A stretch of 64,000 nucleotides of DNA from an uncultured Bacteroidia bacterium (GTDB lineage: Bacteria; Bacteroidota; Bacteroidia; Bacteroidales; F082), in the NCBI GenBank assembly GCA_902786745.1, contig CADADR010000002.1, positions 248,001 to 312,000 on the forward strand, written 5' to 3'. The notes under the pieces were generated by a model. The model ran no database searches and was not told where the DNA came from. It saw only the letters and a program-made list of their open reading frames with translations. Below, one piece after another: positions 1-64,000 of this stretch. A program made the position numbers and the translations under genes. Within the stretch, counting starts at the first letter, position 1. Every line of letters begins with the position of its first letter.

Positions 1-1370
1 TGCTTCTGCGTGAGCTTGGTCAGCTTCACACCGATCTTCTCAAGGTGCAGACGGGCCACTTCCTCGTCCAAATACTTGGGCAGGCAGTAGACGCCGACCT
101 TGTATTGACCGCGCTTCTCCCAGAGGTCCATCTGTGCCAAGGTCTGGTTAGTGAACGAGTTGCTCATCACGAAGCTGGCGTGACCCGTGGCGCAGCCCAG
201 GTTGACCAAACGGCCTGAGGCCAGCAGGAAGATGCAATGACCATCGTCGAAGACGTACTTGTCGACCTGCGGCTTGATGTTGATCTTCTCCTTCAGGTGC
301 TCGGTCTTCTCGAGGCGGTCCACTTGGATCTCGTTGTCGAAGTGACCGATGTTGCACACAATGGCCTGGTCTTTCATCTGCAGGATGTGTTCCAGCGTGA
401 TGACATCGCAGTTACCCGTCGTGGTGACGAAGATGTTGCCTTCCTTGACGGCCTCCTCCATCGTGGTGACCTCGAAGCCTTCCATGGCGGCTTGCAGGGC
501 GCAGATGGGGTCGATCTCGGTGACGAGCACACGGGCACCATAGCTCTTCATGGAGTGAGAGCAGCCCTTACCCACTTCGCCGTAGCCACAAACGACGACC
601 ACCTTACCGGCAATCATCACGTCGGTGGCGCGCTTGATGCCGTCGGCAAGCGACTCGCGGCAGCCATAGAGGTTGTCGAACTTCGACTTGGTCACCGAGT
701 CGTTCACGTTGATGGCAGGAACGAGCAGTTCGCCGCGCTCGTGCATCTGATAGAGACGGTGCACACCCGTGGTGGTCTCTTCCGAGACGCCCTTCCAACC
801 CGCCACTACGGTATGCCAGAAGGTAGGATTCTCTTTATAGGTGGCCTTGATGACGCTCATGAGTGCCCTTTCCTCTTCACTGCCCGTAGGCGCGTCAAGG
901 AGTTTGGGATCATTCTCGCAAGCATAGCCCTTGTGAATCAACAAGGTGGCATCGCCGCCATCGTCTACGATAAGGTCTGGACCTGTGCCATCGGGGAAGG
1001 TGATGGCGCGTTTGGTGCACCACCAATAATCCTCCAAGGTCTCGCCTTTCCATGCGAAGACGGCGGTACCCGTCTCGGCGATGGCAGCAGCAGCGTGGTC
1101 CTGCGTGGAATAGATGTTGCACGAGCACCAACGCACCGTGGCACCCAACTTGACGAGGGTCTCAATCAAACATGCCGTCTGTATGGTCATATGGAGCGAG
1201 CCCATGATCTTAGCCCCCTTCAGCGGCTTCGTGTCGCCGTACTTCTTGCGAAGCGACATCAATCCGGGCATTTCGTGTTCCGATACTTCAATTTCCTTGC
1301 GTCCCCAAGCGGCCAAACCCATGTCAGCCACCAAATAGGGTAATTTGTTGTCTAAAAGTCTGTTATCCAT
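1..1370 (-). CDS. ahcY: Adenosylhomocysteinase, C-terminus cut by window edge
   Basis: Hydrolyses S-adenosylhomocysteine to adenosine and homocysteine in the cytoplasmic activated-methyl cycle. The translation starts [18 protein letters not shown] at 1370 and stays open to base 1. Family landmarks are present in order: the substrate-domain stretch [16 protein letters not shown], the catalytic segment [16 protein letters not shown] near residue 225 with its lysine, and the NAD-binding loop [16 protein letters not shown] near residue 255-265. About 456 residues are visible and the last ones read KLTKLTQKQ, so only the short C-terminal tail with the conserved lysine and tyrosine is missing. The gene has its own upstream promoter-like sequence (1409-1443) and no close co-oriented neighbour within the window. 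The assignment rests on near-continuous family resemblance. Confidence 0.97.
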
Positions 1371-1408
1371 TGAGTTAAGATTTATATTTCTTTGTAGATA
1401 TGAAAAGG

Positions 1409-1443
1409 CAAATATACAATATTTCTTGCATATCTAACGCAAA
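1409..1443 (-). promoter_or_regulatory. Bacteroidetes-type promoter of ahcY
   Basis: On the minus strand a TATATTTG box (1409-1416) fits the -7 consensus TAnnTTTG. A TTTG (1440-1443) lies 23 nt upstream, in the place of the -33 element. The start codon is at 1370. Assignment is by consensus only. Confidence 0.65.
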
Positions 1444-1495
1444 AAAGCACACATTTTGCCTATTTGCCTCGATTTACAATTTTTCCCTTCTAAAC

Positions 1496-3421
1496 TCAAT
1501 ACTTGTAATTCAACATCACCTCAAAACTCCTACCCGGCATGGCACGCCAGATGACGTTTTGATAGTCTTTGTTGGTGAGGTTGTTGCAACGCAACTCAAC
1601 GCGGAATTTCTTGATCTGCTTACCAATGGCAATGTGATGGAGGCAATAGGCCCGCAAGGGATAGGTCTCCTCGTCGGCATACGAGGTGCTACGGCTGCCA
1701 GTGGCTTCCAGCGTGTAACTCATGCTCCAGGTCTTCCATCGAGTATCGATGAACATATTGCCGTGATGCTGCGGGATGTAAATCAGCTGCTTGCCATTGA
1801 CACCCTGCATCTGTGCGGCCTCGCTCTCATCGGTGGTGACGGTGAACACATAATTGCCCGACAGACTGACCTTCCAGTCGCCCTCGACAAACGAGGCGTC
1901 GACATGGTTCTCAATGCCCCGGGCGAAGACCATCGCCACATTCTCGGGCTCCCAATAACGATAGAAACTGGGTTTCCACTGGATCCAGTTCTTGACCCAC
2001 GAGAGGTAACCACCCGTGCGCAAGTCGAGCTTGAATGGTCCCTTCTGCAAACCGTATTTCAAGGCAAGGTCGGCCGTACGACCATTCTCCGGCAACAGGT
2101 CGGGGTTGCCGCCTGGATACCAATAGAGGTCATTTAAAGACGGGTTGCGATAGTTATGGCTGTAGCCCAAGGTGAAGCTGACTGCCTTATAGAAGGGCAG
2201 TTGGTACGAAAAGGTCGCCGTCGGGAACAGGCCCATGGGTTTGCCATCGGTCCAATCATAGCGCGCCGTTAGGTTGAGCTTGGCGCAACTGAACGGTTCA
2301 CCGTCAACAGCGGCATAGGCCGAGATCATATTGCGTAGCTTCTGTCCTTCGTAGTTGTTCGACCGCACGCGCTCGTTGTCCCATTGCAACTTGGCCTTCA
2401 AAGTCCAGCTCTGGTAGAGTTGCTGCTCGAGGTTGGCAATCTGGTGCAGCACCAAGGCATGGTTTTCCGAGTTGATACCCGTCACAAAGCCGTTCGTCTC
2501 CGGATTTCGCACCTCAAGGAAATAGCGTTGGTTCTCAATAAAGGCCGCCGACTTCAGCTGCAGGTTACCCGTATTCCAGTAGGTTTTGAACGACAAAAAG
2601 TTACGCGAGAAACTGTCTTTGGTCCACTCTTCGAAGTTCTTGTTGTTAGCATTGGTCATGATGGGTGGCAGGTTGCGGTCGTTCCACTGGTTCCACGAAG
2701 AGGCGCTTATAACGCTGTTTTTCAGCATGAAACTGACCTCGGGCATCACCCCGTAGTCAACGAAATCTGCGTTACGCTGCTTCATGCGCTGCGCAGGAAA
2801 CACGCCTGTGTTGTTGTATTCGAAGTCGTTGTCCGACGAGTTGCGATAGGCCTTCACACGAAACGAGAACTTCTTACCGTAGTGACCCACCGTCACGAAG
2901 CTACCCAAGGTGTTGAAGCTACCATAGGTCTGCTTCAGGTCGAGCAGAAATCCATCGCCAAAGTGGTGAGTATTGTCGATATTGACAGTGCCGCCCAAGC
3001 CACCACTGTTGTTGGAGGTGCCACTGCCCCAGTTAAGGCTGACATCGTCGACAAGGAATACGGGGATGGTGCTGAAGTCGACTTGCCCGAGGGTGGGCGC
3101 GTTAAGCTGAAATCCATTCCAAAGCACCAAGGTATGACTGGCCGTAGTGCCACGAAACGAGGCTGTGGAGGTACCGCCAGGACCATAAGTCTTGATGAAG
3201 ACAGGACTATGCTGAATGAGCAGATCCGAAAGGCTCGAGGTGCTTTTTGACTGTAGCACAAGCGTATCCAACTTGCGCGCCACCAATGGCTTCAAAGTCT
3301 CAACGGTCTCTTTGTCACCGATCACCTCGACAGATTGGAGCATAATGGTGTCCTGAGCATGAAGTCGCAACGACATCATACCAGCACAGAAAAGAAAGAG
3401 AATTAGGAATTTACGTTTCAA
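1496..3421 (-). CDS. TonB-dependent outer-membrane receptor (BtuB-like)
   Basis: A 641-residue outer-membrane receptor for TonB-driven uptake of a scarce ligand. The N-terminus MKRKFLILFLFCAGMMSL is a signal peptide ending near LHAQ. The plug domain follows (about 25-165), with SLSDLLIQHSPVFIKTYG, ASFRGTTASHTLVLWNGF and a glycine-rich GLGGTVNID. The rest alternates like a 22-strand barrel and ends in the aromatic strand FEVMLNYKY, as expected for outer-membrane insertion. The start overlaps the stop of the upstream MORN-repeat gene by 4 nt (ATGA), so the two are translationally coupled. The size and plug resemble BtuB-type cobalamin receptors, but the ligand cannot be read from sequence; iron chelates or another small ligand are equally possible. 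There is no SusD partner, so a glycan Sus system is unlikely. Confidence 0.85.
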   Translation of the reverse strand: MKRKFLILFLFCAGMMSLRLHAQDTIMLQSVEVIGDKETVETLKPLVARKLDTLVLQSKSTSSLSDLLIQHSPVFIKTYGPGGTSTASFRGTTASHTLVLWNGFQLNAPTLGQVDFSTIPVFLVDDVSLNWGSGTSNNSGGLGGTVNIDNTHHFGDGFLLDLKQTYGSFNTLGSFVTVGHYGKKFSFRVKAYRNSSDNDFEYNNTGVFPAQRMKQRNADFVDYGVMPEVSFMLKNSVISASSWNQWNDRNLPPIMTNANNKNFEEWTKDSFSRNFLSFKTYWNTGNLQLKSAAFIENQRYFLEVRNPETNGFVTGINSENHALVLHQIANLEQQLYQSWTLKAKLQWDNERVRSNNYEGQKLRNMISAYAAVDGEPFSCAKLNLTARYDWTDGKPMGLFPTATFSYQLPFYKAVSFTLGYSHNYRNPSLNDLYWYPGGNPDLLPENGRTADLALKYGLQKGPFKLDLRTGGYLSWVKNWIQWKPSFYRYWEPENVAMVFARGIENHVDASFVEGDWKVSLSGNYVFTVTTDESEAAQMQGVNGKQLIYIPQHHGNMFIDTRWKTWSMSYTLEATGSRSTSYADEETYPLRAYCLHHIAIGKQIKKFRVELRCNNLTNKDYQNVIWRAMPGRSFEVMLNYKY

Positions 3422-4092
3422 TGCTTTTTGGTATCCTTTTCTTTATCAACGGGCATCGGCTTCTGTTTCTCGGCATAGGTCTTCTTCTTGCCTTTCAATG
3501 CGCCGTCCTTATAGGTAGCCTCGCTCTTCATGGAGCCGTCGGGATAAAAGCTCTCCTGCTTGCCATTGAATTGTCCTTTGGTGTACTCGATGGTCATTTT
3601 CTTTTGGCCACTCTCGTAGTACCACGTCGTCAGGCCATCGCGCATGCCGTCCTTGTATTCCGACACCTCAAGGTTGCCACCCTTCTCATAGCACAGGATC
3701 TGACGGCCGTCAAGCTTCCCGTTCTTGTAGGTGTTCACCTTCGAGAGGCGTCCGCCACGGAACCACTCGCTGACCTGTCCTTCAAGCACATCATTCTTAT
3801 ACTCGGCCTTCTTCGTGATGGAGCCGGTCTTGTCAATCTCAATAAAAACACCGTTTCTCTTGCCATTTTGGTAATTCACAATTTTCTTGGGGAGATAGGT
3901 ATTGCTCGAAAAGTATTCAATCCACGTGCCCTCTTTCAAGCCGTTTTTCACCACACCTTCAATGGTGTAATCGTAAGCGGCAGCGGTGAACTTACCATTG
4001 GGAGCCTTCGACACATCGACCGTCTCGATGGTTTGTGCAAACAAAGGCATGGCAAACAAAGCCATTGCAAAGATAATCAAAGATTTACGCAT
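3418..4092 (-). CDS. Secreted MORN-variant repeat protein (YwqK-like)
   Basis: A 224-residue exported protein. The signal peptide MRKSLIIFAMALFAMPLFAQ is followed by seven or eight tandem MORN-type repeats of about 22 residues, recognisable by units such as NGLKEGTWIEYF, NGKRNGVFIEI, NGKLDGRQILCY, DGMRDGLTTWYYESG and KGQFNGKQESFYPDG. The C-terminus is lysine-rich (EKQKPMPVDKEKDTKKH). Proteins with these repeats are often labelled YwqK-family antitoxin in databases, but nothing here supports a toxin-antitoxin role. The gene is the first of a two-gene operon with the TonB receptor and has a -7 box about 25 nt upstream. A scaffold or binding role at the envelope that serves the receptor is inference only. 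Confidence 0.8.
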   Translation of the reverse strand: MRKSLIIFAMALFAMPLFAQTIETVDVSKAPNGKFTAAAYDYTIEGVVKNGLKEGTWIEYFSSNTYLPKKIVNYQNGKRNGVFIEIDKTGSITKKAEYKNDVLEGQVSEWFRGGRLSKVNTYKNGKLDGRQILCYEKGGNLEVSEYKDGMRDGLTTWYYESGQKKMTIEYTKGQFNGKQESFYPDGSMKSEATYKDGALKGKKKTYAEKQKPMPVDKEKDTKKH

Positions 4093-4115
4093 TTCTTATT
4101 TCGTTTTTGATTGTA

Positions 4116-4123
4116 CAAAATTA
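4116..4123 (-). promoter_or_regulatory. -7 box for the MORN/TonB receptor operon
   Basis: TAATTTTG on the minus strand fits TAnnTTTG and lies 24 nt upstream of the start codon at 4092. Confidence 0.5.
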
Positions 4124-4214
4124 TAAAATTCACCCCAATAGGCTGCAATTTTCATGCAAATTCTTCAAAATTCGTTTTTTTTTCGCAATTTCGCAGCAAC
4201 AAAACCTCAACGCC

Positions 4215-4514
4215 ATGAAAAAGATAGAAGTCAAGAACTTTAAGCTTTACACCACGGCTGTCATCAGCATCGAGTGGAAACAGGAGCTGCTCAACGTCAA
4301 CCTCGACCTCGCCATGATGCTGAAGATGATGCACATGGAAGGCCTCACCGAAGCCGACATCGAGCGCTACAGCAAAAACGGTCAACCCATCCCCTTCAAG
4401 AAGGTGACGCTCATCCTCTTCCAGGACGACGGCAAGCCCGGACAATACTACACCGACGAGTCATTCGACGAAGACGATGACCCGACGGTGTTCTACGTTG
4501 AAATCAAGGAATAA
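4215..4514 (+). CDS. Small acidic protein of unknown function
   Basis: A 99-residue cytoplasmic protein, MKKIEVKNFKLYTTAVIS to DDPTVFYVEIKE. It has no signal peptide or membrane segment. The centre contains LDLAMMLKMMHMEGLTEADI and an acidic tail DESFDEDDDPTVFYVE. I do not recognise a family. The start at 4215 is preferred over upstream in-frame codons because the protein becomes compositionally normal there, while the upstream stretch is AT-rich non-coding-like DNA. It converges on the NfnAB-type gene, with a long hairpin element between them. Codon use matches the GC-richer housekeeping genes, which supports a real gene. Confidence 0.75.
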   Translation: MKKIEVKNFKLYTTAVISIEWKQELLNVNLDLAMMLKMMHMEGLTEADIERYSKNGQPIPFKKVTLILFQDDGKPGQYYTDESFDEDDDPTVFYVEIKE

Positions 4515-4517
4515 AAA

Positions 4518-4595
4518 CCATGGCCCATGGCTTATGGCCTATGGCCTGCCTTTACGTTGGGGCAGCCATAGGCCATTGGCTATAGGCCATAGTCA
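4518..4595. repeat. Family A intergenic hairpin element, copy 1
   Basis: An imperfect inverted repeat with arms of about 32 nt, built from GGCCTATGGC on one side and GCCATAGGCC on the other, around a loop of about 10 nt. It fills the gap between two convergent genes. Related elements sit at 33167-33243 and 48424-48503. It could act as a transcript barrier or RNA stabiliser, though no T-tract follows. Confidence 0.8.
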
Positions 4596-4597
4596 TA

Positions 4598-6868
4598 TTA
4601 ATGTAAGCTCTTAATGTATTCATCAATCGCCTTGGCGGACTTCTTACCTGCGCCCATGGCGAGGATGACCGTGGCGGCACCACTCACCGCATCGCCACCA
4701 GCGAAGATGCCGGGACGTGAGGTCGTGCCCACCTCGTCGGCTACGATGCAACCCTTCTTGTTGAGGTCGAGGTTACGGGTCGTGCTGCCGATGAGCGGGT
4801 TCGGCGAGGTACCGAGAGCCATGATGATCATATCGACATCGAGGACAAACTCCGAGTCTTTGATCGGCACAGGGCTGCGACGACCTGAGGCATCGGGCTC
4901 GCCCAGTTCGCATTTCACGCACTTGAAGCCTTTCACCCAGCCATTTTCGTCGCCCAACACCTCGACAGGAGCCGTCAGCAGGTCGAAGATGACGCCTTCT
5001 TCCTTGGCATGGTGCACCTCCTCCACTCTCGCAGGCAACTCGGCCTCGGAACGACGGTAGACGATATGCACCTCGGCACCGAGACGCAAGGCGGTACGTG
5101 CGGCGTCCATAGCCACATTGCCACCACCAACCACAGCGACTTTCTTACCGACGTAGTTCGGGGTCTGATAGCCCTCCTTATAGGCAAAGAGCAGGTTGTT
5201 ACGGGTCAGGAACTCGTTAGCCGAGACCACACCGCAGAGATTCTCGCCAGGCACGTTCATCATCATCGGGAAGCCAGCGCCTGAGCCGACGAAGACAGCC
5301 TCAAAGCCTTCACGTTTCATCAACTCGTCGATGGTGATGGTGCGACCGACGACCACGTCCTTCTCGAACTTGGCGCCCAACTTACGCACGCTCTCCACCT
5401 CTTTCTTCACGACGGTGTCCTTCGGCAGACGGAACGACGGGATACCATACATCAACACGCCGCCCAGCTCGTGCAAGGCCTCGAAGATGGTGACATCGTA
5501 ACCCATCGAGAGCAGGTCTTTGGCGCAGGTGAGGCCTGAAGGGCCACTACCGATGATGGCTACCTTGTGGCCATTCGGGATGCTCTGGCTGCTGAAGTGC
5601 AGGTCGTGTTCGATGGCATAGTCACCGACGAAACGCTCCAGCTTACCGATGGCGATAGGCTCAAACTTCTTGCCCATCACGCAAGCGCCTTCACACTGGG
5701 TCTCCTGCGGACACACACGACCGCAGACGGCGGGCAGCGCCGAGTCGCAGCTGATGACACCTGCAGCACCTGCGAAGTCACCTTGCGCCACACGAGCGAT
5801 GAAGTCCGGGATGTTGACGCTGACAGGACAATGCTCCACACATTGCGGGTTCTTGCAGTGCAGGCAGCGCTGGGCCTCCATGATGGCCATGTCAGCCGAA
5901 TAGCCGAGGCACACCTCGTCGAAGTTATGGGCGCGAATCTCAGGCTTCTGCTCCGGCACAGGAACACGTTTTTTCTTGTCGAAGCTCTCTTCAGAGATGC
6001 CTCCGATGTGGCACTTGTGGCCTTCGGCTTTCTCCTCAGCCTCAAGTTGTTTGCGGGTCACCACATTATTATACATAGCCTGACGTTTCATGGCCTCGTC
6101 GAAGTCGACGTCCTTACCCAGGAACTCGGGGCCATCGATGCAGGTGAACTTGGTCTTTCCACCGATGCTCACACGACAGGCACCGCACATACCCGTACCG
6201 TCGACCATAATCGAGTTGAGCGACACTGTGCAACGGATACCCAATTCCTCGCATGTCTTGGTGGCAAACTTCATCATGATCATGGGGCCGATGGCTACGG
6301 CTTCGTCATACTGCTTGCCGCTGGCCACCAACTGGCGCAACACGTCGGTCACCAAGCCCTTGCGGCCTGTAGAGCCATCGTCGGAGGTGACATAAAGGTT
6401 ACTGACCTCTGCCAATTCCTTTTCGAAGATAAGCAGGTCCTTGGTGCGGGCACCGATGATGCAGTCGGCCGTGGCGCCGTGGTCGTTCAGCCACTTCACC
6501 TGAGGATAGATCGGGGCGATACCCACGCCGCCACCAATGAAGACGAAGGAACGCTTGCGCAGTTCCTCTGCGGTCATCGTGGCAAACTCAGAAGGCTTGC
6601 CCAAGGGACCGACGATGTCGGCAAAGCGGTCGCCTTCCTTATATTGTGCCATCTTCTTGGTGGATTCGCCGATGGCCTTGAAGACGATGGTCACCGTACC
6701 TCTGACGCGATGGTAGTCGCTAATGGTCAACGGGATACGCTCTGAGTTCTCCTCCATCTTGACGATGAGAAACTGGCCAGGCAAGGCCGAATGGGCGATT
6801 CTCGGCGCGTAGACATCCATGAGGTAGGTCTCGGCCGCGAAGGTTTCTTTATGAATGATTTCAAACAT
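4598..6868 (-). CDS. NfnA-NfnB-type fusion: FNR-like subunit joined to GltD-like NADPH oxidoreductase
   Basis: A 756-residue cytoplasmic flavoprotein. Residues 1 to about 280 form a ferredoxin-NADP reductase/PyrK-like unit: FAD region RIPLTISDY, NAD region VFIGGGVGIAPIYPQ, and [2Fe-2S] cysteines near 228, 231 and 243. After a linker, residues of about 320-756 match the small subunit of glutamate synthase/NfnB. This half has 4Fe-4S cysteine clusters in CLHCKNPQCVEHCPVS and CGRVCPQETQCEGAC, an FAD motif AIIGSGPSGLTCAKDL, and an NAD(P) motif VAVVGGGNVAMDAAR. Database annotations of this architecture read 'bifunctional dihydroorotate dehydrogenase B NAD binding subunit/NADPH-dependent glutamate synthase'. 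Electron-bifurcating NADH-dependent ferredoxin:NADP oxidoreductase (Nfn) is the most likely role. No glutamate synthase large subunit or pyrD is adjacent. Confidence 0.9.
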   Translation of the reverse strand: MFEIIHKETFAAETYLMDVYAPRIAHSALPGQFLIVKMEENSERIPLTISDYHRVRGTVTIVFKAIGESTKKMAQYKEGDRFADIVGPLGKPSEFATMTAEELRKRSFVFIGGGVGIAPIYPQVKWLNDHGATADCIIGARTKDLLIFEKELAEVSNLYVTSDDGSTGRKGLVTDVLRQLVASGKQYDEAVAIGPMIMMKFATKTCEELGIRCTVSLNSIMVDGTGMCGACRVSIGGKTKFTCIDGPEFLGKDVDFDEAMKRQAMYNNVVTRKQLEAEEKAEGHKCHIGGISEESFDKKKRVPVPEQKPEIRAHNFDEVCLGYSADMAIMEAQRCLHCKNPQCVEHCPVSVNIPDFIARVAQGDFAGAAGVISCDSALPAVCGRVCPQETQCEGACVMGKKFEPIAIGKLERFVGDYAIEHDLHFSSQSIPNGHKVAIIGSGPSGLTCAKDLLSMGYDVTIFEALHELGGVLMYGIPSFRLPKDTVVKKEVESVRKLGAKFEKDVVVGRTITIDELMKREGFEAVFVGSGAGFPMMMNVPGENLCGVVSANEFLTRNNLLFAYKEGYQTPNYVGKKVAVVGGGNVAMDAARTALRLGAEVHIVYRRSEAELPARVEEVHHAKEEGVIFDLLTAPVEVLGDENGWVKGFKCVKCELGEPDASGRRSPVPIKDSEFVLDVDMIIMALGTSPNPLIGSTTRNLDLNKKGCIVADEVGTTSRPGIFAGGDAVSGAATVILAMGAGKKSAKAIDEYIKSLH

Positions 6869-6909
6869 AATGTATGGAATAAGAGTTAGTTTTCAGGATT
6901 TATGCTCCG

Positions 6910-6917
6910 CAAAGATA
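6910..6917 (-). promoter_or_regulatory. -7 box of the NfnAB-type gene
   Basis: TATCTTTG followed by C on the minus strand, 42 nt upstream of the start codon, fits TAnnTTTG. Confidence 0.55.
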
Positions 6918-6960
6918 GTAATTTTCATAAAAGAAAAGAAAAAACATGTTATTTATAACA

Positions 6961-6992
6961 AAAAAAGCCCCGAGTTTCCTCGAGGCCTTTTT
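6961..6992 (-). terminator. Intrinsic terminator after the TPR gene
   Basis: Read on the minus strand, GGCCTCGAG-GAAA-CTCGGGGC forms a stem with one mismatch and a GNRA-like loop, followed by a run of T. It begins about 17 nt after the stop codon at 7010, so it ends the gyrA-TPR transcript. Confidence 0.85.
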
Positions 6993-7009
6993 CTCATTTA
7001 AGGATGGGC

Positions 7010-8173
7010 TTATTCAGCGTCCAAAGCCTTGGCTTCTTCATTCATCTTGAGCTGCACATACATGGTCTTCAAGACGCTCTTGACTTCGGGCGTGGGTTGG
7101 GTCTCGTAGGCCTTCTTCACATAAGGAAGACCGGTGCGGACCAGATCCTCAGCCTGCTTGACCAAGTCATTGTATTCCTTCACCTTGTTCAGGGGGAGTT
7201 CGTTGGCTTCGGTCTTCAGTTTGTTCGACATGGTGATGTAGAGGGCACCGAGGTTGTAGATGGCATCGTAGTAGTCAGGGTTGATCTCGATGGCATCCTC
7301 ATAGTACTTCTTGGCTTTTTCGGTGTCGTACACATCTTTGTTGTTCTCATCACCGTAGATGGTGCCAAGCACGAAGAGCAGCTGAGCGTTCTGGGGGTCG
7401 AGAGCCAGAAGCTTGTTGATGTCTTCGACAGCTTCAACAGTCTTGCCTTCCTTCATATAAGCATTCACCTTTTCGACGATAAGGCTGGCATCGCTGGGGT
7501 CTTTCTCCAAACCGGCATTGATCATAGCCATGGCGTTCTCGCTGTCGCCCATGCCATTGTAGCAGGCGGCAAGGTGCTTGTAGACGTCGACACCATCAAC
7601 GCCGTTGTTCTTCAACTCATTGAAGTAACCCAGGGCGGTGGCATAGTCTTCAGCTCTCAGAGCAGAGGTGGCTGCGAAGTTAAGCATGTCGTTGGCGTCG
7701 CTGCTGCCCAGGCTCTTGGCGATATCATATGCCTTCTTGAACATGGGAGCGGCCTCAGCAAACTTACCGGTGTTGTAATCATCAGCACCTTTAGTATAAT
7801 AGGTGTTCATGACATTACCCACACGCTGGTAGATTTCCTGCTTGTTGTCGTTGAGATACTCAGGATTCTTCATGCAGTTCATCAGCGACTCGTAAACAAT
7901 CTCGAGGGCATTGGGAGCTTGGGCCATCAGAGCCTCATCACCCGATTGAATAATGTTCTGATAGATAGCAGCACGATACAGCCAAGCTTGAGCCTGGTCG
8001 TTGGGCTTCATACCTGCAAACTGTTCGTGGTTGACGCACTTTTCAATGGAGGCCATAGCCTTGGCATATTGGCCGTTCTTGTTGTACATGAAGGCATCGG
8101 TTCTGTCTTTCTTTTGGGCCATCATCACGTTGGCGGTGAGGAGGACGGCCAGCAAAATCATTACTTTTTTCAT
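7010..8173 (-). CDS. Exported tetratricopeptide-repeat protein
   Basis: A 387-residue protein with a signal peptide (MKKVMILLAVLLTANVMMAQ) and several TPR units. Examples are KHLAACYNGMGDSENAMAMIN, NKLLALDPQNAQLLFVLG and KYYEDAIEINPDYYDAIYNLG. The consensus alanine, glycine and tyrosine positions show two-helix repeats through residues of about 60-350. It probably acts as a periplasmic or envelope protein-interaction scaffold; no enzyme domain is seen. It lies 55 nt downstream of gyrA on the same strand, with no clear promoter between, and is followed by a terminator, so it is likely the second gene of a gyrA transcript. Its molecular partner is unknown. Confidence 0.85.
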   Translation of the reverse strand: MKKVMILLAVLLTANVMMAQKKDRTDAFMYNKNGQYAKAMASIEKCVNHEQFAGMKPNDQAQAWLYRAAIYQNIIQSGDEALMAQAPNALEIVYESLMNCMKNPEYLNDNKQEIYQRVGNVMNTYYTKGADDYNTGKFAEAAPMFKKAYDIAKSLGSSDANDMLNFAATSALRAEDYATALGYFNELKNNGVDGVDVYKHLAACYNGMGDSENAMAMINAGLEKDPSDASLIVEKVNAYMKEGKTVEAVEDINKLLALDPQNAQLLFVLGTIYGDENNKDVYDTEKAKKYYEDAIEINPDYYDAIYNLGALYITMSNKLKTEANELPLNKVKEYNDLVKQAEDLVRTGLPYVKKAYETQPTPEVKSVLKTMYVQLKMNEEAKALDAE

Positions 8174-8228
8174 TTTCTCTATTATTTAAAGTTTGACAAT
8201 TTTCGTTTGTTATCTTGTTCCCTTACAA

Positions 8229-10835
8229 TTATTGTTCCAAAGTGGTTTCACCTTCTTCAGTCGGCGTTTCGACAGGCTCAACGACCTCGGTTCCATCGGG
8301 GGTCGGCCCTTCGACGGGCTCAACGGCCTCAACTTCTTCTTCGTCCTCATGCTCGGTCTTGGTGACGGCGGCAATCTCGTCGGTGCCGCGCAGGTCGATG
8401 AGCTTCACGCCCTGGGTGGCACGACCCATCACACGCAGCTTGCTCACGGCCATGCGAATCACGATGCCCGACTTGTTGATAATCATCAGGTCTTCGTCGT
8501 CGGTCACAGCCTTGATGGCGATGAGGTCGCCGGTCTTGTCGGTGATGTTCAAGGTCTTAACGCCCTTGGCGCCACGGTTGGTGATGCGGTAGTCTTCAAT
8601 GTCGGAACGCTTGCCGAAGCCCTTCTCGGAGACCACCAAGACGGTCTGTTGCGGGTCGTTGATGCACACCATACCGATGACTTCGTCGTCGGGCGAACCC
8701 AAGGTAATGGCTTTCACACCCGTAGCGGTGCGGCCCATCGGGCGGACAGTCTGCTCGTTGAAGCGGACGGCCTTGCCCGAACGCACAGCCATCAGCACCT
8801 CGTCGTTGCCGCTGGTGAGGCAAGCCTCAAGCAGCTGGTCGTCCTCGCGGATGTTGACGGCGATGATGCCATTTTGGCGCACGTTCTTATAGGCAGCCAA
8901 GTTGGTCTTCTTGATGATACCCTTCTTGGTGCAGAGGATGATGTAATTGTTCTCGAGGTATTCCTCATCGGTCATGCTCTTCACGTTGAGGTAGGCCATC
9001 ACCTTATTATCCTTATCTAAAGGCAACAGGTTCTGGATGGCGCGACCCTTGCTGTTCTTGCCCTCTTCAGGAATCTCGAAGGCACGCAGCTTGTAGCACT
9101 TGCCTTGCTCGGTGAAGAAGAGCAGGTGGTTGTGGTTGGTGGCCGTGAAGATGTGTTCGATGAAGTCGGTGTCGCGAGTGGCGGAGCCCTTCGAGCCCTT
9201 GCCACCGCGGCTCTGCACGCGGTATTCGGTCAGCGGGGTACGCTTGATGTAACCGAGGTGCGAGATGGTGATGACCACAGCATCGTCGGCGATGATGTCC
9301 TCCATGCGGAACTCACCGGCGGCGGGCACGATTTGGGTGCGGCGGGCATCGCCATATTTTTCTTTTATGACCAGCAGTTCGTCCTTGATGATCTGGAACT
9401 GCAATTCCTCATTTTGTAGAATATCGTGGAAATGCTTGATGCGTTCGTGGATTTCGTCCAACTCATCCATGATCTTCTTGATCTCGAGGCCGGCCAACTG
9501 ACCGAGGCGGTAGGCCACGATGGCGCTGGCTTGCGGGTCATCGAAGCCGAACTTGTCCATGATGGCTTGTTTGGCTTCAGGCGTGCCGCCCTTACAGGCA
9601 CGGATGGTGGCGATGATCTCGTCGACGATGTCGATGGCGCGGGCCAGACCTTCCAAGATATGGGCGCGGTCTTCGGCTTTCTTCAGCTCGAAACGCGTAC
9701 GGCGCAGGATGATCTCGTGACGGTGGGCCACGAAGTGCTCAATCAGCTGCTTGAGGTTCAAGGTGTAGGGACGGCCGTTAACCAGAGCTACATTGTTCAC
9801 GTTGAACGAGCTCTGCAGAGGAGTCATCATGAACAGCTTGTTCAGTACGATGTCGGGGTTGGCGTCGCGCTTCAGCTCGTACACCACGCGGATACCTTTT
9901 CTGTCTGACTCATCGCGGATGTCGGCCAGACCTTCCAGCTTCTTCTCGTTGACGAGGTCTGCGGTCTTCTTGATCATCTCGGCCTTGTTGACCTGATAAG
10001 GAATGGAGGTGGCGATGATGCGTTCATGGCCATTGTGTTCCTCGAAGTGGGTCTCGCCGCGGAGGACGATGCGTCCCCTACCCGTCTCAAACGCTTCGCG
10101 CACGCCTTCGTATCCGTAGATGACGCCAGCGGTCGGGAAGTCGGGAGCCTTGATGTATTGCATCAGCTCCTGCGTGGTGATTTCGCGGTTGTCGATATAG
10201 GCGATGATGCCGTCGACGCATTCGCTGAGGTTATGGGGAGCCATGTTGGTGGCCATACCCACGGCGATACCGTTGGTACCGTTCACTAATAAGGTAGGAA
10301 TCTGCGTAGGAAGCACGGTAGGCTCTTGCAGCGAGTCGTCGAAGTTGTTCTGGAAGTCGACGGTATCCTTGTCGAGGTCGTCGAGCATCTCTTCTGCGAT
10401 CTTCTGGAGACGTGCCTCGGTGTAACGCATGGCGGCGGGGCTGTCGCCGTCAACCGAGCCGAAGTTACCTTGGCCGTCGACCAAAGGATAGCGCAAAGAC
10501 CAACTCTGGGCCATACGCACCATGGCGTCGTAGACTGACGAGTCGCCGTGCGGGTGGTACTTACCGAGCACCTCACCGACGATACGGGCTGATTTCTTGT
10601 AGCCGCTACGCGAGGTGACGCCCAATTCTTTCATGCCGTAGAGCACACGACGGTGCACGGGCTTGAGGCCGTCGCGCACGTCAGGCAAGGCACGCGAGAT
10701 GATGACCGACATCGAATAGTCGATGTAAGCCGACTTCATCTGGTTTTCAAGATTAACCTTGATAATTTTTTCTCCTGAGAGTTCTTCAGGCATTTCTTCC
10801 TGATTTTCAGGATTGTTGATATTGTTTTCGTCCAT
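8229..10835 (-). CDS. gyrA: DNA gyrase subunit A
   Basis: An 868-residue catalytic subunit of DNA gyrase, which cuts and rejoins DNA during supercoiling with GyrB. The quinolone-resistance-determining region reads [15 protein letters not shown]. Ser99 and Asp103, the equivalents of E. coli Ser83 and Asp87, are unmutated. The catalytic tyrosine is Y138 in AMRYTEARL. The C-terminal wrapping domain carries a GyrA-box-like [10 protein letters not shown] near residue 533, and the blade repeats run to about residue 830. An acidic tail follows that contains two copies of a coding repeat (EPVEG/EPVET). The length is normal for GyrA rather than ParC. A good promoter lies upstream. Confidence 0.97.
8263..8330. 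repeat. Two coding copies of the TTCGACaGGCTCAa repeat in gyrA
   Basis: The stretch TTTCGACAGGCTCAACGACC (8268-8287) and the related CCTTCGACGGGCTCAACGGC (about 8308-8327) lie 40 nt apart, in the same frame. On the gyrA strand they encode VEPVET and VEPVEG in the acidic tail. A third copy lies at 36597-36630. Confidence 0.75.
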
Positions 10836-10872
10836 TTTCTGGTTCTATTTTTCGCTTTTACAAATAAGGGTG

Positions 10873-10906
10873 CAAAGATACAAAATAATCCGATAGGTTC
10901 GACAAA
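10873..10906 (-). promoter_or_regulatory. Bacteroidetes-type promoter of gyrA
   Basis: TATCTTTG (10873-10880, minus strand) matches -7, and TTTG (10903-10906) lies 22 nt further upstream at the -33 position. The start codon is 38 nt downstream. Confidence 0.7.
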
Positions 10907-10944
10907 AAAGAGGCAAAAACTTCCCTTCCGTTTCCGCTATTGTT

Positions 10945-11060
10945 CCAGCGGATTTGCAATCCGCTGGCATTGAATATCAGGATTTGTAATCCGAAAACGA
11001 CAAAAAGGCGCGGATTACAAATCCGCTGGTTCCACTCGGTCGGATTGCAAATCCGACCGA
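10945..11060. repeat. Family B cluster of four GGATT..AATCC hairpins
   Basis: Four short perfect palindromes with 3-nt loops lie at 10945-10967 (10-bp arms CCAGCGGATT), 10980-10992, 11010-11026 and 11036-11060 (11-bp arms TCGGTCGGATT). The last is preceded by TTCCAC, exactly like the single palindrome at 14741-14763. The pattern resembles REP-type elements of the kind moved by REP-associated tyrosine transposases, but no such transposase is in the window. The element lies between the end of the toxin/immunity island and gyrA. Confidence 0.8.
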
Positions 11061-11078
11061 ACGAAAGAACAAAAGCCT

Positions 11079-11504
11079 TTACAAGATTTGGTAATATAAA
11101 ACCGCCTTACCATTTGTAATGTCAAAAACAAAATATTTGAATTCATCAGGATTGTCTTCATTCTCATGGAAAATATAATAACCTTGATGATTATCACCAC
11201 AAATGTCTCTTCGCATGCGATGGTGTCTTCTGATAGTGTCTGGAATAGGAAACTCCTTTGCCCCAGCATTAACAATGGCATCAATATTATTTTGAGATAT
11301 GTTATTTATGGAGTAAACAATACGACAATGTCCTTCACCATGTGGGGTATACCATTGATCATCAAAGGATTCAATTTTATAATCAAAAGTGGAAATATCA
11401 ATTCCAAATTGAAGTTTCAATATGTTTTCTGGTGTTCTTCGGACACAAGAATTGCATATTAGAGACATCATAATAAATAAAGAAAAAGTCAATAATTTCC
11501 TCAT
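11079..11504 (-). CDS. Putative lipoprotein, candidate immunity protein of tail B
   Basis: A 141-residue protein with an N-terminal hydrophobic signal and a cysteine at the expected lipidation position (MRKLLTFSLFIMMSLICNSC). The mature part is polar, with FDDQWYTPHGEGHCRIVYSI and NHQGYYIFHENEDNP. I recognise no named family. It starts one base after the stop of the broken Rhs-tail gene, the classical place for a cognate immunity gene. A periplasm-facing lipoprotein would suit a toxin that acts outside the cytoplasm. DNA here is visibly AT-richer than in the housekeeping flanks. Confidence 0.6.
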   Translation of the reverse strand: MRKLLTFSLFIMMSLICNSCVRRTPENILKLQFGIDISTFDYKIESFDDQWYTPHGEGHCRIVYSINNISQNNIDAIVNAGAKEFPIPDTIRRHHRMRRDICGDNHQGYYIFHENEDNPDEFKYFVFDITNGKAVLYYQIL

Positions 11505-11505
11505 A

Positions 11506-12294
11506 TTAGAATAACGTTTTATTGTAATAAATACTAAAATCTGTGCCGTTTGAAATAATATTATATGTTCTTGTAATTACCTCATTTTTAAAGCTTCTAA
11601 CACCCCAAGGTTTTGGGTCAAAATTGTAAGTATCTTTAAAACCCAAATACATAATCTTATTATCATCTAATACCTTATACTTTACTGTTGCAGTTCCAAA
11701 CGAATAATGTAAATCATCATTGGTTTCATAAAAGCTAATAGATGTAGTATAATAACCATCTTCTCCTAATTCTGCATTAGCATAGTCTATTTTCCCATGA
11801 ATTATTAATTCCGTAAATTGCTCCTTTGTAAGAAAAACATCTTCACCTTCACCTTTTAAATAGTGATTCTTAAGTTCCCAAAAGAATTTTTTACCTATCA
11901 ACCTTTTGAAACCATTGTTCTGTTGTTTTGGCTCTTGTTGCGGTGGTTCATCTTGTCCTTCCAAAGTCTCGTAAGCCAAATGCATCGCATGGTTCAACCC
12001 CGCACAAATCAAGCCGTTGCAAACCCCGTCCCAGAAGTCGCCGCCCGCCATGGTGGCGGTTACGACGCCTGAGAGGCAACCTGCGGCTACCATGCAGGTC
12101 ACCTGCCATGCCTCGGACAGGTTTTGGGTAAGCATGCCTGCGGTCGTGGTCATAAACGAGGCCACCGTGCCCGAGGCGAAACCAATGCTGAAGTTGCCGC
12201 CGCGGGCTCAAGTGGAAACACCGCCTAAGATGCCGTGGGCATCGTAGGCAATCGTGATTCTTGATGGCCGATAATATGTTTGGCACGTGTACAT
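11506..12294 (-). pseudogene. Orphan Rhs C-terminal tail B, interrupted by in-frame TGA
   Basis: The first codon (12294-12292) begins MYTCQTYYRPSRITIAYDAH, parallel to tail A at 14230. After about 28 codons a TGA (12208-12210) replaces the TGG tryptophan found at the same place in tail A (GGxxTWARGG). The frame then continues for more than 230 codons: a Rhs pretoxin linker with ARGGNFSIGF, FWDGVCNGLICAGLNHAMHL, then a distinct AT-rich tail from about base 11940 with KEQFTELIIHGKIDYA and DTYNFDPKPWGVRSFKNEV. Restart at the internal ATG at 12165 would give a 219-residue product. It overlaps the upstream Imm44-like gene by one base (TAATG). A sequencing error or recoding cannot be excluded. Confidence 0.7.
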
Positions 12295-12737
12295 TAGTCT
12301 ATCAGTTGTTCCTCCCGAAAGAACGCTTCCATATCAGCCACAAACCTGTCTTTGTCGAAATCGGTCACTTTTTTTGGCATTTTCAAGACGTGAAGAAACT
12401 CAATGATGGATTGAGCGACGATTTTCTTTGCCTCTTCTTCCGTAGCCTTACTCATTATTGAGTAATCTAGCTTTAGCTCGCATTCAAAAGTTCTTTCGAA
12501 CTTACATAGACGGCCATCGATTATCGTTTCTTCGTATTCGATATATTTAGGTCTTCTCGGTTTGAGAAAAGACTCAAAGTCTGGTAATACACAAATAAAG
12601 CTAATATAGAACGTATAAATAGAGGTACCATAATCATGCTCTTTGATACGACAATTCAGGTTATCCGAAAACAATTTAAGTGTTGTGGTATTATTAATTG
12701 ATAAATTTGTGGCAATATAACCAATTGAAATATTCAT
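12294..12737 (-). CDS. Imm44-like protein, copy B
   Basis: A 147-residue soluble protein, paralogous to the product at 14230-14682. The C-terminal halves are strongly alike (ATEEEAKKIVAQSI, LKMPKKVTDFDKDRF, ending EQLID), as is KPRRPKYIEYEE. The N-terminal 50 residues have diverged. The overall pattern (short N-terminal strand region, central PRRPKY, helical FD..RF..D end) recalls Imm44-type immunity proteins of polymorphic toxin loci; this is from memory of the family, not a search. Its stop TAA shares a base with the ATG of the following Rhs tail, so the two are coupled. Divergent N-termini with conserved C-termini are typical of specificity-determining immunity proteins. Confidence 0.55.
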   Translation of the reverse strand: MNISIGYIATNLSINNTTTLKLFSDNLNCRIKEHDYGTSIYTFYISFICVLPDFESFLKPRRPKYIEYEETIIDGRLCKFERTFECELKLDYSIMSKATEEEAKKIVAQSIIEFLHVLKMPKKVTDFDKDRFVADMEAFFREEQLID

Positions 12738-12955
12738 ATTTTTTTGTTTATTGTTTCTATTCTATCTGAAAATGCGGTTCCCAGGGGGAAGATGTCCGTT
12801 ATTTATGAAATAGGCATTTATCATTAGCTTTTCTTGAGTTAGTATTTGTTTTTGAGTTCCTTGATAGATATTATAACTATTGTTTTTTTCATTTTTCATT
12901 CCTGCTTATAGTTTTGGGGTATATTATATCGTGGAGGAGAAATATGGTTTTTTTT

Positions 12956-13378
12956 TCATTTCCAAGCAAGTCCAAAGACTCCAATTAGTATTCCGATGGA
13001 AAATAGAGAAGCCAATGAAAACACTATGCACCAGAATGCTCTCCTATATCTTTGGTCATCGTTTTCATCCTTATACATTTCTATGATTGTTAAATAGCGT
13101 CTTTTGTGGTAAAACAAGATAAAATTAAAGCCGATAGAAATTATAGCTAATATGACGTATAGAAAAATTGAGGGACGAGGAATAGGAACTATGAACCTAG
13201 ACACCAGGTACAACACGGATAATAAGTCGATGAAACATATGAGACAAAGCGGTGCCAAGGCCATAAGAGTAGCAGATTTGTCAGTTTCTTCATAGCCTTG
13301 AGAGTTCTTTTTTTCTATTCTGAAAAAGAAAAAGAACAATCTATAATAAGCCTTAAATAGTTTTTTAATCATTCTCAT
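12956..13378 (-). CDS. Small membrane protein, candidate immunity protein of tail A
   Basis: A 140-residue integral membrane protein. Hydrophobic segments include LMALAPLCLICFIDLLSVLY, FLYVILAIISIGFNFILFY and FWCIVFSLASLFSIGILIGV, giving three transmembrane helices plus an aromatic N-terminal segment (YYRLFFFFFRI). The basic N-terminus suggests it faces the cytoplasm. It follows tail A by 36 nt on the same strand, so cognate immunity is the natural guess; a membrane immunity protein would fit the hydrophobic segment in tail A. No named family was recognised. The following 218 nt (12738-12955) carry no gene that I can support. Confidence 0.6.
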   Translation of the reverse strand: MRMIKKLFKAYYRLFFFFFRIEKKNSQGYEETDKSATLMALAPLCLICFIDLLSVLYLVSRFIVPIPRPSIFLYVILAIISIGFNFILFYHKRRYLTIIEMYKDENDDQRYRRAFWCIVFSLASLFSIGILIGVFGLAWK

Positions 13379-13414
13379 AATACAATCTTTAAATATTGTC
13401 CAAACTGTCTTAAT

Positions 13415-14230
13415 TCAATAATAACTTTGATAGCTTGGAGTATAATGATAGTATGTAGGCGCATAATCATATTTTATGTATTGGGATTTGTCATAAAGCC
13501 AAGCGTCATTGTACAATGTACGATCAAAAACTCCTGTGACATCGAGATAAAACAACCCCACCCCTACAAAAGGACCTACAAATGGAATTTTAAACGATGC
13601 ATATTCGGCTACTGACATAATGGTTCTCATAATTGCTGAAGTAGCAGTTATATCTCCATTATAAGCACGCACACCATTTGCAAAACCATTTAAGACCAAA
13701 CACCATCTTCCAGCTTTATCTGCTATATTTGATATTCTATTCAGTCCTATTGCCTTGCCTTCTCTTTTTATAGTCAATTTTGCCGCTTCATCAATTATAG
13801 TTGCTTCAGCGCCAACAACAGTAGGAGCGTTTCCTGCTCTTTTTGCAAGTCGTTGAACTTCGTTCTTCTTGTTTCCCGGCGGGTCATCAGGCCCAGAGAT
13901 TTTCTCGCAAGTCAAATGCAACGCATGGTTCAGCCCCGAGCAAATGAGCCCGTTGCACACGCCGTCCCAGAAGCTGCCGCCAGCCATGCTTGCGGTTACG
14001 CCGCCAGAGAGCGTGCCTGCTGCTACCATGCAGGTCACCTGCCACGCCTCGCACAGGTTTTGGGTCAACACGTCTGCGGTTGTGGTCATAAACGAGGCCA
14101 CCGCGCCTGAGGAGAAACCAATGCTGAAGTTGCCGCCACGGGCCCAAGTGAATGCACCGCCTAAGGTGCCGTGGGCATCGTAAGCAATCGTGATGCTTGA
14201 TGGCTGATAATATGTTTGGCGTGTGTACAT
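13415..14230 (-). CDS. Orphan Rhs C-terminal tail A (pretoxin linker plus variable tip)
   Basis: A 271-residue protein that has the end of an Rhs protein but no Rhs core. Residues 1 to about 110 form the pretoxin linker: TIAYDAHGTLGGAFTWARGG, FMTTTADVLTQNLCEAW, FWDGVCNGLICSGLNHALHL. This half is coded by GC-rich DNA and closely matches tail B. From about residue 115 the tail is unrelated to tail B and AT-rich. It includes a hydrophobic stretch with FKIPFVGPFVGVGLFYLDVTG and ends in a tyrosine-rich sequence (YYHYTPSYQSYY). It starts by TAATG coupling with the Imm44-like gene upstream and is followed by a membrane protein. Toxin activity is inferred from architecture; no catalytic motif was recognised. 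Confidence 0.65.
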   Translation of the reverse strand: MYTRQTYYQPSSITIAYDAHGTLGGAFTWARGGNFSIGFSSGAVASFMTTTADVLTQNLCEAWQVTCMVAAGTLSGGVTASMAGGSFWDGVCNGLICSGLNHALHLTCEKISGPDDPPGNKKNEVQRLAKRAGNAPTVVGAEATIIDEAAKLTIKREGKAIGLNRISNIADKAGRWCLVLNGFANGVRAYNGDITATSAIMRTIMSVAEYASFKIPFVGPFVGVGLFYLDVTGVFDRTLYNDAWLYDKSQYIKYDYAPTYYHYTPSYQSYY

Positions 14231-14682
14231 TAGTCTATTAGATGTTCCCTGCGAAAGAAGGTCTCGAGGTCGGTGATGAACCTTGCCTTGTCGAAATCCG
14301 TAACTTTCTTGGGCATCTTGAGTTCGTGTAGATAATCCATGATGGACTGTGCCACAATCTTCTTCACTTCTTCCTCCGTGGCCTCAAGCACCTTTTCATA
14401 GTCGAGTTTTATCTCACAAACAAAAGTCTTTTCGATAGTAAAAGGACTCCATCCGTCAAACTTACCCTCTTTGTATTCGGTGTATTTTGGTCGACGAGGC
14501 TTAAAAAGTGAATCCACCTCTGGTTTTACACAAATTGGACCGATTAGGAATGTTTTTATACTTTCTCCATAATTAACGCCTGTAATAAATTGAGTTATTA
14601 ATTCTGACAATGGCTGTTCGAATGCAATTTTTTTGTCAAGATCTTTATCTATATATGATCCAATTGAAAACTCCATATTCAT
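14230..14682 (-). CDS. Imm44-like protein, copy A
   Basis: A 150-residue soluble protein, paralogous to 12294-12737. Shared landmarks are FKPRRPKYTEYKE, ATEEEVKKIVAQSI, LKMPKKVTDFDKARF and the end EHLID. Two start codons (14682 and 14676) are possible; the first is taken. The stop overlaps the start of Rhs tail A by one base. The gene precedes rather than follows a toxin-like tail, which is odd for a cognate immunity gene; it may protect against a toxin lost from this array or travel as part of the repeated unit. Family assignment is from pattern memory only. Confidence 0.55.
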   Translation of the reverse strand: MNMEFSIGSYIDKDLDKKIAFEQPLSELITQFITGVNYGESIKTFLIGPICVKPEVDSLFKPRRPKYTEYKEGKFDGWSPFTIEKTFVCEIKLDYEKVLEATEEEVKKIVAQSIMDYLHELKMPKKVTDFDKARFITDLETFFRREHLID

Positions 14683-14740
14683 CTAATTTGAAATTTTTAT
14701 ATCAATTCTTTTGCGCAGTAATAAACTATTTATCTTCCAC

Positions 14741-14763
14741 TCGGTCGGATTTAATCCGACCGA
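14741..14763. repeat. Family B palindrome, single copy
   Basis: Arms of 11 bp (TCGGTCGGATT) around a single base, preceded by TTCCAC as in the last palindrome of the cluster at 10945-11060. It sits between the two leading genes of the toxin/immunity island. The two B sites bracket the duplicated units. Confidence 0.8.
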
Positions 14764-14788
14764 ACAGAGTTTATTTCATCATTTATAT

Positions 14789-15283
14789 TTATTTATGGGA
14801 CTTTGTTTGTTTGACATCAAGAAGATCTTCGTAACTGAACACAAATTGATGTGTTTTTTCCCCCGATACATTTACCTTTCTAATGTCTATAATAAGATCG
14901 TTATATCTCCTTGGGTTGCACCCATTCACTATTCTTTCCGCTATCGGCTTCAACTCTTCTTCAAGGCTATCCCGTAAGTGTATCTCATCATCGAGCTTAT
15001 CAAGTTCCTTCATAGTCTTGTCCAGTGTCTTGAAATCCAGCGACTTCATTCGTGGGTTGAGAATCTCAACCACAGGAGCTTTTATCAAGGGCAAATAGGG
15101 TTCCATCCTGAATCTTCGATAGGTTATGCTTACCGAATCGGCGTCATACTCCTGCTTGATTTCCGAAACAAGCTGCTCTGGCTCAAAGGAGCAACCTTTC
15201 AACTTTGAAATCCTACCTTTGTAACAACCAGTAAAAGTGATGAATAAGACGAGAGGAATCAAAATCAACAATCTGTTTCTCAT
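14789..15283 (-). CDS. Putative lipoprotein
   Basis: A 164-residue protein with a clear lipoprotein signal (MRNRLLILIPLVLFITFTGC; cysteine 20). The mature part is helical and charged, with a segment of alternating acidic and basic residues (KTMKELDKLDDEIHLRDSLEEE) that could form a short coiled coil, and ends lysine-rich (VKQTKSHK). I do not recognise a family. It is the first gene of the co-oriented accessory run. It may be an immunity lipoprotein left from a further cassette, like the one at 11079, but there is no toxin-like gene upstream in this window. No convincing TAnnTTTG box was found in its 188-nt upstream gap. Confidence 0.6.
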   Translation of the reverse strand: MRNRLLILIPLVLFITFTGCYKGRISKLKGCSFEPEQLVSEIKQEYDADSVSITYRRFRMEPYLPLIKAPVVEILNPRMKSLDFKTLDKTMKELDKLDDEIHLRDSLEEELKPIAERIVNGCNPRRYNDLIIDIRKVNVSGEKTHQFVFSYEDLLDVKQTKSHK

Positions 15284-15389
15284 ATTCTTTTCAATTATTC
15301 AATAGATAGAATTAATACATTACTAAAACGTAATAGGACATAGATTTATTATATTCTTCAAAAATATGGCGCGGCGCGGTTTTTGTTTG

Positions 15390-15397
15390 TACCTTTG
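15390..15397 (+). promoter_or_regulatory. -7 box of clpC
   Basis: TACCTTTG followed by CA fits TAnnTTTG, 75 nt upstream of the clpC start. A TTTTTGTTTG run lies directly before it. No -33 TTTG at normal spacing was found. Confidence 0.5.
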
Positions 15398-15471
15398 CAC
15401 TTTGAACGAATCAGACAAGTGAAAAGTAGGGTATTTTATTAAAGTATTGAAAATTAAAGAATTATAACTAT

Positions 15472-18066
15472 ATGGATGCAAAATTCTCTCCCCGCGTTCG
15501 TGCCATTTTGTCACTTAGTCATCAAGAGGCACAACGCTTAGGGAATGCATACGTCGGGTTGGAGCACCTTTTTTTGGGTATGTTGAAGGAAGGTGGCAGC
15601 AGCGCCATCAAGATTTTGGAGAACCTCAACCTGAACATCGAAGTATTCTCGAAGAAACTGGAAGCCTCGGTGCGCACCGCTACTAGCAACACCAGCCAAG
15701 TGCTGGCATTGCCGCTGACCAAGCAGGCCGAGCGCGTGCTGAAGTTCACCTATATCATCGCCAAGGAGTTCCATTCTGACATCGTCCGCTCCGAACACCT
15801 CATGCTGGCCATCCTGCACGAGAAGAACAACATCATCTCGCAAAACCTCGAGTTTGAAGGCATCAACTACGATAACTTCAAGCAAGAGTTGCTGCGCTTT
15901 ACGGCTGAGAACAGCGACCCGCATGAATCGGCGCCCGAAGAGCAACAAGGCTACGCTTCCAACATCTTCAATGATGATGACGAGGAGGAAGAAGACGACC
16001 TGATGAACGAAATCCGGCCGCAACCCGAGAAGCCTAAGAAGACAAGCAACATCAAGAGCAAGACCCCGGTGCTCGACAACTTCGGCCGCGACCTCACCAA
16101 AGCCGCCGAAGAAAACCGCCTCGACCCCATCGTGGGCCGTGAGCGCGAACTCGAGCGCATCGCCCAAATCCTTAGCCGTCGCAAGAAGAACAACCCCATC
16201 CTCATCGGTGAGCCTGGTGTGGGCAAGTCGGCCATCGCCGAAGGCCTGGCCATACGCATCGTGCAGCACCGCGTGCCGCGCACCTTATTTAATAAGCGCG
16301 TTGTGATGCTCGACATCGGCTCCATCGTGGCCGGCACCAAATACCGTGGCCAGTTTGAGGAACGCATCAAGGCCATCCTCAACGAGTTGGAGAACAACCG
16401 CGACATCATCCTCTTCGTCGATGAGATCCACACCCTCGTCGGCGCAGGCAACGCCAACGGCTCGCTCGACGCCAGCAACATGTTCAAGCCCGCTTTGGCG
16501 CGCGGCGAGTTGCAGTGCATCGGCTCCACCACCTTGGACGAATACCGCCAGTACATCGAGAAAGACGGCGCCTTGGAACGCCGCTTCCAGAAGATCCTCG
16601 TCGAGCCTACCACGCCCGCCGAGACCATCGAGATTTTGAACAACATCAAACCGAGATACGAAGACCATCACTTGGTCACCTACACTCCCGAGGCCATCGA
16701 AGCCTGCGTGAAACTCACCGACCGTTACCTCAGCGACCGTCACCTGCCCGACAAGGCCATCGATGCCTTGGACGAAGCCGGCGCGCGCGTACACATCAAG
16801 AACATCGACGTGCCGAGCGAGATCACCGAGTTGGAAAGCCGTCTCGACGCCGTGCGCAAGGACAAGAAAGCCGCCATCGCCGAGCAGAAGTTCGAGGAGG
16901 CGGGCATGTACCGCAACGAAGAGGTGAAGCTCATGGCCCAACTCGAGGATGCCAAGAAGGCATGGGAGGACAACGCCGTGGCGCACCGTCAACCTGTGAC
17001 CGAGCAAAACGTTGCCGAGGTGGTGGCCATGATGACGGGCGTGCCCGTGCAGCGCATCGCCAAGAACGAAGGCGACCGCCTGATGCACATGGAGACCGAA
17101 TTGGCAGGCACCGTCATCGGTCAGGACGAGGCCATCAAGAAGGTGACCCGCGCCATCCGCCGCAACCGTGCCGGACTGAAAGACCCGAACAAGCCCATAG
17201 GCTCGTTCATCTTCCTCGGCCCCACGGGCGTCGGTAAGACCTACCTCGCCAAGGTGCTGGCCAAGTTCCTCTTCGACAGCGAAGACGCCCTTATCCGCAT
17301 CGACATGAGCGAATACATGGAGAAGTTCGCCGTGTCGCGCCTCGTGGGAGCGCCTCCTGGCTATGTGGGCTACGAAGAAGGCGGCCAACTCACCGAAAAG
17401 GTGCGTCGCAAGCCCTACTCCATCGTCTTGCTTGACGAGATCGAGAAGGCCCACCCCGATGTGTTCAACCTGTTGCTCCAAGTCCTCGACGACGGCCAGC
17501 TGACCGACAGCCTCGGTCGCAAGGTCGACTTCAAGAACACCATCATCATCATGACCTCAAACATCGGCTCACGCCAGCTGAAGGACTTCGGTCAGGGTGT
17601 GGGCTTCGGCACACAAGCTAAGCTCAACAGCAAGAACGAGTACTCGCAGAGCGTCATCGACAATGCCTTGAAGCGCACCTTCGCGCCCGAGTTCCTCAAC
17701 CGCGTCGACGACGTGGTGATGTTCAACGCCTTGGACAAGAACGACATCCGGAAGATCATCGGCATCGAGATCCGTGAGGTGGTCAAGCGTGTTGAAGAGA
17801 TGGGCTACAAGATCGAGATCACCGAGAAGGCCATGGACTTCCTTGCCGAGAAGGGCTGGGACGAACAGTATGGCGCCCGCCCGCTGAAGCGTGCCGTCCA
17901 GAAGTACGTGGAAGACGTGCTGGCCGAAGCCATCATCTCGTCCAACCTCCACATCGGCGACACCATCAGCATCGACATGGCGGAAAACGGCGAGGAGACC
18001 ATCGTCAACATCATCCCGAACGATAAGAAAGTCCTAAACGAAGCCAAAGAAGAAGCCAAAGTCTGA
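15472..18066 (+). CDS. clpC: ClpC-type AAA+ unfoldase
   Basis: An 864-residue Hsp100 ATPase that unfolds proteins, usually for ClpP. Domains in order: Clp N-domain (1-145, starting FSPRVRAILSLSHQEAQRLG); an acidic linker near 160-180; the first AAA+ domain with Walker A GEPGVGKS (about 245) and Walker B ILFVDEIH; a UVR-type middle segment (AIAEQKFEEAGMYRNEEVKL, about 465); the second AAA+ domain with GPTGVGKT (about 582) and VLLDEIEKAHPDVF; and a C-terminal Clp D2-small domain. The short middle segment with a UVR-like motif, rather than the long ClpB coiled coil, points to ClpC. Its stop and the start of the next gene share a base (TGATG). The D2 segment DALKRTFAPEFLNRVDD is typical. Confidence 0.93.
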   Translation: MDAKFSPRVRAILSLSHQEAQRLGNAYVGLEHLFLGMLKEGGSSAIKILENLNLNIEVFSKKLEASVRTATSNTSQVLALPLTKQAERVLKFTYIIAKEFHSDIVRSEHLMLAILHEKNNIISQNLEFEGINYDNFKQELLRFTAENSDPHESAPEEQQGYASNIFNDDDEEEEDDLMNEIRPQPEKPKKTSNIKSKTPVLDNFGRDLTKAAEENRLDPIVGRERELERIAQILSRRKKNNPILIGEPGVGKSAIAEGLAIRIVQHRVPRTLFNKRVVMLDIGSIVAGTKYRGQFEERIKAILNELENNRDIILFVDEIHTLVGAGNANGSLDASNMFKPALARGELQCIGSTTLDEYRQYIEKDGALERRFQKILVEPTTPAETIEILNNIKPRYEDHHLVTYTPEAIEACVKLTDRYLSDRHLPDKAIDALDEAGARVHIKNIDVPSEITELESRLDAVRKDKKAAIAEQKFEEAGMYRNEEVKLMAQLEDAKKAWEDNAVAHRQPVTEQNVAEVVAMMTGVPVQRIAKNEGDRLMHMETELAGTVIGQDEAIKKVTRAIRRNRAGLKDPNKPIGSFIFLGPTGVGKTYLAKVLAKFLFDSEDALIRIDMSEYMEKFAVSRLVGAPPGYVGYEEGGQLTEKVRRKPYSIVLLDEIEKAHPDVFNLLLQVLDDGQLTDSLGRKVDFKNTIIIMTSNIGSRQLKDFGQGVGFGTQAKLNSKNEYSQSVIDNALKRTFAPEFLNRVDDVVMFNALDKNDIRKIIGIEIREVVKRVEEMGYKIEITEKAMDFLAEKGWDEQYGARPLKRAVQKYVEDVLAEAIISSNLHIGDTISIDMAENGEETIVNIIPNDKKVLNEAKEEAKV

Positions 18067-19541
18067 TGAACTACGACTTCAAGAAACATATCAGCAGCAA
18101 AATCTTTAAGGTCATCGCATACGCCAGCGCGGAGTTGGGCTACAAGACCTACGTCATCGGCGGCTACGTGCGCGACATCCTGTTGCACCGGCCATCGAAC
18201 GACATCGACGTGGTCACCGTGGGCAGCGGCATCACGCTGGCCAAGAAGGTCGCCTCCCTCCTACCCGGCCACAAGGAAGCCAAATACTACGGCGCCTTTG
18301 GCACGGCCATGATCCGTTTCGATGGCATGGAAGTCGAGTTTGTGGGCGCTAGGAAAGAGTCGTACGACCGCAACAGCCGCAAACCCGTGGTGGAGAACGG
18401 CACTTTGGAGGACGACATCAGCCGCCGCGACTTCACCATCAATGCCATGGCCATCAGCCTCAACGCAGAGGACTTCGGCACCCTCATCGACCGCTACAAC
18501 GGCATGGGCGACATGGAAGAGCTGCTGCTGAGAACCCCTTTGGACCCCGACATCACCTACAGCGACGACCCGCTTCGCATGATGCGCGCCGTGCGCTTCG
18601 CCTCACAGCTGAAGTTCTACATCGAGCCTGAGTCGTTCGAGGCCATCAAACGCAATGCCCACCGCATCAAGATCGTCTCCATGGAGCGTGTCACCGAGGA
18701 GCTGAACAAGATCATCCTCTCGCCGAAGCCTTCCATCGGCTTCAAGCTGTTGGACGAGAGCGGGCTGTTGAAGCTCATCTTCCCACAACTCTCCCAGCTG
18801 AAAGGCGTCGAGGTGGTGCAAGGCCGAGGCCACAAGGACAACTTCCTGCACACGCTTCAAGTCCTTGATCAGGTGGCCGAAAAGAGCGACGACCTCTGGC
18901 TGCGTTGGGCCGCCTTGCTGCACGACATCGCCAAACCCCAGACCAAGCGCTGGGAAGATGGCACGGGCTGGACCTTCCACGGCCACGAGTTCAAAGGCTC
19001 CAAGATGGTGCCCAAGATCTTCGCTGCCATGAAGCTGCCCTTGAATGAGAAGATGAAATATGTGGAGAAGCTCGTGCTCCTTCACCTCCGCCCCATCGTG
19101 TTGGCTGAAGACATCGTCACCGACAGCGCAGTAAGACGGCTCTTGTTTGACGCTGGCGACGACATCGACGACCTCATGTTGCTTTGCCACGCCGACATCA
19201 CCTCGAAGAACGAAGAGAAGGTGAAGAAATTCCACCATAACTTTGAAATCGTTCAGGAGAAGCTGAAAGAAATCGAGGCCAAGGACCACCTTCGCAATTG
19301 GCAGCCGCCCATCGACGGCATCGCCATTATGGAGACCTTCGGCATCCCTGAGGGCCGTGAAGTCGGCGTCATCAAGAACGCCATCCGCGAGGCCATCCTC
19401 GATGGCATCATCGGAAACAACTTCAGCGAGGCGTATGCCTTTATGAAGGAAGAGGGACAAAAGCTCGGTCTCAGCGTGATGAAGGAAATCCAAGAACCTA
19501 TCGTAGTGGCTAATAACGGGCCCGTGCCGAATAAAGTATGA
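18066..19541 (+). CDS. cca: CCA tRNA nucleotidyltransferase (HD-domain type)
   Basis: A 491-residue enzyme that adds or repairs the CCA end of tRNA. The class II nucleotidyltransferase head carries YVIGGYVRDILLHRPSNDID, with the metal-binding DxD inside, and a following RRDFTINAMA. The RNA-binding neck follows (DDPLRMMRAVRFASQL). An HD phosphohydrolase domain is visible with FLHTLQVLDQV and ALLHDIAKPQTKRW (about 270-300). It overlaps clpC upstream by one base and miaA downstream by 4 nt (ATGA). The three genes therefore form one operon that pairs a protein-quality unfoldase with two tRNA-maturation enzymes. Confidence 0.93.
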   Translation: MNYDFKKHISSKIFKVIAYASAELGYKTYVIGGYVRDILLHRPSNDIDVVTVGSGITLAKKVASLLPGHKEAKYYGAFGTAMIRFDGMEVEFVGARKESYDRNSRKPVVENGTLEDDISRRDFTINAMAISLNAEDFGTLIDRYNGMGDMEELLLRTPLDPDITYSDDPLRMMRAVRFASQLKFYIEPESFEAIKRNAHRIKIVSMERVTEELNKIILSPKPSIGFKLLDESGLLKLIFPQLSQLKGVEVVQGRGHKDNFLHTLQVLDQVAEKSDDLWLRWAALLHDIAKPQTKRWEDGTGWTFHGHEFKGSKMVPKIFAAMKLPLNEKMKYVEKLVLLHLRPIVLAEDIVTDSAVRRLLFDAGDDIDDLMLLCHADITSKNEEKVKKFHHNFEIVQEKLKEIEAKDHLRNWQPPIDGIAIMETFGIPEGREVGVIKNAIREAILDGIIGNNFSEAYAFMKEEGQKLGLSVMKEIQEPIVVANNGPVPNKV

Positions 19542-20440
19542 AAACCTTAATTGTCATCGCTGGCCCCACCGCCTCAGGCAAGACCGCTTTCGCCATTAAA
19601 GTGGCCAAGGCCTTGAACACGGTCATTCTCTCCGCCGATAGCCGTCAGTTCTACAAGGAGATGAGCATCGGCACTGCGGCACCCACCGAGGATGAGCTGA
19701 GTCAAGCCAAGCATTACTTCGTGCACCACATCAGCATCGAGGACAAATACGACGTGGCCGACTACGAGCATGATGCCATACAACTCTTGGATGAGCTCTT
19801 CAAGACCCATGACGCCGTCGTCATGACGGGTGGGTCGGGTCTCTTCATTGATGCCGTCTGCAATGGCATCGACGCCATGCCCGACGTGGAACCTAAAATC
19901 AGGGAAAAAGTCGAAAAGCTATACCATGACGAAGGCTTGCATGGCATGCAAGAGGCCTTGCAGCGTCTCGACCCCGACTATTACGCCATCGTCGACCAGC
20001 AGAATCCACGCCGCCTGCAACGCGCTTTGGAGGTGTGCTACCAAACCGGAAAGCCATTTTCCTCTTTCCGCAGCGGCAACACCGCCAAGCGCGACTTCGA
20101 CATCAAGAAATACGCTTTGCTTTGGGATCGTCAGCAACTTATCGAGCGCATCGACCATCGTGTGGACATGATGATGGAACAAGGGTTGTTGGACGAAGCC
20201 AAAGCCTTGTATCCCCAACGACATCTAAACGCTCTCAACACCGTTGGATATAAAGAGCTATTTGCCTATTTCGACGGACAATGCACGCTCAAGGAAGCCG
20301 TGGAGCAAATCAAGATTCACACGCGGCAATATGCCAAACGGCAGATGACGTGGTTAAGGAAAGATACGGGGTATCAATGGATCATGCCAGAAGACATCGA
20401 CGAAGTCGTTGGTCAGACCAAACCGTTCAAAAAGGCATAA
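19538..20440 (+). CDS. miaA: tRNA dimethylallyltransferase
   Basis: A 300-residue enzyme that transfers an isopentenyl group to A37 of tRNAs reading UNN codons. Family landmarks: P-loop IAGPTASGKTAFAI, SADSRQFYKEMSIGTAAP, GGSGLFIDAV, NPRRLQRALEV, TVGYKELF and the C-terminal RQYAKRQMTWLRKD. It ends with IMPEDIDEVVGQTKPFKKA, and its last 28 nt overlap the convergent response-regulator gene. The codons for AKRQMTWLRKD belong to a 32-nt stretch found again, unchanged, at 30286-30317. The region after it resembles, but differs from, that second copy. The real 3' end of this gene may therefore have been supplied by inserted DNA. Confidence 0.95.
   Translation: MKTLIVIAGPTASGKTAFAIKVAKALNTVILSADSRQFYKEMSIGTAAPTEDELSQAKHYFVHHISIEDKYDVADYEHDAIQLLDELFKTHDAVVMTGGSGLFIDAVCNGIDAMPDVEPKIREKVEKLYHDEGLHGMQEALQRLDPDYYAIVDQQNPRRLQRALEVCYQTGKPFSSFRSGNTAKRDFDIKKYALLWDRQQLIERIDHRVDMMMEQGLLDEAKALYPQRHLNALNTVGYKELFAYFDGQCTLKEAVEQIKIHTRQYAKRQMTWLRKDTGYQWIMPEDIDEVVGQTKPFKKA
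20333..20405 (+). repeat. Direct repeat, left copy, inside miaA 3' end
   Basis: Bases 20333-20364 are identical to 30286-30317 (32 nt, including AACGGCAGATGACGTGG). Similarity then continues with mostly third-position changes to about 20405/30358. The two copies flank the kinase/regulator/surface-protein module in direct orientation. Confidence 0.85.
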
Positions 20441-21045
20441 TTCACCATTTCGGTGGTAGTGTTGCAACCAATTTTCTGAAAAACCTTGCGCTTGTGTCCC
20501 TCTACGGTACGGTCGCTGATAAACAGCTCCTCAGCGATCTGTTTTGACGACTTGCCAAGGGCACACAAACGAATGATTTCTATTTCCCTTTCGGTCAACG
20601 GGTCAACCAAAGGATCCTCTTCCTCTTCGGCCAGTGATTCCTTATCGAACACATCCTCTCCTCGGAAGATGGACCGAATGGTTGTGGCCAGCCCCTGGGG
20701 CGTGACGTCCTTGGTGGTAAAGCCATTAAGCCCAGCTTCCCTCAGTTTGGGCATATTGGGATTATCTTCTTCACCCGTAACGAGGAGCACTTTCACTTGG
20801 GGGCAAACCTGTTTTGAGGTTTTCAGCACATCCATTCCGGTGCCATCAGACAGGTAATAGTCGAGCAGAATCAAGTCGATGTCATTGGGATGGTCCCTTA
20901 TAAACGTCACTGCCTGACTCACATTCTCGGCCTCTCCTACCACGGCACAGTCAAGTCCCGAATACGACAATGCCATGCGAAGCCCTACCCTATAGAGCGG
21001 ATGGTCTTCAACCATCAAAATCCTAATTTTCTTGCTTTGTTTCAT
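20413..21045 (-). CDS. LuxR/NarL-family response regulator (module 1)
   Basis: A 210-residue transcription regulator, cytoplasmic partner of the kinase at 21042-23021. The receiver domain has IRILMVEDHPLYRVGLRMAL, the phosphoacceptor Asp in IDLILLDYYLSDGTGMDVL, and lysine in LNGFTTKD. The C-terminal helix-turn-helix is NarL-like: LTEREIEIIRLCALGKSSKQ, then ELFISDRTVEGHKRKVFQKI. The start MKQSKK at 21045 is chosen because it overlaps the kinase stop in the pattern ATGA; a longer in-frame start exists at 21072. The 3' end overlaps miaA tail-to-tail. A paralogous regulator lies at 61239-61871. Target genes are likely the neighbouring secreted proteins, by position only. Confidence 0.9.
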   Translation of the reverse strand: MKQSKKIRILMVEDHPLYRVGLRMALSYSGLDCAVVGEAENVSQAVTFIRDHPNDIDLILLDYYLSDGTGMDVLKTSKQVCPQVKVLLVTGEEDNPNMPKLREAGLNGFTTKDVTPQGLATTIRSIFRGEDVFDKESLAEEEEDPLVDPLTEREIEIIRLCALGKSSKQIAEELFISDRTVEGHKRKVFQKIGCNTTTEMVNYAFLNGLV

Positions 21046-23021
21046 ACTTTTGCCTTTTTGACATTGAAACAAATTGTCGTGCCTTGGCCCTCAGCGCTTT
21101 CGATAATCAGTTGACCACCGTTTTTCACCATCAATTGGCGGCTGACGAAAAGCCCGATACCTGATCCGCGCTCACCCTGCGTACCCTGGGAAGGAGTCAC
21201 CGTATCGTGAGTCAATTGTTGCAAGCGCTCTTGGCCGATGCCTATGCCCGTGTCGGCCACTTCGACCCACACCCGGTCGCCATCGTCGATGCTACTCACC
21301 TTAATGGTGCCTCCTTGCGGAGTGAACTTGATGGCATTGGAGAACAGATTCTGGAAGACAATATCGACGACATTCTTCTTGTCGAAGCACACGCACGACT
21401 TGGGGATGTTATTTTCGACACTCAACTTCTTGTATTTCAGCTCTTCGGAATGCAGGCTAATGCCCTTGCCGATAAAGTCAGACAGATTGAACTCTTCTGA
21501 TGGGACGGCATCCTTGCCCATCTCACCGCTGATCCAATGCAAGATATTGTAGAGTTTGTCCTTCAGTTCGTCGGAACCCTTCTTAAGCATAGACAGTTTT
21601 TCCTTCAGCTCTTCGTGGTCCAGGTTTTCGTAATGCTCGTTGACCATTTTCAGCACCATGTTTTGCGCCAAAACCGAAGTCTTAACGTCGTGCGAAGCTA
21701 CCGAGAGGATCCTCTGCTGCGTTTGATTGAGACGTTCCAAAATCTCACTTTGTTTCTTTCTGGCACGAACCAAGCGGACCAAAATGACCACGATGGCTAC
21801 CAACAATCCCGAAAGAAGAATCAAAGCCAAGATCTCGCGAGCCTTCAGCTTGTTGTTTCGTTGCTGAATGTCGAGTTCGTGTTCCATCTGGGCCATGTCG
21901 TATTTCACCTGATAGTCACGAATCAAGGCCTGTTGCTTCTCATTGAAAATGGAATCTTTGTAGGCGACACTTTGTTCAAGATAGTCTAAAGCTTTGTTAG
22001 GGTCGAACATACGAGAAGCTTCATATGCCCCAAGATAAGACTGGCGCAGACATTCATCGTAGCCGTTTTCTTTAGCCAAAGCCATCGCCTTTTGGTAGTG
22101 TGCTTCCGATTCCTGGTATTTCTCTTGCTTAAAAGCGAATTTTCCGAACAGGATTTCGATTTCGGCCTCTCTGAAACTCTCTTCTTCGTCTTTGGCCATT
22201 TGTAAGGCCTCATTGAGCAGACCGACAGCATTATCGGCTTGCCCATTGGCGAAATACGCCCGCGACAACACGATTTTGCGCTGAATCACCTTGCCGGGTC
22301 TGTCGCCGTGATTGACTGAATAGTCATAGGCTTGCTCCATGAGACTGACAGCCTTTTCCACCTTCTCCTTGCGAGGTTCACCCTCCATACCCTCGGCTTG
22401 CGTCAAATAAACATCCGCCAGGTTATGAAGATAGGTGGCCAAATCCAAATAATCATCGTCCTCTTGGGGTTCGCCTACCATGTCGATACACCTCATAAAC
22501 ATCTCCTCGGCCTTGTCATTCTCGCCCATCGAACTATAGATATTCGCCATATTGTTTGTGGTATAACGGATGTTCTTCTCGTAGAACGGGTTAGGTTCCT
22601 GCTCGTTAAGCAAGGTCATGGCGGCATTGCATTGGTTATAGCTTTCGATGGCTTCATTCATCTGCCCCAAACGCTGGTAAGCCACACCCAGAAGGTTGTA
22701 ACATCCAGCGGCATCGAAGAGGTCGCCGCGTTTTTCGTAACTATCGATGGCTATTTTGGCATAGTTGACGACTTCTGTCATTTCGCTACGGTCAAAATGC
22801 CAGTAAATAAGCTTCTTCAATACGGCTTCGTTCATCTGTTCAGCACTTATATCTTCGGTGAAACAAACCGTGTCGCCGGTCATGACTGCAATCTCGTTGG
22901 CCACGTTAATCGCCATCTCTCCTTTGCTGGCCAAGAATACATTGTAGAGACTATCTATTTCGCTTGCAAGCAACGAGACGTTGGCAAGCAAAAACAAAAC
23001 CATAAACGAAAGACAACGCAT
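21042..23021 (-). CDS. TPR-sensor histidine kinase (module 1)
   Basis: A 659-residue inner-membrane kinase. A signal peptide (MRCLSFMVLFLLANVSLLAS) is followed by about 350 residues of periplasmic tetratricopeptide repeats (GCYNLLGVAYQRLGQMNEAI, IYSSMGENDKAEEMFMRCID). Then come a transmembrane helix (LALILLSGLLVAIVVILVRL), a HisKA-like helix with the phosphoacceptor in SVASHDVKTSVLAQ, and an HATPase domain with NLFSNAIKFTPQGG, VADTGIGIG and GSGIGLFVSRQLM. The start at 23021 is preferred over 23093 because a TAnnTTTG box (23040-23047) lies between them and the signal peptide starts there. The receiver gene overlaps its end. The sensed signal is unknown; TPR sensors usually bind a partner protein or peptide. 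Confidence 0.9.
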   Translation of the reverse strand: MRCLSFMVLFLLANVSLLASEIDSLYNVFLASKGEMAINVANEIAVMTGDTVCFTEDISAEQMNEAVLKKLIYWHFDRSEMTEVVNYAKIAIDSYEKRGDLFDAAGCYNLLGVAYQRLGQMNEAIESYNQCNAAMTLLNEQEPNPFYEKNIRYTTNNMANIYSSMGENDKAEEMFMRCIDMVGEPQEDDDYLDLATYLHNLADVYLTQAEGMEGEPRKEKVEKAVSLMEQAYDYSVNHGDRPGKVIQRKIVLSRAYFANGQADNAVGLLNEALQMAKDEEESFREAEIEILFGKFAFKQEKYQESEAHYQKAMALAKENGYDECLRQSYLGAYEASRMFDPNKALDYLEQSVAYKDSIFNEKQQALIRDYQVKYDMAQMEHELDIQQRNNKLKAREILALILLSGLLVAIVVILVRLVRARKKQSEILERLNQTQQRILSVASHDVKTSVLAQNMVLKMVNEHYENLDHEELKEKLSMLKKGSDELKDKLYNILHWISGEMGKDAVPSEEFNLSDFIGKGISLHSEELKYKKLSVENNIPKSCVCFDKKNVVDIVFQNLFSNAIKFTPQGGTIKVSSIDDGDRVWVEVADTGIGIGQERLQQLTHDTVTPSQGTQGERGSGIGLFVSRQLMVKNGGQLIIESAEGQGTTICFNVKKAKV

Positions 23022-23039
23022 AACAATCCATTTTTGGCA

Positions 23040-23047
23040 CAAAAATA
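23040..23047 (-). promoter_or_regulatory. -7 box of module 1 kinase/regulator operon
   Basis: TATTTTTG on the minus strand, 18 nt upstream of the kinase start at 23021. It decides against the longer reading frame that begins at 23093. Confidence 0.6.
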
Positions 23048-23134
23048 TCGCTTTTTTGTTCCCCGAAAACCATTGCTTCAAACAAACACACAAAAACGCG
23101 TAATTTTACCTATAGCCAAGCCATTTTTTTGTTA

Positions 23135-23142
23135 TATTTTTG
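23135..23142 (+). promoter_or_regulatory. -7 box of the 947-residue surface protein
   Basis: TATTTTTG followed by C, 69 nt upstream of the start at 23212. It is divergent from the kinase promoter about 90 nt away, so one regulator-binding region could serve both. Confidence 0.55.
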
Positions 23143-23211
23143 CCCCAACGGATATAAAAAAAGAATAATTACGATTATTCAACCATAAGTTCAACTTAAA
23201 TTCAAAGCATT

Positions 23212-26055
23212 ATGAAAAGACTTCTACTAACAATTCTGTCGGTGATAGCTTTCGCTGGCGCGAGCAAAGCCCAGCATGTGTATTCGGCAGGCTACTTCTC
23301 GGATGGCGGCCAAAGACGTGCCGCAGTTTATATGGACGCTACGTTGTTGTATAGTTCATCTATAGGTAATGGCAACAACGAATCCTCCTCTGTGGTGGTG
23401 AACCCCAGCAACCAAGATGTATATTGGGTACGAAACAGTACTGTTCCTTCGTATGGTGACATCATGAAAAACGATGAAGTATTCCTTAATAACTATACGA
23501 CGGGTACCAAAATCAACAAATTGTATTGGCATGACAATAATTCTTCCAATGACCCAGAGTATTGTTTGTTCTCTGCTGGCTACACATACACCAGTCAAGA
23601 AAGTGCATATGCTGCTGTTTGGCGTGGTTCATCAGATGCCGAATTCTTATGCCCGGATTTTGGGAACGGTTATCAATCGATGGCGAATGGCATCTGTGTT
23701 TCGGGAAATGCCGCCTACCCTGACGTATGGTATTGTGGTGTCAAGTACACTAACCAAGGGGGTGTCGGACCTGGTTATGGTCCCCGAGCCACTGTATGGA
23801 AAAACAATTCACTCATGTACACACTCTCCGACATCAACTCTACTGCCAATGATATTGCTTACTATAACGGAGATGTCTATACATGCGGTTATGAGATCGT
23901 TGGCGAATACCATGTCGCAAAGGTGTGGAAAAACGGCTCAGTACTATACACACTCGGCGACGGTTCTGACAACTCAAATGCCTTTAAGATTAAGGTTGAT
24001 GGCGGAGATGTATATGTCAGCGGTTTTGTTTCTGGCAGTCGCATCATCTGGAAAAACGGAGAGATCCTCTATGATAGCCCTTGGTTGCTTGCTGGCATCG
24101 TGGTAAATTCTGAAGGAGTGTATTATAGTAGCAATTCAAGTGCTGGATCGACTAGCTGCCGAATCTTTAAGGATAATCAAATTATTTTTACTGTTCAAAA
24201 TTGCGAAGGTATCAATGACATCTTTCTGACTCCAGAAGAATGTACCAATCCGCAGCCCCGCCAGTTGCCATATTTCGAAGGTTTCGAGATGGGCACTACC
24301 GAATGGGCGTGTTGGGCTACCACTGATGAGGGAAACAATCTTGACGATCAAGGGACAGAAAGAGTTTCATATTGGCACCGCCTTGGTGTTATGGGAGATT
24401 ATTTGCCCTACACAGGAGCCCACTGTGCCTACCACCGCTACGGAAAACAGGCACAGGAAGGCTGGCTTATCAGCCCGCCCCTAATTATACCTTCTAACAA
24501 AAATGTAGAACTGACTTTCCAAACATTAGAGGAATACGGCTATGACATGGATTTTGAAGGCGTTATGGTGTCTACTACCAATCCGAATCCTAACGCCTTC
24601 CAACAAGTATGGTCACAATCCGACCCGAGCAACAGCTGGAAGGAAGTGACTATTGACCTGTCTGCTTATCAGGGTCAAACTATTTATATTGCCTTTGCTT
24701 ATATTGGCACCAATGCCCATGACTGGTATCTTGACGATGTGAGAGTAGAAGCGACTGGCGAAAACGAATATACCATTACAACAAACGTGAACCCTGTTGG
24801 TGCTGGCACAGTGGATGGCGCAGGCACCTATCCCGCAGGCGAGACAGTTTACCTCACCGCCTCCGCCAACCCAGGCTGGCAATTCAGCCATTGGAACGAC
24901 GGCATTACTACCAACCCGCGCAGCATCATCGTAAATGGTAACGCCACCTACACTGCCAATTTCTTGCAACAGAATTACACACTCACCGTCAATGCCAGCC
25001 CTGCTGAAGGTGGCACGGTGACTGGTGGCGGCAGCTACCATTATGGCGATGTGGCCACACTTACAGCAACGGCTAACAATGGCTTCACCTTCATTAGCTG
25101 GAGCGACGGTAACACCAATGCTACACGAACAGTCACGGTGACAGGCAATGCGACATACACGGCACTCTTCAACGCCGCTGGCACTACCATGTACACGGTC
25201 ACAGTGCTCTCCGACAACCCGCTGCTAGGCTCAGTGAGTGGCGGCGGCACCTATCCCGAAGGCGCTGTCATCCAAATTACAGCCACACCTAATCTAAACG
25301 CCCGCTTCGTCAGCTGGGACGACGGCAACACAGACAACCCACGCGATGTGATAGTAACAGGCAACATGACCTTCCACGCCATATTTGCCGCATTACAGCA
25401 TTATACCATTACCGTTGAGTCGGCCAACCCAACCATGGGAACGGCCACAGGTGGCGGTTCCTTCCTTGAAGGCACTACCATCACCATCAGCGCTACGCCA
25501 TACTCTGGCTACTACTTCACTAGTTGGGACGACGGCAATGCCGACAACCCACGCACCATTACCGTCACTCAAAATGCCACTTACAAGGCACAGTTCTCGG
25601 CAAATGCCGTGGTCACCTACACACTGACTGTGATATGCAACAACGCCGAAGGCACCGTCATTGGCGGCGGCACATATACTGCAGGCGCCACTGCCACCAT
25701 CGCCGCCATTCCCAACAGCGGCTATGAATTTGACAAGTGGAGCGATGGCAGTTCACACAACCCACGTCAAGTGATCGTTAACGACAATATGGTTTTCGTG
25801 GCCTTCTTCAAGGGCACAGGCGTCGACGAGGGCGAACTCAACCCGATGACGCTCTACCCCAACCCTGCCAAGGAGAGCATCCGCATCCTCGGCATCGAAG
25901 CCAACAGCACCATCGAGATCTATAACAGCCTCGGCGAGCGAGTGAGGACGGTCAACGCCGGCCCCGACCAGGAGATCGGCGTCAGCGACTTAGCCTCAGG
26001 CCTCTACCTCGTGCGCTGCGGCAACCGCATCCTGCGCTTCATAAAGCAACAATAA
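23212..26055 (+). CDS. T9SS-secreted protein with anchor-J domain and five InlB-like repeats
   Basis: A 947-residue exported protein. Signal peptide: MKRLLLTILSVIAFAGASKA. Residues of about 22-340 contain repeated units such as VWKNNSLMYTLSD and VWKNGSVLYTLGDG followed by VYTCGYE/VYVSGF, which look propeller-like. Residues of about 350-517 form a choice-of-anchor-J/cleaved-adhesin type domain (LPYFEGFEMGTTEW, WLISPPLIIP, DWYLDDVRVEA). Five tandem divergent InlB-B/Listeria-Bacteroides repeats of about 68 residues follow (518-863), each with GGG.Y and a WsDG.t.NPR core. The C-terminus is a type A T9SS sorting domain (MTLYPNPAKESIRI, LASGLYLVRC). It should be exported by T9SS and attached or released at the surface. 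It is divergent from the TPR kinase. Ligand unknown. Confidence 0.88.
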   Translation: MKRLLLTILSVIAFAGASKAQHVYSAGYFSDGGQRRAAVYMDATLLYSSSIGNGNNESSSVVVNPSNQDVYWVRNSTVPSYGDIMKNDEVFLNNYTTGTKINKLYWHDNNSSNDPEYCLFSAGYTYTSQESAYAAVWRGSSDAEFLCPDFGNGYQSMANGICVSGNAAYPDVWYCGVKYTNQGGVGPGYGPRATVWKNNSLMYTLSDINSTANDIAYYNGDVYTCGYEIVGEYHVAKVWKNGSVLYTLGDGSDNSNAFKIKVDGGDVYVSGFVSGSRIIWKNGEILYDSPWLLAGIVVNSEGVYYSSNSSAGSTSCRIFKDNQIIFTVQNCEGINDIFLTPEECTNPQPRQLPYFEGFEMGTTEWACWATTDEGNNLDDQGTERVSYWHRLGVMGDYLPYTGAHCAYHRYGKQAQEGWLISPPLIIPSNKNVELTFQTLEEYGYDMDFEGVMVSTTNPNPNAFQQVWSQSDPSNSWKEVTIDLSAYQGQTIYIAFAYIGTNAHDWYLDDVRVEATGENEYTITTNVNPVGAGTVDGAGTYPAGETVYLTASANPGWQFSHWNDGITTNPRSIIVNGNATYTANFLQQNYTLTVNASPAEGGTVTGGGSYHYGDVATLTATANNGFTFISWSDGNTNATRTVTVTGNATYTALFNAAGTTMYTVTVLSDNPLLGSVSGGGTYPEGAVIQITATPNLNARFVSWDDGNTDNPRDVIVTGNMTFHAIFAALQHYTITVESANPTMGTATGGGSFLEGTTITISATPYSGYYFTSWDDGNADNPRTITVTQNATYKAQFSANAVVTYTLTVICNNAEGTVIGGGTYTAGATATIAAIPNSGYEFDKWSDGSSHNPRQVIVNDNMVFVAFFKGTGVDEGELNPMTLYPNPAKESIRILGIEANSTIEIYNSLGERVRTVNAGPDQEIGVSDLASGLYLVRCGNRILRFIKQQ

Positions 26056-26076
26056 GACGTTTGTGATTGTTATCCC

Positions 26077-26110
26077 GGTTTCCGTGGCTGGCTTGCCCGC
26101 CACGGAAACC
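26077..26110 (+). terminator. Perfect 12-bp hairpin after the T9SS protein gene
   Basis: Arms GGTTTCCGTGGC (26077-26088) and their complement (26099-26110) enclose a 10-nt loop, 21 nt after the stop codon. The following bases AATTTTCG contain only a weak T-run. It may be an attenuating terminator or an mRNA 3'-end stabiliser before the next gene. Confidence 0.5.
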
Positions 26111-26131
26111 AATTTTCGAATCTTATAACCC

Positions 26132-29100
26132 TTGACCGCCACACCAACCATGAAAAGAAAAACATTACTCCTCTTCCTGCTCCTTGCTCTCCTTGCTCCC
26201 TGGTCAGCCAAGGCGCAACAATACGTGACCATTGGCAATTCGCAAAGTCCGTTCAGCACAGGTCTTTTTCCTGTTGCAACAGGGTGGTATTATTCTTTGT
26301 CACAGCAAATTTATACCTCCGACGAAATCGGGATGGCAGGCTACATCTCTTCCATCGCCTTCGATTATATAGTCAACGAATCATTCTCCATGGAAGGCGT
26401 GCAAGTGTATATGAAGAATGTAAGCAAGTCGTACTTCGAGTCGAATACTGACATGGTGTCCCTCGATGGTGCCACCAAGGTGTTTGAAGGCACTTTTACG
26501 GTTCAGGGGCCTGGCTGGGTGACGATTCAATTTGATACGCCTTTCTTCTACGATGGCACAAGCAATCTCTTGCTTTGCTGTTATGACCCCACAGAAGGCC
26601 TTATACAATGGAACTCGGAGTTATGGTTCCGTACAACAAAGGCTAATAGTAATAGAAGTATATGCTACTACAGTAATGAGTATTGTCCCGACATTAATGA
26701 TTTGTCGAATTATCAAGGCTATTACGGAAATTGCGATTATAATACCAGCAACATCCAACTTGTAATCTTTCCCAATATCTATTTCGAAGACCAATTACTG
26801 GAAGACATCTGCTTACAGCATTGGGACAGCAACGGAGACAACTCACTGAGCTACCCCGAAGCTGCTCAAGTGAGTAGCTTAAGCCTAGCATTCAATGGCA
26901 CTGGCATTAGCACATTCGACGAATTGCAGTATTTCACTGGGCTAGCCACTCTTAATCGATATGAATTCCAAAACTGCAATTCACTTGAGCGCATAACCGT
27001 CCCTCGGTCGGTCAACCTGATTCAACCCAGCATTTTTCAGGGATGCAACTCGTTGCGGCATATCACCGTAGACCCAGACAACCCGACCTTCGATTCGCGC
27101 GACAATTGCAATGCCATCATCGAGACAGCTACCAACAAGTTGGTCGCGGGTTGCAAAAGCACCATCATCCCCGAGGGCGTCACCGCCATTGGCGAAGGAG
27201 CACTCGAGAATTTGCCTATGAGCACACTCACTTTGCCGTCAACGCTTCAGACGATTGAAAGCTATGGCATACACCTCATCGATGGTTTGGAAAGCCTAAC
27301 GGTTAACGCCGTCACGCCACCCACAATCACCGAGCATTTCCTCTATGGCACTCCAAGGACCATCCCCGTCATCGTGCCTGTGGAAAGCCTCGCAGCCTAT
27401 CATAATTACAACAACACCGGACAACCTTGGGGCGGCTTCACCAACATCATTGCCGATGGCAACATCTCCTTCGTTGACCCCGCCGTGAAGGCCATCTGCG
27501 TGGCCAACTGGGACACCAACGGAGACGGCGAACTGAGCTATGCCGAAGCCGCCGCAGTGACCACCTTGAATCCTTCGGGACTATTCAACGGCAACGTGTT
27601 CTTTAATAATACCGAAATCACCTCGTTCAATGAATTGGAGTACTTCACCGGACTGACGAGCATCAATGATTACGCCTTCTATGGATGCAATAACTTGACT
27701 TCCGTCACCCTCCCGCATAGGGTTACCTCGATCGGAAACTCTGCGTTCTATAATTGCAGTGGCCTAACCTCGGTGACCATCGGCAACTCCGTGACCTCGA
27801 TCGGAGATTCGGCGTTCAATCATTGCACCAGCCTAACCTCGGTCACCATCGGCAACTCCGTGACCTCAATAGGCAGCTATGCTTTCGGTTCGTGTAGCGG
27901 ACTTACCTCTGTGAACATCCCCGACTCCGTGACCTCGATCGGAAGCACTGCGTTCTATAATTGCAGCGGCCTAACCTCGGTCACCATCGGCAACTCCGTG
28001 ACCTCAATTGACAGCTTTGCGTTTGAGGGATGCTCTAGCCTGACCTCGGTGACCATCCCTGCCTCGGTAACAAGCATAGGCAGTAATCCATTCGCTTATT
28101 GCGACCTACTTGAATCCATCACGGTGGATCCAGGCAACACAGTGTACAGCTCGCCCAACGGTTGCAACGCCATAATCAAGACTGCTGACCACCTGCTGGT
28201 TTTGGGCTGCAAGAACACCGTTATTCCTAACGATGTCACAACCATCTATGGTCATGCTTTCTATGGTTGTATTGGACTAACTTCCATTGAGATTCCTGCT
28301 TCTGTATCGAACATTTACACAAGCGCTTTCAACAGGTGTTCCAATCTCGAGGAAATAAGAGTTTGGGCTGTAACGCCACCCACCGCCTTCACACTTTGTT
28401 TTAACTATGTCCCTACCGACATTCCCGTTTATGTACCCTGCAACACGAAAACCGCCTATCAACAAGCGAGTGGTTGGAGTGTCTTCACCAATTACATCGA
28501 CCCGTGCGCCAACATCGACTTCGCCTATGAGGCAGTGAAAGCCATCTGCGTGGAATACTTTGACGCCAACCAAGACGACGAATTGAGCTACAGCGAAGCC
28601 GCAGCTGTGCTGAGTTTGGGTACGGTATTTCAAAATGCTTTCCAAGATGAAGGAACAAGTGTTTCTTTCAACGAGTTGCGATACTTCACCGGACTGACGA
28701 GCATCGATGATGATGCTTTTTCAAGCTGTTGGTCTCTGACTGCGTTAACGCTTCCTCCCTCAGTGCTAACCATCGGTGAGTTTTCCTTCTATGGCTGCAA
28801 CTTTTCCTCAATCGTGATCCCCAATTCGGTAACCTCCATCGGTAGCCATGCCTTCCGCAGTTGCGACGCCCTCACCTCGATAACGATTCCGAGCTCGGTG
28901 ACCTCCATCAGCGAGAATCCGTTTTTTTATTGCCCCGCATTGGCAAGCATCACGGTGGAGGCAGGCAACACGGTGTACAGCTCACCCGAGGGCTCTAATG
29001 CCATTATCAAGACTGAGGAACACAAACTGGTTTCGGGCTGCAAGAACACGGTCATCCCTGAAGGCGTGACCACCATCGGAGCATCCGCCTTCGGTGGCTG

Positions 29101-30268
29101 TTCGAGTCTCACTGAGATACACATCCCTAGCTCCGTGACGCTTATTGATGCTTGGGCATTCATGGATTGTTCAGGCCTCATCACCGTCACTATTCCCAGC
29201 TCGGTGTCTTTCATCGGCAATGTTGCCTTCAATGGATGCACAGGCCTTTCTTCCATCACTGTGGAACGCGAGACACCGCCCACGTTAGACAATGGTGTCT
29301 TCGATAATACTAGCATCCCCGTCTACGTGCCCTGCGGCAGCCTTGAGGCCTACCAAAACTACAACAACACGGGCACGCCCTGGGGCGGCTTCACCAATAT
29401 CCACGACCTCTGCGAGAACCCGCTTTGCGTGGCCCCAACCAATGTGGAGGTGACCAGCACCGAGCCACAAAATGGCTACAACGGTTTTACTTTCAGCTTC
29501 ACGCCTGGGCATGAGGAACAGACTTTATGGTCCTTCTACGTGAGCGAGGATTACGAGTTGCCCGCAACCTATCAGGAGATGGTCGCCAATGGCTGGTTAG
29601 GTAGCACGAATCAAACCGTGGGCAGTTATTATCCCACGGATGAGGACGAATTGGCGATGGAAGGCACGACCTACTACCTTTGGGTGGGCTACAACTGCGG
29701 CACTGAAGGAGACCCCGACATCGTTTGGAGCGAAGGTCCCGCCACGGTCACCATACCTTCGGAAATTGTGTATAATCTTACATCTGGCGTCAACTGGTGG
29801 GCTCCTCTATCACCAATAACCTTGGGAGAACTTAAGTCCCAACTATACGGCATACCTGTTGTCATCAACTCGCAAAACGAAGGATTCTTATACGGTGAGA
29901 ACGACTGGAGTGGTACGCTCAGCAAAAGCGACGACTACATCATCCAGCCCGGAGAGATGTACAAGATTGTGATCAAAGACGATAGCAGTAAAGATGTCTA
30001 CGTATTTGCTGTGCCACAAACTTGGGCCAATGTCGAACTACAGCATGGCTACAACTGGTTCGGCTATACTGGAAACACAAAGCCCATCGCCAACGCCATC
30101 GGGCTCAACAGCCCGCCAACTAACGGTGACAAGATCATCGACGAAAACGGCCACGAGGCTACCTACCAAGACGGCAGTTGGACTGGCGATTTGACCCACT
30201 TGTATAAAGGTCGTGGCTACGTCTACTATTCCGCCGCCGATTACACCAGACCGCTTTATCTGCAATAA
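26132..30268 (+). CDS. BspA-type leucine-rich-repeat surface protein with WNW C-terminal domain
   Basis: A 1378-residue exported protein. Signal peptide MKRKTLLLFLLLALLAPWSA. The N-terminal β-rich domain (25-225) has GWVTIQFDTPFFYDGTSNLL. Three EF-hand-like modules (about 229, 458 and 808) read DSNGDNSLSYPEA, DTNGDGELSYAEA and DANQDDELSYSEA, each followed by FNELxYFTGLTSI-type linkers into BspA LRR_5 repeats (SVTIGNSVTSIGSYAFGSCS; about 23 residues each). A fibronectin-like domain follows (about 1095-1210, APTNVEVTSTEPQNGYNGF). The C-terminal 160 residues carry two halves with VNWWAP and YNWFGYTG, shared with the proteins at 50004 and 56696. No canonical T9SS type A domain is seen. It probably binds host or matrix molecules. 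It is downstream of, and co-directional with, the 947-residue gene. Confidence 0.85.
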   Translation: MTATPTMKRKTLLLFLLLALLAPWSAKAQQYVTIGNSQSPFSTGLFPVATGWYYSLSQQIYTSDEIGMAGYISSIAFDYIVNESFSMEGVQVYMKNVSKSYFESNTDMVSLDGATKVFEGTFTVQGPGWVTIQFDTPFFYDGTSNLLLCCYDPTEGLIQWNSELWFRTTKANSNRSICYYSNEYCPDINDLSNYQGYYGNCDYNTSNIQLVIFPNIYFEDQLLEDICLQHWDSNGDNSLSYPEAAQVSSLSLAFNGTGISTFDELQYFTGLATLNRYEFQNCNSLERITVPRSVNLIQPSIFQGCNSLRHITVDPDNPTFDSRDNCNAIIETATNKLVAGCKSTIIPEGVTAIGEGALENLPMSTLTLPSTLQTIESYGIHLIDGLESLTVNAVTPPTITEHFLYGTPRTIPVIVPVESLAAYHNYNNTGQPWGGFTNIIADGNISFVDPAVKAICVANWDTNGDGELSYAEAAAVTTLNPSGLFNGNVFFNNTEITSFNELEYFTGLTSINDYAFYGCNNLTSVTLPHRVTSIGNSAFYNCSGLTSVTIGNSVTSIGDSAFNHCTSLTSVTIGNSVTSIGSYAFGSCSGLTSVNIPDSVTSIGSTAFYNCSGLTSVTIGNSVTSIDSFAFEGCSSLTSVTIPASVTSIGSNPFAYCDLLESITVDPGNTVYSSPNGCNAIIKTADHLLVLGCKNTVIPNDVTTIYGHAFYGCIGLTSIEIPASVSNIYTSAFNRCSNLEEIRVWAVTPPTAFTLCFNYVPTDIPVYVPCNTKTAYQQASGWSVFTNYIDPCANIDFAYEAVKAICVEYFDANQDDELSYSEAAAVLSLGTVFQNAFQDEGTSVSFNELRYFTGLTSIDDDAFSSCWSLTALTLPPSVLTIGEFSFYGCNFSSIVIPNSVTSIGSHAFRSCDALTSITIPSSVTSISENPFFYCPALASITVEAGNTVYSSPEGSNAIIKTEEHKLVSGCKNTVIPEGVTTIGASAFGGCSSLTEIHIPSSVTLIDAWAFMDCSGLITVTIPSSVSFIGNVAFNGCTGLSSITVERETPPTLDNGVFDNTSIPVYVPCGSLEAYQNYNNTGTPWGGFTNIHDLCENPLCVAPTNVEVTSTEPQNGYNGFTFSFTPGHEEQTLWSFYVSEDYELPATYQEMVANGWLGSTNQTVGSYYPTDEDELAMEGTTYYLWVGYNCGTEGDPDIVWSEGPATVTIPSEIVYNLTSGVNWWAPLSPITLGELKSQLYGIPVVINSQNEGFLYGENDWSGTLSKSDDYIIQPGEMYKIVIKDDSSKDVYVFAVPQTWANVELQHGYNWFGYTGNTKPIANAIGLNSPPTNGDKIIDENGHEATYQDGSWTGDLTHLYKGRGYVYYSAADYTRPLYLQ

Positions 30269-30285
30269 AGCTGCGAAGTAGCTCA

Positions 30286-30390
30286 GCCAAACGGCAGATG
30301 ACGTGGTTAAGGAAAGACAATAGCTATGGATGGATTATGCCGGAAGACTTTGATAATACCGTATCAGTCCTTCGGCAGGTGCTTGCATGA
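30286..30390 (+). pseudogene. Relic of a miaA 3' end (right direct repeat)
   Basis: The frame from 30286 reads AKRQMTWLRKDNSYGWIMPE and on to a TGA at 30388-30390, matching the last coding segment of MiaA (AKRQMTWLRKDTGYQWIMPE). The first 32 nt equal 20333-20364; later differences are mainly silent. The bases just before 30286 do not match miaA, so the boundary is sharp. It begins 18 nt after the stop of the LRR gene and overlaps the end of the convergent BadF-type kinase gene. It cannot be expressed as MiaA. Confidence 0.8.
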
Positions 30391-31171
30391 TTTCGCCTAT
30401 GGCGAGGCCATAATCGGCAAGGCTTTCCTTCAGGATGTCCTGGAAATGGAAAGCCACTGAGCCGATAAAGCTTACCTTTAATGAACTACTGGCGTTGTCA
30501 CGAATGACAAAAGCCTCGATAAAAGCGTTGAAACAACGTTTCACCAAGTCATGCATAAAAGGATACGCTTGGTTTTCGCCCGCGAACTTGGCGAAGGTGG
30601 CCAGATACTTCGATGGCTGTCCCTCGTGATACAGCCGTTGGACGAATGCCTTCAAATCCAAATGATACTCCGCTTCGAATCTCATTCGCAATTCCTCGGG
30701 CATGAAGCCATAGAAATAGGTACGCACCACTTCCCTTCCAATGTGCATCCCACTGCCCTCGTCGCCAACAAGATAGCCCAGCGACACTGCCTTTTCCGTA
30801 ATATGCTCGCCATCGTAAAGACAAGCGTTAGAACCCGTCCCGAGGATACAGGCGATACCTTTATCATGGCCTAACACAGCATGACAGGCCGCCATCAAAT
30901 CATGGGTGACATGGATTTCGGCAAAAGGAAAACGTTCTTGAAAGACTTCCTTGATCAGAAGGCAATTCTGCTCATTGCCACAGCCCGTGCCGTAATAATG
31001 AATAAAATGGATTCCGTCGGGTAGTGACACGCCATGACACATGTCTACCAAGCATTGCCTCTCAGCGTAATTTGGGTTGAAGCCTTCGGTATAGAAACGC
31101 TGCTTGACAGTGTTTCCGTCAAGGAGAATCCATTCCATTTTGGTCGAACCGGCGTCGATAATGAGCCTCAT
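30335..31171 (-). CDS. BadF/BcrA-family ATPase, probable N-acetylglucosamine kinase
   Basis: A 278-residue cytoplasmic sugar kinase of the ASKHA fold. The phosphate-1 loop reads MRLIIDAGSTKMEWILLDG, the phosphate-2 region GIACILGTGSNACLYDG, with GYLVGDEGSGMHIGREVV after it. These are hallmarks of eukaryote-type GlcNAc kinases in Bacteroidetes. The start at 31171 is chosen because the phosphate-1 loop begins there and a -7 box (31189-31196) lies just upstream; a longer frame would start upstream of that box. It converges on the miaA relic and is divergent from speA. It may phosphorylate hexosamines released by glycan breakdown; substrate is inferred from family only. Confidence 0.8.
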   Translation of the reverse strand: MRLIIDAGSTKMEWILLDGNTVKQRFYTEGFNPNYAERQCLVDMCHGVSLPDGIHFIHYYGTGCGNEQNCLLIKEVFQERFPFAEIHVTHDLMAACHAVLGHDKGIACILGTGSNACLYDGEHITEKAVSLGYLVGDEGSGMHIGREVVRTYFYGFMPEELRMRFEAEYHLDLKAFVQRLYHEGQPSKYLATFAKFAGENQAYPFMHDLVKRCFNAFIEAFVIRDNASSSLKVSFIGSVAFHFQDILKESLADYGLAIGEIMQAPAEGLIRYYQSLPA

Positions 31172-31188
31172 AGGTGCATAATTTTGTG

Positions 31189-31196
31189 CAAAAATA
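31189..31196 (-). promoter_or_regulatory. -7 box of the BadF-type kinase
   Basis: TATTTTTG followed by C on the minus strand, 17 nt upstream of the start at 31171. Confidence 0.5.
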
Positions 31197-31227
31197 AGGA
31201 AAACTGCGTAAAACCGAATATTTTTAA

Positions 31228-31235
31228 TAGTTTTG
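31228..31235 (+). promoter_or_regulatory. -7 box of speA
   Basis: TAGTTTTG followed by C fits TAnnTTTG, 33 nt upstream of the speA start at 31269. It supports that start over the in-frame codon at 31233. Confidence 0.5.
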
Positions 31236-31268
31236 CAGCCCATTTATAATCCATTAAAACCTGTAGCA

Positions 31269-33155
31269 ATGAGAAAATGGCGCATCGAAGACTCCGAAGA
31301 CCTTTACAACGTAAAAGGCTGGGGAGGAAACTATTTTTCCATTAATGAAAAGGGACATATGGTCGTGACACCCAAGGAAGGCTGTGCCTCGGTCGACCTA
31401 CCCGAACTCGTTGACGAGCTGTCATTGAGAGACGTCTCGGCTCCTATGCTGATCCGTTTCCCCGACATTCTCGACGACCGCATCAACAAGATCGACTCCT
31501 GCTTCAAGGAGGCCGCCAAGGAATACGAATTCCATGGACAGAACTTCGTGGTGATGCCCATCAAGGTGAACCAGATGCGTCCTGTGGTCGAAGAGATCGT
31601 GAGCCATGGCAAGAAGTGCAACATCGGTCTGGAAGCCGGCTCCAAGCCCGAGCTCCATGCCATCATCGCCCTGGGCACCGACTCTGACTCTCTCATCGTT
31701 TGCAATGGCTACAAAGACGAGGAATTCATCGAACTCGCCTTGCTCGCCCAAAAGATGGGTCGTAAGATCATTATTGTCATCGAGAAACTCAACGAGCTGA
31801 AAACCACAGCCAAGATTGCCCGTCGCCTGAAGGTCACACCCAACCTTGGCGTGCGCATCAAATTGGCCAGCTCAGGTGCAGGCAAATGGGAAGAATCGGG
31901 TGGCGACGGCAGCAAGTTCGGCCTTACCTCTTCCGAGCTTCTCGAAGCCCTCGATTTCCTCGAGGAACACGACATGAAAGACTGCCTGAAGCTCGTGCAC
32001 TACCACATCGGCAGCCAAGTCAGCAAAATCAAGAAAATCAACGTGGCCTTGCGTGAAGCGGCCCAGTTCTACGTGCAGCTCTACAAGATGGGCTACCATA
32101 TCGAATACGTCGACATGGGCGGTGGTCTCGGCGTCGACTACGACGGCACCAGCTCAAGCAGCGCCAGCTCAGTCAACTACAGCATCCAGGAGTATGCCAA
32201 TAACGCCATCTACACCATCGTGGATGCCTGCGACAAAAACGAGCTCCCCCACCCCAACGTCATCTGTGAGTCGGGTCGTGCCCTGACGGCGCACCACTCC
32301 GTGCTCATCTTCGAGGTGTTGGAGAAGACCTCGCTGCCCGAATGGGACGACGACGAAGAGCCCGAGGAAAACGACCACGAGCTCATCAAGGAACTCTACG
32401 ATTCGTGGGACGAACTTACCAAGAGTTCTTCGCTCGAGATCTGGCACGATGCCCAAGAGATCCGCGAGGAAGCTCTCAACCTGTTCAGCCTCGGCCTGCT
32501 CGACCTTAAGTCGCGCGCCAAGATCGAGCGTCTGTTCTGGAGCATCGCCCGCGAGGTGAACCACATCGCCAACAGCCTGAAGCGCGTGCCTGAGGACTTC
32601 ACCTCATTGCCGAAGCTCTTGGCCGACAAATACTTCTGCAACTTCTCACTGTTCCAGTCACTGCCCGACCTCTGGGCCATCGACCAGCTCTTCCCCATCA
32701 TCCCCATCCAACGTTTGGATGAGAACCCGACGCATTTGGCCACGCTGCAAGACATCACCTGCGACAGCGACGGTAAAATCACCAACTTTGTTGCCAAGTC
32801 GACCCAGCACACCATCCCGCTGCATGGCTTCAGCGACAAGGAGCATTACTACATCGGAGTGTTCCTGGTGGGAGCCTATCAAGAGATCCTTGGCGACCTG
32901 CACAACCTGTTTGGCGACACCAATGCCGTGCACGTCTCGGTTGACGAAAAAGGCTACTACATCGACCAAGTCATCGACGGCGAGACCGTGGCTGACGTGC
33001 TGGAATACGTGCAGTACAGCCCAAAGAAGCTCGTCCGCACGGTGGAGACCTGGGTCACCAAGTGCGTCAAGGAAGGCAAGATCTCCGTTGAGGAGGGCAA
33101 GGAATTCCTCTCCAACTACCGATCGGGTCTATACGGCTATACCTATTTGGAGTAA
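31269..33155 (+). CDS. speA: Biosynthetic arginine decarboxylase
   Basis: A 628-residue PLP enzyme that converts arginine to agmatine, the first step of polyamine synthesis by the agmatine route. The N-terminal strand MRKWRIEDSEDLYNVKGWGG and the PLP-lysine region FVVMPIKVNQMRPVVEEIV are typical. The alanine-racemase-like barrel continues with LVHYHIGSQVS and VDMGGGLGVDYDG, and the β-domain has VICESGRALTAHHS. Length matches SpeA rather than lysine or ornithine decarboxylases. Start 31269 is used because the protein aligns with SpeA from there and a promoter box precedes it. It ends in a Family A hairpin element shared with the convergent ligase gene. Confidence 0.95.
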   Translation: MRKWRIEDSEDLYNVKGWGGNYFSINEKGHMVVTPKEGCASVDLPELVDELSLRDVSAPMLIRFPDILDDRINKIDSCFKEAAKEYEFHGQNFVVMPIKVNQMRPVVEEIVSHGKKCNIGLEAGSKPELHAIIALGTDSDSLIVCNGYKDEEFIELALLAQKMGRKIIIVIEKLNELKTTAKIARRLKVTPNLGVRIKLASSGAGKWEESGGDGSKFGLTSSELLEALDFLEEHDMKDCLKLVHYHIGSQVSKIKKINVALREAAQFYVQLYKMGYHIEYVDMGGGLGVDYDGTSSSSASSVNYSIQEYANNAIYTIVDACDKNELPHPNVICESGRALTAHHSVLIFEVLEKTSLPEWDDDEEPEENDHELIKELYDSWDELTKSSSLEIWHDAQEIREEALNLFSLGLLDLKSRAKIERLFWSIAREVNHIANSLKRVPEDFTSLPKLLADKYFCNFSLFQSLPDLWAIDQLFPIIPIQRLDENPTHLATLQDITCDSDGKITNFVAKSTQHTIPLHGFSDKEHYYIGVFLVGAYQEILGDLHNLFGDTNAVHVSVDEKGYYIDQVIDGETVADVLEYVQYSPKKLVRTVETWVTKCVKEGKISVEEGKEFLSNYRSGLYGYTYLE

Positions 33156-33166
33156 TCGTAGTTTTA

Positions 33167-33243
33167 CTATGGCATATGACAATGGCCTATGGCTGCCTCG
33201 ATGTAAAGGCAAGCCATAGGCCATTTGCTATGAGCCATAGTCA
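33167..33243. repeat. Family A intergenic hairpin element, copy 2
   Basis: Inverted arms of about 32 nt around AATGGCCTATGGCTGCCT and its partner ending GCCATAG, with a loop of about 7 nt. It fills the gap between convergent speA and the acyl-CoA ligase gene, as copy 1 fills another convergent gap. Confidence 0.8.
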
Positions 33244-35013
33244 TTAGGCGAACATCTTCTCGATGACGTCCTTGTACTTGTTGGTAATGACCTTACGTTT
33301 GGCTTTCAGCGTCGGCGTGAGCAAGCCATTGGCAATGCTCCATTCGTCGGCGAGCAGCACGTGTTTCTTGATCTTCTCGGTCTCGCCCAAGCCCTTGTTC
33401 AGCTCGTTGACTTCCTTGGCGAAGCGCTTGAGCACTTCAGGATTTTGGATCATCTCCTCATTGGTGGTGTAAGGAATCTTCTCCTCGGCACACCAGGCCT
33501 TCAGGTCGGAGAAGCTCGGGATGATGAGGGCTCCAGCAAACTTCTGGTTCTCACCCACCACCAGGATCTGCTCGATCAGTTTGGAGGAACAGAACTTGGC
33601 CTCGATGACATCGGGATTGATGTATTTACCACCCGAGGTCTTGAAGAGGCTCTTGATACGTCCCGTAATCTTCAAGCGGTTGTATTGGTCGATCTCACCC
33701 ATGTCGCCCGTGTGGAACCAACCCTCCTCGTCGATGACTTCCTTGGTCAACTCAGGGTGTTTGTAATAACCCATCATCACGTTATGGCCACGGCAACAGA
33801 TCTCACCATTGTCGGCAATCTTCACCTCGGTGCCAGGCAGCGGCTGACCCACATAGCCCACTTCGCGGCCATGGGGATTGCGGTTACTGACGGCGATGAC
33901 AGGTGATGTCTCGGTAAGGCCATAGCCTTCGAAGACCGGCATCTTGATGGCCGAGAAGAAGCCTGCAATCTTTTGCGAGATGGCGGCAGCGCCCGACACG
34001 ATGATATCGAAGTTCTCGGCACCGATGTTGGATCTGATCTTGCTATAGACCAACTTGTCGGCGATGCTCAACTTCCAGTCGTAGAACCAATGGCGATTCA
34101 CTGAGTCAATCTTATAGCGTTCACCGAGATGCAAGGCCCAGAAGAAAATAGCCCTAGCTATACCTTTCTGTTTCTTACCGGATTGGTAGATGGCGTCATA
34201 GAAACGTTCGAGCACACGGGGAACGGCACACATCATCGTGGGATGAATCTCACGCATGTCGTTGGCGATGGTGGCCAGGCTCTCGGCATAATAGATGGAC
34301 ATGCCACGATACTGGTAGCAGTAGATCAGTGCGCGTTCGTAGGCGTGGCATACGGGCAAGAAGCTGAAAGCCTTGTCAGAGCCATCGCTGATCGTGTATT
34401 GGAAGTTCGGGAATTGGTTCATCAGGTTATGGTGTGAGAGCATCACGCCCTTAGGCGTTCCTGTCGTGCCAGAAGTATAGATAATGGTGGCGCACTCCAT
34501 CTCGTCGACAGCGGCCTTGCGGGCTGCCACTTCTTCGGGGTGCGGATGTTCCTTTCCTAGTTGGAGCAACTGGTCGAAATAAGGATACTTCTCTCTGTCG
34601 ACCATGGTATAGACCAATTTCACATTCGGTGCATCCGGCAGGATGTTGGTCACTTTGTTCATCACGGAGAGGCCGTCGATGATCACCATCTTGGCGTCGC
34701 AGTCGGCCAAAATGAAACGGTAATCCTCCTCGCTGATGGTGGGATAAACCGGCACGGTGATGGCGCCGACTTGGCTGATAGCCATGTCGAGCATGTTCCA
34801 TTCGGGGCGGTTGGTAAGGATCATGGCAACCTTGTCACCCTTCTCAATGCCTAACTCGATAAGGGCATAGCTCAGGATGTCGGATTGTTCCTTATAGGAC
34901 TTGGAGCTGTAGTGCACCCATTGTCCGTTCTTTTTGCCTGCAAGGGCAATTTGCTGGTTGGGATACTTCTCCACATAATTGTCGAGAAGATCAAAAACTC
35001 TTTTAATTTCCAT
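33244..35013 (-). CDS. AMP-forming long-chain acyl-CoA ligase
   Basis: A 589-residue member of the ANL adenylate-forming superfamily that likely activates fatty acids to acyl-CoA. Motifs: the phosphate loop IIYTSGTTGTPKGVMLSH, EGYGLTETSPVIA, TGDMGEIDQYNRLKITGR and the C-terminal lysine region with TSGGKYINPDVIE. The start at 35013 (ATG) is preferred over an in-frame TTG two codons earlier. A TATATTTG box at 35044-35051 precedes it. There is no β-oxidation gene nearby, so uptake of exogenous fatty acid for lipid synthesis is possible. It converges on speA. The substrate cannot be set from sequence. Confidence 0.9.
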   Translation of the reverse strand: MEIKRVFDLLDNYVEKYPNQQIALAGKKNGQWVHYSSKSYKEQSDILSYALIELGIEKGDKVAMILTNRPEWNMLDMAISQVGAITVPVYPTISEEDYRFILADCDAKMVIIDGLSVMNKVTNILPDAPNVKLVYTMVDREKYPYFDQLLQLGKEHPHPEEVAARKAAVDEMECATIIYTSGTTGTPKGVMLSHHNLMNQFPNFQYTISDGSDKAFSFLPVCHAYERALIYCYQYRGMSIYYAESLATIANDMREIHPTMMCAVPRVLERFYDAIYQSGKKQKGIARAIFFWALHLGERYKIDSVNRHWFYDWKLSIADKLVYSKIRSNIGAENFDIIVSGAAAISQKIAGFFSAIKMPVFEGYGLTETSPVIAVSNRNPHGREVGYVGQPLPGTEVKIADNGEICCRGHNVMMGYYKHPELTKEVIDEEGWFHTGDMGEIDQYNRLKITGRIKSLFKTSGGKYINPDVIEAKFCSSKLIEQILVVGENQKFAGALIIPSFSDLKAWCAEEKIPYTTNEEMIQNPEVLKRFAKEVNELNKGLGETEKIKKHVLLADEWSIANGLLTPTLKAKRKVITNKYKDVIEKMFA

Positions 35014-35043
35014 ATCCAAAGAATTCTTGTTTCAATAAAGTTG

Positions 35044-35051
35044 CAAATATA
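35044..35051 (-). promoter_or_regulatory. -7 box of the acyl-CoA ligase gene
   Basis: TATATTTG followed by C on the minus strand, 30 nt upstream of the ATG at 35013. Confidence 0.55.
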
Positions 35052-35109
35052 AGAAAAATCTATTTGTGCAACTTTTTTCACACTGAAAACAAGCAATTTT
35101 TCACTTCAT

Positions 35110-36015
35110 TTAAATGCACAGGCAAACCAAGGCCGCCAGCACCATCAGCAAGGGGATAATCTTGCTGCGGATGTTCTGCTCCTTGAACCCGAAGATGCCG
35201 TAGACGAACGACACGACGAGACGCACGCCATAAAGGATGAGCGGGATGAGCACCACCACGGCAGCTTCTTGCTTGAGGCCGGTAAGATAGATGACATCGG
35301 CCACGGTGACGAAGACAGCCATCGCCACGATGCCCCAACGCCATTCAAAGGGTTGCTCTTTGCGTTTCGGCATCCAGAACAGGAGGAACAGCACGGCCAT
35401 CATAAGGAAGTCATAGATGGTGTACCAAGCCTGAATGGTAGAAGGCGAGATACTCTCCTTGCTGAGCAGGAACTTGTCATAGACGCCACTCAATGCCACG
35501 AGAACGGCAGAGCCAAGCAGCATATAGACCCATTTGTTCGACTTGAATTGAATGCCTTCGAGTTTGCCCGATCGGTTCATGAAGTAGAACGAAATGATGG
35601 CCAAAACCACACCCGTACCCTGCAGCCATGTCAGGCTCTCACGGAAAACGCAAAACATCAAGATAACCGTAATGGCAGGACGAAGCTGGTTGACGGGTCC
35701 CACCACGGTGATGGGCAGGTGTTTCATGGCCGAATAGCTGAACATCCACGAGCACAGGATAAGCGCGGTCTTGCCCATAATGAGCAGATGCTGCCTCGCC
35801 GTCAGCGGCTCGATATAGAGCTTCGACATAAAGTCACCCTCAAAGATGAAAGGCTTGAAATGTGACAACAGCACAAACGGCACGAACATGAGTCCGCTGA
35901 TCAAGGTGCTATAGAAAAGGACGGGGATGATGGCATTATTGACGACGGTCTGTTTCTTAAAGATGTCGTAAAAGCCCAGCAGGAAGGCTGAAATCAATGA
36001 TAATACTACCCACAT
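35110..36015 (-). CDS. EamA/DMT-family transporter
   Basis: A 301-residue inner-membrane protein with about ten hydrophobic helices in two EamA-like halves. Examples are MWVVLSLISAFLLGFYDIF at the N-terminus, WLQGTGVVLAIISFYFMN in the middle and KIIPLLMVLAALVCLCI at the end. The helix-4 region AMKHLPITVVGPVNQLRPAI is a good match to the drug/metabolite transporter pattern. The start at 36015 coincides with the first membrane helix and is preceded by a TACTTTTG box; upstream in-frame sequence is a shadow of the next gene. Substrate unknown; members export amino acids, metabolites or sugars. Confidence 0.85.
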   Translation of the reverse strand: MWVVLSLISAFLLGFYDIFKKQTVVNNAIIPVLFYSTLISGLMFVPFVLLSHFKPFIFEGDFMSKLYIEPLTARQHLLIMGKTALILCSWMFSYSAMKHLPITVVGPVNQLRPAITVILMFCVFRESLTWLQGTGVVLAIISFYFMNRSGKLEGIQFKSNKWVYMLLGSAVLVALSGVYDKFLLSKESISPSTIQAWYTIYDFLMMAVLFLLFWMPKRKEQPFEWRWGIVAMAVFVTVADVIYLTGLKQEAAVVVLIPLILYGVRLVVSFVYGIFGFKEQNIRSKIIPLLMVLAALVCLCI

Positions 36016-36035
36016 GGTAATTTGGTTTTGCGCGG

Positions 36036-36043
36036 CAAAAGTA
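36036..36043 (-). promoter_or_regulatory. -7 box of the EamA transporter gene
   Basis: TACTTTTG followed by C on the minus strand, 20 nt upstream of the start at 36015. It sits between the end of the endonuclease-like gene and the transporter start. Confidence 0.5.
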
Positions 36044-36058
36044 GCATTTTTTGTTGAA

Positions 36059-37117
36059 TTAGCGAACCAAATCGATGTAGACTGGTAAATGGTCGCTGAA
36101 GCCACCGAAATAGCGCGGCCCGATGTAGGTACGGAAGAGCTTCTTGCCGTGGTAGGTCTCGTCATCCTCAAGCATGAAGTCGGCGTGGAAGATACGCGCA
36201 CTCCCCTCTTTATAATGAAGGCCTTCTCCCGTCATCACACCATCGGTGACGATGATCTGGTCGAAGATCTGCCAGTCGGTTTGGTGCTTCAGCGTGCCTT
36301 CAAAGCCAAGGCCTTCGTTCTTGCCAAATAGGTTGGTGAAGCAGCCCTCCTCTTTTTCACTAGGATGGCGGGCACGCAGCACATCGTAGACGCTTGGATC
36401 GGTGGGACAATCGTTCAGGTCGCCCATCATGATGACCTTAGGCTGGTAGTCCGGAGGTGCTGCCGCCACAATCGAGTCGACCTTGGCGCGCAGAATCGCT
36501 GCCGAGCAGGAGCGCGAGCCCACCGTCTCTAGTTCACCACTGTAACGCGACGGCCAATGGTTGACAAAGACATGGATGGTGTCGGCTTTATGGGTCAGCC
36601 CTTCGACAGGCTCAGGGACCTCAACGGCCACGAATTTAGCATAAAGGATATCCCTCGAATGATACGCCGTGTCCTCGGGGTTGTAATAGGGTATCACGGC
36701 ACTCTCCACCAATTGGAAATGGTCAAGTGAATACACGATGGCGGGGTCGATGCCGCGCTTGTCGGGGCCTTCGTAAAGCACCCAACGGTAGTTGTGCTTC
36801 TTCAAAGGCGTCTGCTCGAAAAGAGCGCTCAACACATACTCGTTCTCCACCTCGCACATGCCAAGGATGCCCAAAGGACGGTTCTCCGACATGGCCAGGA
36901 TGGCCTTATACATGTTGTTGCGCTTGCGATAGAAACGGTTTTTCGTCCAGTGTTGCATGCCGTCCTCAGTAAAGGCGTTGTAGGTCTTGGTGCTGTCCAC
37001 ATAAGGGTCGAAGAAGTTCTCCATGTTCCAAAAGGCAATGCGAACAGGAACATCCTGGGGAAAAACCATGTTTGTAATCACAAAACAGACAAAACAAAGC
37101 AAAACCATCCTTTTCAT
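36059..37117 (-). CDS. Exported endonuclease/exonuclease/phosphatase-family protein
   Basis: A 352-residue secreted protein of the DNase I-like superfamily. A signal peptide (MKRMVLLCFVCFVITNMVF) leads into VRIAFWNMENFFDPYVDS, the family N-terminal motif with the catalytic Asn and Glu. Later motifs are ILGMCEVENEY, FVNHWPSRYSG, KVIMMGDLNDCPTDPS and a C-terminal SDHLPVYIDL. All metal and phosphate ligands of the fold can be traced. Substrate may be nucleic acid or a phosphoester. The start at 37117 is preferred because the signal peptide begins there and the promoter box lies just upstream. A copy of the EPVEG coding repeat (36597-36630) is inserted between a strand and the HWPSR motif. Confidence 0.87.
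   Translation of the reverse strand: MKRMVLLCFVCFVITNMVFPQDVPVRIAFWNMENFFDPYVDSTKTYNAFTEDGMQHWTKNRFYRKRNNMYKAILAMSENRPLGILGMCEVENEYVLSALFEQTPLKKHNYRWVLYEGPDKRGIDPAIVYSLDHFQLVESAVIPYYNPEDTAYHSRDILYAKFVAVEVPEPVEGLTHKADTIHVFVNHWPSRYSGELETVGSRSCSAAILRAKVDSIVAAAPPDYQPKVIMMGDLNDCPTDPSVYDVLRARHPSEKEEGCFTNLFGKNEGLGFEGTLKHQTDWQIFDQIIVTDGVMTGEGLHYKEGSARIFHADFMLEDDETYHGKKLFRTYIGPRYFGGFSDHLPVYIDLVR
36597..36630. repeat. Coding copy of the CCCTTCGACAGGCTCAGGG repeat
   Basis: This copy is closest to the palindromic form (CCCT...AGGG ends) and encodes VEVPEPVEG in the endonuclease-like protein. Related copies lie in the gyrA tail at 8263-8330. Confidence 0.75.
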
Positions 37118-37141
37118 ACGGCACACATTTTGTTTCCGCTG

Positions 37142-37149
37142 CAAATGTA
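37142..37149 (-). promoter_or_regulatory. -7 box of the endonuclease-like gene
   Basis: TACATTTG followed by C on the minus strand, 24 nt upstream of the start at 37117. Confidence 0.5.
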
Positions 37150-37161
37150 AGAAATTGTTTC

Positions 37162-37169
37162 TATTTTTG
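37162..37169 (+). promoter_or_regulatory. -7 box of the thioredoxin-like gene
   Basis: TATTTTTG followed by C, 4 nt before the ATG at 37174. The transcript would be leaderless or nearly so. Confidence 0.45.
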
Positions 37170-37173
37170 CGCC

Positions 37174-37935
37174 ATGAAACCGAAGATCGTCATCATCATG
37201 CTCTCCTTGTTTTTGGGCTTTTGTTCCATGCATGCCATGGGCCAAAACGCCCATTTCTGGGACGGCATCGAAGCCTTTGACGGGCCTACGGACGAAAACC
37301 CCATTCTAGCTGCACAGTTGGATTTCTATTTCGACAAAATGGTGGCTCCCCTACCCGATTCCATCACTATGGAAATTGACAAATTGGTAGAAAGAGCCAT
37401 CTTCAGTTCCGACCTCCGTGACTTCATCCTTTGGCACCTGTTGGAGAAATACCGCCATCCCGAATACATGAGCCAAGACCAAGTGTTTGTCTACTTATAT
37501 GACAACTATTTCTCCCGATTGGAAATCAATAATCTGAATGCCGATAATTTGGCATTGATTCGCGACAAAGCCGAGACACTACGACGACTCGCCTTATTCC
37601 ACCTCGCGCCCGATTTCGCAATCAATGACTCTGTTGACTTACATTCCGTTGAAAATGAATACACGGTATTGTTTTTCTTCGACCATGACTGTGATGTTTG
37701 CCAAAAAGAAATGCAGGACTTGGATTCAATTTGCACAATGCATCCTGAAATCAAAGTACAGGCCATTGACATGAACACAAACGACGTTAGCGTTGACGCA
37801 TTGTACGGCCTTTATGACATCGAGGCCACACCATTGCTTTACGTCTTGGATGGCGAGAAACGGATTATTGCCAAAAAGATCCGTGCTAAGCAAATTCCTC
37901 TAGTACTGCCTTCATTTCTGGAAGGGCAGCCGTAG
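37174..37935 (+). CDS. Exported thioredoxin-fold protein (DUF5106-like plus TlpA-like domain)
   Basis: A 253-residue protein with a signal peptide (MKPKIVIIMLSLFLGFCSM). The N-terminal helical part (25-140: HFWDGIEAFDGPTDENPILA, FILWHLLEKYRHPEYMS) matches the DUF5106 pattern found before thioredoxin domains in Bacteroidetes. The C-terminal part has a thioredoxin strand and active site VLFFFDHDCDVCQKEM (CDVC) and the cis-proline region IEATPLLYVLDG. It probably acts in periplasmic disulfide exchange or reduction. Its 3' end overlaps the convergent NahK-like gene by 50 nt. Confidence 0.8.
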   Translation: MKPKIVIIMLSLFLGFCSMHAMGQNAHFWDGIEAFDGPTDENPILAAQLDFYFDKMVAPLPDSITMEIDKLVERAIFSSDLRDFILWHLLEKYRHPEYMSQDQVFVYLYDNYFSRLEINNLNADNLALIRDKAETLRRLALFHLAPDFAINDSVDLHSVENEYTVLFFFDHDCDVCQKEMQDLDSICTMHPEIKVQAIDMNTNDVSVDALYGLYDIEATPLLYVLDGEKRIIAKKIRAKQIPLVLPSFLEGQP

Positions 37936-38974
37936 CCTCCTCGTATAGTTTCCATTGTGCCCGCGTGCGCACCATGTTGTGTTCGGGATACCTTATCTTA
38001 TAATAGGTGTCGCCGTTGATGTAATCCGCGAAGAAACGTACCGCCTGCATGTAAGGGAACAAGGTGGCCGCATAAGGCAGGTTTTCTTTCTCTATCGGCA
38101 ACAGAAATGACTGAGTGCCTTCCAGATAGCCTTTCGCAAAGGCCTTGAAGACCTCCATGTTGAAATGGATGTGGTCCAAATCGGGGTCATCCTCGGCACC
38201 TGTATTGGCGGCCGAACGCAGGAAGTCGCCGAAGTCAGAGAAGACAAAACTCGGCATGATGGTATCCAAATCAATGATGCACAACACATTGCCTTCTTTA
38301 TCAAAAAGCATGTTGTTTACCTTGGTGTCGCAATGGCAGATGCGTTTCGGCAATTTGCCCTCTCGATAGAGCCGCTCACCCAAGCACATCTCATCTGCCA
38401 CCGCCTTTATTTTGGCCACATAAGCCTGCACTTCAGGGTCGTTCAAACGCCCCACCTTATCCTCTGCAACGGCCTCGCCCAGTTGTTTCAAACGAAACTC
38501 GATGTTATGGAAATTAGGGATGATCTCCCCTATCGACGCCTCCAAATCCGTCAGCAGCGACTCAAAGTCACCGAAGGAACGGCCCGCATAGTAGGCATAC
38601 TCCGGCGTAACGGCCTCGTAGGTGTAGCTGTCGGTAATGAAGTCCATCACACGCCAATATTTCTCGTTTTCTAAGATGTAGGTCTTCCCCATATCGGCTT
38701 TCAAAAAGTGCAAAACCCTGCGATTGATGTCAGCCATGCCTTGACTTTCATACTTTTTCCGAATATGATTGGTCACGGCATCGATGTTGTTTTGGAGCAT
38801 GTCCACATCAGTGAAAACAGCGTTATTGATGCGTTGCAAGACGTATTTCGGCTTGGCCTCGCCTTTGACCATAATCTTATAGGTGTCGTTGATGAGGCCG
38901 TTGCCCAAAGGCATAATGTCTTCGATGGTGTTCGGATCGATGAAATGACCCGCTATGGCAAAAAGTTCGTTCAT
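37886..38974 (-). CDS. NahK-like N-acetylhexosamine 1-kinase (phosphotransferase family)
   Basis: A 362-residue kinase of the aminoglycoside phosphotransferase fold. The glycine-rich start MPLGNGLINDTYKI and the catalytic loop ICHCDTKVNNMLFDKEG (HxDxxxxN type) are followed by the metal motif CIIDLDTIMPSFVFSDFGDF. These resemble bifidobacterial NahK more than antibiotic kinases. NahK makes GalNAc-1-phosphate or GlcNAc-1-phosphate. The gene is divergent from a GH109-type enzyme that could release GalNAc, which supports this reading. A mucin-degradation label is often given to Bacteroidetes relatives. No experimental substrate can be stated. Confidence 0.8.
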   Translation of the reverse strand: MNELFAIAGHFIDPNTIEDIMPLGNGLINDTYKIMVKGEAKPKYVLQRINNAVFTDVDMLQNNIDAVTNHIRKKYESQGMADINRRVLHFLKADMGKTYILENEKYWRVMDFITDSYTYEAVTPEYAYYAGRSFGDFESLLTDLEASIGEIIPNFHNIEFRLKQLGEAVAEDKVGRLNDPEVQAYVAKIKAVADEMCLGERLYREGKLPKRICHCDTKVNNMLFDKEGNVLCIIDLDTIMPSFVFSDFGDFLRSAANTGAEDDPDLDHIHFNMEVFKAFAKGYLEGTQSFLLPIEKENLPYAATLFPYMQAVRFFADYINGDTYYKIRYPEHNMVRTRAQWKLYEEATAALPEMKAVLEEFA

Positions 38975-38990
38975 GGGTGGAATTTTTTGG

Positions 38991-38998
38991 CGAAGATA
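38991..38998 (-). promoter_or_regulatory. Weak -7 box of the NahK-like gene
   Basis: TATCTTCG on the minus strand, one base from TAnnTTTG, 17 nt upstream of the start at 38974. Confidence 0.3.
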
Positions 38999-39020
38999 GG
39001 GGTTTTTACGGACAAATTCA

Positions 39021-39028
39021 TATTTTTG
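39021..39028 (+). promoter_or_regulatory. -7 box of the GH109-type gene
   Basis: TATTTTTG followed by C, 23 nt upstream of the start at 39052. It helps decide against the longer frame beginning at 38977. Confidence 0.5.
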
Positions 39029-39051
39029 CCCGCAAAATCAATCCACATCGT

Positions 39052-40473
39052 ATGAAAAACAAGGTTTTACACTTCATCCTCGGCCTGGTCCTGTTGACCA
39101 TGGTCACCTCTTGCAACGACAAGAAAGAAACGACAGAGGTCCGCAAGGGCAACTACCGCATCGTTGACAACACCATCGTTTTCGACGAGCCACAACGCAT
39201 TGAAGGACAGAAAAGCGTCCTTCAGTTCACTGTCGACCCCATCGAGAATGTCCGCATCGGCTTCATCGGCCTCGGTATGCGCGGTCCTGATGCCGTCGAC
39301 CGCATGACCTATATTGACGGCGTGACCGTCGTCGCCTTATGCGACATCGAGCCCGACCGTGTGGAAGCCGTGCAAACCAATATCCTTGAGGCCAAGGGAC
39401 TGCCCCGTGCCGAGGCCTACACTGGTCGTGAGGCATGGAAAGAACTCTGTGAGCGCGACGACATCGACCTCGTCTACATCTGCACCGACTGGAAGACCCA
39501 CGTCCCCATGGCCGTCTACGCCATGCAACACGGCAAACACGTAGCCGTTGAAGTGCCTGCCGCCACCTCCATCGAAGAGTGCTGGCAACTCGTCGACGTG
39601 GCCGAACAGACCCAACGCCACTGCATGATGCTCGAGAACTGCTGTTACGACTTCTTCGAACTCACCGCCCTCAACATGGCCCAGCAAGGCATGCTCGGCG
39701 AGCTCATCCACGGTGAAGGTGCTTACATCCACAACCTGGAGCCATTCTGGCACGAATACTACGAGAACTGGCGCCTTGAGTTCAACCAGAACCATGCGGG
39801 TGACGTCTATCCCACCCACGGCCTCGGACCCCTCTGCCAAGCCTTCAACATCCACCGCGGCGACCGCATGAAGACCCTGGTCTCCATGAGCACACCTTCA
39901 TACAACGGCAAAAAAGTCGCTAAGGAGATGATGAATGTCGACGACTTCGCCAATGGCGACATGACCACTACGATGATCCAAACCGAGAAAGGCAAGACCC
40001 TGCTCATCGAGCATGACGTCTACACCTATCGTCCCTACAACCGCCTGTATCAACTCACGGGCACGGAAGGCTTCGCCAACAAATACCCGACGGCTGGCTT
40101 CACCATCCTCGAGGACAAACTCCCCGCCGGTTTCCTTGCTGAAGGCCAACACCTCGACCCGCACGGCTTCATCCCTGCCGATGTGCGCGACAAGATCATG
40201 AAGGAATACCTCCACCCCATCGCCGTAGAGATTGAAGAAAAAGCCAAAGAGGTCGGTGGTCACGGCGGCATGGACTTCGTCATGGACTACCGCTTGATCT
40301 ACTGCCTGCATCACGGCTTGCCGCTCGACCAAGACGTCTACGATGCCGCCGAATGGTCGTGCCTCGGTGAACTGACCGCAGCCTCCATTGCCAACGGCGG
40401 AATGCCAGTGCAGATGCCCGACTTCACGCGTGGTGATTGGGACAAGGTGAAAGGCTACAAACACGCGGAATAA
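39052..40473 (+). CDS. GH109-type Gfo/Idh/MocA lipoprotein (probable α-N-acetylgalactosaminidase)
   Basis: A 473-residue lipoprotein. The signal MKNKVLHFILGLVLLTMVTSC ends in a lipobox cysteine. A Rossmann NAD domain follows: IGFIGLGMRGPDAVDR, ALCDIEPDRVEAV and YICTDWKTHVPMAVYAM, then HVAVEVPAATSIEECW, CMMLENCCYDFFEL and YPTHGLGPLCQAFNIHRGD. These match glycoside hydrolase family 109, which cleaves terminal α-GalNAc (for example blood group A) using bound NAD. A Bacteroidetes member here is lipid-anchored in the periplasm or outer membrane. It is divergent from a NahK-like kinase. Oxidoreductases of the same superfamily are the alternative; the HGLGP and CTDW motifs favour GH109. It ends at a strong terminator. 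Confidence 0.85.
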   Translation: MKNKVLHFILGLVLLTMVTSCNDKKETTEVRKGNYRIVDNTIVFDEPQRIEGQKSVLQFTVDPIENVRIGFIGLGMRGPDAVDRMTYIDGVTVVALCDIEPDRVEAVQTNILEAKGLPRAEAYTGREAWKELCERDDIDLVYICTDWKTHVPMAVYAMQHGKHVAVEVPAATSIEECWQLVDVAEQTQRHCMMLENCCYDFFELTALNMAQQGMLGELIHGEGAYIHNLEPFWHEYYENWRLEFNQNHAGDVYPTHGLGPLCQAFNIHRGDRMKTLVSMSTPSYNGKKVAKEMMNVDDFANGDMTTTMIQTEKGKTLLIEHDVYTYRPYNRLYQLTGTEGFANKYPTAGFTILEDKLPAGFLAEGQHLDPHGFIPADVRDKIMKEYLHPIAVEIEEKAKEVGGHGGMDFVMDYRLIYCLHHGLPLDQDVYDAAEWSCLGELTAASIANGGMPVQMPDFTRGDWDKVKGYKHAE

Positions 40474-40498
40474 CCGCAAAGAAAGAAACCAACAAAAA

Positions 40499-40520
40499 AG
40501 AGACGCGTTTGCGTCTCTTT
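40499..40520. terminator. Bidirectional terminator between GH109-type and glycosyltransferase genes
   Basis: AGAGACGC-GTTT-GCGTCTCT forms a perfect stem with A-run before and T-run after, so it can act on both converging transcripts. The minus-strand gene stop (40523) is inside the T-run. Confidence 0.9.
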
Positions 40521-40522
40521 TT

Positions 40523-42475
40523 TTATTTCATCGCAACCGACTTAAAGAAAATCTCGGCGTCTTTCCAAACCGTGTAGTCGCGGGCATAAAGCAGATTCAT
40601 CTGGTTGAGGACATCGGCTTCGACCTCTTTCTCCATAAAGGAGGCGGGGGTGTAGATGCCCTTGCGAATCTTGGGCAACTTCTGCGCCTCATCGGCAGGC
40701 GAGCAATAGCCCACCCAAGTACGACGACCGAGCAGGACCAACACTGCATTTTTCAAGAATCGGACGGGCTGTTTCACCACCAAGGCCAGAGGTAGCCAGA
40801 AGATGATGCTGAACAGGCTCATCACCACGTCGAAGAGGCGTTTGTTGCGGCGGTTGGCCACCGTATCAATGGCTTTGATATCGACAGTGTAGAGGTCACC
40901 ACGGGTGTTGATGCTGTTGCTGCCGATGATGGACAGACTGTCCTCGGGCGCAATCTTGTAATCCACATTGGTGGCATGCCAGTCCACCATCTTGTCGATG
41001 ATGACCTGATGCGGCACATCCTTGGAGCAGAAGATGACTTCCGTGATCTTGTAAATCTCGATGATATCGGGCACCTGCGAGAGGTTGCCGATGAAGCCTT
41101 CAGGAGCCTCGCCTTGCGTCTCCGAGCTCACTAAACCGATGAAATCAGGTTTGATGGAGGTGCTCTCCAAAATGGAGTTGACCCTTTGCGTTTCCTCAGG
41201 ACTGCCGATGACGAGGAAGCGTTTCTTTTCCGTCTTCTTCGACTGGAAGTTCTCGTTGCCCAACAGAATGCCGACAAAACGAGTGAGGCTCATCTCCAAG
41301 GCCAGCCATAGCATACCGAAGAGGATCAAAGCGCGAGAGAAACGCAGGCTCTCGGGCAATAAAGCATAAAGAACCAAAATGACGGCACTACCGAAGGCCA
41401 CACCCAAGATAGCCTTACCGATGTTATAGGGTTTGTCGTAGCCTCCCGCAAAATAGGTACAGGCAAGCCAAATCAAGATATAGGCTGGCAACACGGCAGC
41501 GAACAAGAGCGTGGGATAACTCCCTGCCCCGCTATAGATGGTGCCATGTCCCCAGAAATAACTGATGGCCGCCAAACCTCCATAGCCCAACACGGCATCC
41601 AGGAAAGGCACAGCCGCCTTGTGGAAGAACTGCGACACCAAGGCAAAGAAAGCCTTGATGTAGATGGCCATATTAATAAGGAATGAGAACGACTTGGCCC
41701 AGGAGTTGCCGAAATGCTTCTTGGCAAAGATCTCCATGGCGCGATAGAAGACAAACACGTAGTTGACACTAGTCTTCTTCGTGCTCTCGCCCTTGTAGTG
41801 GATGATACGCGTCTCAGGAAAGTAGTAGTTTTTGTATCCCCCCTGGGTGATGCGGTACGACAGGTCGATGTCCTCGCCATACATGAAGAAGGTCTCATCT
41901 AAGAGGCCCACCTTGTCGAGCGTCTCCTTACGCATCAACATAAAGGCACCAGCCAAGATTTCAACTTCGTTGGTCTCGTCGTCAGAGAGATGACCCATGT
42001 AATACCGTGCAAAGCGCTTGCTGTGTGGGAAGAGCTTGCAGAGGCCAAACATCTTGTAGAATGCCGTCGCAGGCGTTGGCAGACCGCGCTTCGATTCGGG
42101 AAGGAACTGTCCCTTGCCGTCCACCATCTTCACGCCGAGACCACCCGCATCGGGATGACTGTCCATGAAGGCGAGGCATTTCGAGAAAGTGTCGTCCTCC
42201 ACCACCGTGTCGGGGTTGAGGAGCAGCACATACTCGCCTGTCGACATTCGGATGGCTTGGTTGTTGGCACGGCTGAAGCCCACGTTCTCCTTGTTGGCGA
42301 TGACCTTCACCTCGGGAAACTTCTGCGCCAGCATCCTCAACGAGCCGTCGACGGAGTTGTTGTCGACGACAAACACCTCCCCCTCGATGCCTTGCATGGC
42401 GCGACGCACCGAGTAGAGGCATTGCTCGAGGAAGTACTCGACGTTGTAGTTGACGATGACGACAGAGAGTTTCAT
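40523..42475 (-). CDS. Glycosyltransferase family 2 fused to degenerate sugar-phosphate-transferase-like membrane region
   Basis: A 650-residue membrane protein. Residues 1-260 form a GT2 rhamnosyltransferase-like domain: MKLSVVIVNYNVEYFLEQCL, VVDNNSVDGSL, ENVGFSRANNQAI, LLLNPDTVVED (DxD-like) and MYGEDIDLSYRI. About 265-400 is a block of transmembrane helices, then a CoA-binding-like domain (KRFLVIGSPEETQRVNSIL). The C-terminus resembles the polyprenyl glycosylphosphotransferase end (NKRLFDVVMSLFSIIFWLPL, TWVGYCSP, DYTVWKDAEIFFKSV), but the catalytic PVFFxQ and KFRSM-type stretch is missing. It likely builds a cell-surface polysaccharide. The start lies 12 nt downstream of the alkaline phosphatase gene, so they are cotranscribed. 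Confidence 0.85.
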   Translation of the reverse strand: MKLSVVIVNYNVEYFLEQCLYSVRRAMQGIEGEVFVVDNNSVDGSLRMLAQKFPEVKVIANKENVGFSRANNQAIRMSTGEYVLLLNPDTVVEDDTFSKCLAFMDSHPDAGGLGVKMVDGKGQFLPESKRGLPTPATAFYKMFGLCKLFPHSKRFARYYMGHLSDDETNEVEILAGAFMLMRKETLDKVGLLDETFFMYGEDIDLSYRITQGGYKNYYFPETRIIHYKGESTKKTSVNYVFVFYRAMEIFAKKHFGNSWAKSFSFLINMAIYIKAFFALVSQFFHKAAVPFLDAVLGYGGLAAISYFWGHGTIYSGAGSYPTLLFAAVLPAYILIWLACTYFAGGYDKPYNIGKAILGVAFGSAVILVLYALLPESLRFSRALILFGMLWLALEMSLTRFVGILLGNENFQSKKTEKKRFLVIGSPEETQRVNSILESTSIKPDFIGLVSSETQGEAPEGFIGNLSQVPDIIEIYKITEVIFCSKDVPHQVIIDKMVDWHATNVDYKIAPEDSLSIIGSNSINTRGDLYTVDIKAIDTVANRRNKRLFDVVMSLFSIIFWLPLALVVKQPVRFLKNAVLVLLGRRTWVGYCSPADEAQKLPKIRKGIYTPASFMEKEVEADVLNQMNLLYARDYTVWKDAEIFFKSVAMK

Positions 42476-42486
42476 TGGGTCAGCAA

Positions 42487-43659
42487 TCAGTTGTTACGGT
42501 TCGAATCAAGGTTCACCTTGACGGCCTTGAAGTGTTTGCCACCGTCTTTCTCCACAAGGCTGTCGCTGACATTCTCCAAGCCGCAAGCGTTCATTATCTT
42601 GGCTTTCAAGTCTCTATTCTGCATCCAACCCGTGAATTGTTCGGCGCCAGGGCCATAGGCATAAACTAAAACGGGCAAGCAGGTATGGCTACCCGTTGAA
42701 TAGTTGAACACGACATTGGTGTATTTGCCTTGGGGGTCGGGCAAGGTAAGGCCGCCTGTCTCATGGTCGGCGGTGACGACGACAAGCGTATTGCCTTTCT
42801 CTTTGGCGTAGTCGAGGGCAACCTGAACAGCATAGTTGAAATCCATCATCTCGTCTATCATCCAAGTGGAGTCGTGACCATGGCAGGCGAAGTCGATCTG
42901 CGAGCCTTCCACCATAAGGAAGAACCCCTTCTCGGCGTCGTCAAGGGTCTTCAAGGCCGTTTTCACGGCACGGGGAAGGAAGTCGCCACGATCGGCCGCC
43001 GTAGGCATATGACCGTCATCGGCAATAACGGCGTATTTCTTGCAGTCATAGTCAATGTTGTCCAAGGTGTCATACACCTTCCAGCCAAGCTCGTTCTCCA
43101 TCTTCTCGATGAGGTTGAGGCTGTCATTGCGTTGGTTGAAGTGCTTACGGCCACCACCGATAATCAGGTTGATGTTGTCGGATTCCGCCAATTGCATAGC
43201 GATATCCTCATACTGACGACGATGCGGCACCTCGGCATAGAAGGCGGCAGGCGTGGCGTGTGTGACATAACTCGTCACTACGATGCCTGTCTCCTTGCCT
43301 TGTTCATGCAATGTCTCAAGCACCGTCTTCACCGGAACGGTATCGGGATTCATGCCCAGCATGGCATTGTTGGTCTTATGGTCGCTGGCCAAAGCCGTTC
43401 CACCTGCAGCCGAGTCAGTGATCTCGTTGCTGGCGGAGTGTGTGTCAACCACGCCAATGTATGGGAATTGTTCGAAGGACATCTCCTCGCCTGTGGCGAG
43501 CATGGCTGCATACACCTGAGGCAAGGCCATACCGTCGCCTATCATATAGATGACGTTCATGGCTTTAGGCTGTTCTTCTTCTTTTTGTTTCTTGTTGCAT
43601 GCCGTCATCATGCCAAGCATGACTATGGCGAGAAGGGATAGATAAGTTAGTTTTTTCAT
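42487..43659 (-). CDS. Alkaline phosphatase lipoprotein
   Basis: A 390-residue phosphomonoesterase. Signal peptide with lipobox cysteine (LGMMTAC, Cys21). The alkaline-phosphatase fold is shown by MIGDGMALPQVYAAM (first metal Asp), EITDSAAGGTALASDH (nucleophile Ser), MVEGSQIDFACHGHD and VVTADHETGGLTL (Zn ligands). Length is shorter than E. coli PhoA, as is common for Bacteroidetes. It probably recovers phosphate in the periplasm. It is followed after 11 nt by the glycosyltransferase gene and preceded by a Family C element; no clear TAnnTTTG box was found upstream. Confidence 0.9.
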   Translation of the reverse strand: MKKLTYLSLLAIVMLGMMTACNKKQKEEEQPKAMNVIYMIGDGMALPQVYAAMLATGEEMSFEQFPYIGVVDTHSASNEITDSAAGGTALASDHKTNNAMLGMNPDTVPVKTVLETLHEQGKETGIVVTSYVTHATPAAFYAEVPHRRQYEDIAMQLAESDNINLIIGGGRKHFNQRNDSLNLIEKMENELGWKVYDTLDNIDYDCKKYAVIADDGHMPTAADRGDFLPRAVKTALKTLDDAEKGFFLMVEGSQIDFACHGHDSTWMIDEMMDFNYAVQVALDYAKEKGNTLVVVTADHETGGLTLPDPQGKYTNVVFNYSTGSHTCLPVLVYAYGPGAEQFTGWMQNRDLKAKIMNACGLENVSDSLVEKDGGKHFKAVKVNLDSNRNN

Positions 43660-43683
43660 ATTCAGATTGTAATTTACTTGTTG

Positions 43684-43811
43684 AGATTCCCTTCGGGAAT
43701 GGAGGGCAACAAAAAGCGCCCAGCGGCGGCCTATTCCAATTCACGGCAAGTAACGGTCACAAACCGCCGCGTGGTACCTAAGAAACAAGCCACCATTCCC
43801 GAAGGGAATCT
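43684..43811. repeat. Family C element, copy 1 (128 bp with 19-bp inverted ends)
   Basis: Perfect terminal inverted repeats AGATTCCCTTCGGGAATGG (43684-43702) and its complement (43793-43811). Each arm is itself a palindrome. An inner pair GCGGCGG (43723-43729) and CCGCCGC (43764-43770) could form a central hairpin. The copy at 56540-56666 has the same plan and nearly the same length, but different sequence between the arms. Confidence 0.85.
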
Positions 43812-43844
43812 ATATTACGTTATTAAATCGTTCATTCTTGTCCT

Positions 43845-44798
43845 TTATTGTTTGCGGGCAACAACTTTTTTCACCGCCTCCACGATGTCGGGCGTGTCGA
43901 GATGATAGGCTTTCAGCAGCTCATCGGGTGTGCCGCTTTGGCCGAACACGTCGTTGACAGCCACCATCTCCATCGGGCAAGGATCGTTCATGGCCAACAC
44001 CTGTGCGATGCTGTCGCCAAGGCCTCCATTACGCTGATGTTCCTCGGCGGTGACCACACAACGGGTCTTCTTCACCGACTTCAGCACGGCCTCCACGTCC
44101 AACGGCTTGATGGTATGGATATTGATCAATTCCGCGTCGATGCCCATCATCTTCAAGATAGGAAGTGCTAACACGGCCTTCCAAACAAGGTGACCACAAG
44201 CGAATATGGTCACATCCTTGCCTTCCTGCAGCATCTGGGCCTTGCCGATGACGAACTTCTCGTCCACCGGGGTGAAGTTCGGCACTTTCGGGCGACCGAA
44301 ACGCAGGTACACGGGACCGTCGTATTCGGCGGCGGCAATGGTAGCATTCTTGGTCTGGTTGAAGTCGCAAGGCACGATAACGGTCATGTTGGGCAACATC
44401 TTCATCAGACCGATGTCTTCGAGGATCTGGTGCGTGGCACCGTCTTCGCCGAGGGTGACACCTGCATGCGATGCTGCAATCTTCACGTTCTTGTTGGAAT
44501 AGGCCACGCTCTGACGGATCTGGTCGTAGACACGTCCCGTCGAGAAGGCCGCGAAGGTGCCCGTGAACGGCACGAAGCCGCTCAAAGCCATACCTGCCGC
44601 CATGTTGATCATATTGGCTTCGGCGATGCCTGTCTGGAAGAAACGCTCAGGGAACTCCTTGGCGAAGTCGCCCATCTTCAATGAGCCTGTGAGGTCGGCG
44701 CAGAAAGCCACCACCTTGGGGTTGCGGCGACCTGCCTCGAGCAGACCTTCACCGAATCCCGATCTAGTATCTTTGTTGTTCTGTATCGTAAAGTCCAT
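43845..44798 (-). CDS. Transketolase C-terminal subunit
   Basis: A 317-residue protein that covers the pyrimidine-binding and C-terminal domains of transketolase. It begins MDFTIQNNKDTRSGFGEGLL. Motifs include the pyrimidine-site sequence FFQTGIAEANMINMAAGMAL, SHAGVTLGEDGATHQILEDI, VYLRFGRPKVPNF and AEEHQRNGGLGDSIA. Together with the N-terminal half encoded one base upstream it forms the split transketolase common in Bacteroidetes and archaea. The pair works in the pentose phosphate pathway (TPP-dependent two-carbon transfer). A 1-nt gap to the upstream gene shows coupled translation. Confidence 0.92.
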   Translation of the reverse strand: MDFTIQNNKDTRSGFGEGLLEAGRRNPKVVAFCADLTGSLKMGDFAKEFPERFFQTGIAEANMINMAAGMALSGFVPFTGTFAAFSTGRVYDQIRQSVAYSNKNVKIAASHAGVTLGEDGATHQILEDIGLMKMLPNMTVIVPCDFNQTKNATIAAAEYDGPVYLRFGRPKVPNFTPVDEKFVIGKAQMLQEGKDVTIFACGHLVWKAVLALPILKMMGIDAELINIHTIKPLDVEAVLKSVKKTRCVVTAEEHQRNGGLGDSIAQVLAMNDPCPMEMVAVNDVFGQSGTPDELLKAYHLDTPDIVEAVKKVVARKQ

Positions 44799-44799
44799 A

Positions 44800-45642
44800 T
44801 CAATAATCTCCTAAAGTTTCGGTTAATTGTGACAATGCATTGGCGGCTTGTTCGTCGTTAGGTGCCGAGCCGTGCCATTTGTGGGTACCCATCATGAAAT
44901 CGACACCCATGCCCATCTCGGTGTGGGCGAGGATGAGCTGAGGCTTGCCTTGGAAAGCGTTCTCGCGAGCGAACTGCAGGGTGTTCACCACGGCCTGCAT
45001 ATTGTTTCCGCTCATCTCAAGCACGTTCCAGCCGAAGGCTTCGTATTTGGCACGAAGATCACCGAGGTTAAGCACGTCGTCGGTGGAGCCATCGATCTGT
45101 TTCTTGTTGTAGTCGACGATGGCAACGAGGTTGTCGACGCCCTTGGCGGGGGCATACATGGCAGCTTCCCAAATTTGGCCTTCCTCCTGCTCGCCATCAC
45201 CCATGAGGACGAAGACGAGGTGCTTGTCGCCATTGAGGCGCTTAGCCTGGGCAGCGCCAACAGCGACAGAGAGCCCTTGGCCGAGCGAGCCAGAGGCGAT
45301 GCGGACGCCAGGCAGCCCTTCAGCCGTGGTAGGATGGCCTTGAAGACGGGTGCCGAGACGACGGAAGGTAGCCAACTCGCTGACGGGGAAATAGCCTCGA
45401 CGCGCCAAGATGCTGTAGAACATCGGGCTGATATGGCCGTTGGAAAGGAAAAACATATCCTCGCCGTTGCCGTCCATGCGGAACTTGGCGGGGTCGATCT
45501 GCATCTGATCGAAATAAAGCGCTGTGACAATGTCAGTTGCGCCCAACGAACCGCCCGGGTGGCCCGACTGGCAGCCATGCACCATACGAATGATGTCGCG
45601 GCGCACCTGAGTCGCGATTCTTTCTAATTCATTGATAGTCAT
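44800..45642 (-). CDS. Transketolase N-terminal subunit
   Basis: A 280-residue thiamine-pyrophosphate-binding half of a split transketolase. Landmarks: MVHGCQSGHPGGSLGATDIV, FFLSNGHISPMFYSILARRG, IASGSLGQGLSVAVGAAQAK, and the TPP motif LMGDGEQEEGQIWEA with VDYNKKQIDG. The start at 45642 fits the usual N-terminus (MTINELERIATQVRRDII); sequence further upstream is a shadow of the divergent TPR gene. A TACCTTTG box lies at 45671-45678. It is transcribed with the C-terminal subunit gene. Confidence 0.93.
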   Translation of the reverse strand: MTINELERIATQVRRDIIRMVHGCQSGHPGGSLGATDIVTALYFDQMQIDPAKFRMDGNGEDMFFLSNGHISPMFYSILARRGYFPVSELATFRRLGTRLQGHPTTAEGLPGVRIASGSLGQGLSVAVGAAQAKRLNGDKHLVFVLMGDGEQEEGQIWEAAMYAPAKGVDNLVAIVDYNKKQIDGSTDDVLNLGDLRAKYEAFGWNVLEMSGNNMQAVVNTLQFARENAFQGKPQLILAHTEMGMGVDFMMGTHKWHGSAPNDEQAANALSQLTETLGDY

Positions 45643-45670
45643 ATTCTTTATTATTATAGATTTCTGTTTG

Positions 45671-45678
45671 CAAAGGTA
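45671..45678 (-). promoter_or_regulatory. -7 box of the transketolase operon
   Basis: TACCTTTG followed by C on the minus strand, 28 nt upstream of the start at 45642. Confidence 0.55.
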
Positions 45679-45713
45679 TGTAAAAAAACCAATTAAACTT
45701 TCCCGATTTTTAT

Positions 45714-45721
45714 TATTTTTG
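45714..45721 (+). promoter_or_regulatory. -7 box of the cytoplasmic TPR gene
   Basis: TATTTTTG followed by C, 20 nt upstream of the start at 45742. It is divergent from the transketolase promoter. Confidence 0.55.
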
Positions 45722-45741
45722 CACCAAATTTCCGACAGGCT

Positions 45742-47199
45742 ATGTTTGACGACGAAGATATCGACGATTATTACGAAGAGGAGCAAGACCGACAGGCGGC
45801 GTTGGAGCGGTATGAGGACATGCTGAAGCAAAACAATTCGTCCTATTTCGACAGCGAAGAGTTTGAATTCATCATCGACCACTACACGCAGCACAACGAC
45901 CTGCGGCATTCGCGTCAAGCGGTGGAGATGGCCCTCGAGCAGCACCCAGAGAGCAACATGCTGAAAATCAAGTATGCACGCCAATATCTGCTCGAAAACG
46001 ACGCCCAACGCGCCTTCGATATCATGCAACACGTGGAGCGCGACGAGGACGACGACCCCGACTATTTCCTCACCCTAGGCTCCTGCTTGGCCGCCTTGGG
46101 CAAATCGAAAGAAGCCCTGGAGAACTACTTCAGCGCCCTTCCTTACTTCGACGAGGACGAGAAATACGACCTCTACAACGCCATAGCCTACGAATACCAG
46201 CGCATGCAGAAATACGACCTCGCCCTGGAGTTCTACAACAAGGCATTGCCTTACACTGACGAGATCGACACCATCTACCACGAGATCCGCTGCTGCTACC
46301 TCAGCGCTGGACGAAAAGAAGAAGCCATCGCCTACTTCCAACGTCTGGTCGACAAAGACCCATACAACAGCAAGGCCTGGACCAACATCGGCGACGTCTA
46401 TCGCATGATGGGACAATACGAAGACTCCATCGACCCATATGAGTTCGCCCTGTCCATCGACCCGCAAGACCTATGGACCAACATGCATCTGGCCGATATC
46501 TATTACGACCTCGGACGCTACAAGGAAGCCATCGACACCCTCGAGGAAGCCCTGCGCAACGGCATAGAGACCTCCATGATACACACCACCATCGGCGACT
46601 GTTATTATCGCATCAACGACTTGCAGACTGCCGAAGAGCATTTCCACAAAGCCCTTGAGATCAACCCGATGATAGGGGCCGGCTATGCCGGACTCGGTTA
46701 TGTGTACAGCGACCGCGGTTATAGTAACAAAGCCATCCGTTTCTTCGAGAAAGCCTATCAGCTGGAGCCATGGGAGACCGACCACCTCTACTCCATCGCG
46801 GCCGACTACCGCAAGCTGAATGACTTCGACAAAGCCATGGAATACCTGCGCAAGATACAGGAGCAGACTCCCAACGACGCCGACGCCTATTATTATATTG
46901 CCGACCTCTATGGCGAGCAGGACAAAATTGACGAGGCCATCAACACCATCAACTTCGGACTGCTGCAAACCGACAACGATCCGTCGCTGCTCTATCTTTT
47001 GGCTTATGCCTTCTTTGTCAAAGGCAGCCGTCAAGATGGATTGGAAGCCTTAGAACGGGCACTCGTTGCCGACTTTGAGGGCTATGCCGACTTCATCGAG
47101 TTTGACCGCGAGCTGCTGGCCAACGACACAGAGATCCTTGAGCTGATTGCCGAGCACAAGAAGAGCCAAGAAAACCTTCCCGACACCCCAATCTCATGA
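45742..47199 (+). CDS. Cytoplasmic tetratricopeptide-repeat protein
   Basis: A 485-residue protein without a signal peptide. It begins acidic (MFDDEDIDDYYEEEQDRQA) and contains about ten TPR units, for example YNAIAYEYQRMQKYDLALEF, AWTNIGDVYRMMGQYEDSID, GLGYVYSDRGYSNKAIRFFE and AYYYIADLYGEQDKIDEAI. It has no catalytic domain, so it is a likely protein-interaction scaffold. It is common as a conserved gene in Bacteroidetes, where its role is unclear to me. Its stop overlaps the ATG of the small membrane protein gene by 4 nt, so the two are coupled. The operon continues to aroE. Confidence 0.85.
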   Translation: MFDDEDIDDYYEEEQDRQAALERYEDMLKQNNSSYFDSEEFEFIIDHYTQHNDLRHSRQAVEMALEQHPESNMLKIKYARQYLLENDAQRAFDIMQHVERDEDDDPDYFLTLGSCLAALGKSKEALENYFSALPYFDEDEKYDLYNAIAYEYQRMQKYDLALEFYNKALPYTDEIDTIYHEIRCCYLSAGRKEEAIAYFQRLVDKDPYNSKAWTNIGDVYRMMGQYEDSIDPYEFALSIDPQDLWTNMHLADIYYDLGRYKEAIDTLEEALRNGIETSMIHTTIGDCYYRINDLQTAEEHFHKALEINPMIGAGYAGLGYVYSDRGYSNKAIRFFEKAYQLEPWETDHLYSIAADYRKLNDFDKAMEYLRKIQEQTPNDADAYYYIADLYGEQDKIDEAINTINFGLLQTDNDPSLLYLLAYAFFVKGSRQDGLEALERALVADFEGYADFIEFDRELLANDTEILELIAEHKKSQENLPDTPIS

Positions 47200-47690
47200 A
47201 GAACTACATATACATCTTCCTCATCGCCATGGTACCGCTGATCGAGTTGCGCGGCGCATTGCCCGTAGCCTATGGCATCCACACCGCAAACCCCGACTTC
47301 AGCCTGCTTTGGTCGTATATCATCATTGCCATCGGCAACATGCTGCCAGTGCCTTTCATCTATTTCTTTGCCCGCAAGGTGCTGGAATGGGGCAAGAACG
47401 TCAACGTACGTTGGTTCAATAGATTCTGCAACTGGTGCCTCGAGAAAGGCGAGAAAGGCGGTCAAAAACTACAAGCTAAGGCGGGTCGCGGACTGTATTG
47501 GGCCTTGCTGCTCTTCGTCGGCATCCCCTTGCCCGGCACAGGGGCCTGGACGGGCACCCTTGCCGCCAGCTTCCTCGACATGGACTTCAAGAAGAGCGTT
47601 CTCGCCGTCATCGGCGGCGTGGTGCTGGCCAGTGTCATCGTCGGCGTGGTGTGCACCTTGGGATTTGGAGCAATTTTCGGAATCAAATAA
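47196..47690 (+). CDS. Small-multidrug-export family membrane protein (COG2426-like)
   Basis: A 164-residue inner-membrane protein. The N-terminus IYIFLIAMVPLIELRGALPV is the family signature, with the ELRGALP motif; helices follow at YIIIAIGNMLPVPFIYFFA, LYWALLLFVGIPLPGTGAW and VLAVIGGVVLASVIVGVVC. The paired GIPLPGTGAW hairpin supports a DedA/SMR-like export fold. The substrate is unknown, and the 'multidrug' label rests on weak evidence for the family. It overlaps the TPR gene (ATGA) and lies 8 nt before aroE. Confidence 0.8.
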   Translation: MKNYIYIFLIAMVPLIELRGALPVAYGIHTANPDFSLLWSYIIIAIGNMLPVPFIYFFARKVLEWGKNVNVRWFNRFCNWCLEKGEKGGQKLQAKAGRGLYWALLLFVGIPLPGTGAWTGTLAASFLDMDFKKSVLAVIGGVVLASVIVGVVCTLGFGAIFGIK

Positions 47691-47698
47691 AGATAACC

Positions 47699-48433
47699 AT
47701 GCAACGCTACGGACTCATTGGACATCCCTTAAAACACTCGCAGTCGCGCCACCTCTTCAACGCGAAATTCGAATACGAGGGCTTGGACTGCGTTTACCAG
47801 CACTTCGACCTCAAGTCGGTGGATGAAATCCACGAGGTGATGGCCACCTACCCTGACCTATGCGGGTTCAACGTGACCATACCCTACAAAGAAGCCATCA
47901 TCCCTTTGCTTGACGAAATCGATGACATGGCTAAGGAAGTCGGCGCCGTCAACGTGGTGAAGATCACAGCAGGCAAGCTGAAAGGCTTCAACACCGACGT
48001 CTACGGCTTCGAGCAGCTGCTCAACCGCGCCATCAACGGCAAGGCTATTGGGCATGCGCTGGTTTTGGGCACAGGAGGCGCCTCCAAAGCGGTGCAGTAT
48101 GTGCTGAGGCAGAAAGGCATCCCATATTCCACCGTCAGCCGTAGCGCTGAGAGAGGCGACTACACCTACGACACCCTGACCGACGAGATCATAAGGCAGA
48201 ACTTGCTCATCATCAACACGACGCCCTTGGGCATGGCACCACGTACCGAGGATTTCCCCAACCTGCACTACCAAGCCTTGAGCAACAAACACGTCCTCAT
48301 CGACCTGATATACAACCCAAAAGAGACCTCTTTCATGGAATTGGGCAAGACCTGGGGCGCCAAGGTGTATAACGGCATGCAGCTGTTTGAGGAACAGGCG
48401 AAGAAAACCTGGGAGATATTTAGTGGCCAATAG
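47699..48433 (+). CDS. aroE: Shikimate dehydrogenase
   Basis: A 244-residue enzyme that reduces 3-dehydroshikimate to shikimate with NADPH. Motifs: YGLIGHPLKHSQSRHLFNAK (shikimate-binding serines), FNVTIPYKEAIIPLLDE (catalytic Lys), KGFNTDVYGFEQLL (Asp), the nucleotide loop LVLGTGGASKAV and YNPKETSFMELGKTWGAKVYNGMQLFEEQ. The start at 47699 is supported by the family N-terminus; the upstream frame lies inside the export gene. It is shorter than E. coli AroE but complete. Its stop lies within a Family A element. The aroK fragment at the right edge of the window is a different locus of the same pathway. Confidence 0.93.
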   Translation: MQRYGLIGHPLKHSQSRHLFNAKFEYEGLDCVYQHFDLKSVDEIHEVMATYPDLCGFNVTIPYKEAIIPLLDEIDDMAKEVGAVNVVKITAGKLKGFNTDVYGFEQLLNRAINGKAIGHALVLGTGGASKAVQYVLRQKGIPYSTVSRSAERGDYTYDTLTDEIIRQNLLIINTTPLGMAPRTEDFPNLHYQALSNKHVLIDLIYNPKETSFMELGKTWGAKVYNGMQLFEEQAKKTWEIFSGQ

Positions 48434-48503
48434 CCTATGGCCTATGGCCGCTCTAACGTATCGTAAAGGCGGCCATAGGCCATGAGCTATCGGCCATAGG
48501 CAA
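48424..48503. repeat. Family A intergenic hairpin element, copy 3
   Basis: Inverted arms (TAGCCTATGGCCTATGGCCGC on the left; its partner contains GCGGCCATAGGCCATGAGCT) around a loop of about 17 nt. The left arm begins within the last codons of aroE. Unlike copies 1 and 2, it lies between co-directional genes (aroE and rlmD). Confidence 0.8.
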
Positions 48504-48517
48504 TAAACAAATAAAAA

Positions 48518-49954
48518 ATGGTTAGAAGCAAAATAAAACGAGAACCCGAATACATCGAAGACGTTGAAATCATCGACGCTGGTGCCGAAGGTATGTCGGT
48601 GGCCAAGCCCGAAGGGCGCGTAGTCTTCATCCCCTATGGTGTGCCTGGCGATGTGGTCGACATCGAGGTCTACAAGCGCAAGAAGAACTTCTTCGGAGGT
48701 AAGATCTTGAACTTCAAGAAACTGTCGGACAAGCGCGTGGAACCCGTATGCCAGCACTTCGGCCTCTGCGGCGGCTGCAAGTGGCAGCACATGGCCTATG
48801 AGTGGCAGACCTACTACAAGCAGAAGCAGGTGAAGGACAACTTCGACCGCATCGGCAAGATAGAATATCCCGAGATACGGCCTATCCTTGGCTGCGAGAA
48901 GCAGTTCCAATACCGCAACAAGTTGGAATACACCTTCTCGAACCGCAAGTGGCTCACCGACGGCGCGCCCACAGGCACCCACGACGAAGACGCCTGCAAG
49001 GGCCTCGGCTTCCACCTGCCCCAGCTCTTCGACCGCGTCGTCGACATCGAGCAATGCCACCTGCAGGCCGACCCGTCGAACGACATTCGTTTGTTCGTCC
49101 GTCGCTTCACGATGGAACGCCACCTCCCCTATTATAACTTCCGCGCCCACGAGGGCCTGATGCGCAACCTCGTCGTCCGCTGCAACTCGAAAGGTGAGTT
49201 TATGGTCATCCTCGTCATCAGCGAGGAGAACGAGGTGATACGCCACGAACTCATCCCCGCCTTGGAGATGGCCTTCCCGCAGATCGTGTCGCTACTCCTG
49301 GTCATCAACCCGAAGCTGAACGACATCATCAACGACCTGCCGTTCGAGTGCCTCAAAGGCGAGCCATACCTCATCGAGACTATGAAATCACCGCGCCCGG
49401 GATTCGACGACCTGAAGTTCCGCATCGGACCGGTGTCGTTCTTCCAGACCAATGTCTACCAAGCCGAAAGATTGTATAAGACCGCCTTCGACCTCGCCGA
49501 CGTGCAGGGCGACGAGTTGATGTACGACCTCTACACGGGCACGGGCACCATCGCCCAGTATTTCTCAAGGTTCGTGAACAAAGTTGTCGGCATCGAATAT
49601 GTGCAGGCCGCCATCGACGACGCCAAGGTCAACGCCGACATCAACGGCATCAAGAACTGCACCTTCTATGCAGGTGACATGGCCAAGGTGTTCACCGACG
49701 ACTTCATCGCCAGCAATGGCCGTCCCGACTTCATCGTCACCGACCCGCCCCGTGCGGGCATGGCCGAGAAGGTGGTGGAACAGCTGCTGAAGATCCGCGC
49801 CAAGAAGATCGTCTACGTCAGCTGCAACCCCGCCACGCAGGCCCGCGACCTGCAGTTGCTTGACACGGCCTACAAGGTGATGGCGGTACAGCCCGTCGAC
49901 ATGTTCCCGCACACGCAGCATGTGGAGAACGTCTGTTTGTTGGAACTGAGATAA
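48518..49954 (+). CDS. rlmD: 23S rRNA uracil-C5-methyltransferase (RlmD-type)
   Basis: A 478-residue SAM-dependent enzyme of the RumA/TrmA family. An N-terminal TRAM domain (EDVEIIDAGAEGMSVAKPEG, VPGDVVDIEVYKRKK) is followed by the [4Fe-4S] cysteines in CQHFGLCGGCKWQHM. The methyltransferase part has DLYTGTGTIAQYF (SAM loop), FIVTDPPRAGM and the catalytic nucleophile Cys in VYVSCNPATQARDL. The Fe-S cluster and TRAM favour RlmD (U1939) over TrmA, although Bacteroidetes paralogues may modify other uracils. It ends at a strong terminator. Confidence 0.9.
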   Translation: MVRSKIKREPEYIEDVEIIDAGAEGMSVAKPEGRVVFIPYGVPGDVVDIEVYKRKKNFFGGKILNFKKLSDKRVEPVCQHFGLCGGCKWQHMAYEWQTYYKQKQVKDNFDRIGKIEYPEIRPILGCEKQFQYRNKLEYTFSNRKWLTDGAPTGTHDEDACKGLGFHLPQLFDRVVDIEQCHLQADPSNDIRLFVRRFTMERHLPYYNFRAHEGLMRNLVVRCNSKGEFMVILVISEENEVIRHELIPALEMAFPQIVSLLLVINPKLNDIINDLPFECLKGEPYLIETMKSPRPGFDDLKFRIGPVSFFQTNVYQAERLYKTAFDLADVQGDELMYDLYTGTGTIAQYFSRFVNKVVGIEYVQAAIDDAKVNADINGIKNCTFYAGDMAKVFTDDFIASNGRPDFIVTDPPRAGMAEKVVEQLLKIRAKKIVYVSCNPATQARDLQLLDTAYKVMAVQPVDMFPHTQHVENVCLLELR

Positions 49955-49957
49955 ACG

Positions 49958-49986
49958 AAAAAAGGCCGCCTGCGGGCGGCCTTTTT
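49958..49986. terminator. Bidirectional terminator between rlmD and the 2126-residue surface protein gene
   Basis: GGCCGCC-TGCG-GGCGGCC forms a perfect stem, preceded by an A-run and followed by TTTTT. It can stop both convergent transcripts. Confidence 0.92.
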
Positions 49987-50003
49987 GTTGAAATAACTAT
50001 CTA

Positions 50004-53000
50004 TTAAAACGTTATCGTCTTCGTCTCGTTGGCTACCGAATGGTAGAGATACCCCTTGCCAGGGTTGAGGCTCGTAAAGTTACCCTCCCAGTTCTCGCCA
50101 TCGTAATAGACCGAATCGCCGTTTTCGTCGATAATCTCGTCTCCATCGCTTGGCTCGAAGCTACCCAAAGCCTCGGCGATGCTGAGGCCAGCCGGACCCG
50201 TGTAGCCAATCCAGTTGAAGCCAGGCTCGATGGTAACGGCAGTGCCTGACGACAAACCTCCTTCGACTTCGAAAAGCACAGGATCGCCTGCCGTGAGTTG
50301 AATCTTGTACATCTTCCCTAGTCCAACCTCACTCAGCGTGCCGCTCCAAGCATTTTCATAGCGTGCGAAGCCTTCGTTTTGCGAGAGGATAAGGATGCCT
50401 CTGTTGCCCAGGTTCGTTTCAATGTCGCCCAATTCCATCTCAATTGTGGGAGCCCACCAGTTCCAGCCTCCGTTCAAGGTTATTGTCTGCAAGCATCCCT
50501 CACTAACGATGTTGGTGAAGCCACCCCAAGGCGAGCCATTGCAGTTTTGATAATCCCCAAAGGACGCGCAAGGAACATAGACGGGGATGGTTTTGTCGAC
50601 ACCATAGAAAGAGTCTTGATCACCCGTGACGATTTTGGGAGGATTTGTGGCTTCGACGGTAATGGATTGCAATCCCGTGCAGTTGCAGAACCCTCTCTCG
50701 CCAATTGAATCCAACGATGCGGGTAGCGTGATATCCATCAGAGACGAACACCCGTAGAAAGCAGCACCATTAATCGTAGTAATGCTTTCAGGCAAGTCTA
50801 TGAATGTCAGTGCCTTGTTTTCACGGAACGCATTCGGACCAATGGAAGTCACCGTATTGGGGATAATCGTGCTTTTGCAACCTATACGCAATTGGTTAGA
50901 GCTTGTCGCGATGATGGCATTGCAGTCGTCGCGAGAATCGTAGATAGTGTTACCTGGCGCAACGCTGACATATTCCAGACCCGAACAGCCTAGGAAAGCA
51001 TGACTCGGAATAGAGATAACCGAAGCAGGAATAAAGAGGTAGGTCAAACTGGAGCAATGATCGAAGGTTTGAGCACCGATAATTCTTAAGCTTTCAGGGA
51101 AAACGAAATCGGTCAGATGAGTGTCGTACATGAAAGCATAACTACCAATAGTGGTCAGGCCCTCTGGTACGATGACCGTCGTAAGATTGGGGCAATAACT
51201 AAAGGCGCTTGTACCGATGCTGGTTACTCCGACTGGGATGACGACGGAAGTCAGATTGCCACAACCACCAAATGCATGATCAACGATGCTTGTCAAACCC
51301 GTGAAATACTGCAACTCGTTGAATGTTGTGATGTCATCATTGTTCTTGAACACTTCGCCTAATGTTGTCACTGCGGCGGCCTCTGTATAGCTCAGCTCGC
51401 CGTCGCCACTGGTGTCCCAACCTGTGGATGAAGCAACGCAGAGGGCCTTCACGTTTTGGTCTTCAAAGACGATGTTGTTAGTATTGAAAGTGACAGTATT
51501 GCTCCAAGCGAACACCTCGCCTTCGCAGATGGGCCGCACCCGCACAGTATAGGTTTTGCCAGGCTCGAGATAGGGCGCACCCAAGACATAGGGATGGTGA
51601 TAGGTGGCAAAACCAAGTTCATTCTCGCCTGCTGCCGCATAGGCTATCCCCCATTCGGTGGCATCGCCATTCTCGGTCCAATCCAACTCAACGGTGAGGT
51701 TGTCTATCACTTCGACGGTGAGATTGGTCGGAGCCGGGCATGGCGACAGCGTTGTGAATTCCACACCCTCCGACCAACTACTGAAGTGGTCAGTGCCGTT
51801 CACCACAAAATGCGAGCGAATGCGGGCATAGTAAGACGAATTCGGCTCAAGATACTCGTAGTCATCCCACACGAAGAAATAGTCTGGCAGATCGCTAAGA
51901 AGCTGGTCTTCCGCTTCGTCGAAGTCGGGGCTCCATGAGACCTCAATGTCATAGGATATGGCTCCGTCAACCTGCTCCCACCAGAAGAAGACCTCGTTAC
52001 TACCTTGAGCATAGGCAATGAACTCGGTGGGCGGCTTGTAAGGGTCGGGCTCGTATGCAAAAGTAACTTGGGGAAGGAACTCTTCACATTGTACGCCCGC
52101 AAGTTGCGTATTATAAAGGGCCTGCGTGGTATTGGTGTTCACGCCATGCCATTCCAAGCCTTGATGACAATCGCCTGTTTGGTTTTGTCTGATTCCAACC
52201 ACCAAGTTGCCGTTGGTATAATAGAATCCGCCACCGAAAGAAGGAGTGATCGTCATCACATGGTGTTCAATGCTAAGTGTGCCATTATAAAACTGTGTCA
52301 TGTAGTTCCAATTCACGAAATCGACTGTATTGGCCTCACATTTATTTACGAAGTCAGATGTGTTAACCTCCGTTATGAAGATCTGGAAGGATGCATCATC
52401 CCATTCTTCACTATCTGATTCGCTATAGAAACTCAATTTTTTGATGGTGCTATATTGCATATCAGTCAGCATATCAGCCGGGATGACAAATTGTGTCTGT
52501 GACATGGGGTTGGACATGCAGCAATAATCGCCCATAATAACCACATTTTCATTTGTCTCGTTACCTTCGTTCACTGTAAGACGATCATAGTCGTCGGTCG
52601 AGAACTCCACCCAGATGGATTCACTACCACCGTCGCCTCCCGTGCAAGAGCCGCTAATCTGGGCCTGAAACTCCGAACCAGGTGTAAGTCCTGTCATTGT
52701 AAAAGAAGGCGAGGTGAGATCGTGACCATACATATCATCATAGCCGTACACATAGATATACCAACTGGTCTGGTTGGGCTGTCCAGGCTCCCAGGTGATG
52801 GTGGCGGTGGTTTGCGTGGTCACCACTTGGGGATTCTTGGGCGGGGCGCAAAGCGAAGTGGTTTGGAAATATGTGGTTGGGGTCCAACTGCTTTCGGTTC
52901 CAAAGACCGGATCACGATGACGCACCCAGACACGGTAGTATGAAGCGGCTTCCAGCCCATTGATGACCTGTTCATGGGTGTTACCAGAGACAAAGAAATA

Positions 53001-56000
53001 TCGGCCTGAATTGTTCAGCCATTCCATCGTAAAGAAAGAAGGATAGTTATATGGATCGGGCAAACTACTTCCATTGACATCATAATAAACATCCCAATCT
53101 TGTTGCCATGGGTTGGCCGGTTCCCATCTGACGGTGGCCGAATGGCCATCGGTCTCAACGCTGGTGATGGTGGGCGGAATAGTTAAATCATATCCCTCTA
53201 CCTTAAAGTTGTCGATATGCACACGGTTGGCAGCGTCGTTAGCATTGGTGCATTCCATGTATAAACCCACCATGATGTCTTGGTCGGCATAGCTCGCGAG
53301 GTTGTATTCGAGAGTGGTGGCATGAGGTGTGAGACTTTCAATTTCGGTATAGCCACCCAACCCATGCTTCCATGCTTCAAGCTTGGTCCACGTCAAGCCG
53401 TGGTCGGTCGAGACGAGCGCAAAAATACGCGTGTTGTTTTGCGCGCCCGGGGTAACTGGCGTCAAGAAGCCCGAGGCTTGGGTGAGGGCCATATCGAAGC
53501 TGAGCATGTTGTACTCTCCATCGAGGTGCATGATAGGCGACACCAGCCAGAAGGCATGGTTCGTGTTCCCAATGTTGGCCCAGGCGTGGGATGAGAGGAA
53601 GACGCCATTGACAAATCCGAAGTACCAATGATCGATGTTCGTCGACATGTTAGCCGTGTACTTGTTTATCGAGCCATTCCAGACCAGTTGTCCTTCATAG
53701 GAGGTCCATTTGCTAGGGATGATACTTTGATAGAATTCTTGTTCATAAGGCACGGTCACCATGAGGTCGTCGGGAGAGGCAGCTCCCTTGTAGTTGGTGA
53801 ACCTTGACCAATATTGCGCCGCTTGATATGTGGAAATACGTCCCAATGGTACATAAACTGGAATAGTAGTCGAGATACCTGTAAATGTAGAGTTGCTGGC
53901 AACGGTAGGAGGTATTGAAGCACCAACGTGCATCTCGCTCAGGCCAGTGCAGCCCGAAAACGTAGCCATCCCAATAGAAGTTACGCCTGAATGGAGGGTC
54001 AACGCGTTGAGGCCAGTACAAGCATAGAACGCATAGTCTTTGATGGTAGCCACACTCGAAGGGATGGTCATACTGGTGATTTTAGTATTGCCGAGATAAA
54101 GATCGTGGGCATAATAAAGGGGATTGCTGTATTGATTGCCGAAGTCGATTCCGCACCATGCAACCAAGCTGTTGGTTTTGACCTGTTGCAGACCAACGCA
54201 ACCATTAAACGCATTATTGCCGATAGACGTTACGCTATTGGGGATGGTCACCGTGGTAATGCCGGCACAATACCAAAACGCTCCGTTTCGAATTGTAGTC
54301 ACATTATCGCCGATGGTCAGTGAAGTCAGACCGTTCCAGCCATAAAAAGCATTTTGGCCTATGTAGGTCACACCAGAGGGAATAGTCAGACTGTGAATCT
54401 CCGTATTGGAAGTGTTATAGACATGGTTGGTAATTGTAATCGGATTGTTGCTTGATACGGGAAAGTCAATCCCGCACCATGCCGTTAAGTTAGCAATGAC
54501 AAGTGTTTCCAAGCCAAAGCAGCCTATGAATGCATTGCTTCCAACAGATGACACTGGGCCGAGGAATTTCAAGGTTGTGATATGATTGCCACCATAGAGT
54601 GCATACTCACCAATGGAAGTCACTGACTGACCAAAGGTATAGCTTATGACCCGGTTTTCGAAAATGGTATTCAGATTGTTTGAATTGGTGTAGGTGGCCG
54701 AGGCCATGGCATTGCTATTGATGGTCACAGAGGCAAGACTGGTGCAACCACTGAATGCAGAGGATGCAATTGAAGTCAAGTTGGCGCCACCGCTCAAAGA
54801 GGTAATGTCCTCTCCATCAATGAACGCATATTCCTTGATGGAGGTCACGGCATCAGGAATTGTCAAAGTGGAGACTAAACTATTGTTGAGGAATAGATGT
54901 TTGGCATAATAAAGAGGATTACTGTATTGATTGCCGAAGTCGATTCCGCACCATGAGGCCAAGCTGCTGATATTGACCCTTGTTAGATGGATGCAATAAT
55001 CGAACGCATAATTGCCCATTGTGGCAACAGAGTTAGGGATGGTCACCATAGTCATGCCAGTGCAATTAGAGAACGCAGCATTGCCTATCGTAGTGACAGA
55101 ACTCGGAATGCTCACCGAGGTCAGACCCGTACATCCTTTGAATGCATATTTCCCGATAATAGTCACGCCTGCAGGGATGGTCAGATTGGTGATTTCAGTA
55201 CTATTGTTATTGTTATAAAGATGTCCAGCGTAAACAAGGGGATTGGCGTATTCATTGCCGAAGTCGGCTTCGCACCATGACGCCAAGTTGCTCGTATTGA
55301 TATTGACTTTGGTCAAACCGGTGCATAAATGGAATGCGTTGAATCCCATCGACGACACGGCACCAAGGAAGGTCACCTCCGTCATGCTAGCGCAGTCGTA
55401 GAACGCATACTTGCCGATGGCCGTAACCTGCGGGCCCAAGGTGTAACTCGTGACATGTTCGCCGAACCTTGTTTTGAAGTTATCACTTGAAGTGTACGTG
55501 GCAGAAGCCACTGCATTACTATAGATAGTCACTGTGGTCAAGTTAGGACAATCCATGAAGGCAGCGTATCCGATGGAATTCACACTGACAGGAATGTAAA
55601 CCTCAGTAAGGCTGGTGCATGACATGAACGCATTATGCCCAATAGAACTCAAGTTACCATTTAGGGGCAATGAATTCAAGCTGGAGCAGCCTCGGAAAGC
55701 ATTGTCCCCAATAGAGGTCAAGCTGTTAGGAAACGATAATGAGGTGATACTACTGCAATTAAAAAACGCATACTCCCCGATGGTCTGCACGGAATTGCCG
55801 ATAGTTATTAAAGAAAGATTCGTACAGCCATAAAATGCGGTGCTACCTATCGTAGTAACGGAGTTTCCCATGGATACTGAAGTCAGACCGGTACATCCAT
55901 AGAACGCAGAATTGCCTATTGTGGCAACATTGTTTCCAATGGTCACCGAAGCTAGGCCCATACAGTTTCTGAATGCACGGTAACCTATGGAACGCACACC

Positions 56001-56384
56001 ATCAGTCACGCACACCGATATCAAGCCTGTGCAGTTAGTGAGAGCATAATCTCCAATGGCATTCACGACATAAGTTATGCCATTGTGTACGACATTATAA
56101 GGCACAGAGAGATTACCTGTAGGTTTTGTGTAACCACCCCAAGGGTTGTCGGGATCGGATGGTTCACCAATAATGTTAGGCTCTGTCGGGAAGGTCAATT
56201 CAACCGTGTTAGAGCCAGTGATCTTATAGTATAAAGTAGGCCCATTTGCAGAGGTGTAGGAGAAGTCGTAGGCCAACGCTGTCTGAAGGCAGCAGAAGAG
56301 GGCGAATGTCAGCGCGGCAAGGCGCGTCAGCTGACGCATGGGGCGGCCGCCCATTATCTTCGGAAGGTAAAGTAAGTGTTTCAT
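50004..56384 (-). CDS. Giant BspA-type LRR/fibronectin surface protein with WNW C-terminal domain
   Basis: A 2126-residue exported protein. The N-terminal region holds a signal peptide (RLAALTFALFCCLQTALA). Residues of about 80-860 form an LRR_5 solenoid of BspA type (LTSVSMGNSVTTIGSTAFYG; some repeats broken by SLASWCGIDFGNQYSNPLYY insertions that recur). About 870-1060 is an anchor-J-like domain, and about 1065-1640 holds fibronectin type III-like domains (ATVRWEPANP, ATITWEPGQP, VELDWTENG). An EF-hand-like module with DTSGDGELSYTEAAAV follows near 1655, then a second LRR block (1690-1960). The last 160 residues have GWNWWAP and FNWIGYTG halves. There is no recognisable T9SS type A end. The gene lies downstream of the 1457-residue gene in the second module. 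It may act in adhesion or glycan binding. Confidence 0.85.
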   Translation of the reverse strand: MKHLLYLPKIMGGRPMRQLTRLAALTFALFCCLQTALAYDFSYTSANGPTLYYKITGSNTVELTFPTEPNIIGEPSDPDNPWGGYTKPTGNLSVPYNVVHNGITYVVNAIGDYALTNCTGLISVCVTDGVRSIGYRAFRNCMGLASVTIGNNVATIGNSAFYGCTGLTSVSMGNSVTTIGSTAFYGCTNLSLITIGNSVQTIGEYAFFNCSSITSLSFPNSLTSIGDNAFRGCSSLNSLPLNGNLSSIGHNAFMSCTSLTEVYIPVSVNSIGYAAFMDCPNLTTVTIYSNAVASATYTSSDNFKTRFGEHVTSYTLGPQVTAIGKYAFYDCASMTEVTFLGAVSSMGFNAFHLCTGLTKVNINTSNLASWCEADFGNEYANPLVYAGHLYNNNNSTEITNLTIPAGVTIIGKYAFKGCTGLTSVSIPSSVTTIGNAAFSNCTGMTMVTIPNSVATMGNYAFDYCIHLTRVNISSLASWCGIDFGNQYSNPLYYAKHLFLNNSLVSTLTIPDAVTSIKEYAFIDGEDITSLSGGANLTSIASSAFSGCTSLASVTINSNAMASATYTNSNNLNTIFENRVISYTFGQSVTSIGEYALYGGNHITTLKFLGPVSSVGSNAFIGCFGLETLVIANLTAWCGIDFPVSSNNPITITNHVYNTSNTEIHSLTIPSGVTYIGQNAFYGWNGLTSLTIGDNVTTIRNGAFWYCAGITTVTIPNSVTSIGNNAFNGCVGLQQVKTNSLVAWCGIDFGNQYSNPLYYAHDLYLGNTKITSMTIPSSVATIKDYAFYACTGLNALTLHSGVTSIGMATFSGCTGLSEMHVGASIPPTVASNSTFTGISTTIPVYVPLGRISTYQAAQYWSRFTNYKGAASPDDLMVTVPYEQEFYQSIIPSKWTSYEGQLVWNGSINKYTANMSTNIDHWYFGFVNGVFLSSHAWANIGNTNHAFWLVSPIMHLDGEYNMLSFDMALTQASGFLTPVTPGAQNNTRIFALVSTDHGLTWTKLEAWKHGLGGYTEIESLTPHATTLEYNLASYADQDIMVGLYMECTNANDAANRVHIDNFKVEGYDLTIPPTITSVETDGHSATVRWEPANPWQQDWDVYYDVNGSSLPDPYNYPSFFTMEWLNNSGRYFFVSGNTHEQVINGLEAASYYRVWVRHRDPVFGTESSWTPTTYFQTTSLCAPPKNPQVVTTQTTATITWEPGQPNQTSWYIYVYGYDDMYGHDLTSPSFTMTGLTPGSEFQAQISGSCTGGDGGSESIWVEFSTDDYDRLTVNEGNETNENVVIMGDYCCMSNPMSQTQFVIPADMLTDMQYSTIKKLSFYSESDSEEWDDASFQIFITEVNTSDFVNKCEANTVDFVNWNYMTQFYNGTLSIEHHVMTITPSFGGGFYYTNGNLVVGIRQNQTGDCHQGLEWHGVNTNTTQALYNTQLAGVQCEEFLPQVTFAYEPDPYKPPTEFIAYAQGSNEVFFWWEQVDGAISYDIEVSWSPDFDEAEDQLLSDLPDYFFVWDDYEYLEPNSSYYARIRSHFVVNGTDHFSSWSEGVEFTTLSPCPAPTNLTVEVIDNLTVELDWTENGDATEWGIAYAAAGENELGFATYHHPYVLGAPYLEPGKTYTVRVRPICEGEVFAWSNTVTFNTNNIVFEDQNVKALCVASSTGWDTSGDGELSYTEAAAVTTLGEVFKNNDDITTFNELQYFTGLTSIVDHAFGGCGNLTSVVIPVGVTSIGTSAFSYCPNLTTVIVPEGLTTIGSYAFMYDTHLTDFVFPESLRIIGAQTFDHCSSLTYLFIPASVISIPSHAFLGCSGLEYVSVAPGNTIYDSRDDCNAIIATSSNQLRIGCKSTIIPNTVTSIGPNAFRENKALTFIDLPESITTINGAAFYGCSSLMDITLPASLDSIGERGFCNCTGLQSITVEATNPPKIVTGDQDSFYGVDKTIPVYVPCASFGDYQNCNGSPWGGFTNIVSEGCLQTITLNGGWNWWAPTIEMELGDIETNLGNRGILILSQNEGFARYENAWSGTLSEVGLGKMYKIQLTAGDPVLFEVEGGLSSGTAVTIEPGFNWIGYTGPAGLSIAEALGSFEPSDGDEIIDENGDSVYYDGENWEGNFTSLNPGKGYLYHSVANETKTITF

Positions 56385-56425
56385 TTTTAATGTTTTATGT
56401 TAATAATTATTGCATTTCAGTCCTT

Positions 56426-56433
56426 CAAAGATA
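56426..56433 (-). promoter_or_regulatory. -7 box of the 2126-residue surface protein gene
   Basis: TATCTTTG on the minus strand, 41 nt upstream of the start at 56384. The 311-nt gap to the next gene otherwise holds only the Family C element. Confidence 0.6.
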
Positions 56434-56539
56434 CGAAATAATCCTTACAAGCACCAGTTTAAGGCATTTTTTGGGCTATTATGCATTTCTGGAGACCGCG
56501 GTCGTGCCTCCTTCACGATGACACGAAGCGACAATAAGA

Positions 56540-56666
56540 AGATTCCCTTCGGGAATGGAAAGTCATTGCTATGTAAAAAGCGGCGGCGTGAGGAGCCTAC
56601 AAGTCGTATGCGCCACAAGCCGCCGCGTTATAAAAAATAAACGAACTCCATTCCCGAAGGGAATCT
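56540..56666. repeat. Family C element, copy 2 (127 bp with 19-bp inverted ends)
   Basis: Ends AGATTCCCTTCGGGAATGG (56540-56558) and its complement (56648-56666) are identical to those of copy 1 at 43684-43811. The inner pair GCGGCGG (56580-56586) and CCGCCGC (56620-56626) is also kept, but the remaining interior differs. No target-site duplication is evident. Confidence 0.85.
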
Positions 56667-56695
56667 CATTCACCTTCTCCCCTATTCAATCGTCT

Positions 56696-59600
56696 TCATT
56701 CGGTTGAAGGTCTGACATAGATGTAGCCCTTGCCCTGCTCAAGCGACGTAAGCGTCCCCTTCCACGTCGTACCGTTGTATATGGCGAAGCCATTGTCTTG
56801 AGAGATAATCTTGTCGCCAATGTTGGGCACGAACGATGTCCCGAACATTGTAGTAAGGGCAGTGGAAATTGCTGCTGTCGTGCCAGTGTATCCGATCCAG
56901 TTGTTGCCGTCATGGATAGTGACACTGCTGGCGGGAACTGTGCGACCCGATAATTCGTACATACCTTCTTCAGCCACATGAACCTTGACCATTTGGCCGG
57001 GAGTAATGACTCTTATGTTTTCTTCCTCACATATCACGGCATCGCTGCCAAGCTCGTCTTGCATCGCTTCCACAATCACCTCGACGCTTGGTGCAATCCA
57101 GTTCCAACCTGGGTCTAAGCCTATCAATAACGTTGTAGGCGAAGCGTCCTGGTCTTCACAAAGCGTATGGGTGGGCAACAAAACCATGCGGTATTCTGGG
57201 TTTTCGCCAAGACCAGCAGGCTCGGTCGTCGTGAAGGTGACCGTGCTGCTTGGCTCAGTGCAACACACAAAAACACCCTCGCAAGGCTTGATGGGCGTGC
57301 CAGCAGGAACTCCAACAATGGCGTCGCCCGTGTCGTTCATCCTGTAGAACGGGATGTAATTGTCGCCCTGCTTCAGATAGGCATTGCAGGTGAATGGGTT
57401 ACCGATGAGGTTCATGCCAACCAACTTAACGTCAGTGTTTGAATTATCGTAGTTAATGTAGACATCCACATCTTCATCGGTAGCGGAGAATGAACTGCTG
57501 GTTTGAGCCGTACTGAAATTCACCGTCATATCGTCTTGAATGGAATAAAGATAACCCGTAGAGCGAACCATCAGCTGACTTCCATAGATGGAGCCTTGAG
57601 GATAAGTTCCAGCGGGTGAGCTGCATCCGCCTTCCGACGTGCATTTCTCGTTCCTCCATTCCTCACTAAAATAGTGATCAAATCTATACAAGTCCATCTT
57701 GTCGAAGTCGAGTTCCGTGCCATTCAGAGGCACCAAGGGGTCGTTGATCGAAATGTCGACGGGCGACGCAATGAGATACCAATTCAGCCTATCGTTCACG
57801 TTGACAGCGCCATAGCCTGTGATGTTCTTCTCGATGGTGGCGAAGAACTGGTTAGCCGACTTCACTTGGCCGCCGTCGTTGATGAGCAGCCAATCGCTCG
57901 CAACAGCGTTTTCACCTGTAATGGTATTGGCATTGAGGACACCACCAGGGCCGACAATAACGGAAAGGTCGGCACCAGGAATAAGGGTAGTGATGTTGGC
58001 TTCGCCGCAAATGTAAGAAGCTCTAGCCGCGTTGACATTGAGGGTGCCAATGGTAGCTGAACCATCGGGATATATGTCTAAGCCCATAAACGGATACGTT
58101 TCATACGACTCTCCGTTTATATTGACTGTATTGGCAGACAGGCTACCAACCGTCACAGCGATGCTTCCAGGAGCCGTCAAATTGGCAGTTCCGACCGTCG
58201 CGTTATCGCTGCTGATAGTAAGATGATGGGCATTTTGATTGAGGGTGGTGATGTTCCAGTTGCCCTCATTACTAGCAAAAACCTTGTCAAAGCCAAAGCT
58301 GGCCGTGCCGATATTGAGGGTGCCGCCACCTTCCACATTCACTTTGTTTTCAGGAATGTCCATCTCGCCAACCGTCAACTCACCGCCAGAATTAATGTCA
58401 AGATAACCCTGCGTACCAAAACGCAACGTGCCCACTGTCGGGTCGCAACCGTCAGGCACATCGGCGCGGCTCATAAGCGTCACATTCAAGGAAGGTGAAT
58501 ATGAGGGTGCGACAGGATACCAGTTGTTGCTATTATTCCAGTCAGAATTGTTACTAAGCGCATCGTCAAAAATACTCATACCGTAGCTTTCGTTATCGAA
58601 AGAGGTAATCACCACATCGTCGATGAACCACTCGGCGGCCGCATCGCTTCCGTGGTCGAATCTGACGCTGATCGTTTTGGTGCTTCCGTTGTTATCAGGG
58701 AGCCAGCGGCTTAGTGAGAGGTGAATCTGTTGCCATTGGTCGCACCCATATTCTGGCATTTCATAAATTTCGACCTCTTGGTCGCCGACCAACACCTTCA
58801 CCTTGTTGCCCGTGCCAACCTCGCCGCTGCACTTGGTCCAGAAGCGAAGCACGAGATAGCTTGACCCTTTACTCACATAATTATCATTCAATTCGATCTC
58901 AGGCGTGTCGATATAATCGTACCAACCTGCAACGGGATTATAATTACTGCGGAGACACCAGTTGTGGCCACCATAGCCGTCATAGATGCGGCTCCAATTC
59001 GTTGTATAAGTCCAACAAGCGGGATTAAGCACAATGTTGTCGAAGTCCTCGGTAAAGGGTTCCATGTCTTTCAACTCATAGGCTTGGCATTGCGTTGCAA
59101 AATAGTAATTGGGCGACGACCATTCCGTATAGCCACCTTCAGGACAAATGGTACGAATGCTAAGCAAATAGGCACTAGAAGGGTCAAGGTTTGTCAACGT
59201 ATAGGTATACTGCTGTTGGGGATTTGTATTGTCAGCATAAATAAAATCTTCATTCCAACCTATGTTTGTATTGGTCGGGATGGTCATGTTTCTGTAACGG
59301 ACGATGAAGCCTGTCGAATGTGTGGTCCCAGCCTCGTAGTTGGGATCGTTCCAGTGGAATGTGGCTGATGTTGATTCCAGTGCATAAGTATCAATGCCGC
59401 TAATATTATCACAGCTTCCCTTGGGGAAGATGTGGATGTTATCGACATAGGTGCTCTCGCCACTGCCGTGATCGGTAAAGACAAGGCGGAACCTTAATTT
59501 CGACACCCCTCCTTGCAGTTCAGTAGGAATGCTGAATGTGCCATTCCTTTCAACCCACCCTTGCTCGCTCCATGAGAAGCCCCATGAGCCTGCTGATCGC

Positions 59601-61069
59601 CAAATGCTTTGCCAAGTACCTGAGCCAGACATCACCCAAGCATCATATTGCAACTCAACACTTTCGGCTGTACCAGGAGTGTCGGTACAATACATGTCAA
59701 AATACACCATGAAATCATTGAATTGATAGGTTTTCAGATAGGTTTCGATTCCAACATAAGTGTATGTTCCCGGCGATGGATAAGGATTGCCAGACACGAA
59801 GTTGTATTTCAAGCTATGCGGATCAGCGCCAAAAGACTGTTCTGTACTCAAACTGACATTTTCTGCCCCGGCACCCGTCACGGTGAAGTCGGCAGGCATG
59901 CCATTCTCAAAAGTATACATGAGTTCGTTTAGGCCCCCGAAAGCCGTACGGAACTCGACGGGTTCGCACCAATCGGAGCAGGGGAACTTAGCGCGCACCT
60001 GATAGAGCGTGCCTTGCTGGAGGTTCAGACCGGAAACGCTCATGTTGTAATAGTTGTAAGGGCTGACATTCTGGGCCAAAGTCAGCCACTCCGTTTGGTT
60101 CGATTGCTTGTATTCGAGGTCGACATCCTTGATCAGGTTGTCGTCCCAAGTCACGCGGATGTTGGTTTCGGTGATATAAGTCGGATTCACGGCCAAGCCC
60201 GTAGGCGCATCGCAAGTGGTGGTGAACGTCTTTGTCGCCCAGCTACCATAAGTAAAATAGCTATTGTTATTATCGATGTATTTCGCCCTCACCCTAGTAT
60301 AATAGGTGGTGCCAGACGCAAGGTCGGTCAACGAGAAATACTTATTGTTAGTGGGAACGTTGATCGCAGAAGAGAAATCGCTGTTGGTACTGTATTCCAC
60401 TTCGAAATATGAGCAATTGCCATTCATATCCCAAGACAGATAAGCAGAGGAGTTGGTGATATCAGAAACGACATAATTGTATGGCGTTCTAACATCAAGA
60501 TAAACATTGACGTTGTCAATATCCCACATTCCTTCAAAACGTGCTCCACTTAAAGATATTTGACGGAAAGCAATTCTGGCACCAGCGGGCAAAGTAGTAC
60601 CGACGAAGCTATAATGATGTTCCGTCCCATATGAATCATCTGGTGAGACATCCGAGCCTACTTTTTGGAATGTGTTATTGTTATCCACATATCCAACTTG
60701 TAGTTTTACTTTAGTATTAGTACCAGTTGATGTAAACTTTGAGTTAAAAAATAAATGCAGAAAACCAGCTTGGTAATCAAATGCTGGAAGCTTAGCAATG
60801 ATGTATACGGGCTCTTGTGACGTAGTTACAGCTGGAGTAACCATCCTAAGACTTTTTGTACCATTCAGTCCATTAGTGGTATTGACGCCATATGAAACAT
60901 TTCCGTTTATTATACCATTGGACGTCATGCTCCAATTGGAAGGAGTGGCACCTGCGTTATAAGATTCAAAGTCTTCCAAGTAAGGAACAGGCGATGGAGC
61001 TTGCGCCCAAGCCGCCATCGGCACCATCAGTGCCAAAAGCAGCGTAAAGAGTAAAAAATGCTTTTTCAT
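56696..61069 (-). CDS. Giant exported protein with anchor-J and fibronectin domains and WNW C-terminal domain
   Basis: A 1457-residue exported protein. Signal peptide MKKHFLLFTLLLALMVPMAAW (start at 61069 chosen to place it at the N-terminus). It alternates three anchor-J/cleaved-adhesin-like domains (YLEDFESYNAGATPSNW, STYVDNIHIFPKG, AEWFIDDVVITSFD) with fibronectin type III-like domains (SAYLSWDMNGN, RVTWDDN, SATFHWND). About 850-1050 is a run of TVGTL/LTVGEMDI/LNIGTASF-type short repeats that resembles a right-handed β-helix. The C-terminal 140 residues have GWNWIAP and NNWIGYTG, shared with the two LRR proteins. No T9SS type A signal. It lies directly downstream of the second TPR kinase/regulator pair on the same strand, and with the LRR gene downstream mirrors module 1. 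Confidence 0.82.
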   Translation of the reverse strand: MKKHFLLFTLLLALMVPMAAWAQAPSPVPYLEDFESYNAGATPSNWSMTSNGIINGNVSYGVNTTNGLNGTKSLRMVTPAVTTSQEPVYIIAKLPAFDYQAGFLHLFFNSKFTSTGTNTKVKLQVGYVDNNNTFQKVGSDVSPDDSYGTEHHYSFVGTTLPAGARIAFRQISLSGARFEGMWDIDNVNVYLDVRTPYNYVVSDITNSSAYLSWDMNGNCSYFEVEYSTNSDFSSAINVPTNNKYFSLTDLASGTTYYTRVRAKYIDNNNSYFTYGSWATKTFTTTCDAPTGLAVNPTYITETNIRVTWDDNLIKDVDLEYKQSNQTEWLTLAQNVSPYNYYNMSVSGLNLQQGTLYQVRAKFPCSDWCEPVEFRTAFGGLNELMYTFENGMPADFTVTGAGAENVSLSTEQSFGADPHSLKYNFVSGNPYPSPGTYTYVGIETYLKTYQFNDFMVYFDMYCTDTPGTAESVELQYDAWVMSGSGTWQSIWRSAGSWGFSWSEQGWVERNGTFSIPTELQGGVSKLRFRLVFTDHGSGESTYVDNIHIFPKGSCDNISGIDTYALESTSATFHWNDPNYEAGTTHSTGFIVRYRNMTIPTNTNIGWNEDFIYADNTNPQQQYTYTLTNLDPSSAYLLSIRTICPEGGYTEWSSPNYYFATQCQAYELKDMEPFTEDFDNIVLNPACWTYTTNWSRIYDGYGGHNWCLRSNYNPVAGWYDYIDTPEIELNDNYVSKGSSYLVLRFWTKCSGEVGTGNKVKVLVGDQEVEIYEMPEYGCDQWQQIHLSLSRWLPDNNGSTKTISVRFDHGSDAAAEWFIDDVVITSFDNESYGMSIFDDALSNNSDWNNSNNWYPVAPSYSPSLNVTLMSRADVPDGCDPTVGTLRFGTQGYLDINSGGELTVGEMDIPENKVNVEGGGTLNIGTASFGFDKVFASNEGNWNITTLNQNAHHLTISSDNATVGTANLTAPGSIAVTVGSLSANTVNINGESYETYPFMGLDIYPDGSATIGTLNVNAARASYICGEANITTLIPGADLSVIVGPGGVLNANTITGENAVASDWLLINDGGQVKSANQFFATIEKNITGYGAVNVNDRLNWYLIASPVDISINDPLVPLNGTELDFDKMDLYRFDHYFSEEWRNEKCTSEGGCSSPAGTYPQGSIYGSQLMVRSTGYLYSIQDDMTVNFSTAQTSSSFSATDEDVDVYINYDNSNTDVKLVGMNLIGNPFTCNAYLKQGDNYIPFYRMNDTGDAIVGVPAGTPIKPCEGVFVCCTEPSSTVTFTTTEPAGLGENPEYRMVLLPTHTLCEDQDASPTTLLIGLDPGWNWIAPSVEVIVEAMQDELGSDAVICEEENIRVITPGQMVKVHVAEEGMYELSGRTVPASSVTIHDGNNWIGYTGTTAAISTALTTMFGTSFVPNIGDKIISQDNGFAIYNGTTWKGTLTSLEQGKGYIYVRPSTE

Positions 61070-61238
61070 ATTACTATTATTTATTTTATTGATACTCAAT
61101 ATTTTACGTTGTGAAGAAAAACATCTGCTTCACCGATGTAAAAATATACCATAAAAAACAAGAAAAATGAGGAGAAAACTCCTTCATTTCTCAAGAGTTA
61201 TCAACAAGTTAGTTGAGAGTTTAGAGTCGGGAGTGTTC

Positions 61239-61871
61239 TCAGTTGACGAGGCCGACGCGGAAGGCGAAAAGGATGAGCTCGTTGGTCGACTTCACCCCTA
61301 CCTTGCTGAAGATGCTGCTCTTCATGTTCTCGATGCTGTGGGGCGTGACACACATCTCATCGGCCAACTGTTTGGTATTCAGTCCAGTGGCACACAAACT
61401 AATGAGTTCCATCTCGCGGCGCGTGAGGGTCTTCATGGTCTCATAATCGGCCTTGAGGTCACTCTCGATGCGCATGTGGGCCTCGCCCGTGTAGTCGTTG
61501 CCCGCCATCACCGAACGCAACACCAAGGCAATCTCCTCCGAGTTGATGCTCTTGCTCATGAAGCCGTTCACCCCCGCCTCCAGCAGCTGCTTGACGGTGG
61601 CACCACCCGCCTCGCCCGAGAAGATGACGATCTTGGCATCGGGACAGATTTGCTTAGCCGCGCTAATGACATCCATGCCCGTGCCATCAGGGAGCATATA
61701 GTCCAAAAGCATGAGGTCGGTTTGGCTACCATTCTGCTCAAGGTAGCTTATGGCCTTCGCCACCGTATCGGCTTCGGCCACAATCTGATAGTCGAGATTG
61801 GATTGTTCCAAAGTGGAACGGATGCCCATGCGGCATATCGGTTGGTCTTCGACGATGAGTATCCTAATCAT
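61239..61871 (-). CDS. LuxR/NarL-family response regulator (module 2)
   Basis: A 210-residue regulator, paralogous to the one at 20413-21045. Receiver domain: MIRILIVEDQPICRMGIRST, phosphoacceptor Asp in TDLMLLDYMLPDGTGMDVI, lysine in NGFMSKS. The NarL-type helix-turn-helix has LTRREMELISLCATGLNTKQ and PHSIENMKSSIFSKV. The ATG overlaps the kinase stop (ATGA). The gap of about 170 nt to the 1457-residue surface protein gene shows no clear terminator, so readthrough control is possible as well as activation in trans. Confidence 0.9.
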   Translation of the reverse strand: MIRILIVEDQPICRMGIRSTLEQSNLDYQIVAEADTVAKAISYLEQNGSQTDLMLLDYMLPDGTGMDVISAAKQICPDAKIVIFSGEAGGATVKQLLEAGVNGFMSKSINSEEIALVLRSVMAGNDYTGEAHMRIESDLKADYETMKTLTRREMELISLCATGLNTKQLADEMCVTPHSIENMKSSIFSKVGVKSTNELILFAFRVGLVN

Positions 61872-63766
61872 TGGCCACCTCCCCTCACGCTAAAACGCAC
61901 TGTGGTGCCCTCGTCTTTCCTACTCTCAATCGTTATCTCACCGTCAATCTTATCCACAAGCATCTTGCTGACGAAGAGGCCGATGCCAGTGCCGGTCTCG
62001 CCGCCCGTACCACTGGCCGATGAGGTCATGAACTTGAAGATCTTCTCCAGTTTCTTCTCACCGATACCCATGCCGTTGTCGCTAACCTCAATCCAGATGC
62101 GGCCGCCCTTATCCTCCGCCTTCACGCTGACCTCGCCGTCGGGATAGGAAAACTTCACCGCGTTGCTGAGCAGGTTCTGCATGACGATGCGCACCACGTT
62201 GACGTCGTCGTGAGCCATCATCGTTTTCGGCACCACATTGCTGACCTTGAGCGATTTGGCGGCAATGGTCATCTCCTGCTCCCTAACGCATTCATCCACC
62301 AGTTCTGAGAGTTTGAAGTCAACAGGTTCGACCTTGCTGTTCTCCAGCTCGCCCTTCACCCACTGGATGATGTTCTCCATCCGGTCGTTCAACGCCTCCG
62401 ATGAGGTGCGTAGCATGACCATCTTGGCCTTGCGGTCGGTCTCAGCCATGCCATCGTAGTTGTCGGTCAAGTCGCGCATCACCTGGCACATCGCCCCCAC
62501 AGGTGTCCTCACGTCGTGCGACACAATGGAGAGCAGACGGTCCTTGGTGGCGTTGAGGTGGGCCAACTCTTCGGCGCGTTTCTTACGGATCTGCGCCAAA
62601 CGATACCAAATAAAGGCGATGAGCAGCAAAAGCGCTGCGACGATAGCCAAAACGATGACATACATCCTGTTGCGTTTTGATTTTTCCAGCTCCATCGCCA
62701 ACGCGTGTTCTTTCTCTTGTGTGGCATAACGCACCTGATAGTCGCGAATGAGTTGCTGCTGTGTCTCGTTGAAGACGGAGTCTTTCATCATCATGCTCCG
62801 CTTATAGTATTCCAAAGCCAGCTTGGGATTTCTCTCACGTTCGGCCTGATAGGCAGCTTCAAGCGCCTCTTGCAGCAGCTCGTCGAAATGGTTTTCGTCT
62901 GCCATCACAATGGCTTTGGCGAAGTCGCCTTGCTGAAGATAGATGCTGGTTTCCAAAAACGTCTCGCCGTTTTCCTTCGCGATGCTCAATGCCTCATCCA
63001 TCAAAGCGGCACTCTCGTCGTTGCGACCGACGATGCGATAGGCCTTCGAAAGCGCCATCAACCTGTTGATGATCTTATGCGGGGTGTCCTGGTATTTCCT
63101 TGACAATTCCAGCGATGGCTCAGCAAAATCCACAGCCTCCGGGTTGTTTTGCGCAATGCGCACCTCAGCCAGGTTTTGGTAATATGTGGCCAAGTCAAGG
63201 TTGGATGCCGTGTCGGCAGGATCGACGGTGCCAAGCATGTTGATGCATTTGCGGTACATCTCCTCTGCCGTTTCCAGTTCGCCCATACTGAGATGGATCT
63301 CCGCAATGTTGTTGATGACATAGCGCTTGTTGACCTCGGCCATCTCGCCACCGATCTGATCCATGAGCTCGTTGCAACGGTTATAGCATTCGATGGCTTT
63401 GTCCAATTGGCCGAGACGCTGGTAGGCATTGGCCAGGGTCATGGTGCAGCCCGCCTCGTTGAAAGGGTCGTCGATCTTGTTGTAATGTGCAATGCCCTCT
63501 TCGGAATACTGCACCACATGCTGGAAGTCGTTGTTGTTGAAGAAATGGAGGATCATCGTGCGCAGCACCTTCAACTTGATCTCGTCCTTATCGGTGTCGG
63601 CATCGAAGTTAGGCTCACGACCTATGGTTTCGTCGATGGCCAGGGCGGCACGATAGGCCACCTCTCCCCTGTTGTCCTCAAACACTCGGTAGAGGCTGTC
63701 GAGGTCTTGCGCCGTAGCAACAAGGCACGCCCATAGCATACCTATTATTAAAACTATCTTTTTCAT
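61868..63766 (-). CDS. TPR-sensor histidine kinase (module 2)
   Basis: A 632-residue kinase of the same design as the one at 21042-23021. A signal peptide (MKKIVLIIGMLWACLVATAQ) is followed by periplasmic TPRs of about 330 residues (TLANAYQRLGQLDKAIECYN, LSMGELETAEEMYRKCINML). Then come a transmembrane helix (YVIVLAIVAALLLLIAFIWY), the H-box SIVSHDVRTPVGAMCQVM, and an HATPase domain with NLLSNAVKFSYPDGE, VSDNGMGIGEKKL and GTGIGLFVSKML. The first base of its ATG is the last base of the aroK stop (TGATG), so it is translationally coupled to shikimate kinase. It overlaps the regulator gene downstream. Confidence 0.9.
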   Translation of the reverse strand: MKKIVLIIGMLWACLVATAQDLDSLYRVFEDNRGEVAYRAALAIDETIGREPNFDADTDKDEIKLKVLRTMILHFFNNNDFQHVVQYSEEGIAHYNKIDDPFNEAGCTMTLANAYQRLGQLDKAIECYNRCNELMDQIGGEMAEVNKRYVINNIAEIHLSMGELETAEEMYRKCINMLGTVDPADTASNLDLATYYQNLAEVRIAQNNPEAVDFAEPSLELSRKYQDTPHKIINRLMALSKAYRIVGRNDESAALMDEALSIAKENGETFLETSIYLQQGDFAKAIVMADENHFDELLQEALEAAYQAERERNPKLALEYYKRSMMMKDSVFNETQQQLIRDYQVRYATQEKEHALAMELEKSKRNRMYVIVLAIVAALLLLIAFIWYRLAQIRKKRAEELAHLNATKDRLLSIVSHDVRTPVGAMCQVMRDLTDNYDGMAETDRKAKMVMLRTSSEALNDRMENIIQWVKGELENSKVEPVDFKLSELVDECVREQEMTIAAKSLKVSNVVPKTMMAHDDVNVVRIVMQNLLSNAVKFSYPDGEVSVKAEDKGGRIWIEVSDNGMGIGEKKLEKIFKFMTSSASGTGGETGTGIGLFVSKMLVDKIDGEITIESRKDEGTTVRFSVRGGGQ

Positions 63767-64000
63767 CAGAGAATGTCTTTTATGGCTTCCATCAGGCTCT
63801 CAATGTCAAAGTCTTCCGACTTAGCGGTGATGCGAGCCTGCTCGTAGAATGGCAGACGCGAAGCATAATGCTGGTTGACGAACTCTGTCAACTCCTCTTC
63901 ACTTTTGCCTTCCACCAATGGGCGTTTGTGTCGCGAATGGATGACGCGGTCGACGGCGGCTTGCGGGCTGATGCGCAAGAAGACGGTCAGGCCATGTTGG
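63766..64000 (-). CDS. aroK: Shikimate kinase, 5' end cut by window edge
   Basis: The frame is open to the window edge and reads HGLTVFLRISPQAAVDRV, then HKRPLVEGKSEEELTEFV and HYASRLPFYEQARITAKSED to the stop at 63766. This is the C-terminal third of shikimate kinase: the lid-region RPLVEG and the RLPFYEQA motif are conserved. The N-terminal P-loop is off the window. It overlaps the second TPR kinase by one base, so aroK, kinase and regulator form one operon. Confidence 0.8.
   Translation of the reverse strand, partial: QHGLTVFLRISPQAAVDRVIHSRHKRPLVEGKSEEELTEFVNQHYASRLPFYEQARITAKSEDFDIESLMEAIKDIL

What the first reader, a model, noticed from the sequence alone, without database searches (positions are those of the whole stretch)
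20413..30268. A TPR two-component system plus two giant surface proteins forms a module that is repeated at 50.0-63.8 kb
At 20.4-30.3 kb a TPR-sensor kinase and LuxR-type regulator sit beside an anchor-J-type secreted protein and an LRR protein. At 50.0-63.8 kb a paralogous kinase/regulator pair again sits beside one anchor-J/fibronectin protein and one LRR protein. Both kinases share the same order of signal peptide, periplasmic TPRs, one membrane helix and HisKA/HATPase, and both regulators are NarL type. Three of the four surface proteins share one C-terminal domain. Two independent occurrences of the same four-part set suggest a functional unit: an envelope TPR sensor that controls surface adhesins or glycan-binding proteins. 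I know of no named system with this composition.
Basis: partly seen in the sequence, partly recalled or inferred. Interest (0 to 1): 0.8.

Follow-up and report, generated by a model that had tools for sequence, protein, structure and literature searches.

The report
Sensor switches for giant surface proteins
In a Bacteroidales genome whose closest named kin come from ruminant animals, two related sensor-and-regulator gene pairs each lie next to a gene for a very large, predicted surface protein, and a short mirror-image DNA site at a fixed spot in that gene's promoter suggests that each pair likely switches on its own surface protein.

Summary
The genes are real and, in outline, as described. 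Both kinases (38% identical) have TPRs and a HATPase domain; the two NarL/LuxR regulators are 40% identical. Their best named relative is FimS of Porphyromonas gingivalis, so "no named system" is partly wrong. They are old, separate lineages, not a recent duplication. The association holds elsewhere: of 56 kinase loci from related genomes, 30 have a secreted protein of at least 1000 aa within three genes, against 2 of 52 other kinases. The recurring unit is kinase + regulator + one giant protein, not four parts. New evidence for regulation: before these giants a palindrome sits about 30 bp upstream of the -7 promoter element (mean score 6.55 there, 2.67 over all offsets; controls at most 3.0), with a sequence that differs by kinase clade. 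P0006 carries AGGAGTTTTCTCCT; P0003 a weak but conserved GTAATTTTAC; P0004 and P0005 none. A second result: the shared C-terminal "WNW" domain has no Pfam family, and in three sets of orthologous giants it stands in place of the T9SS type A sorting domain, which makes it a candidate new T9SS C-terminal domain. Regulation and secretion are both inferred from sequence.

The parts
20413..21045 (-). NarL/LuxR-type response regulator of locus 1 (P0001)
   Evidence: Response_reg 65 bits, GerE 66 bits; start moved to the ATG at 21045
21042..23021 (-). FimS-like sensor kinase of locus 1 (P0002): signal peptide, TPRs, one membrane helix, HATPase
   Evidence: TPR_12 86.7 and HATPase_c 73.9 bits; best NCBIfam model NF053520 FimS, 211 bits against cut-off 600; signal peptide and helix read from the sequence
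23100..23109 (+). operator-like core GTAATTTTAC before P0003, in the shared divergent kinase/P0003 intergenic region
   Evidence: only site in the genome with this core 20-26 bp before TANNTTT; same core and position in orthologue L046; low palindrome score 5.5
23133..23143 (+). putative -7 element TATATTTTTGC of the P0003 promoter
23212..26055 (+). P0003: anchor-J, InlB-type repeats, T9SS type A sorting domain at residues 881-946
26077..26110 (.). hairpin between P0003 and P0004 (16-nt arms)
26150..30268 (+). P0004: BspA-type LRR_5 protein ending in a WNW domain; no -7 element or operator found upstream
   Evidence: LRR_5 415 bits
29756..30265 (+). WNW C-terminal domain of P0004
50004..56384 (-). 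P0005: LRR_5 + fn3 protein ending in a WNW domain; own -7 element but no operator
50007..50483 (-). WNW C-terminal domain of P0005
   Evidence: model pLDDT 85.6
56696..61069 (-). P0006: fn3 surface protein ending in a WNW domain, first gene 3' of the locus 2 regulator
   Evidence: start ATG 61069
56699..57139 (-). WNW C-terminal domain of P0006
61138..61148 (-). putative -7 element TATATTTTTAC of the P0006 promoter
61170..61183 (-). operator-like palindrome AGGAGTTTTCTCCT before P0006
   Evidence: one of two such sites in the genome, and the one with a -7-like element at the usual distance
61239..61871 (-). NarL/LuxR-type response regulator of locus 2 (P0007)
   Evidence: Response_reg 73.5, GerE 43.8 bits
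61868..63766 (-). FimS-like sensor kinase of locus 2 (P0008)
   Evidence: TPR_12 60.9, HATPase_c 86.4 bits; NF053520 205 bits

Best explanation
Each kinase-regulator pair is a FimS/FimR-like two-component switch that likely activates transcription of a neighbouring giant surface protein (P0003 at locus 1, P0006 at locus 2) through a palindrome centred 28-30 bp upstream of the -7 promoter element. Shown here: the gene pairs, their enrichment next to giant proteins with signal peptides in related genomes, the fixed position of the palindrome, its clade-specific sequence and its rarity in the genome. Inferred: the periplasmic TPR domain binds a protein or peptide ligand; the kinase phosphorylates the regulator; the regulator dimer binds the palindrome at about -41 and recruits RNA polymerase in place of a -33 element; the giant leaves through the type IX secretion system, by a type A sorting domain in P0003 and by the WNW domain in P0006. 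P0004 and P0005 are passengers or read-through genes, not core parts.
For: Two full-length kinases of this type in the genome, both beside such genes. Enrichment: secreted protein of 1000 aa or more within three genes, 30/56 against 2/52 (p 3.6e-9); WNW 20/56 against 0/52; without the signal-peptide rule 38/56 against 6/52. One of the 2 control hits, L143, is itself a distant FimS-like kinase with a regulator. In loci with over 4 kb on both sides, 38 of 44 have a protein of 900 aa or more or with a surface domain at -3..+4; in 29 it is 3' of the regulator on the same strand. Palindrome: mean score at exactly 30.0 bp 6.55 in 42 promoters; mean over offsets 2.67, sd 0.60; no offset above 3.0 in 203 control promoters. 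Nine of ten kinase clades score above the mean of other windows there. AGGAGWWWWCTCCT: 24 sites in 15 genomes chosen from the locus 2 clade, reversed pattern 0. 20 of 24 have a -7-like element 26-32 bp away on one side and none on both; in 19 of these 20 that is the side of an ORF with a hydrophobic N-terminus. G024, whose locus-2-type kinase L052 has no adjacent giant, has its one site before a signal-peptide ORF on another contig. At locus 1, G042 and G065 lack the divergent giant but carry a GGTAATTTTAC site before an anchor-J/CTD protein three genes away.
Against: I have no expression or binding data. The P0003 palindrome is weak (score 5.5), its clade averages 6.2 against 5.2 for other windows, and L143 shows none. 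Six of 44 full-context loci have no large neighbour: L052, L058, L066, L085, L093, L094. The second AGGAG site in this genome (C15:3811) lacks the usual spacing, and 3 more of the 24 lack it too. The -7 patterns were written after the promoters had been seen, although controls used the same pattern. Loci are related by descent, so counts are not independent. CTD proteins are not significantly enriched (19/56 against 11/52).
Confidence: 0.72

Rival explanations
1. The neighbourhood is a hot spot for gain and loss of large surface-protein genes, and the kinase pairs are mere neighbours that regulate something else.
For: At locus 1 the pair persists while the cargo changes: L066 and L058 have none, L046 one, the window two. 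WNW genes also cluster away from kinases, e.g. six on contigs C9 and C15.
Against: The palindrome is at a fixed distance and changes sequence with the kinase clade; locus-2-type sites are rare and 21 of 24 precede an ORF with a hydrophobic N-terminus. Control kinases of the same genomes lack the association.
Confidence: 0.13
2. One reading: one envelope sensor controls a fixed set of one anchor-J/fibronectin protein and one LRR protein.
For: Both loci do hold two giants each; L044 also has an LRR gene after the fn3 giant.
Against: P0004 and P0005 lack the operator; a hairpin separates P0003 from P0004 and another P0006 from P0005; LRR proteins are near 5 of 56 loci within three genes.
Confidence: 0.1
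3. The palindrome belongs to another global regulator of surface proteins, and the kinase acts only on its own operon.
For: At locus 1 the site also lies upstream of the kinase (shared divergent region, window and L046), and copies with one mismatch lie upstream of the kinase in L074 and L082.
Against: One global regulator would not predict a different palindrome for each kinase clade within one genus.
Confidence: 0.05
4. For the WNW domain (a separate question from the regulation): it is an adhesive or glycan-binding C-terminal domain, not a sorting signal, and WNW-only proteins leave by another route or stay in the periplasm.
Against: In three orthologue sets WNW stands in place of the type A domain on an otherwise conserved protein. 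It ends 99 of 104 homologues and caps unrelated enzymes: peptidase C10, carboxypeptidase M14, endonuclease I.
Confidence: 0.45

Closest known systems
FimS/FimR of Porphyromonas gingivalis (PMC11053733, PMC1974823, PMC5706477: passages read)
   Same: Kinase with several periplasmic TPRs (eight predicted in FimS), partner response regulator, positive control of surface adhesins; FimR binds promoters of pg2130 and mfa1; signal unknown.
   Different: Score far below the FimS equivalog cut-off (211 and 205 bits against 600). By their locus tags (PGN_0904-0903, PG1432-1431; fim cluster from pg2130) FimS/FimR are not next to the fim cluster; here the pair is next to its likely target, which is a giant multidomain protein and matches no fimbrillin model.
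T9SS type A, B and C C-terminal domains (PMC10202324: passages read)
   Same: C-terminal, shared by unrelated secreted proteins; WNW replaces type A in three orthologue sets; all 29 WNW genomes tested have SprA.
   Different: No Pfam match above noise, and no NCBIfam sorting-domain model in P0004-P0006; about 150 aa in two repeats, not a 70-100 aa domain.
Hybrid two-component systems next to SusC/SusD loci (recalled)
   Same: Bacteroidota sensor next to the genes for the surface proteins it controls.
   Different: No Reg_prop match in the genome; separate kinase and regulator.

Membership tests
FimS/FimR two-component system | periplasmic TPR sensor domain | tested here: met
   TPR_12 86.7 and 60.9 bits in the N-terminal part; periplasmic side inferred from signal peptide and one helix
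FimS/FimR two-component system | score above the NF053520 equivalog cut-off (600 bits) | tested here: not met
   210.8 and 205.2 bits; 0 of 295 genomes sampled from the order pass it
FimS/FimR two-component system | adjacent response regulator with receiver and LuxR/NarL HTH | tested here: met
   P0001, P0007; regulator profile hit within two genes of 56 of 56 kinases
FimS/FimR two-component system | controls fimA/mfa1 fimbriae | not tested
   genome not searched for fimbrillins; the four adjacent proteins carry no fimbrillin model
T9SS type A substrate (P0003) | TIGR04183 above cut-off at the C-terminus | tested here: met
   37.0 bits against 23, residues 881-946
T9SS C-terminal sorting domain (WNW) | matches a known sorting-domain model | tested here: not met
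T9SS C-terminal sorting domain (WNW) | at the C-terminus of diverse secreted proteins | tested here: met
   99 of 104 homologues end with it; enzymes
T9SS C-terminal sorting domain (WNW) | confined to genomes with a T9SS | tested here: inconclusive
   SprA in 29 of 29 WNW genomes given and in 22 of 27 without WNW: no counter-example, but a weak contrast; the other WNW genomes of the genus were not tested
T9SS C-terminal sorting domain (WNW) | interchangeable with a type A domain in orthologues | tested here: met
   three of five sister sets compared; the other two too diverged to tell
T9SS C-terminal sorting domain (WNW) | needed and sufficient for export | not testable with these tools
   needs a fusion experiment
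T9SS C-terminal sorting domain (WNW) | Ig-like fold as in type A | tested here: inconclusive

The most novel reading that the evidence does not exclude
The locus exposes two new things at once: a family of FimS-like sensors whose members each own a private operator, fixed 30 bp before the -7 box, that switches on one giant surface protein; and a fourth class of T9SS C-terminal sorting domain (WNW) that can be exchanged for the type A domain on the same protein.
Probability: 0.4. Interest if true: 0.78.

Novelty: new variant of a known kind. Interest (0 to 1): 0.62.

Why it matters
The signal of the FimS-type TPR kinase is described as unknown (PMC11053733, passages). Here a genus with many such kinases gives dozens of natural experiments, a predicted operator per clade and a predicted target, all testable in vitro. 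If WNW is a sorting domain, a set of surface proteins and secreted enzymes of gut Bacteroidales that end without a known sorting signal becomes assignable to T9SS.

Tried and rejected
Rejected: recent duplication of one module (kinases only 38% identical, each grouping with kinases of other species). No sign of an invertible promoter before P0003 or P0006 in the short windows searched (no inverted-repeat pairs in 23060-23240 or 61040-61290); larger segments were not tested. Rejected: WNW as a kinase-specific partner. Led nowhere: WNW by sequence against PDB (best hit E 0.05, unconvincing); fold comparison by Foldseek and VIA-align 2 (nothing convincing; absence shows nothing). The FimS model is not selective at 200 bits: 167 of 295 genomes of the order have a match at E 1e-50, many over the kinase part only. 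Paper searches for an inverted repeat bound by FimR (0 papers), for TPR/LuxR systems with surface proteins in rumen Bacteroidales (0 papers), for further T9SS sorting domains and for two-component control of BspA-type adhesins listed no title or abstract start that reports either reading; most listed papers were not opened, and the library lacks most subscription journals.

Choices that shape counts: one search listed 62 kinase matches; I left out the 2 of the window and 3 contig-end fragments, and one kinase in two pieces counted once, giving 56 loci; three of these (L088, L092, L093) have broken or partial kinases and are not in the tree. The 52 controls are the non-FimS-like matches with E up to 2.7e-17 among 127 HATPase matches: the first 75 rows less 23 FimS-like ones; the 52 weaker rows, mostly of other sizes or types, were left out. 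Neighbouring genes were called by an ORF rule of my own, and the identity of housekeeping neighbours in other genomes was read from order and size only. Three upstream regions (L060, L063, L143) were added by hand before the score test; 9 of 51 upstream regions had no -7 match and dropped out. The 15 genomes were picked because they hold kinases of the locus 2 clade. The signal-peptide rule is a simple one of my own.
Full report
WHAT IS THERE. The window holds two kinase-regulator pairs. Pfam finds TPRs and a HATPase domain in both kinases and receiver plus GerE domains in both regulators. Each sits beside two long genes: P0003 and P0004 at locus 1, P0006 and P0005 at locus 2. P0003 has anchor-J, InlB-type repeats and a type A T9SS sorting domain; P0004 is LRR_5; P0005 is LRR_5 plus fn3; P0006 is fn3. 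The genome (2.8 Mb, 18 contigs) has two full-length kinases of this kind and nine WNW domains, three of them here and six on contigs C9 and C15. It also has 144 type A domains over the cut-off and SprA, so a type IX secretion system is expected.

RELATIVES. The best named model for both kinases is FimS of Porphyromonas gingivalis (211 and 205 bits, cut-off 600). A search with the two kinases over 119 genomes (own included) found 62 matches in 38. I fetched 56 loci. A tree of 56 kinase rows separates clades with strong support; seven long-branched rows are placed less surely. The locus 1 kinase groups with L046 (78% identical), L066, L058, L060 and L063. L046, L066, L060 and L063 have neighbours of the order and size of the window's ClpB, PcnB-type and MiaA genes; L058 matches on the other side only. 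The locus 2 kinase groups with L044 and L045 (90% identical to L044). So these are two old lineages. Named relatives include uncultured Bacteroidales from red deer, yak and RUG sets (that RUG means rumen is recalled).

ASSOCIATION. I compared the 56 loci with 52 other kinases from 12 of these genomes. Within three genes, a secreted protein of at least 1000 aa: 30 of 56 against 2 of 52; without the signal-peptide rule 38 of 56 against 6 of 52. WNW: 20 against 0. Anchor-J: 11 against 1. fn3: 14 against 0. LRR: 5 against 0 (p 0.058). CTD: 19 against 11 (not significant). One of the two control hits, L143, is itself a distant FimS-like kinase beside a regulator and an InlB/anchor-J giant. Where both sides have over 4 kb, 38 of 44 loci have a large or surface-domain neighbour, in 29 of them 3' of the regulator on the same strand. 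At locus 1 the cargo varies: none in L066 and L058, one in L046, two in the window. The unit is therefore kinase + regulator + one giant, with passengers.

PROMOTERS. The upstream regions of the giants carry palindromes. Scored against the distance to a -7 element, the signal is a single peak at 30.0 bp: mean 6.55 over 42 promoters, with 2.67 (sd 0.60) over all offsets, and no offset above 3.0 in 203 control promoters; scores of 8 or more at 29-32 bp in 18 of 42 against 2 of 203. Nine of ten kinase clades score above the mean of other windows there, the locus 1 clade only slightly (6.2 against 5.2), and L143 not at all. The sequence differs by clade, alongside the regulator's HTH: AGGAGTTTTCTCCT for the locus 2 clade, ATTCCGTATTAATACGGAAT for L077-L088, AATGGGAATTTTTCCCATT for L084/L086, GTAATTTTAC for locus 1. 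AGGAGWWWWCTCCT occurs 24 times in 15 genomes (in 14 of them); the pattern read backwards occurs 0 times. Eleven of the 24 lie at the kinase loci. 20 of 24 have a -7-like element 26-32 bp away on one side and none has it on both; in 19 of the 20 it is the side of an ORF with a hydrophobic N-terminus, and 21 of 24 sites precede such an ORF. In this genome the two sites are before P0006 and before a WNW + CTD protein on C15, the latter without the usual spacing. The locus 1 core with a -7 element is unique in the genome, but its score is low (5.5), so locus 1 rests mainly on conservation in L046 and on L060/L063, where a similar core precedes an anchor-J/CTD protein three genes away. A centre 30 bp before the -7 box lies near -41, where class II activators bind (recalled). 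P0004 has no -7 match and P0005 no palindrome.

WNW. No Pfam family matches above noise and none of P0004-P0006 hits an NCBIfam sorting domain. Homologues end with it in 99 of 104 cases. In this genome it caps two C10 peptidases, an M14 carboxypeptidase and an endonuclease I. In three orthologue sets the body is conserved and the tail differs: L077/L079/L080 with WNW against L087 with type A (71-75% identical over about 1680 columns), L056 against L057 (81% over 1182, less further up), and L078/L084 against L086 (roughly 38-64% in the main pieces). Two other sister sets (L053/L054, L068 against L069/L071) are too diverged. Against a sorting role: WNW can sit before a type A-like tail. SprA is in 29 of 29 WNW genomes given and in 22 of 27 others, a weak contrast. 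A phylum sample found WNW in 20 of 392 genomes. AlphaFold gives a two-repeat, mostly beta model (pLDDT 85.6, pTM 0.80, five sequences) without a convincing PDB match.

LITERATURE. Passages on FimS describe eight periplasmic TPRs and an unknown, possibly polypeptide signal (PMC11053733; PMC5706477). FimR binds the promoter of pg2130 and of mfa1 (PMC1974823). Types A, B and C of T9SS domains are described in PMC10202324 (passages).

VERDICT. An ordinary class of sensor in an unusual, well-defined arrangement. The regulatory link is well supported by sequence and untested at the bench. The WNW exchange is the more novel lead.

Noticed in passing
L010 1-15353 and L011 1-7041 (contigs C9 and C15 of the same genome): Six WNW genes (two C10 peptidases, M14 carboxypeptidase, endonuclease I, others) beside a C25 peptidase gene at two contig starts, perhaps one cluster; sprA lies about 10 kb further on C15.
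   Followed up: partly
L011 3811, L185 2525, L186 and L194 (minus strand): In four species the AGGAG...CTCCT site also lies before an unlinked gene whose product begins alike (SNTPIVA near the N-terminus); in two of the four no -7-like element at the usual spacing was found.
   Followed up: partly
upstream regions: GTTGATAACT occurs in 11 of 48 upstream regions, further out than the palindrome; meaning unknown.
   Followed up: no
window 56540-56666: Large imperfect hairpin (61-nt arms, 74%) between P0006 and P0005, with ATTCCC-GAA-GGGAAT palindromes nearby.
   Followed up: no
L044, L063, L084 (contig C44 of G065): Three FimS-like kinase loci lie within about 54 kb of each other, as two do within about 43 kb in the window; the systems tend to cluster.
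   Followed up: no
P0109-P0112: Distant WNW domains occur in CotH-type proteins and a C25 protease-type protein, followed by a type A-like tail, which may be the ancestral arrangement.
   Followed up: partly
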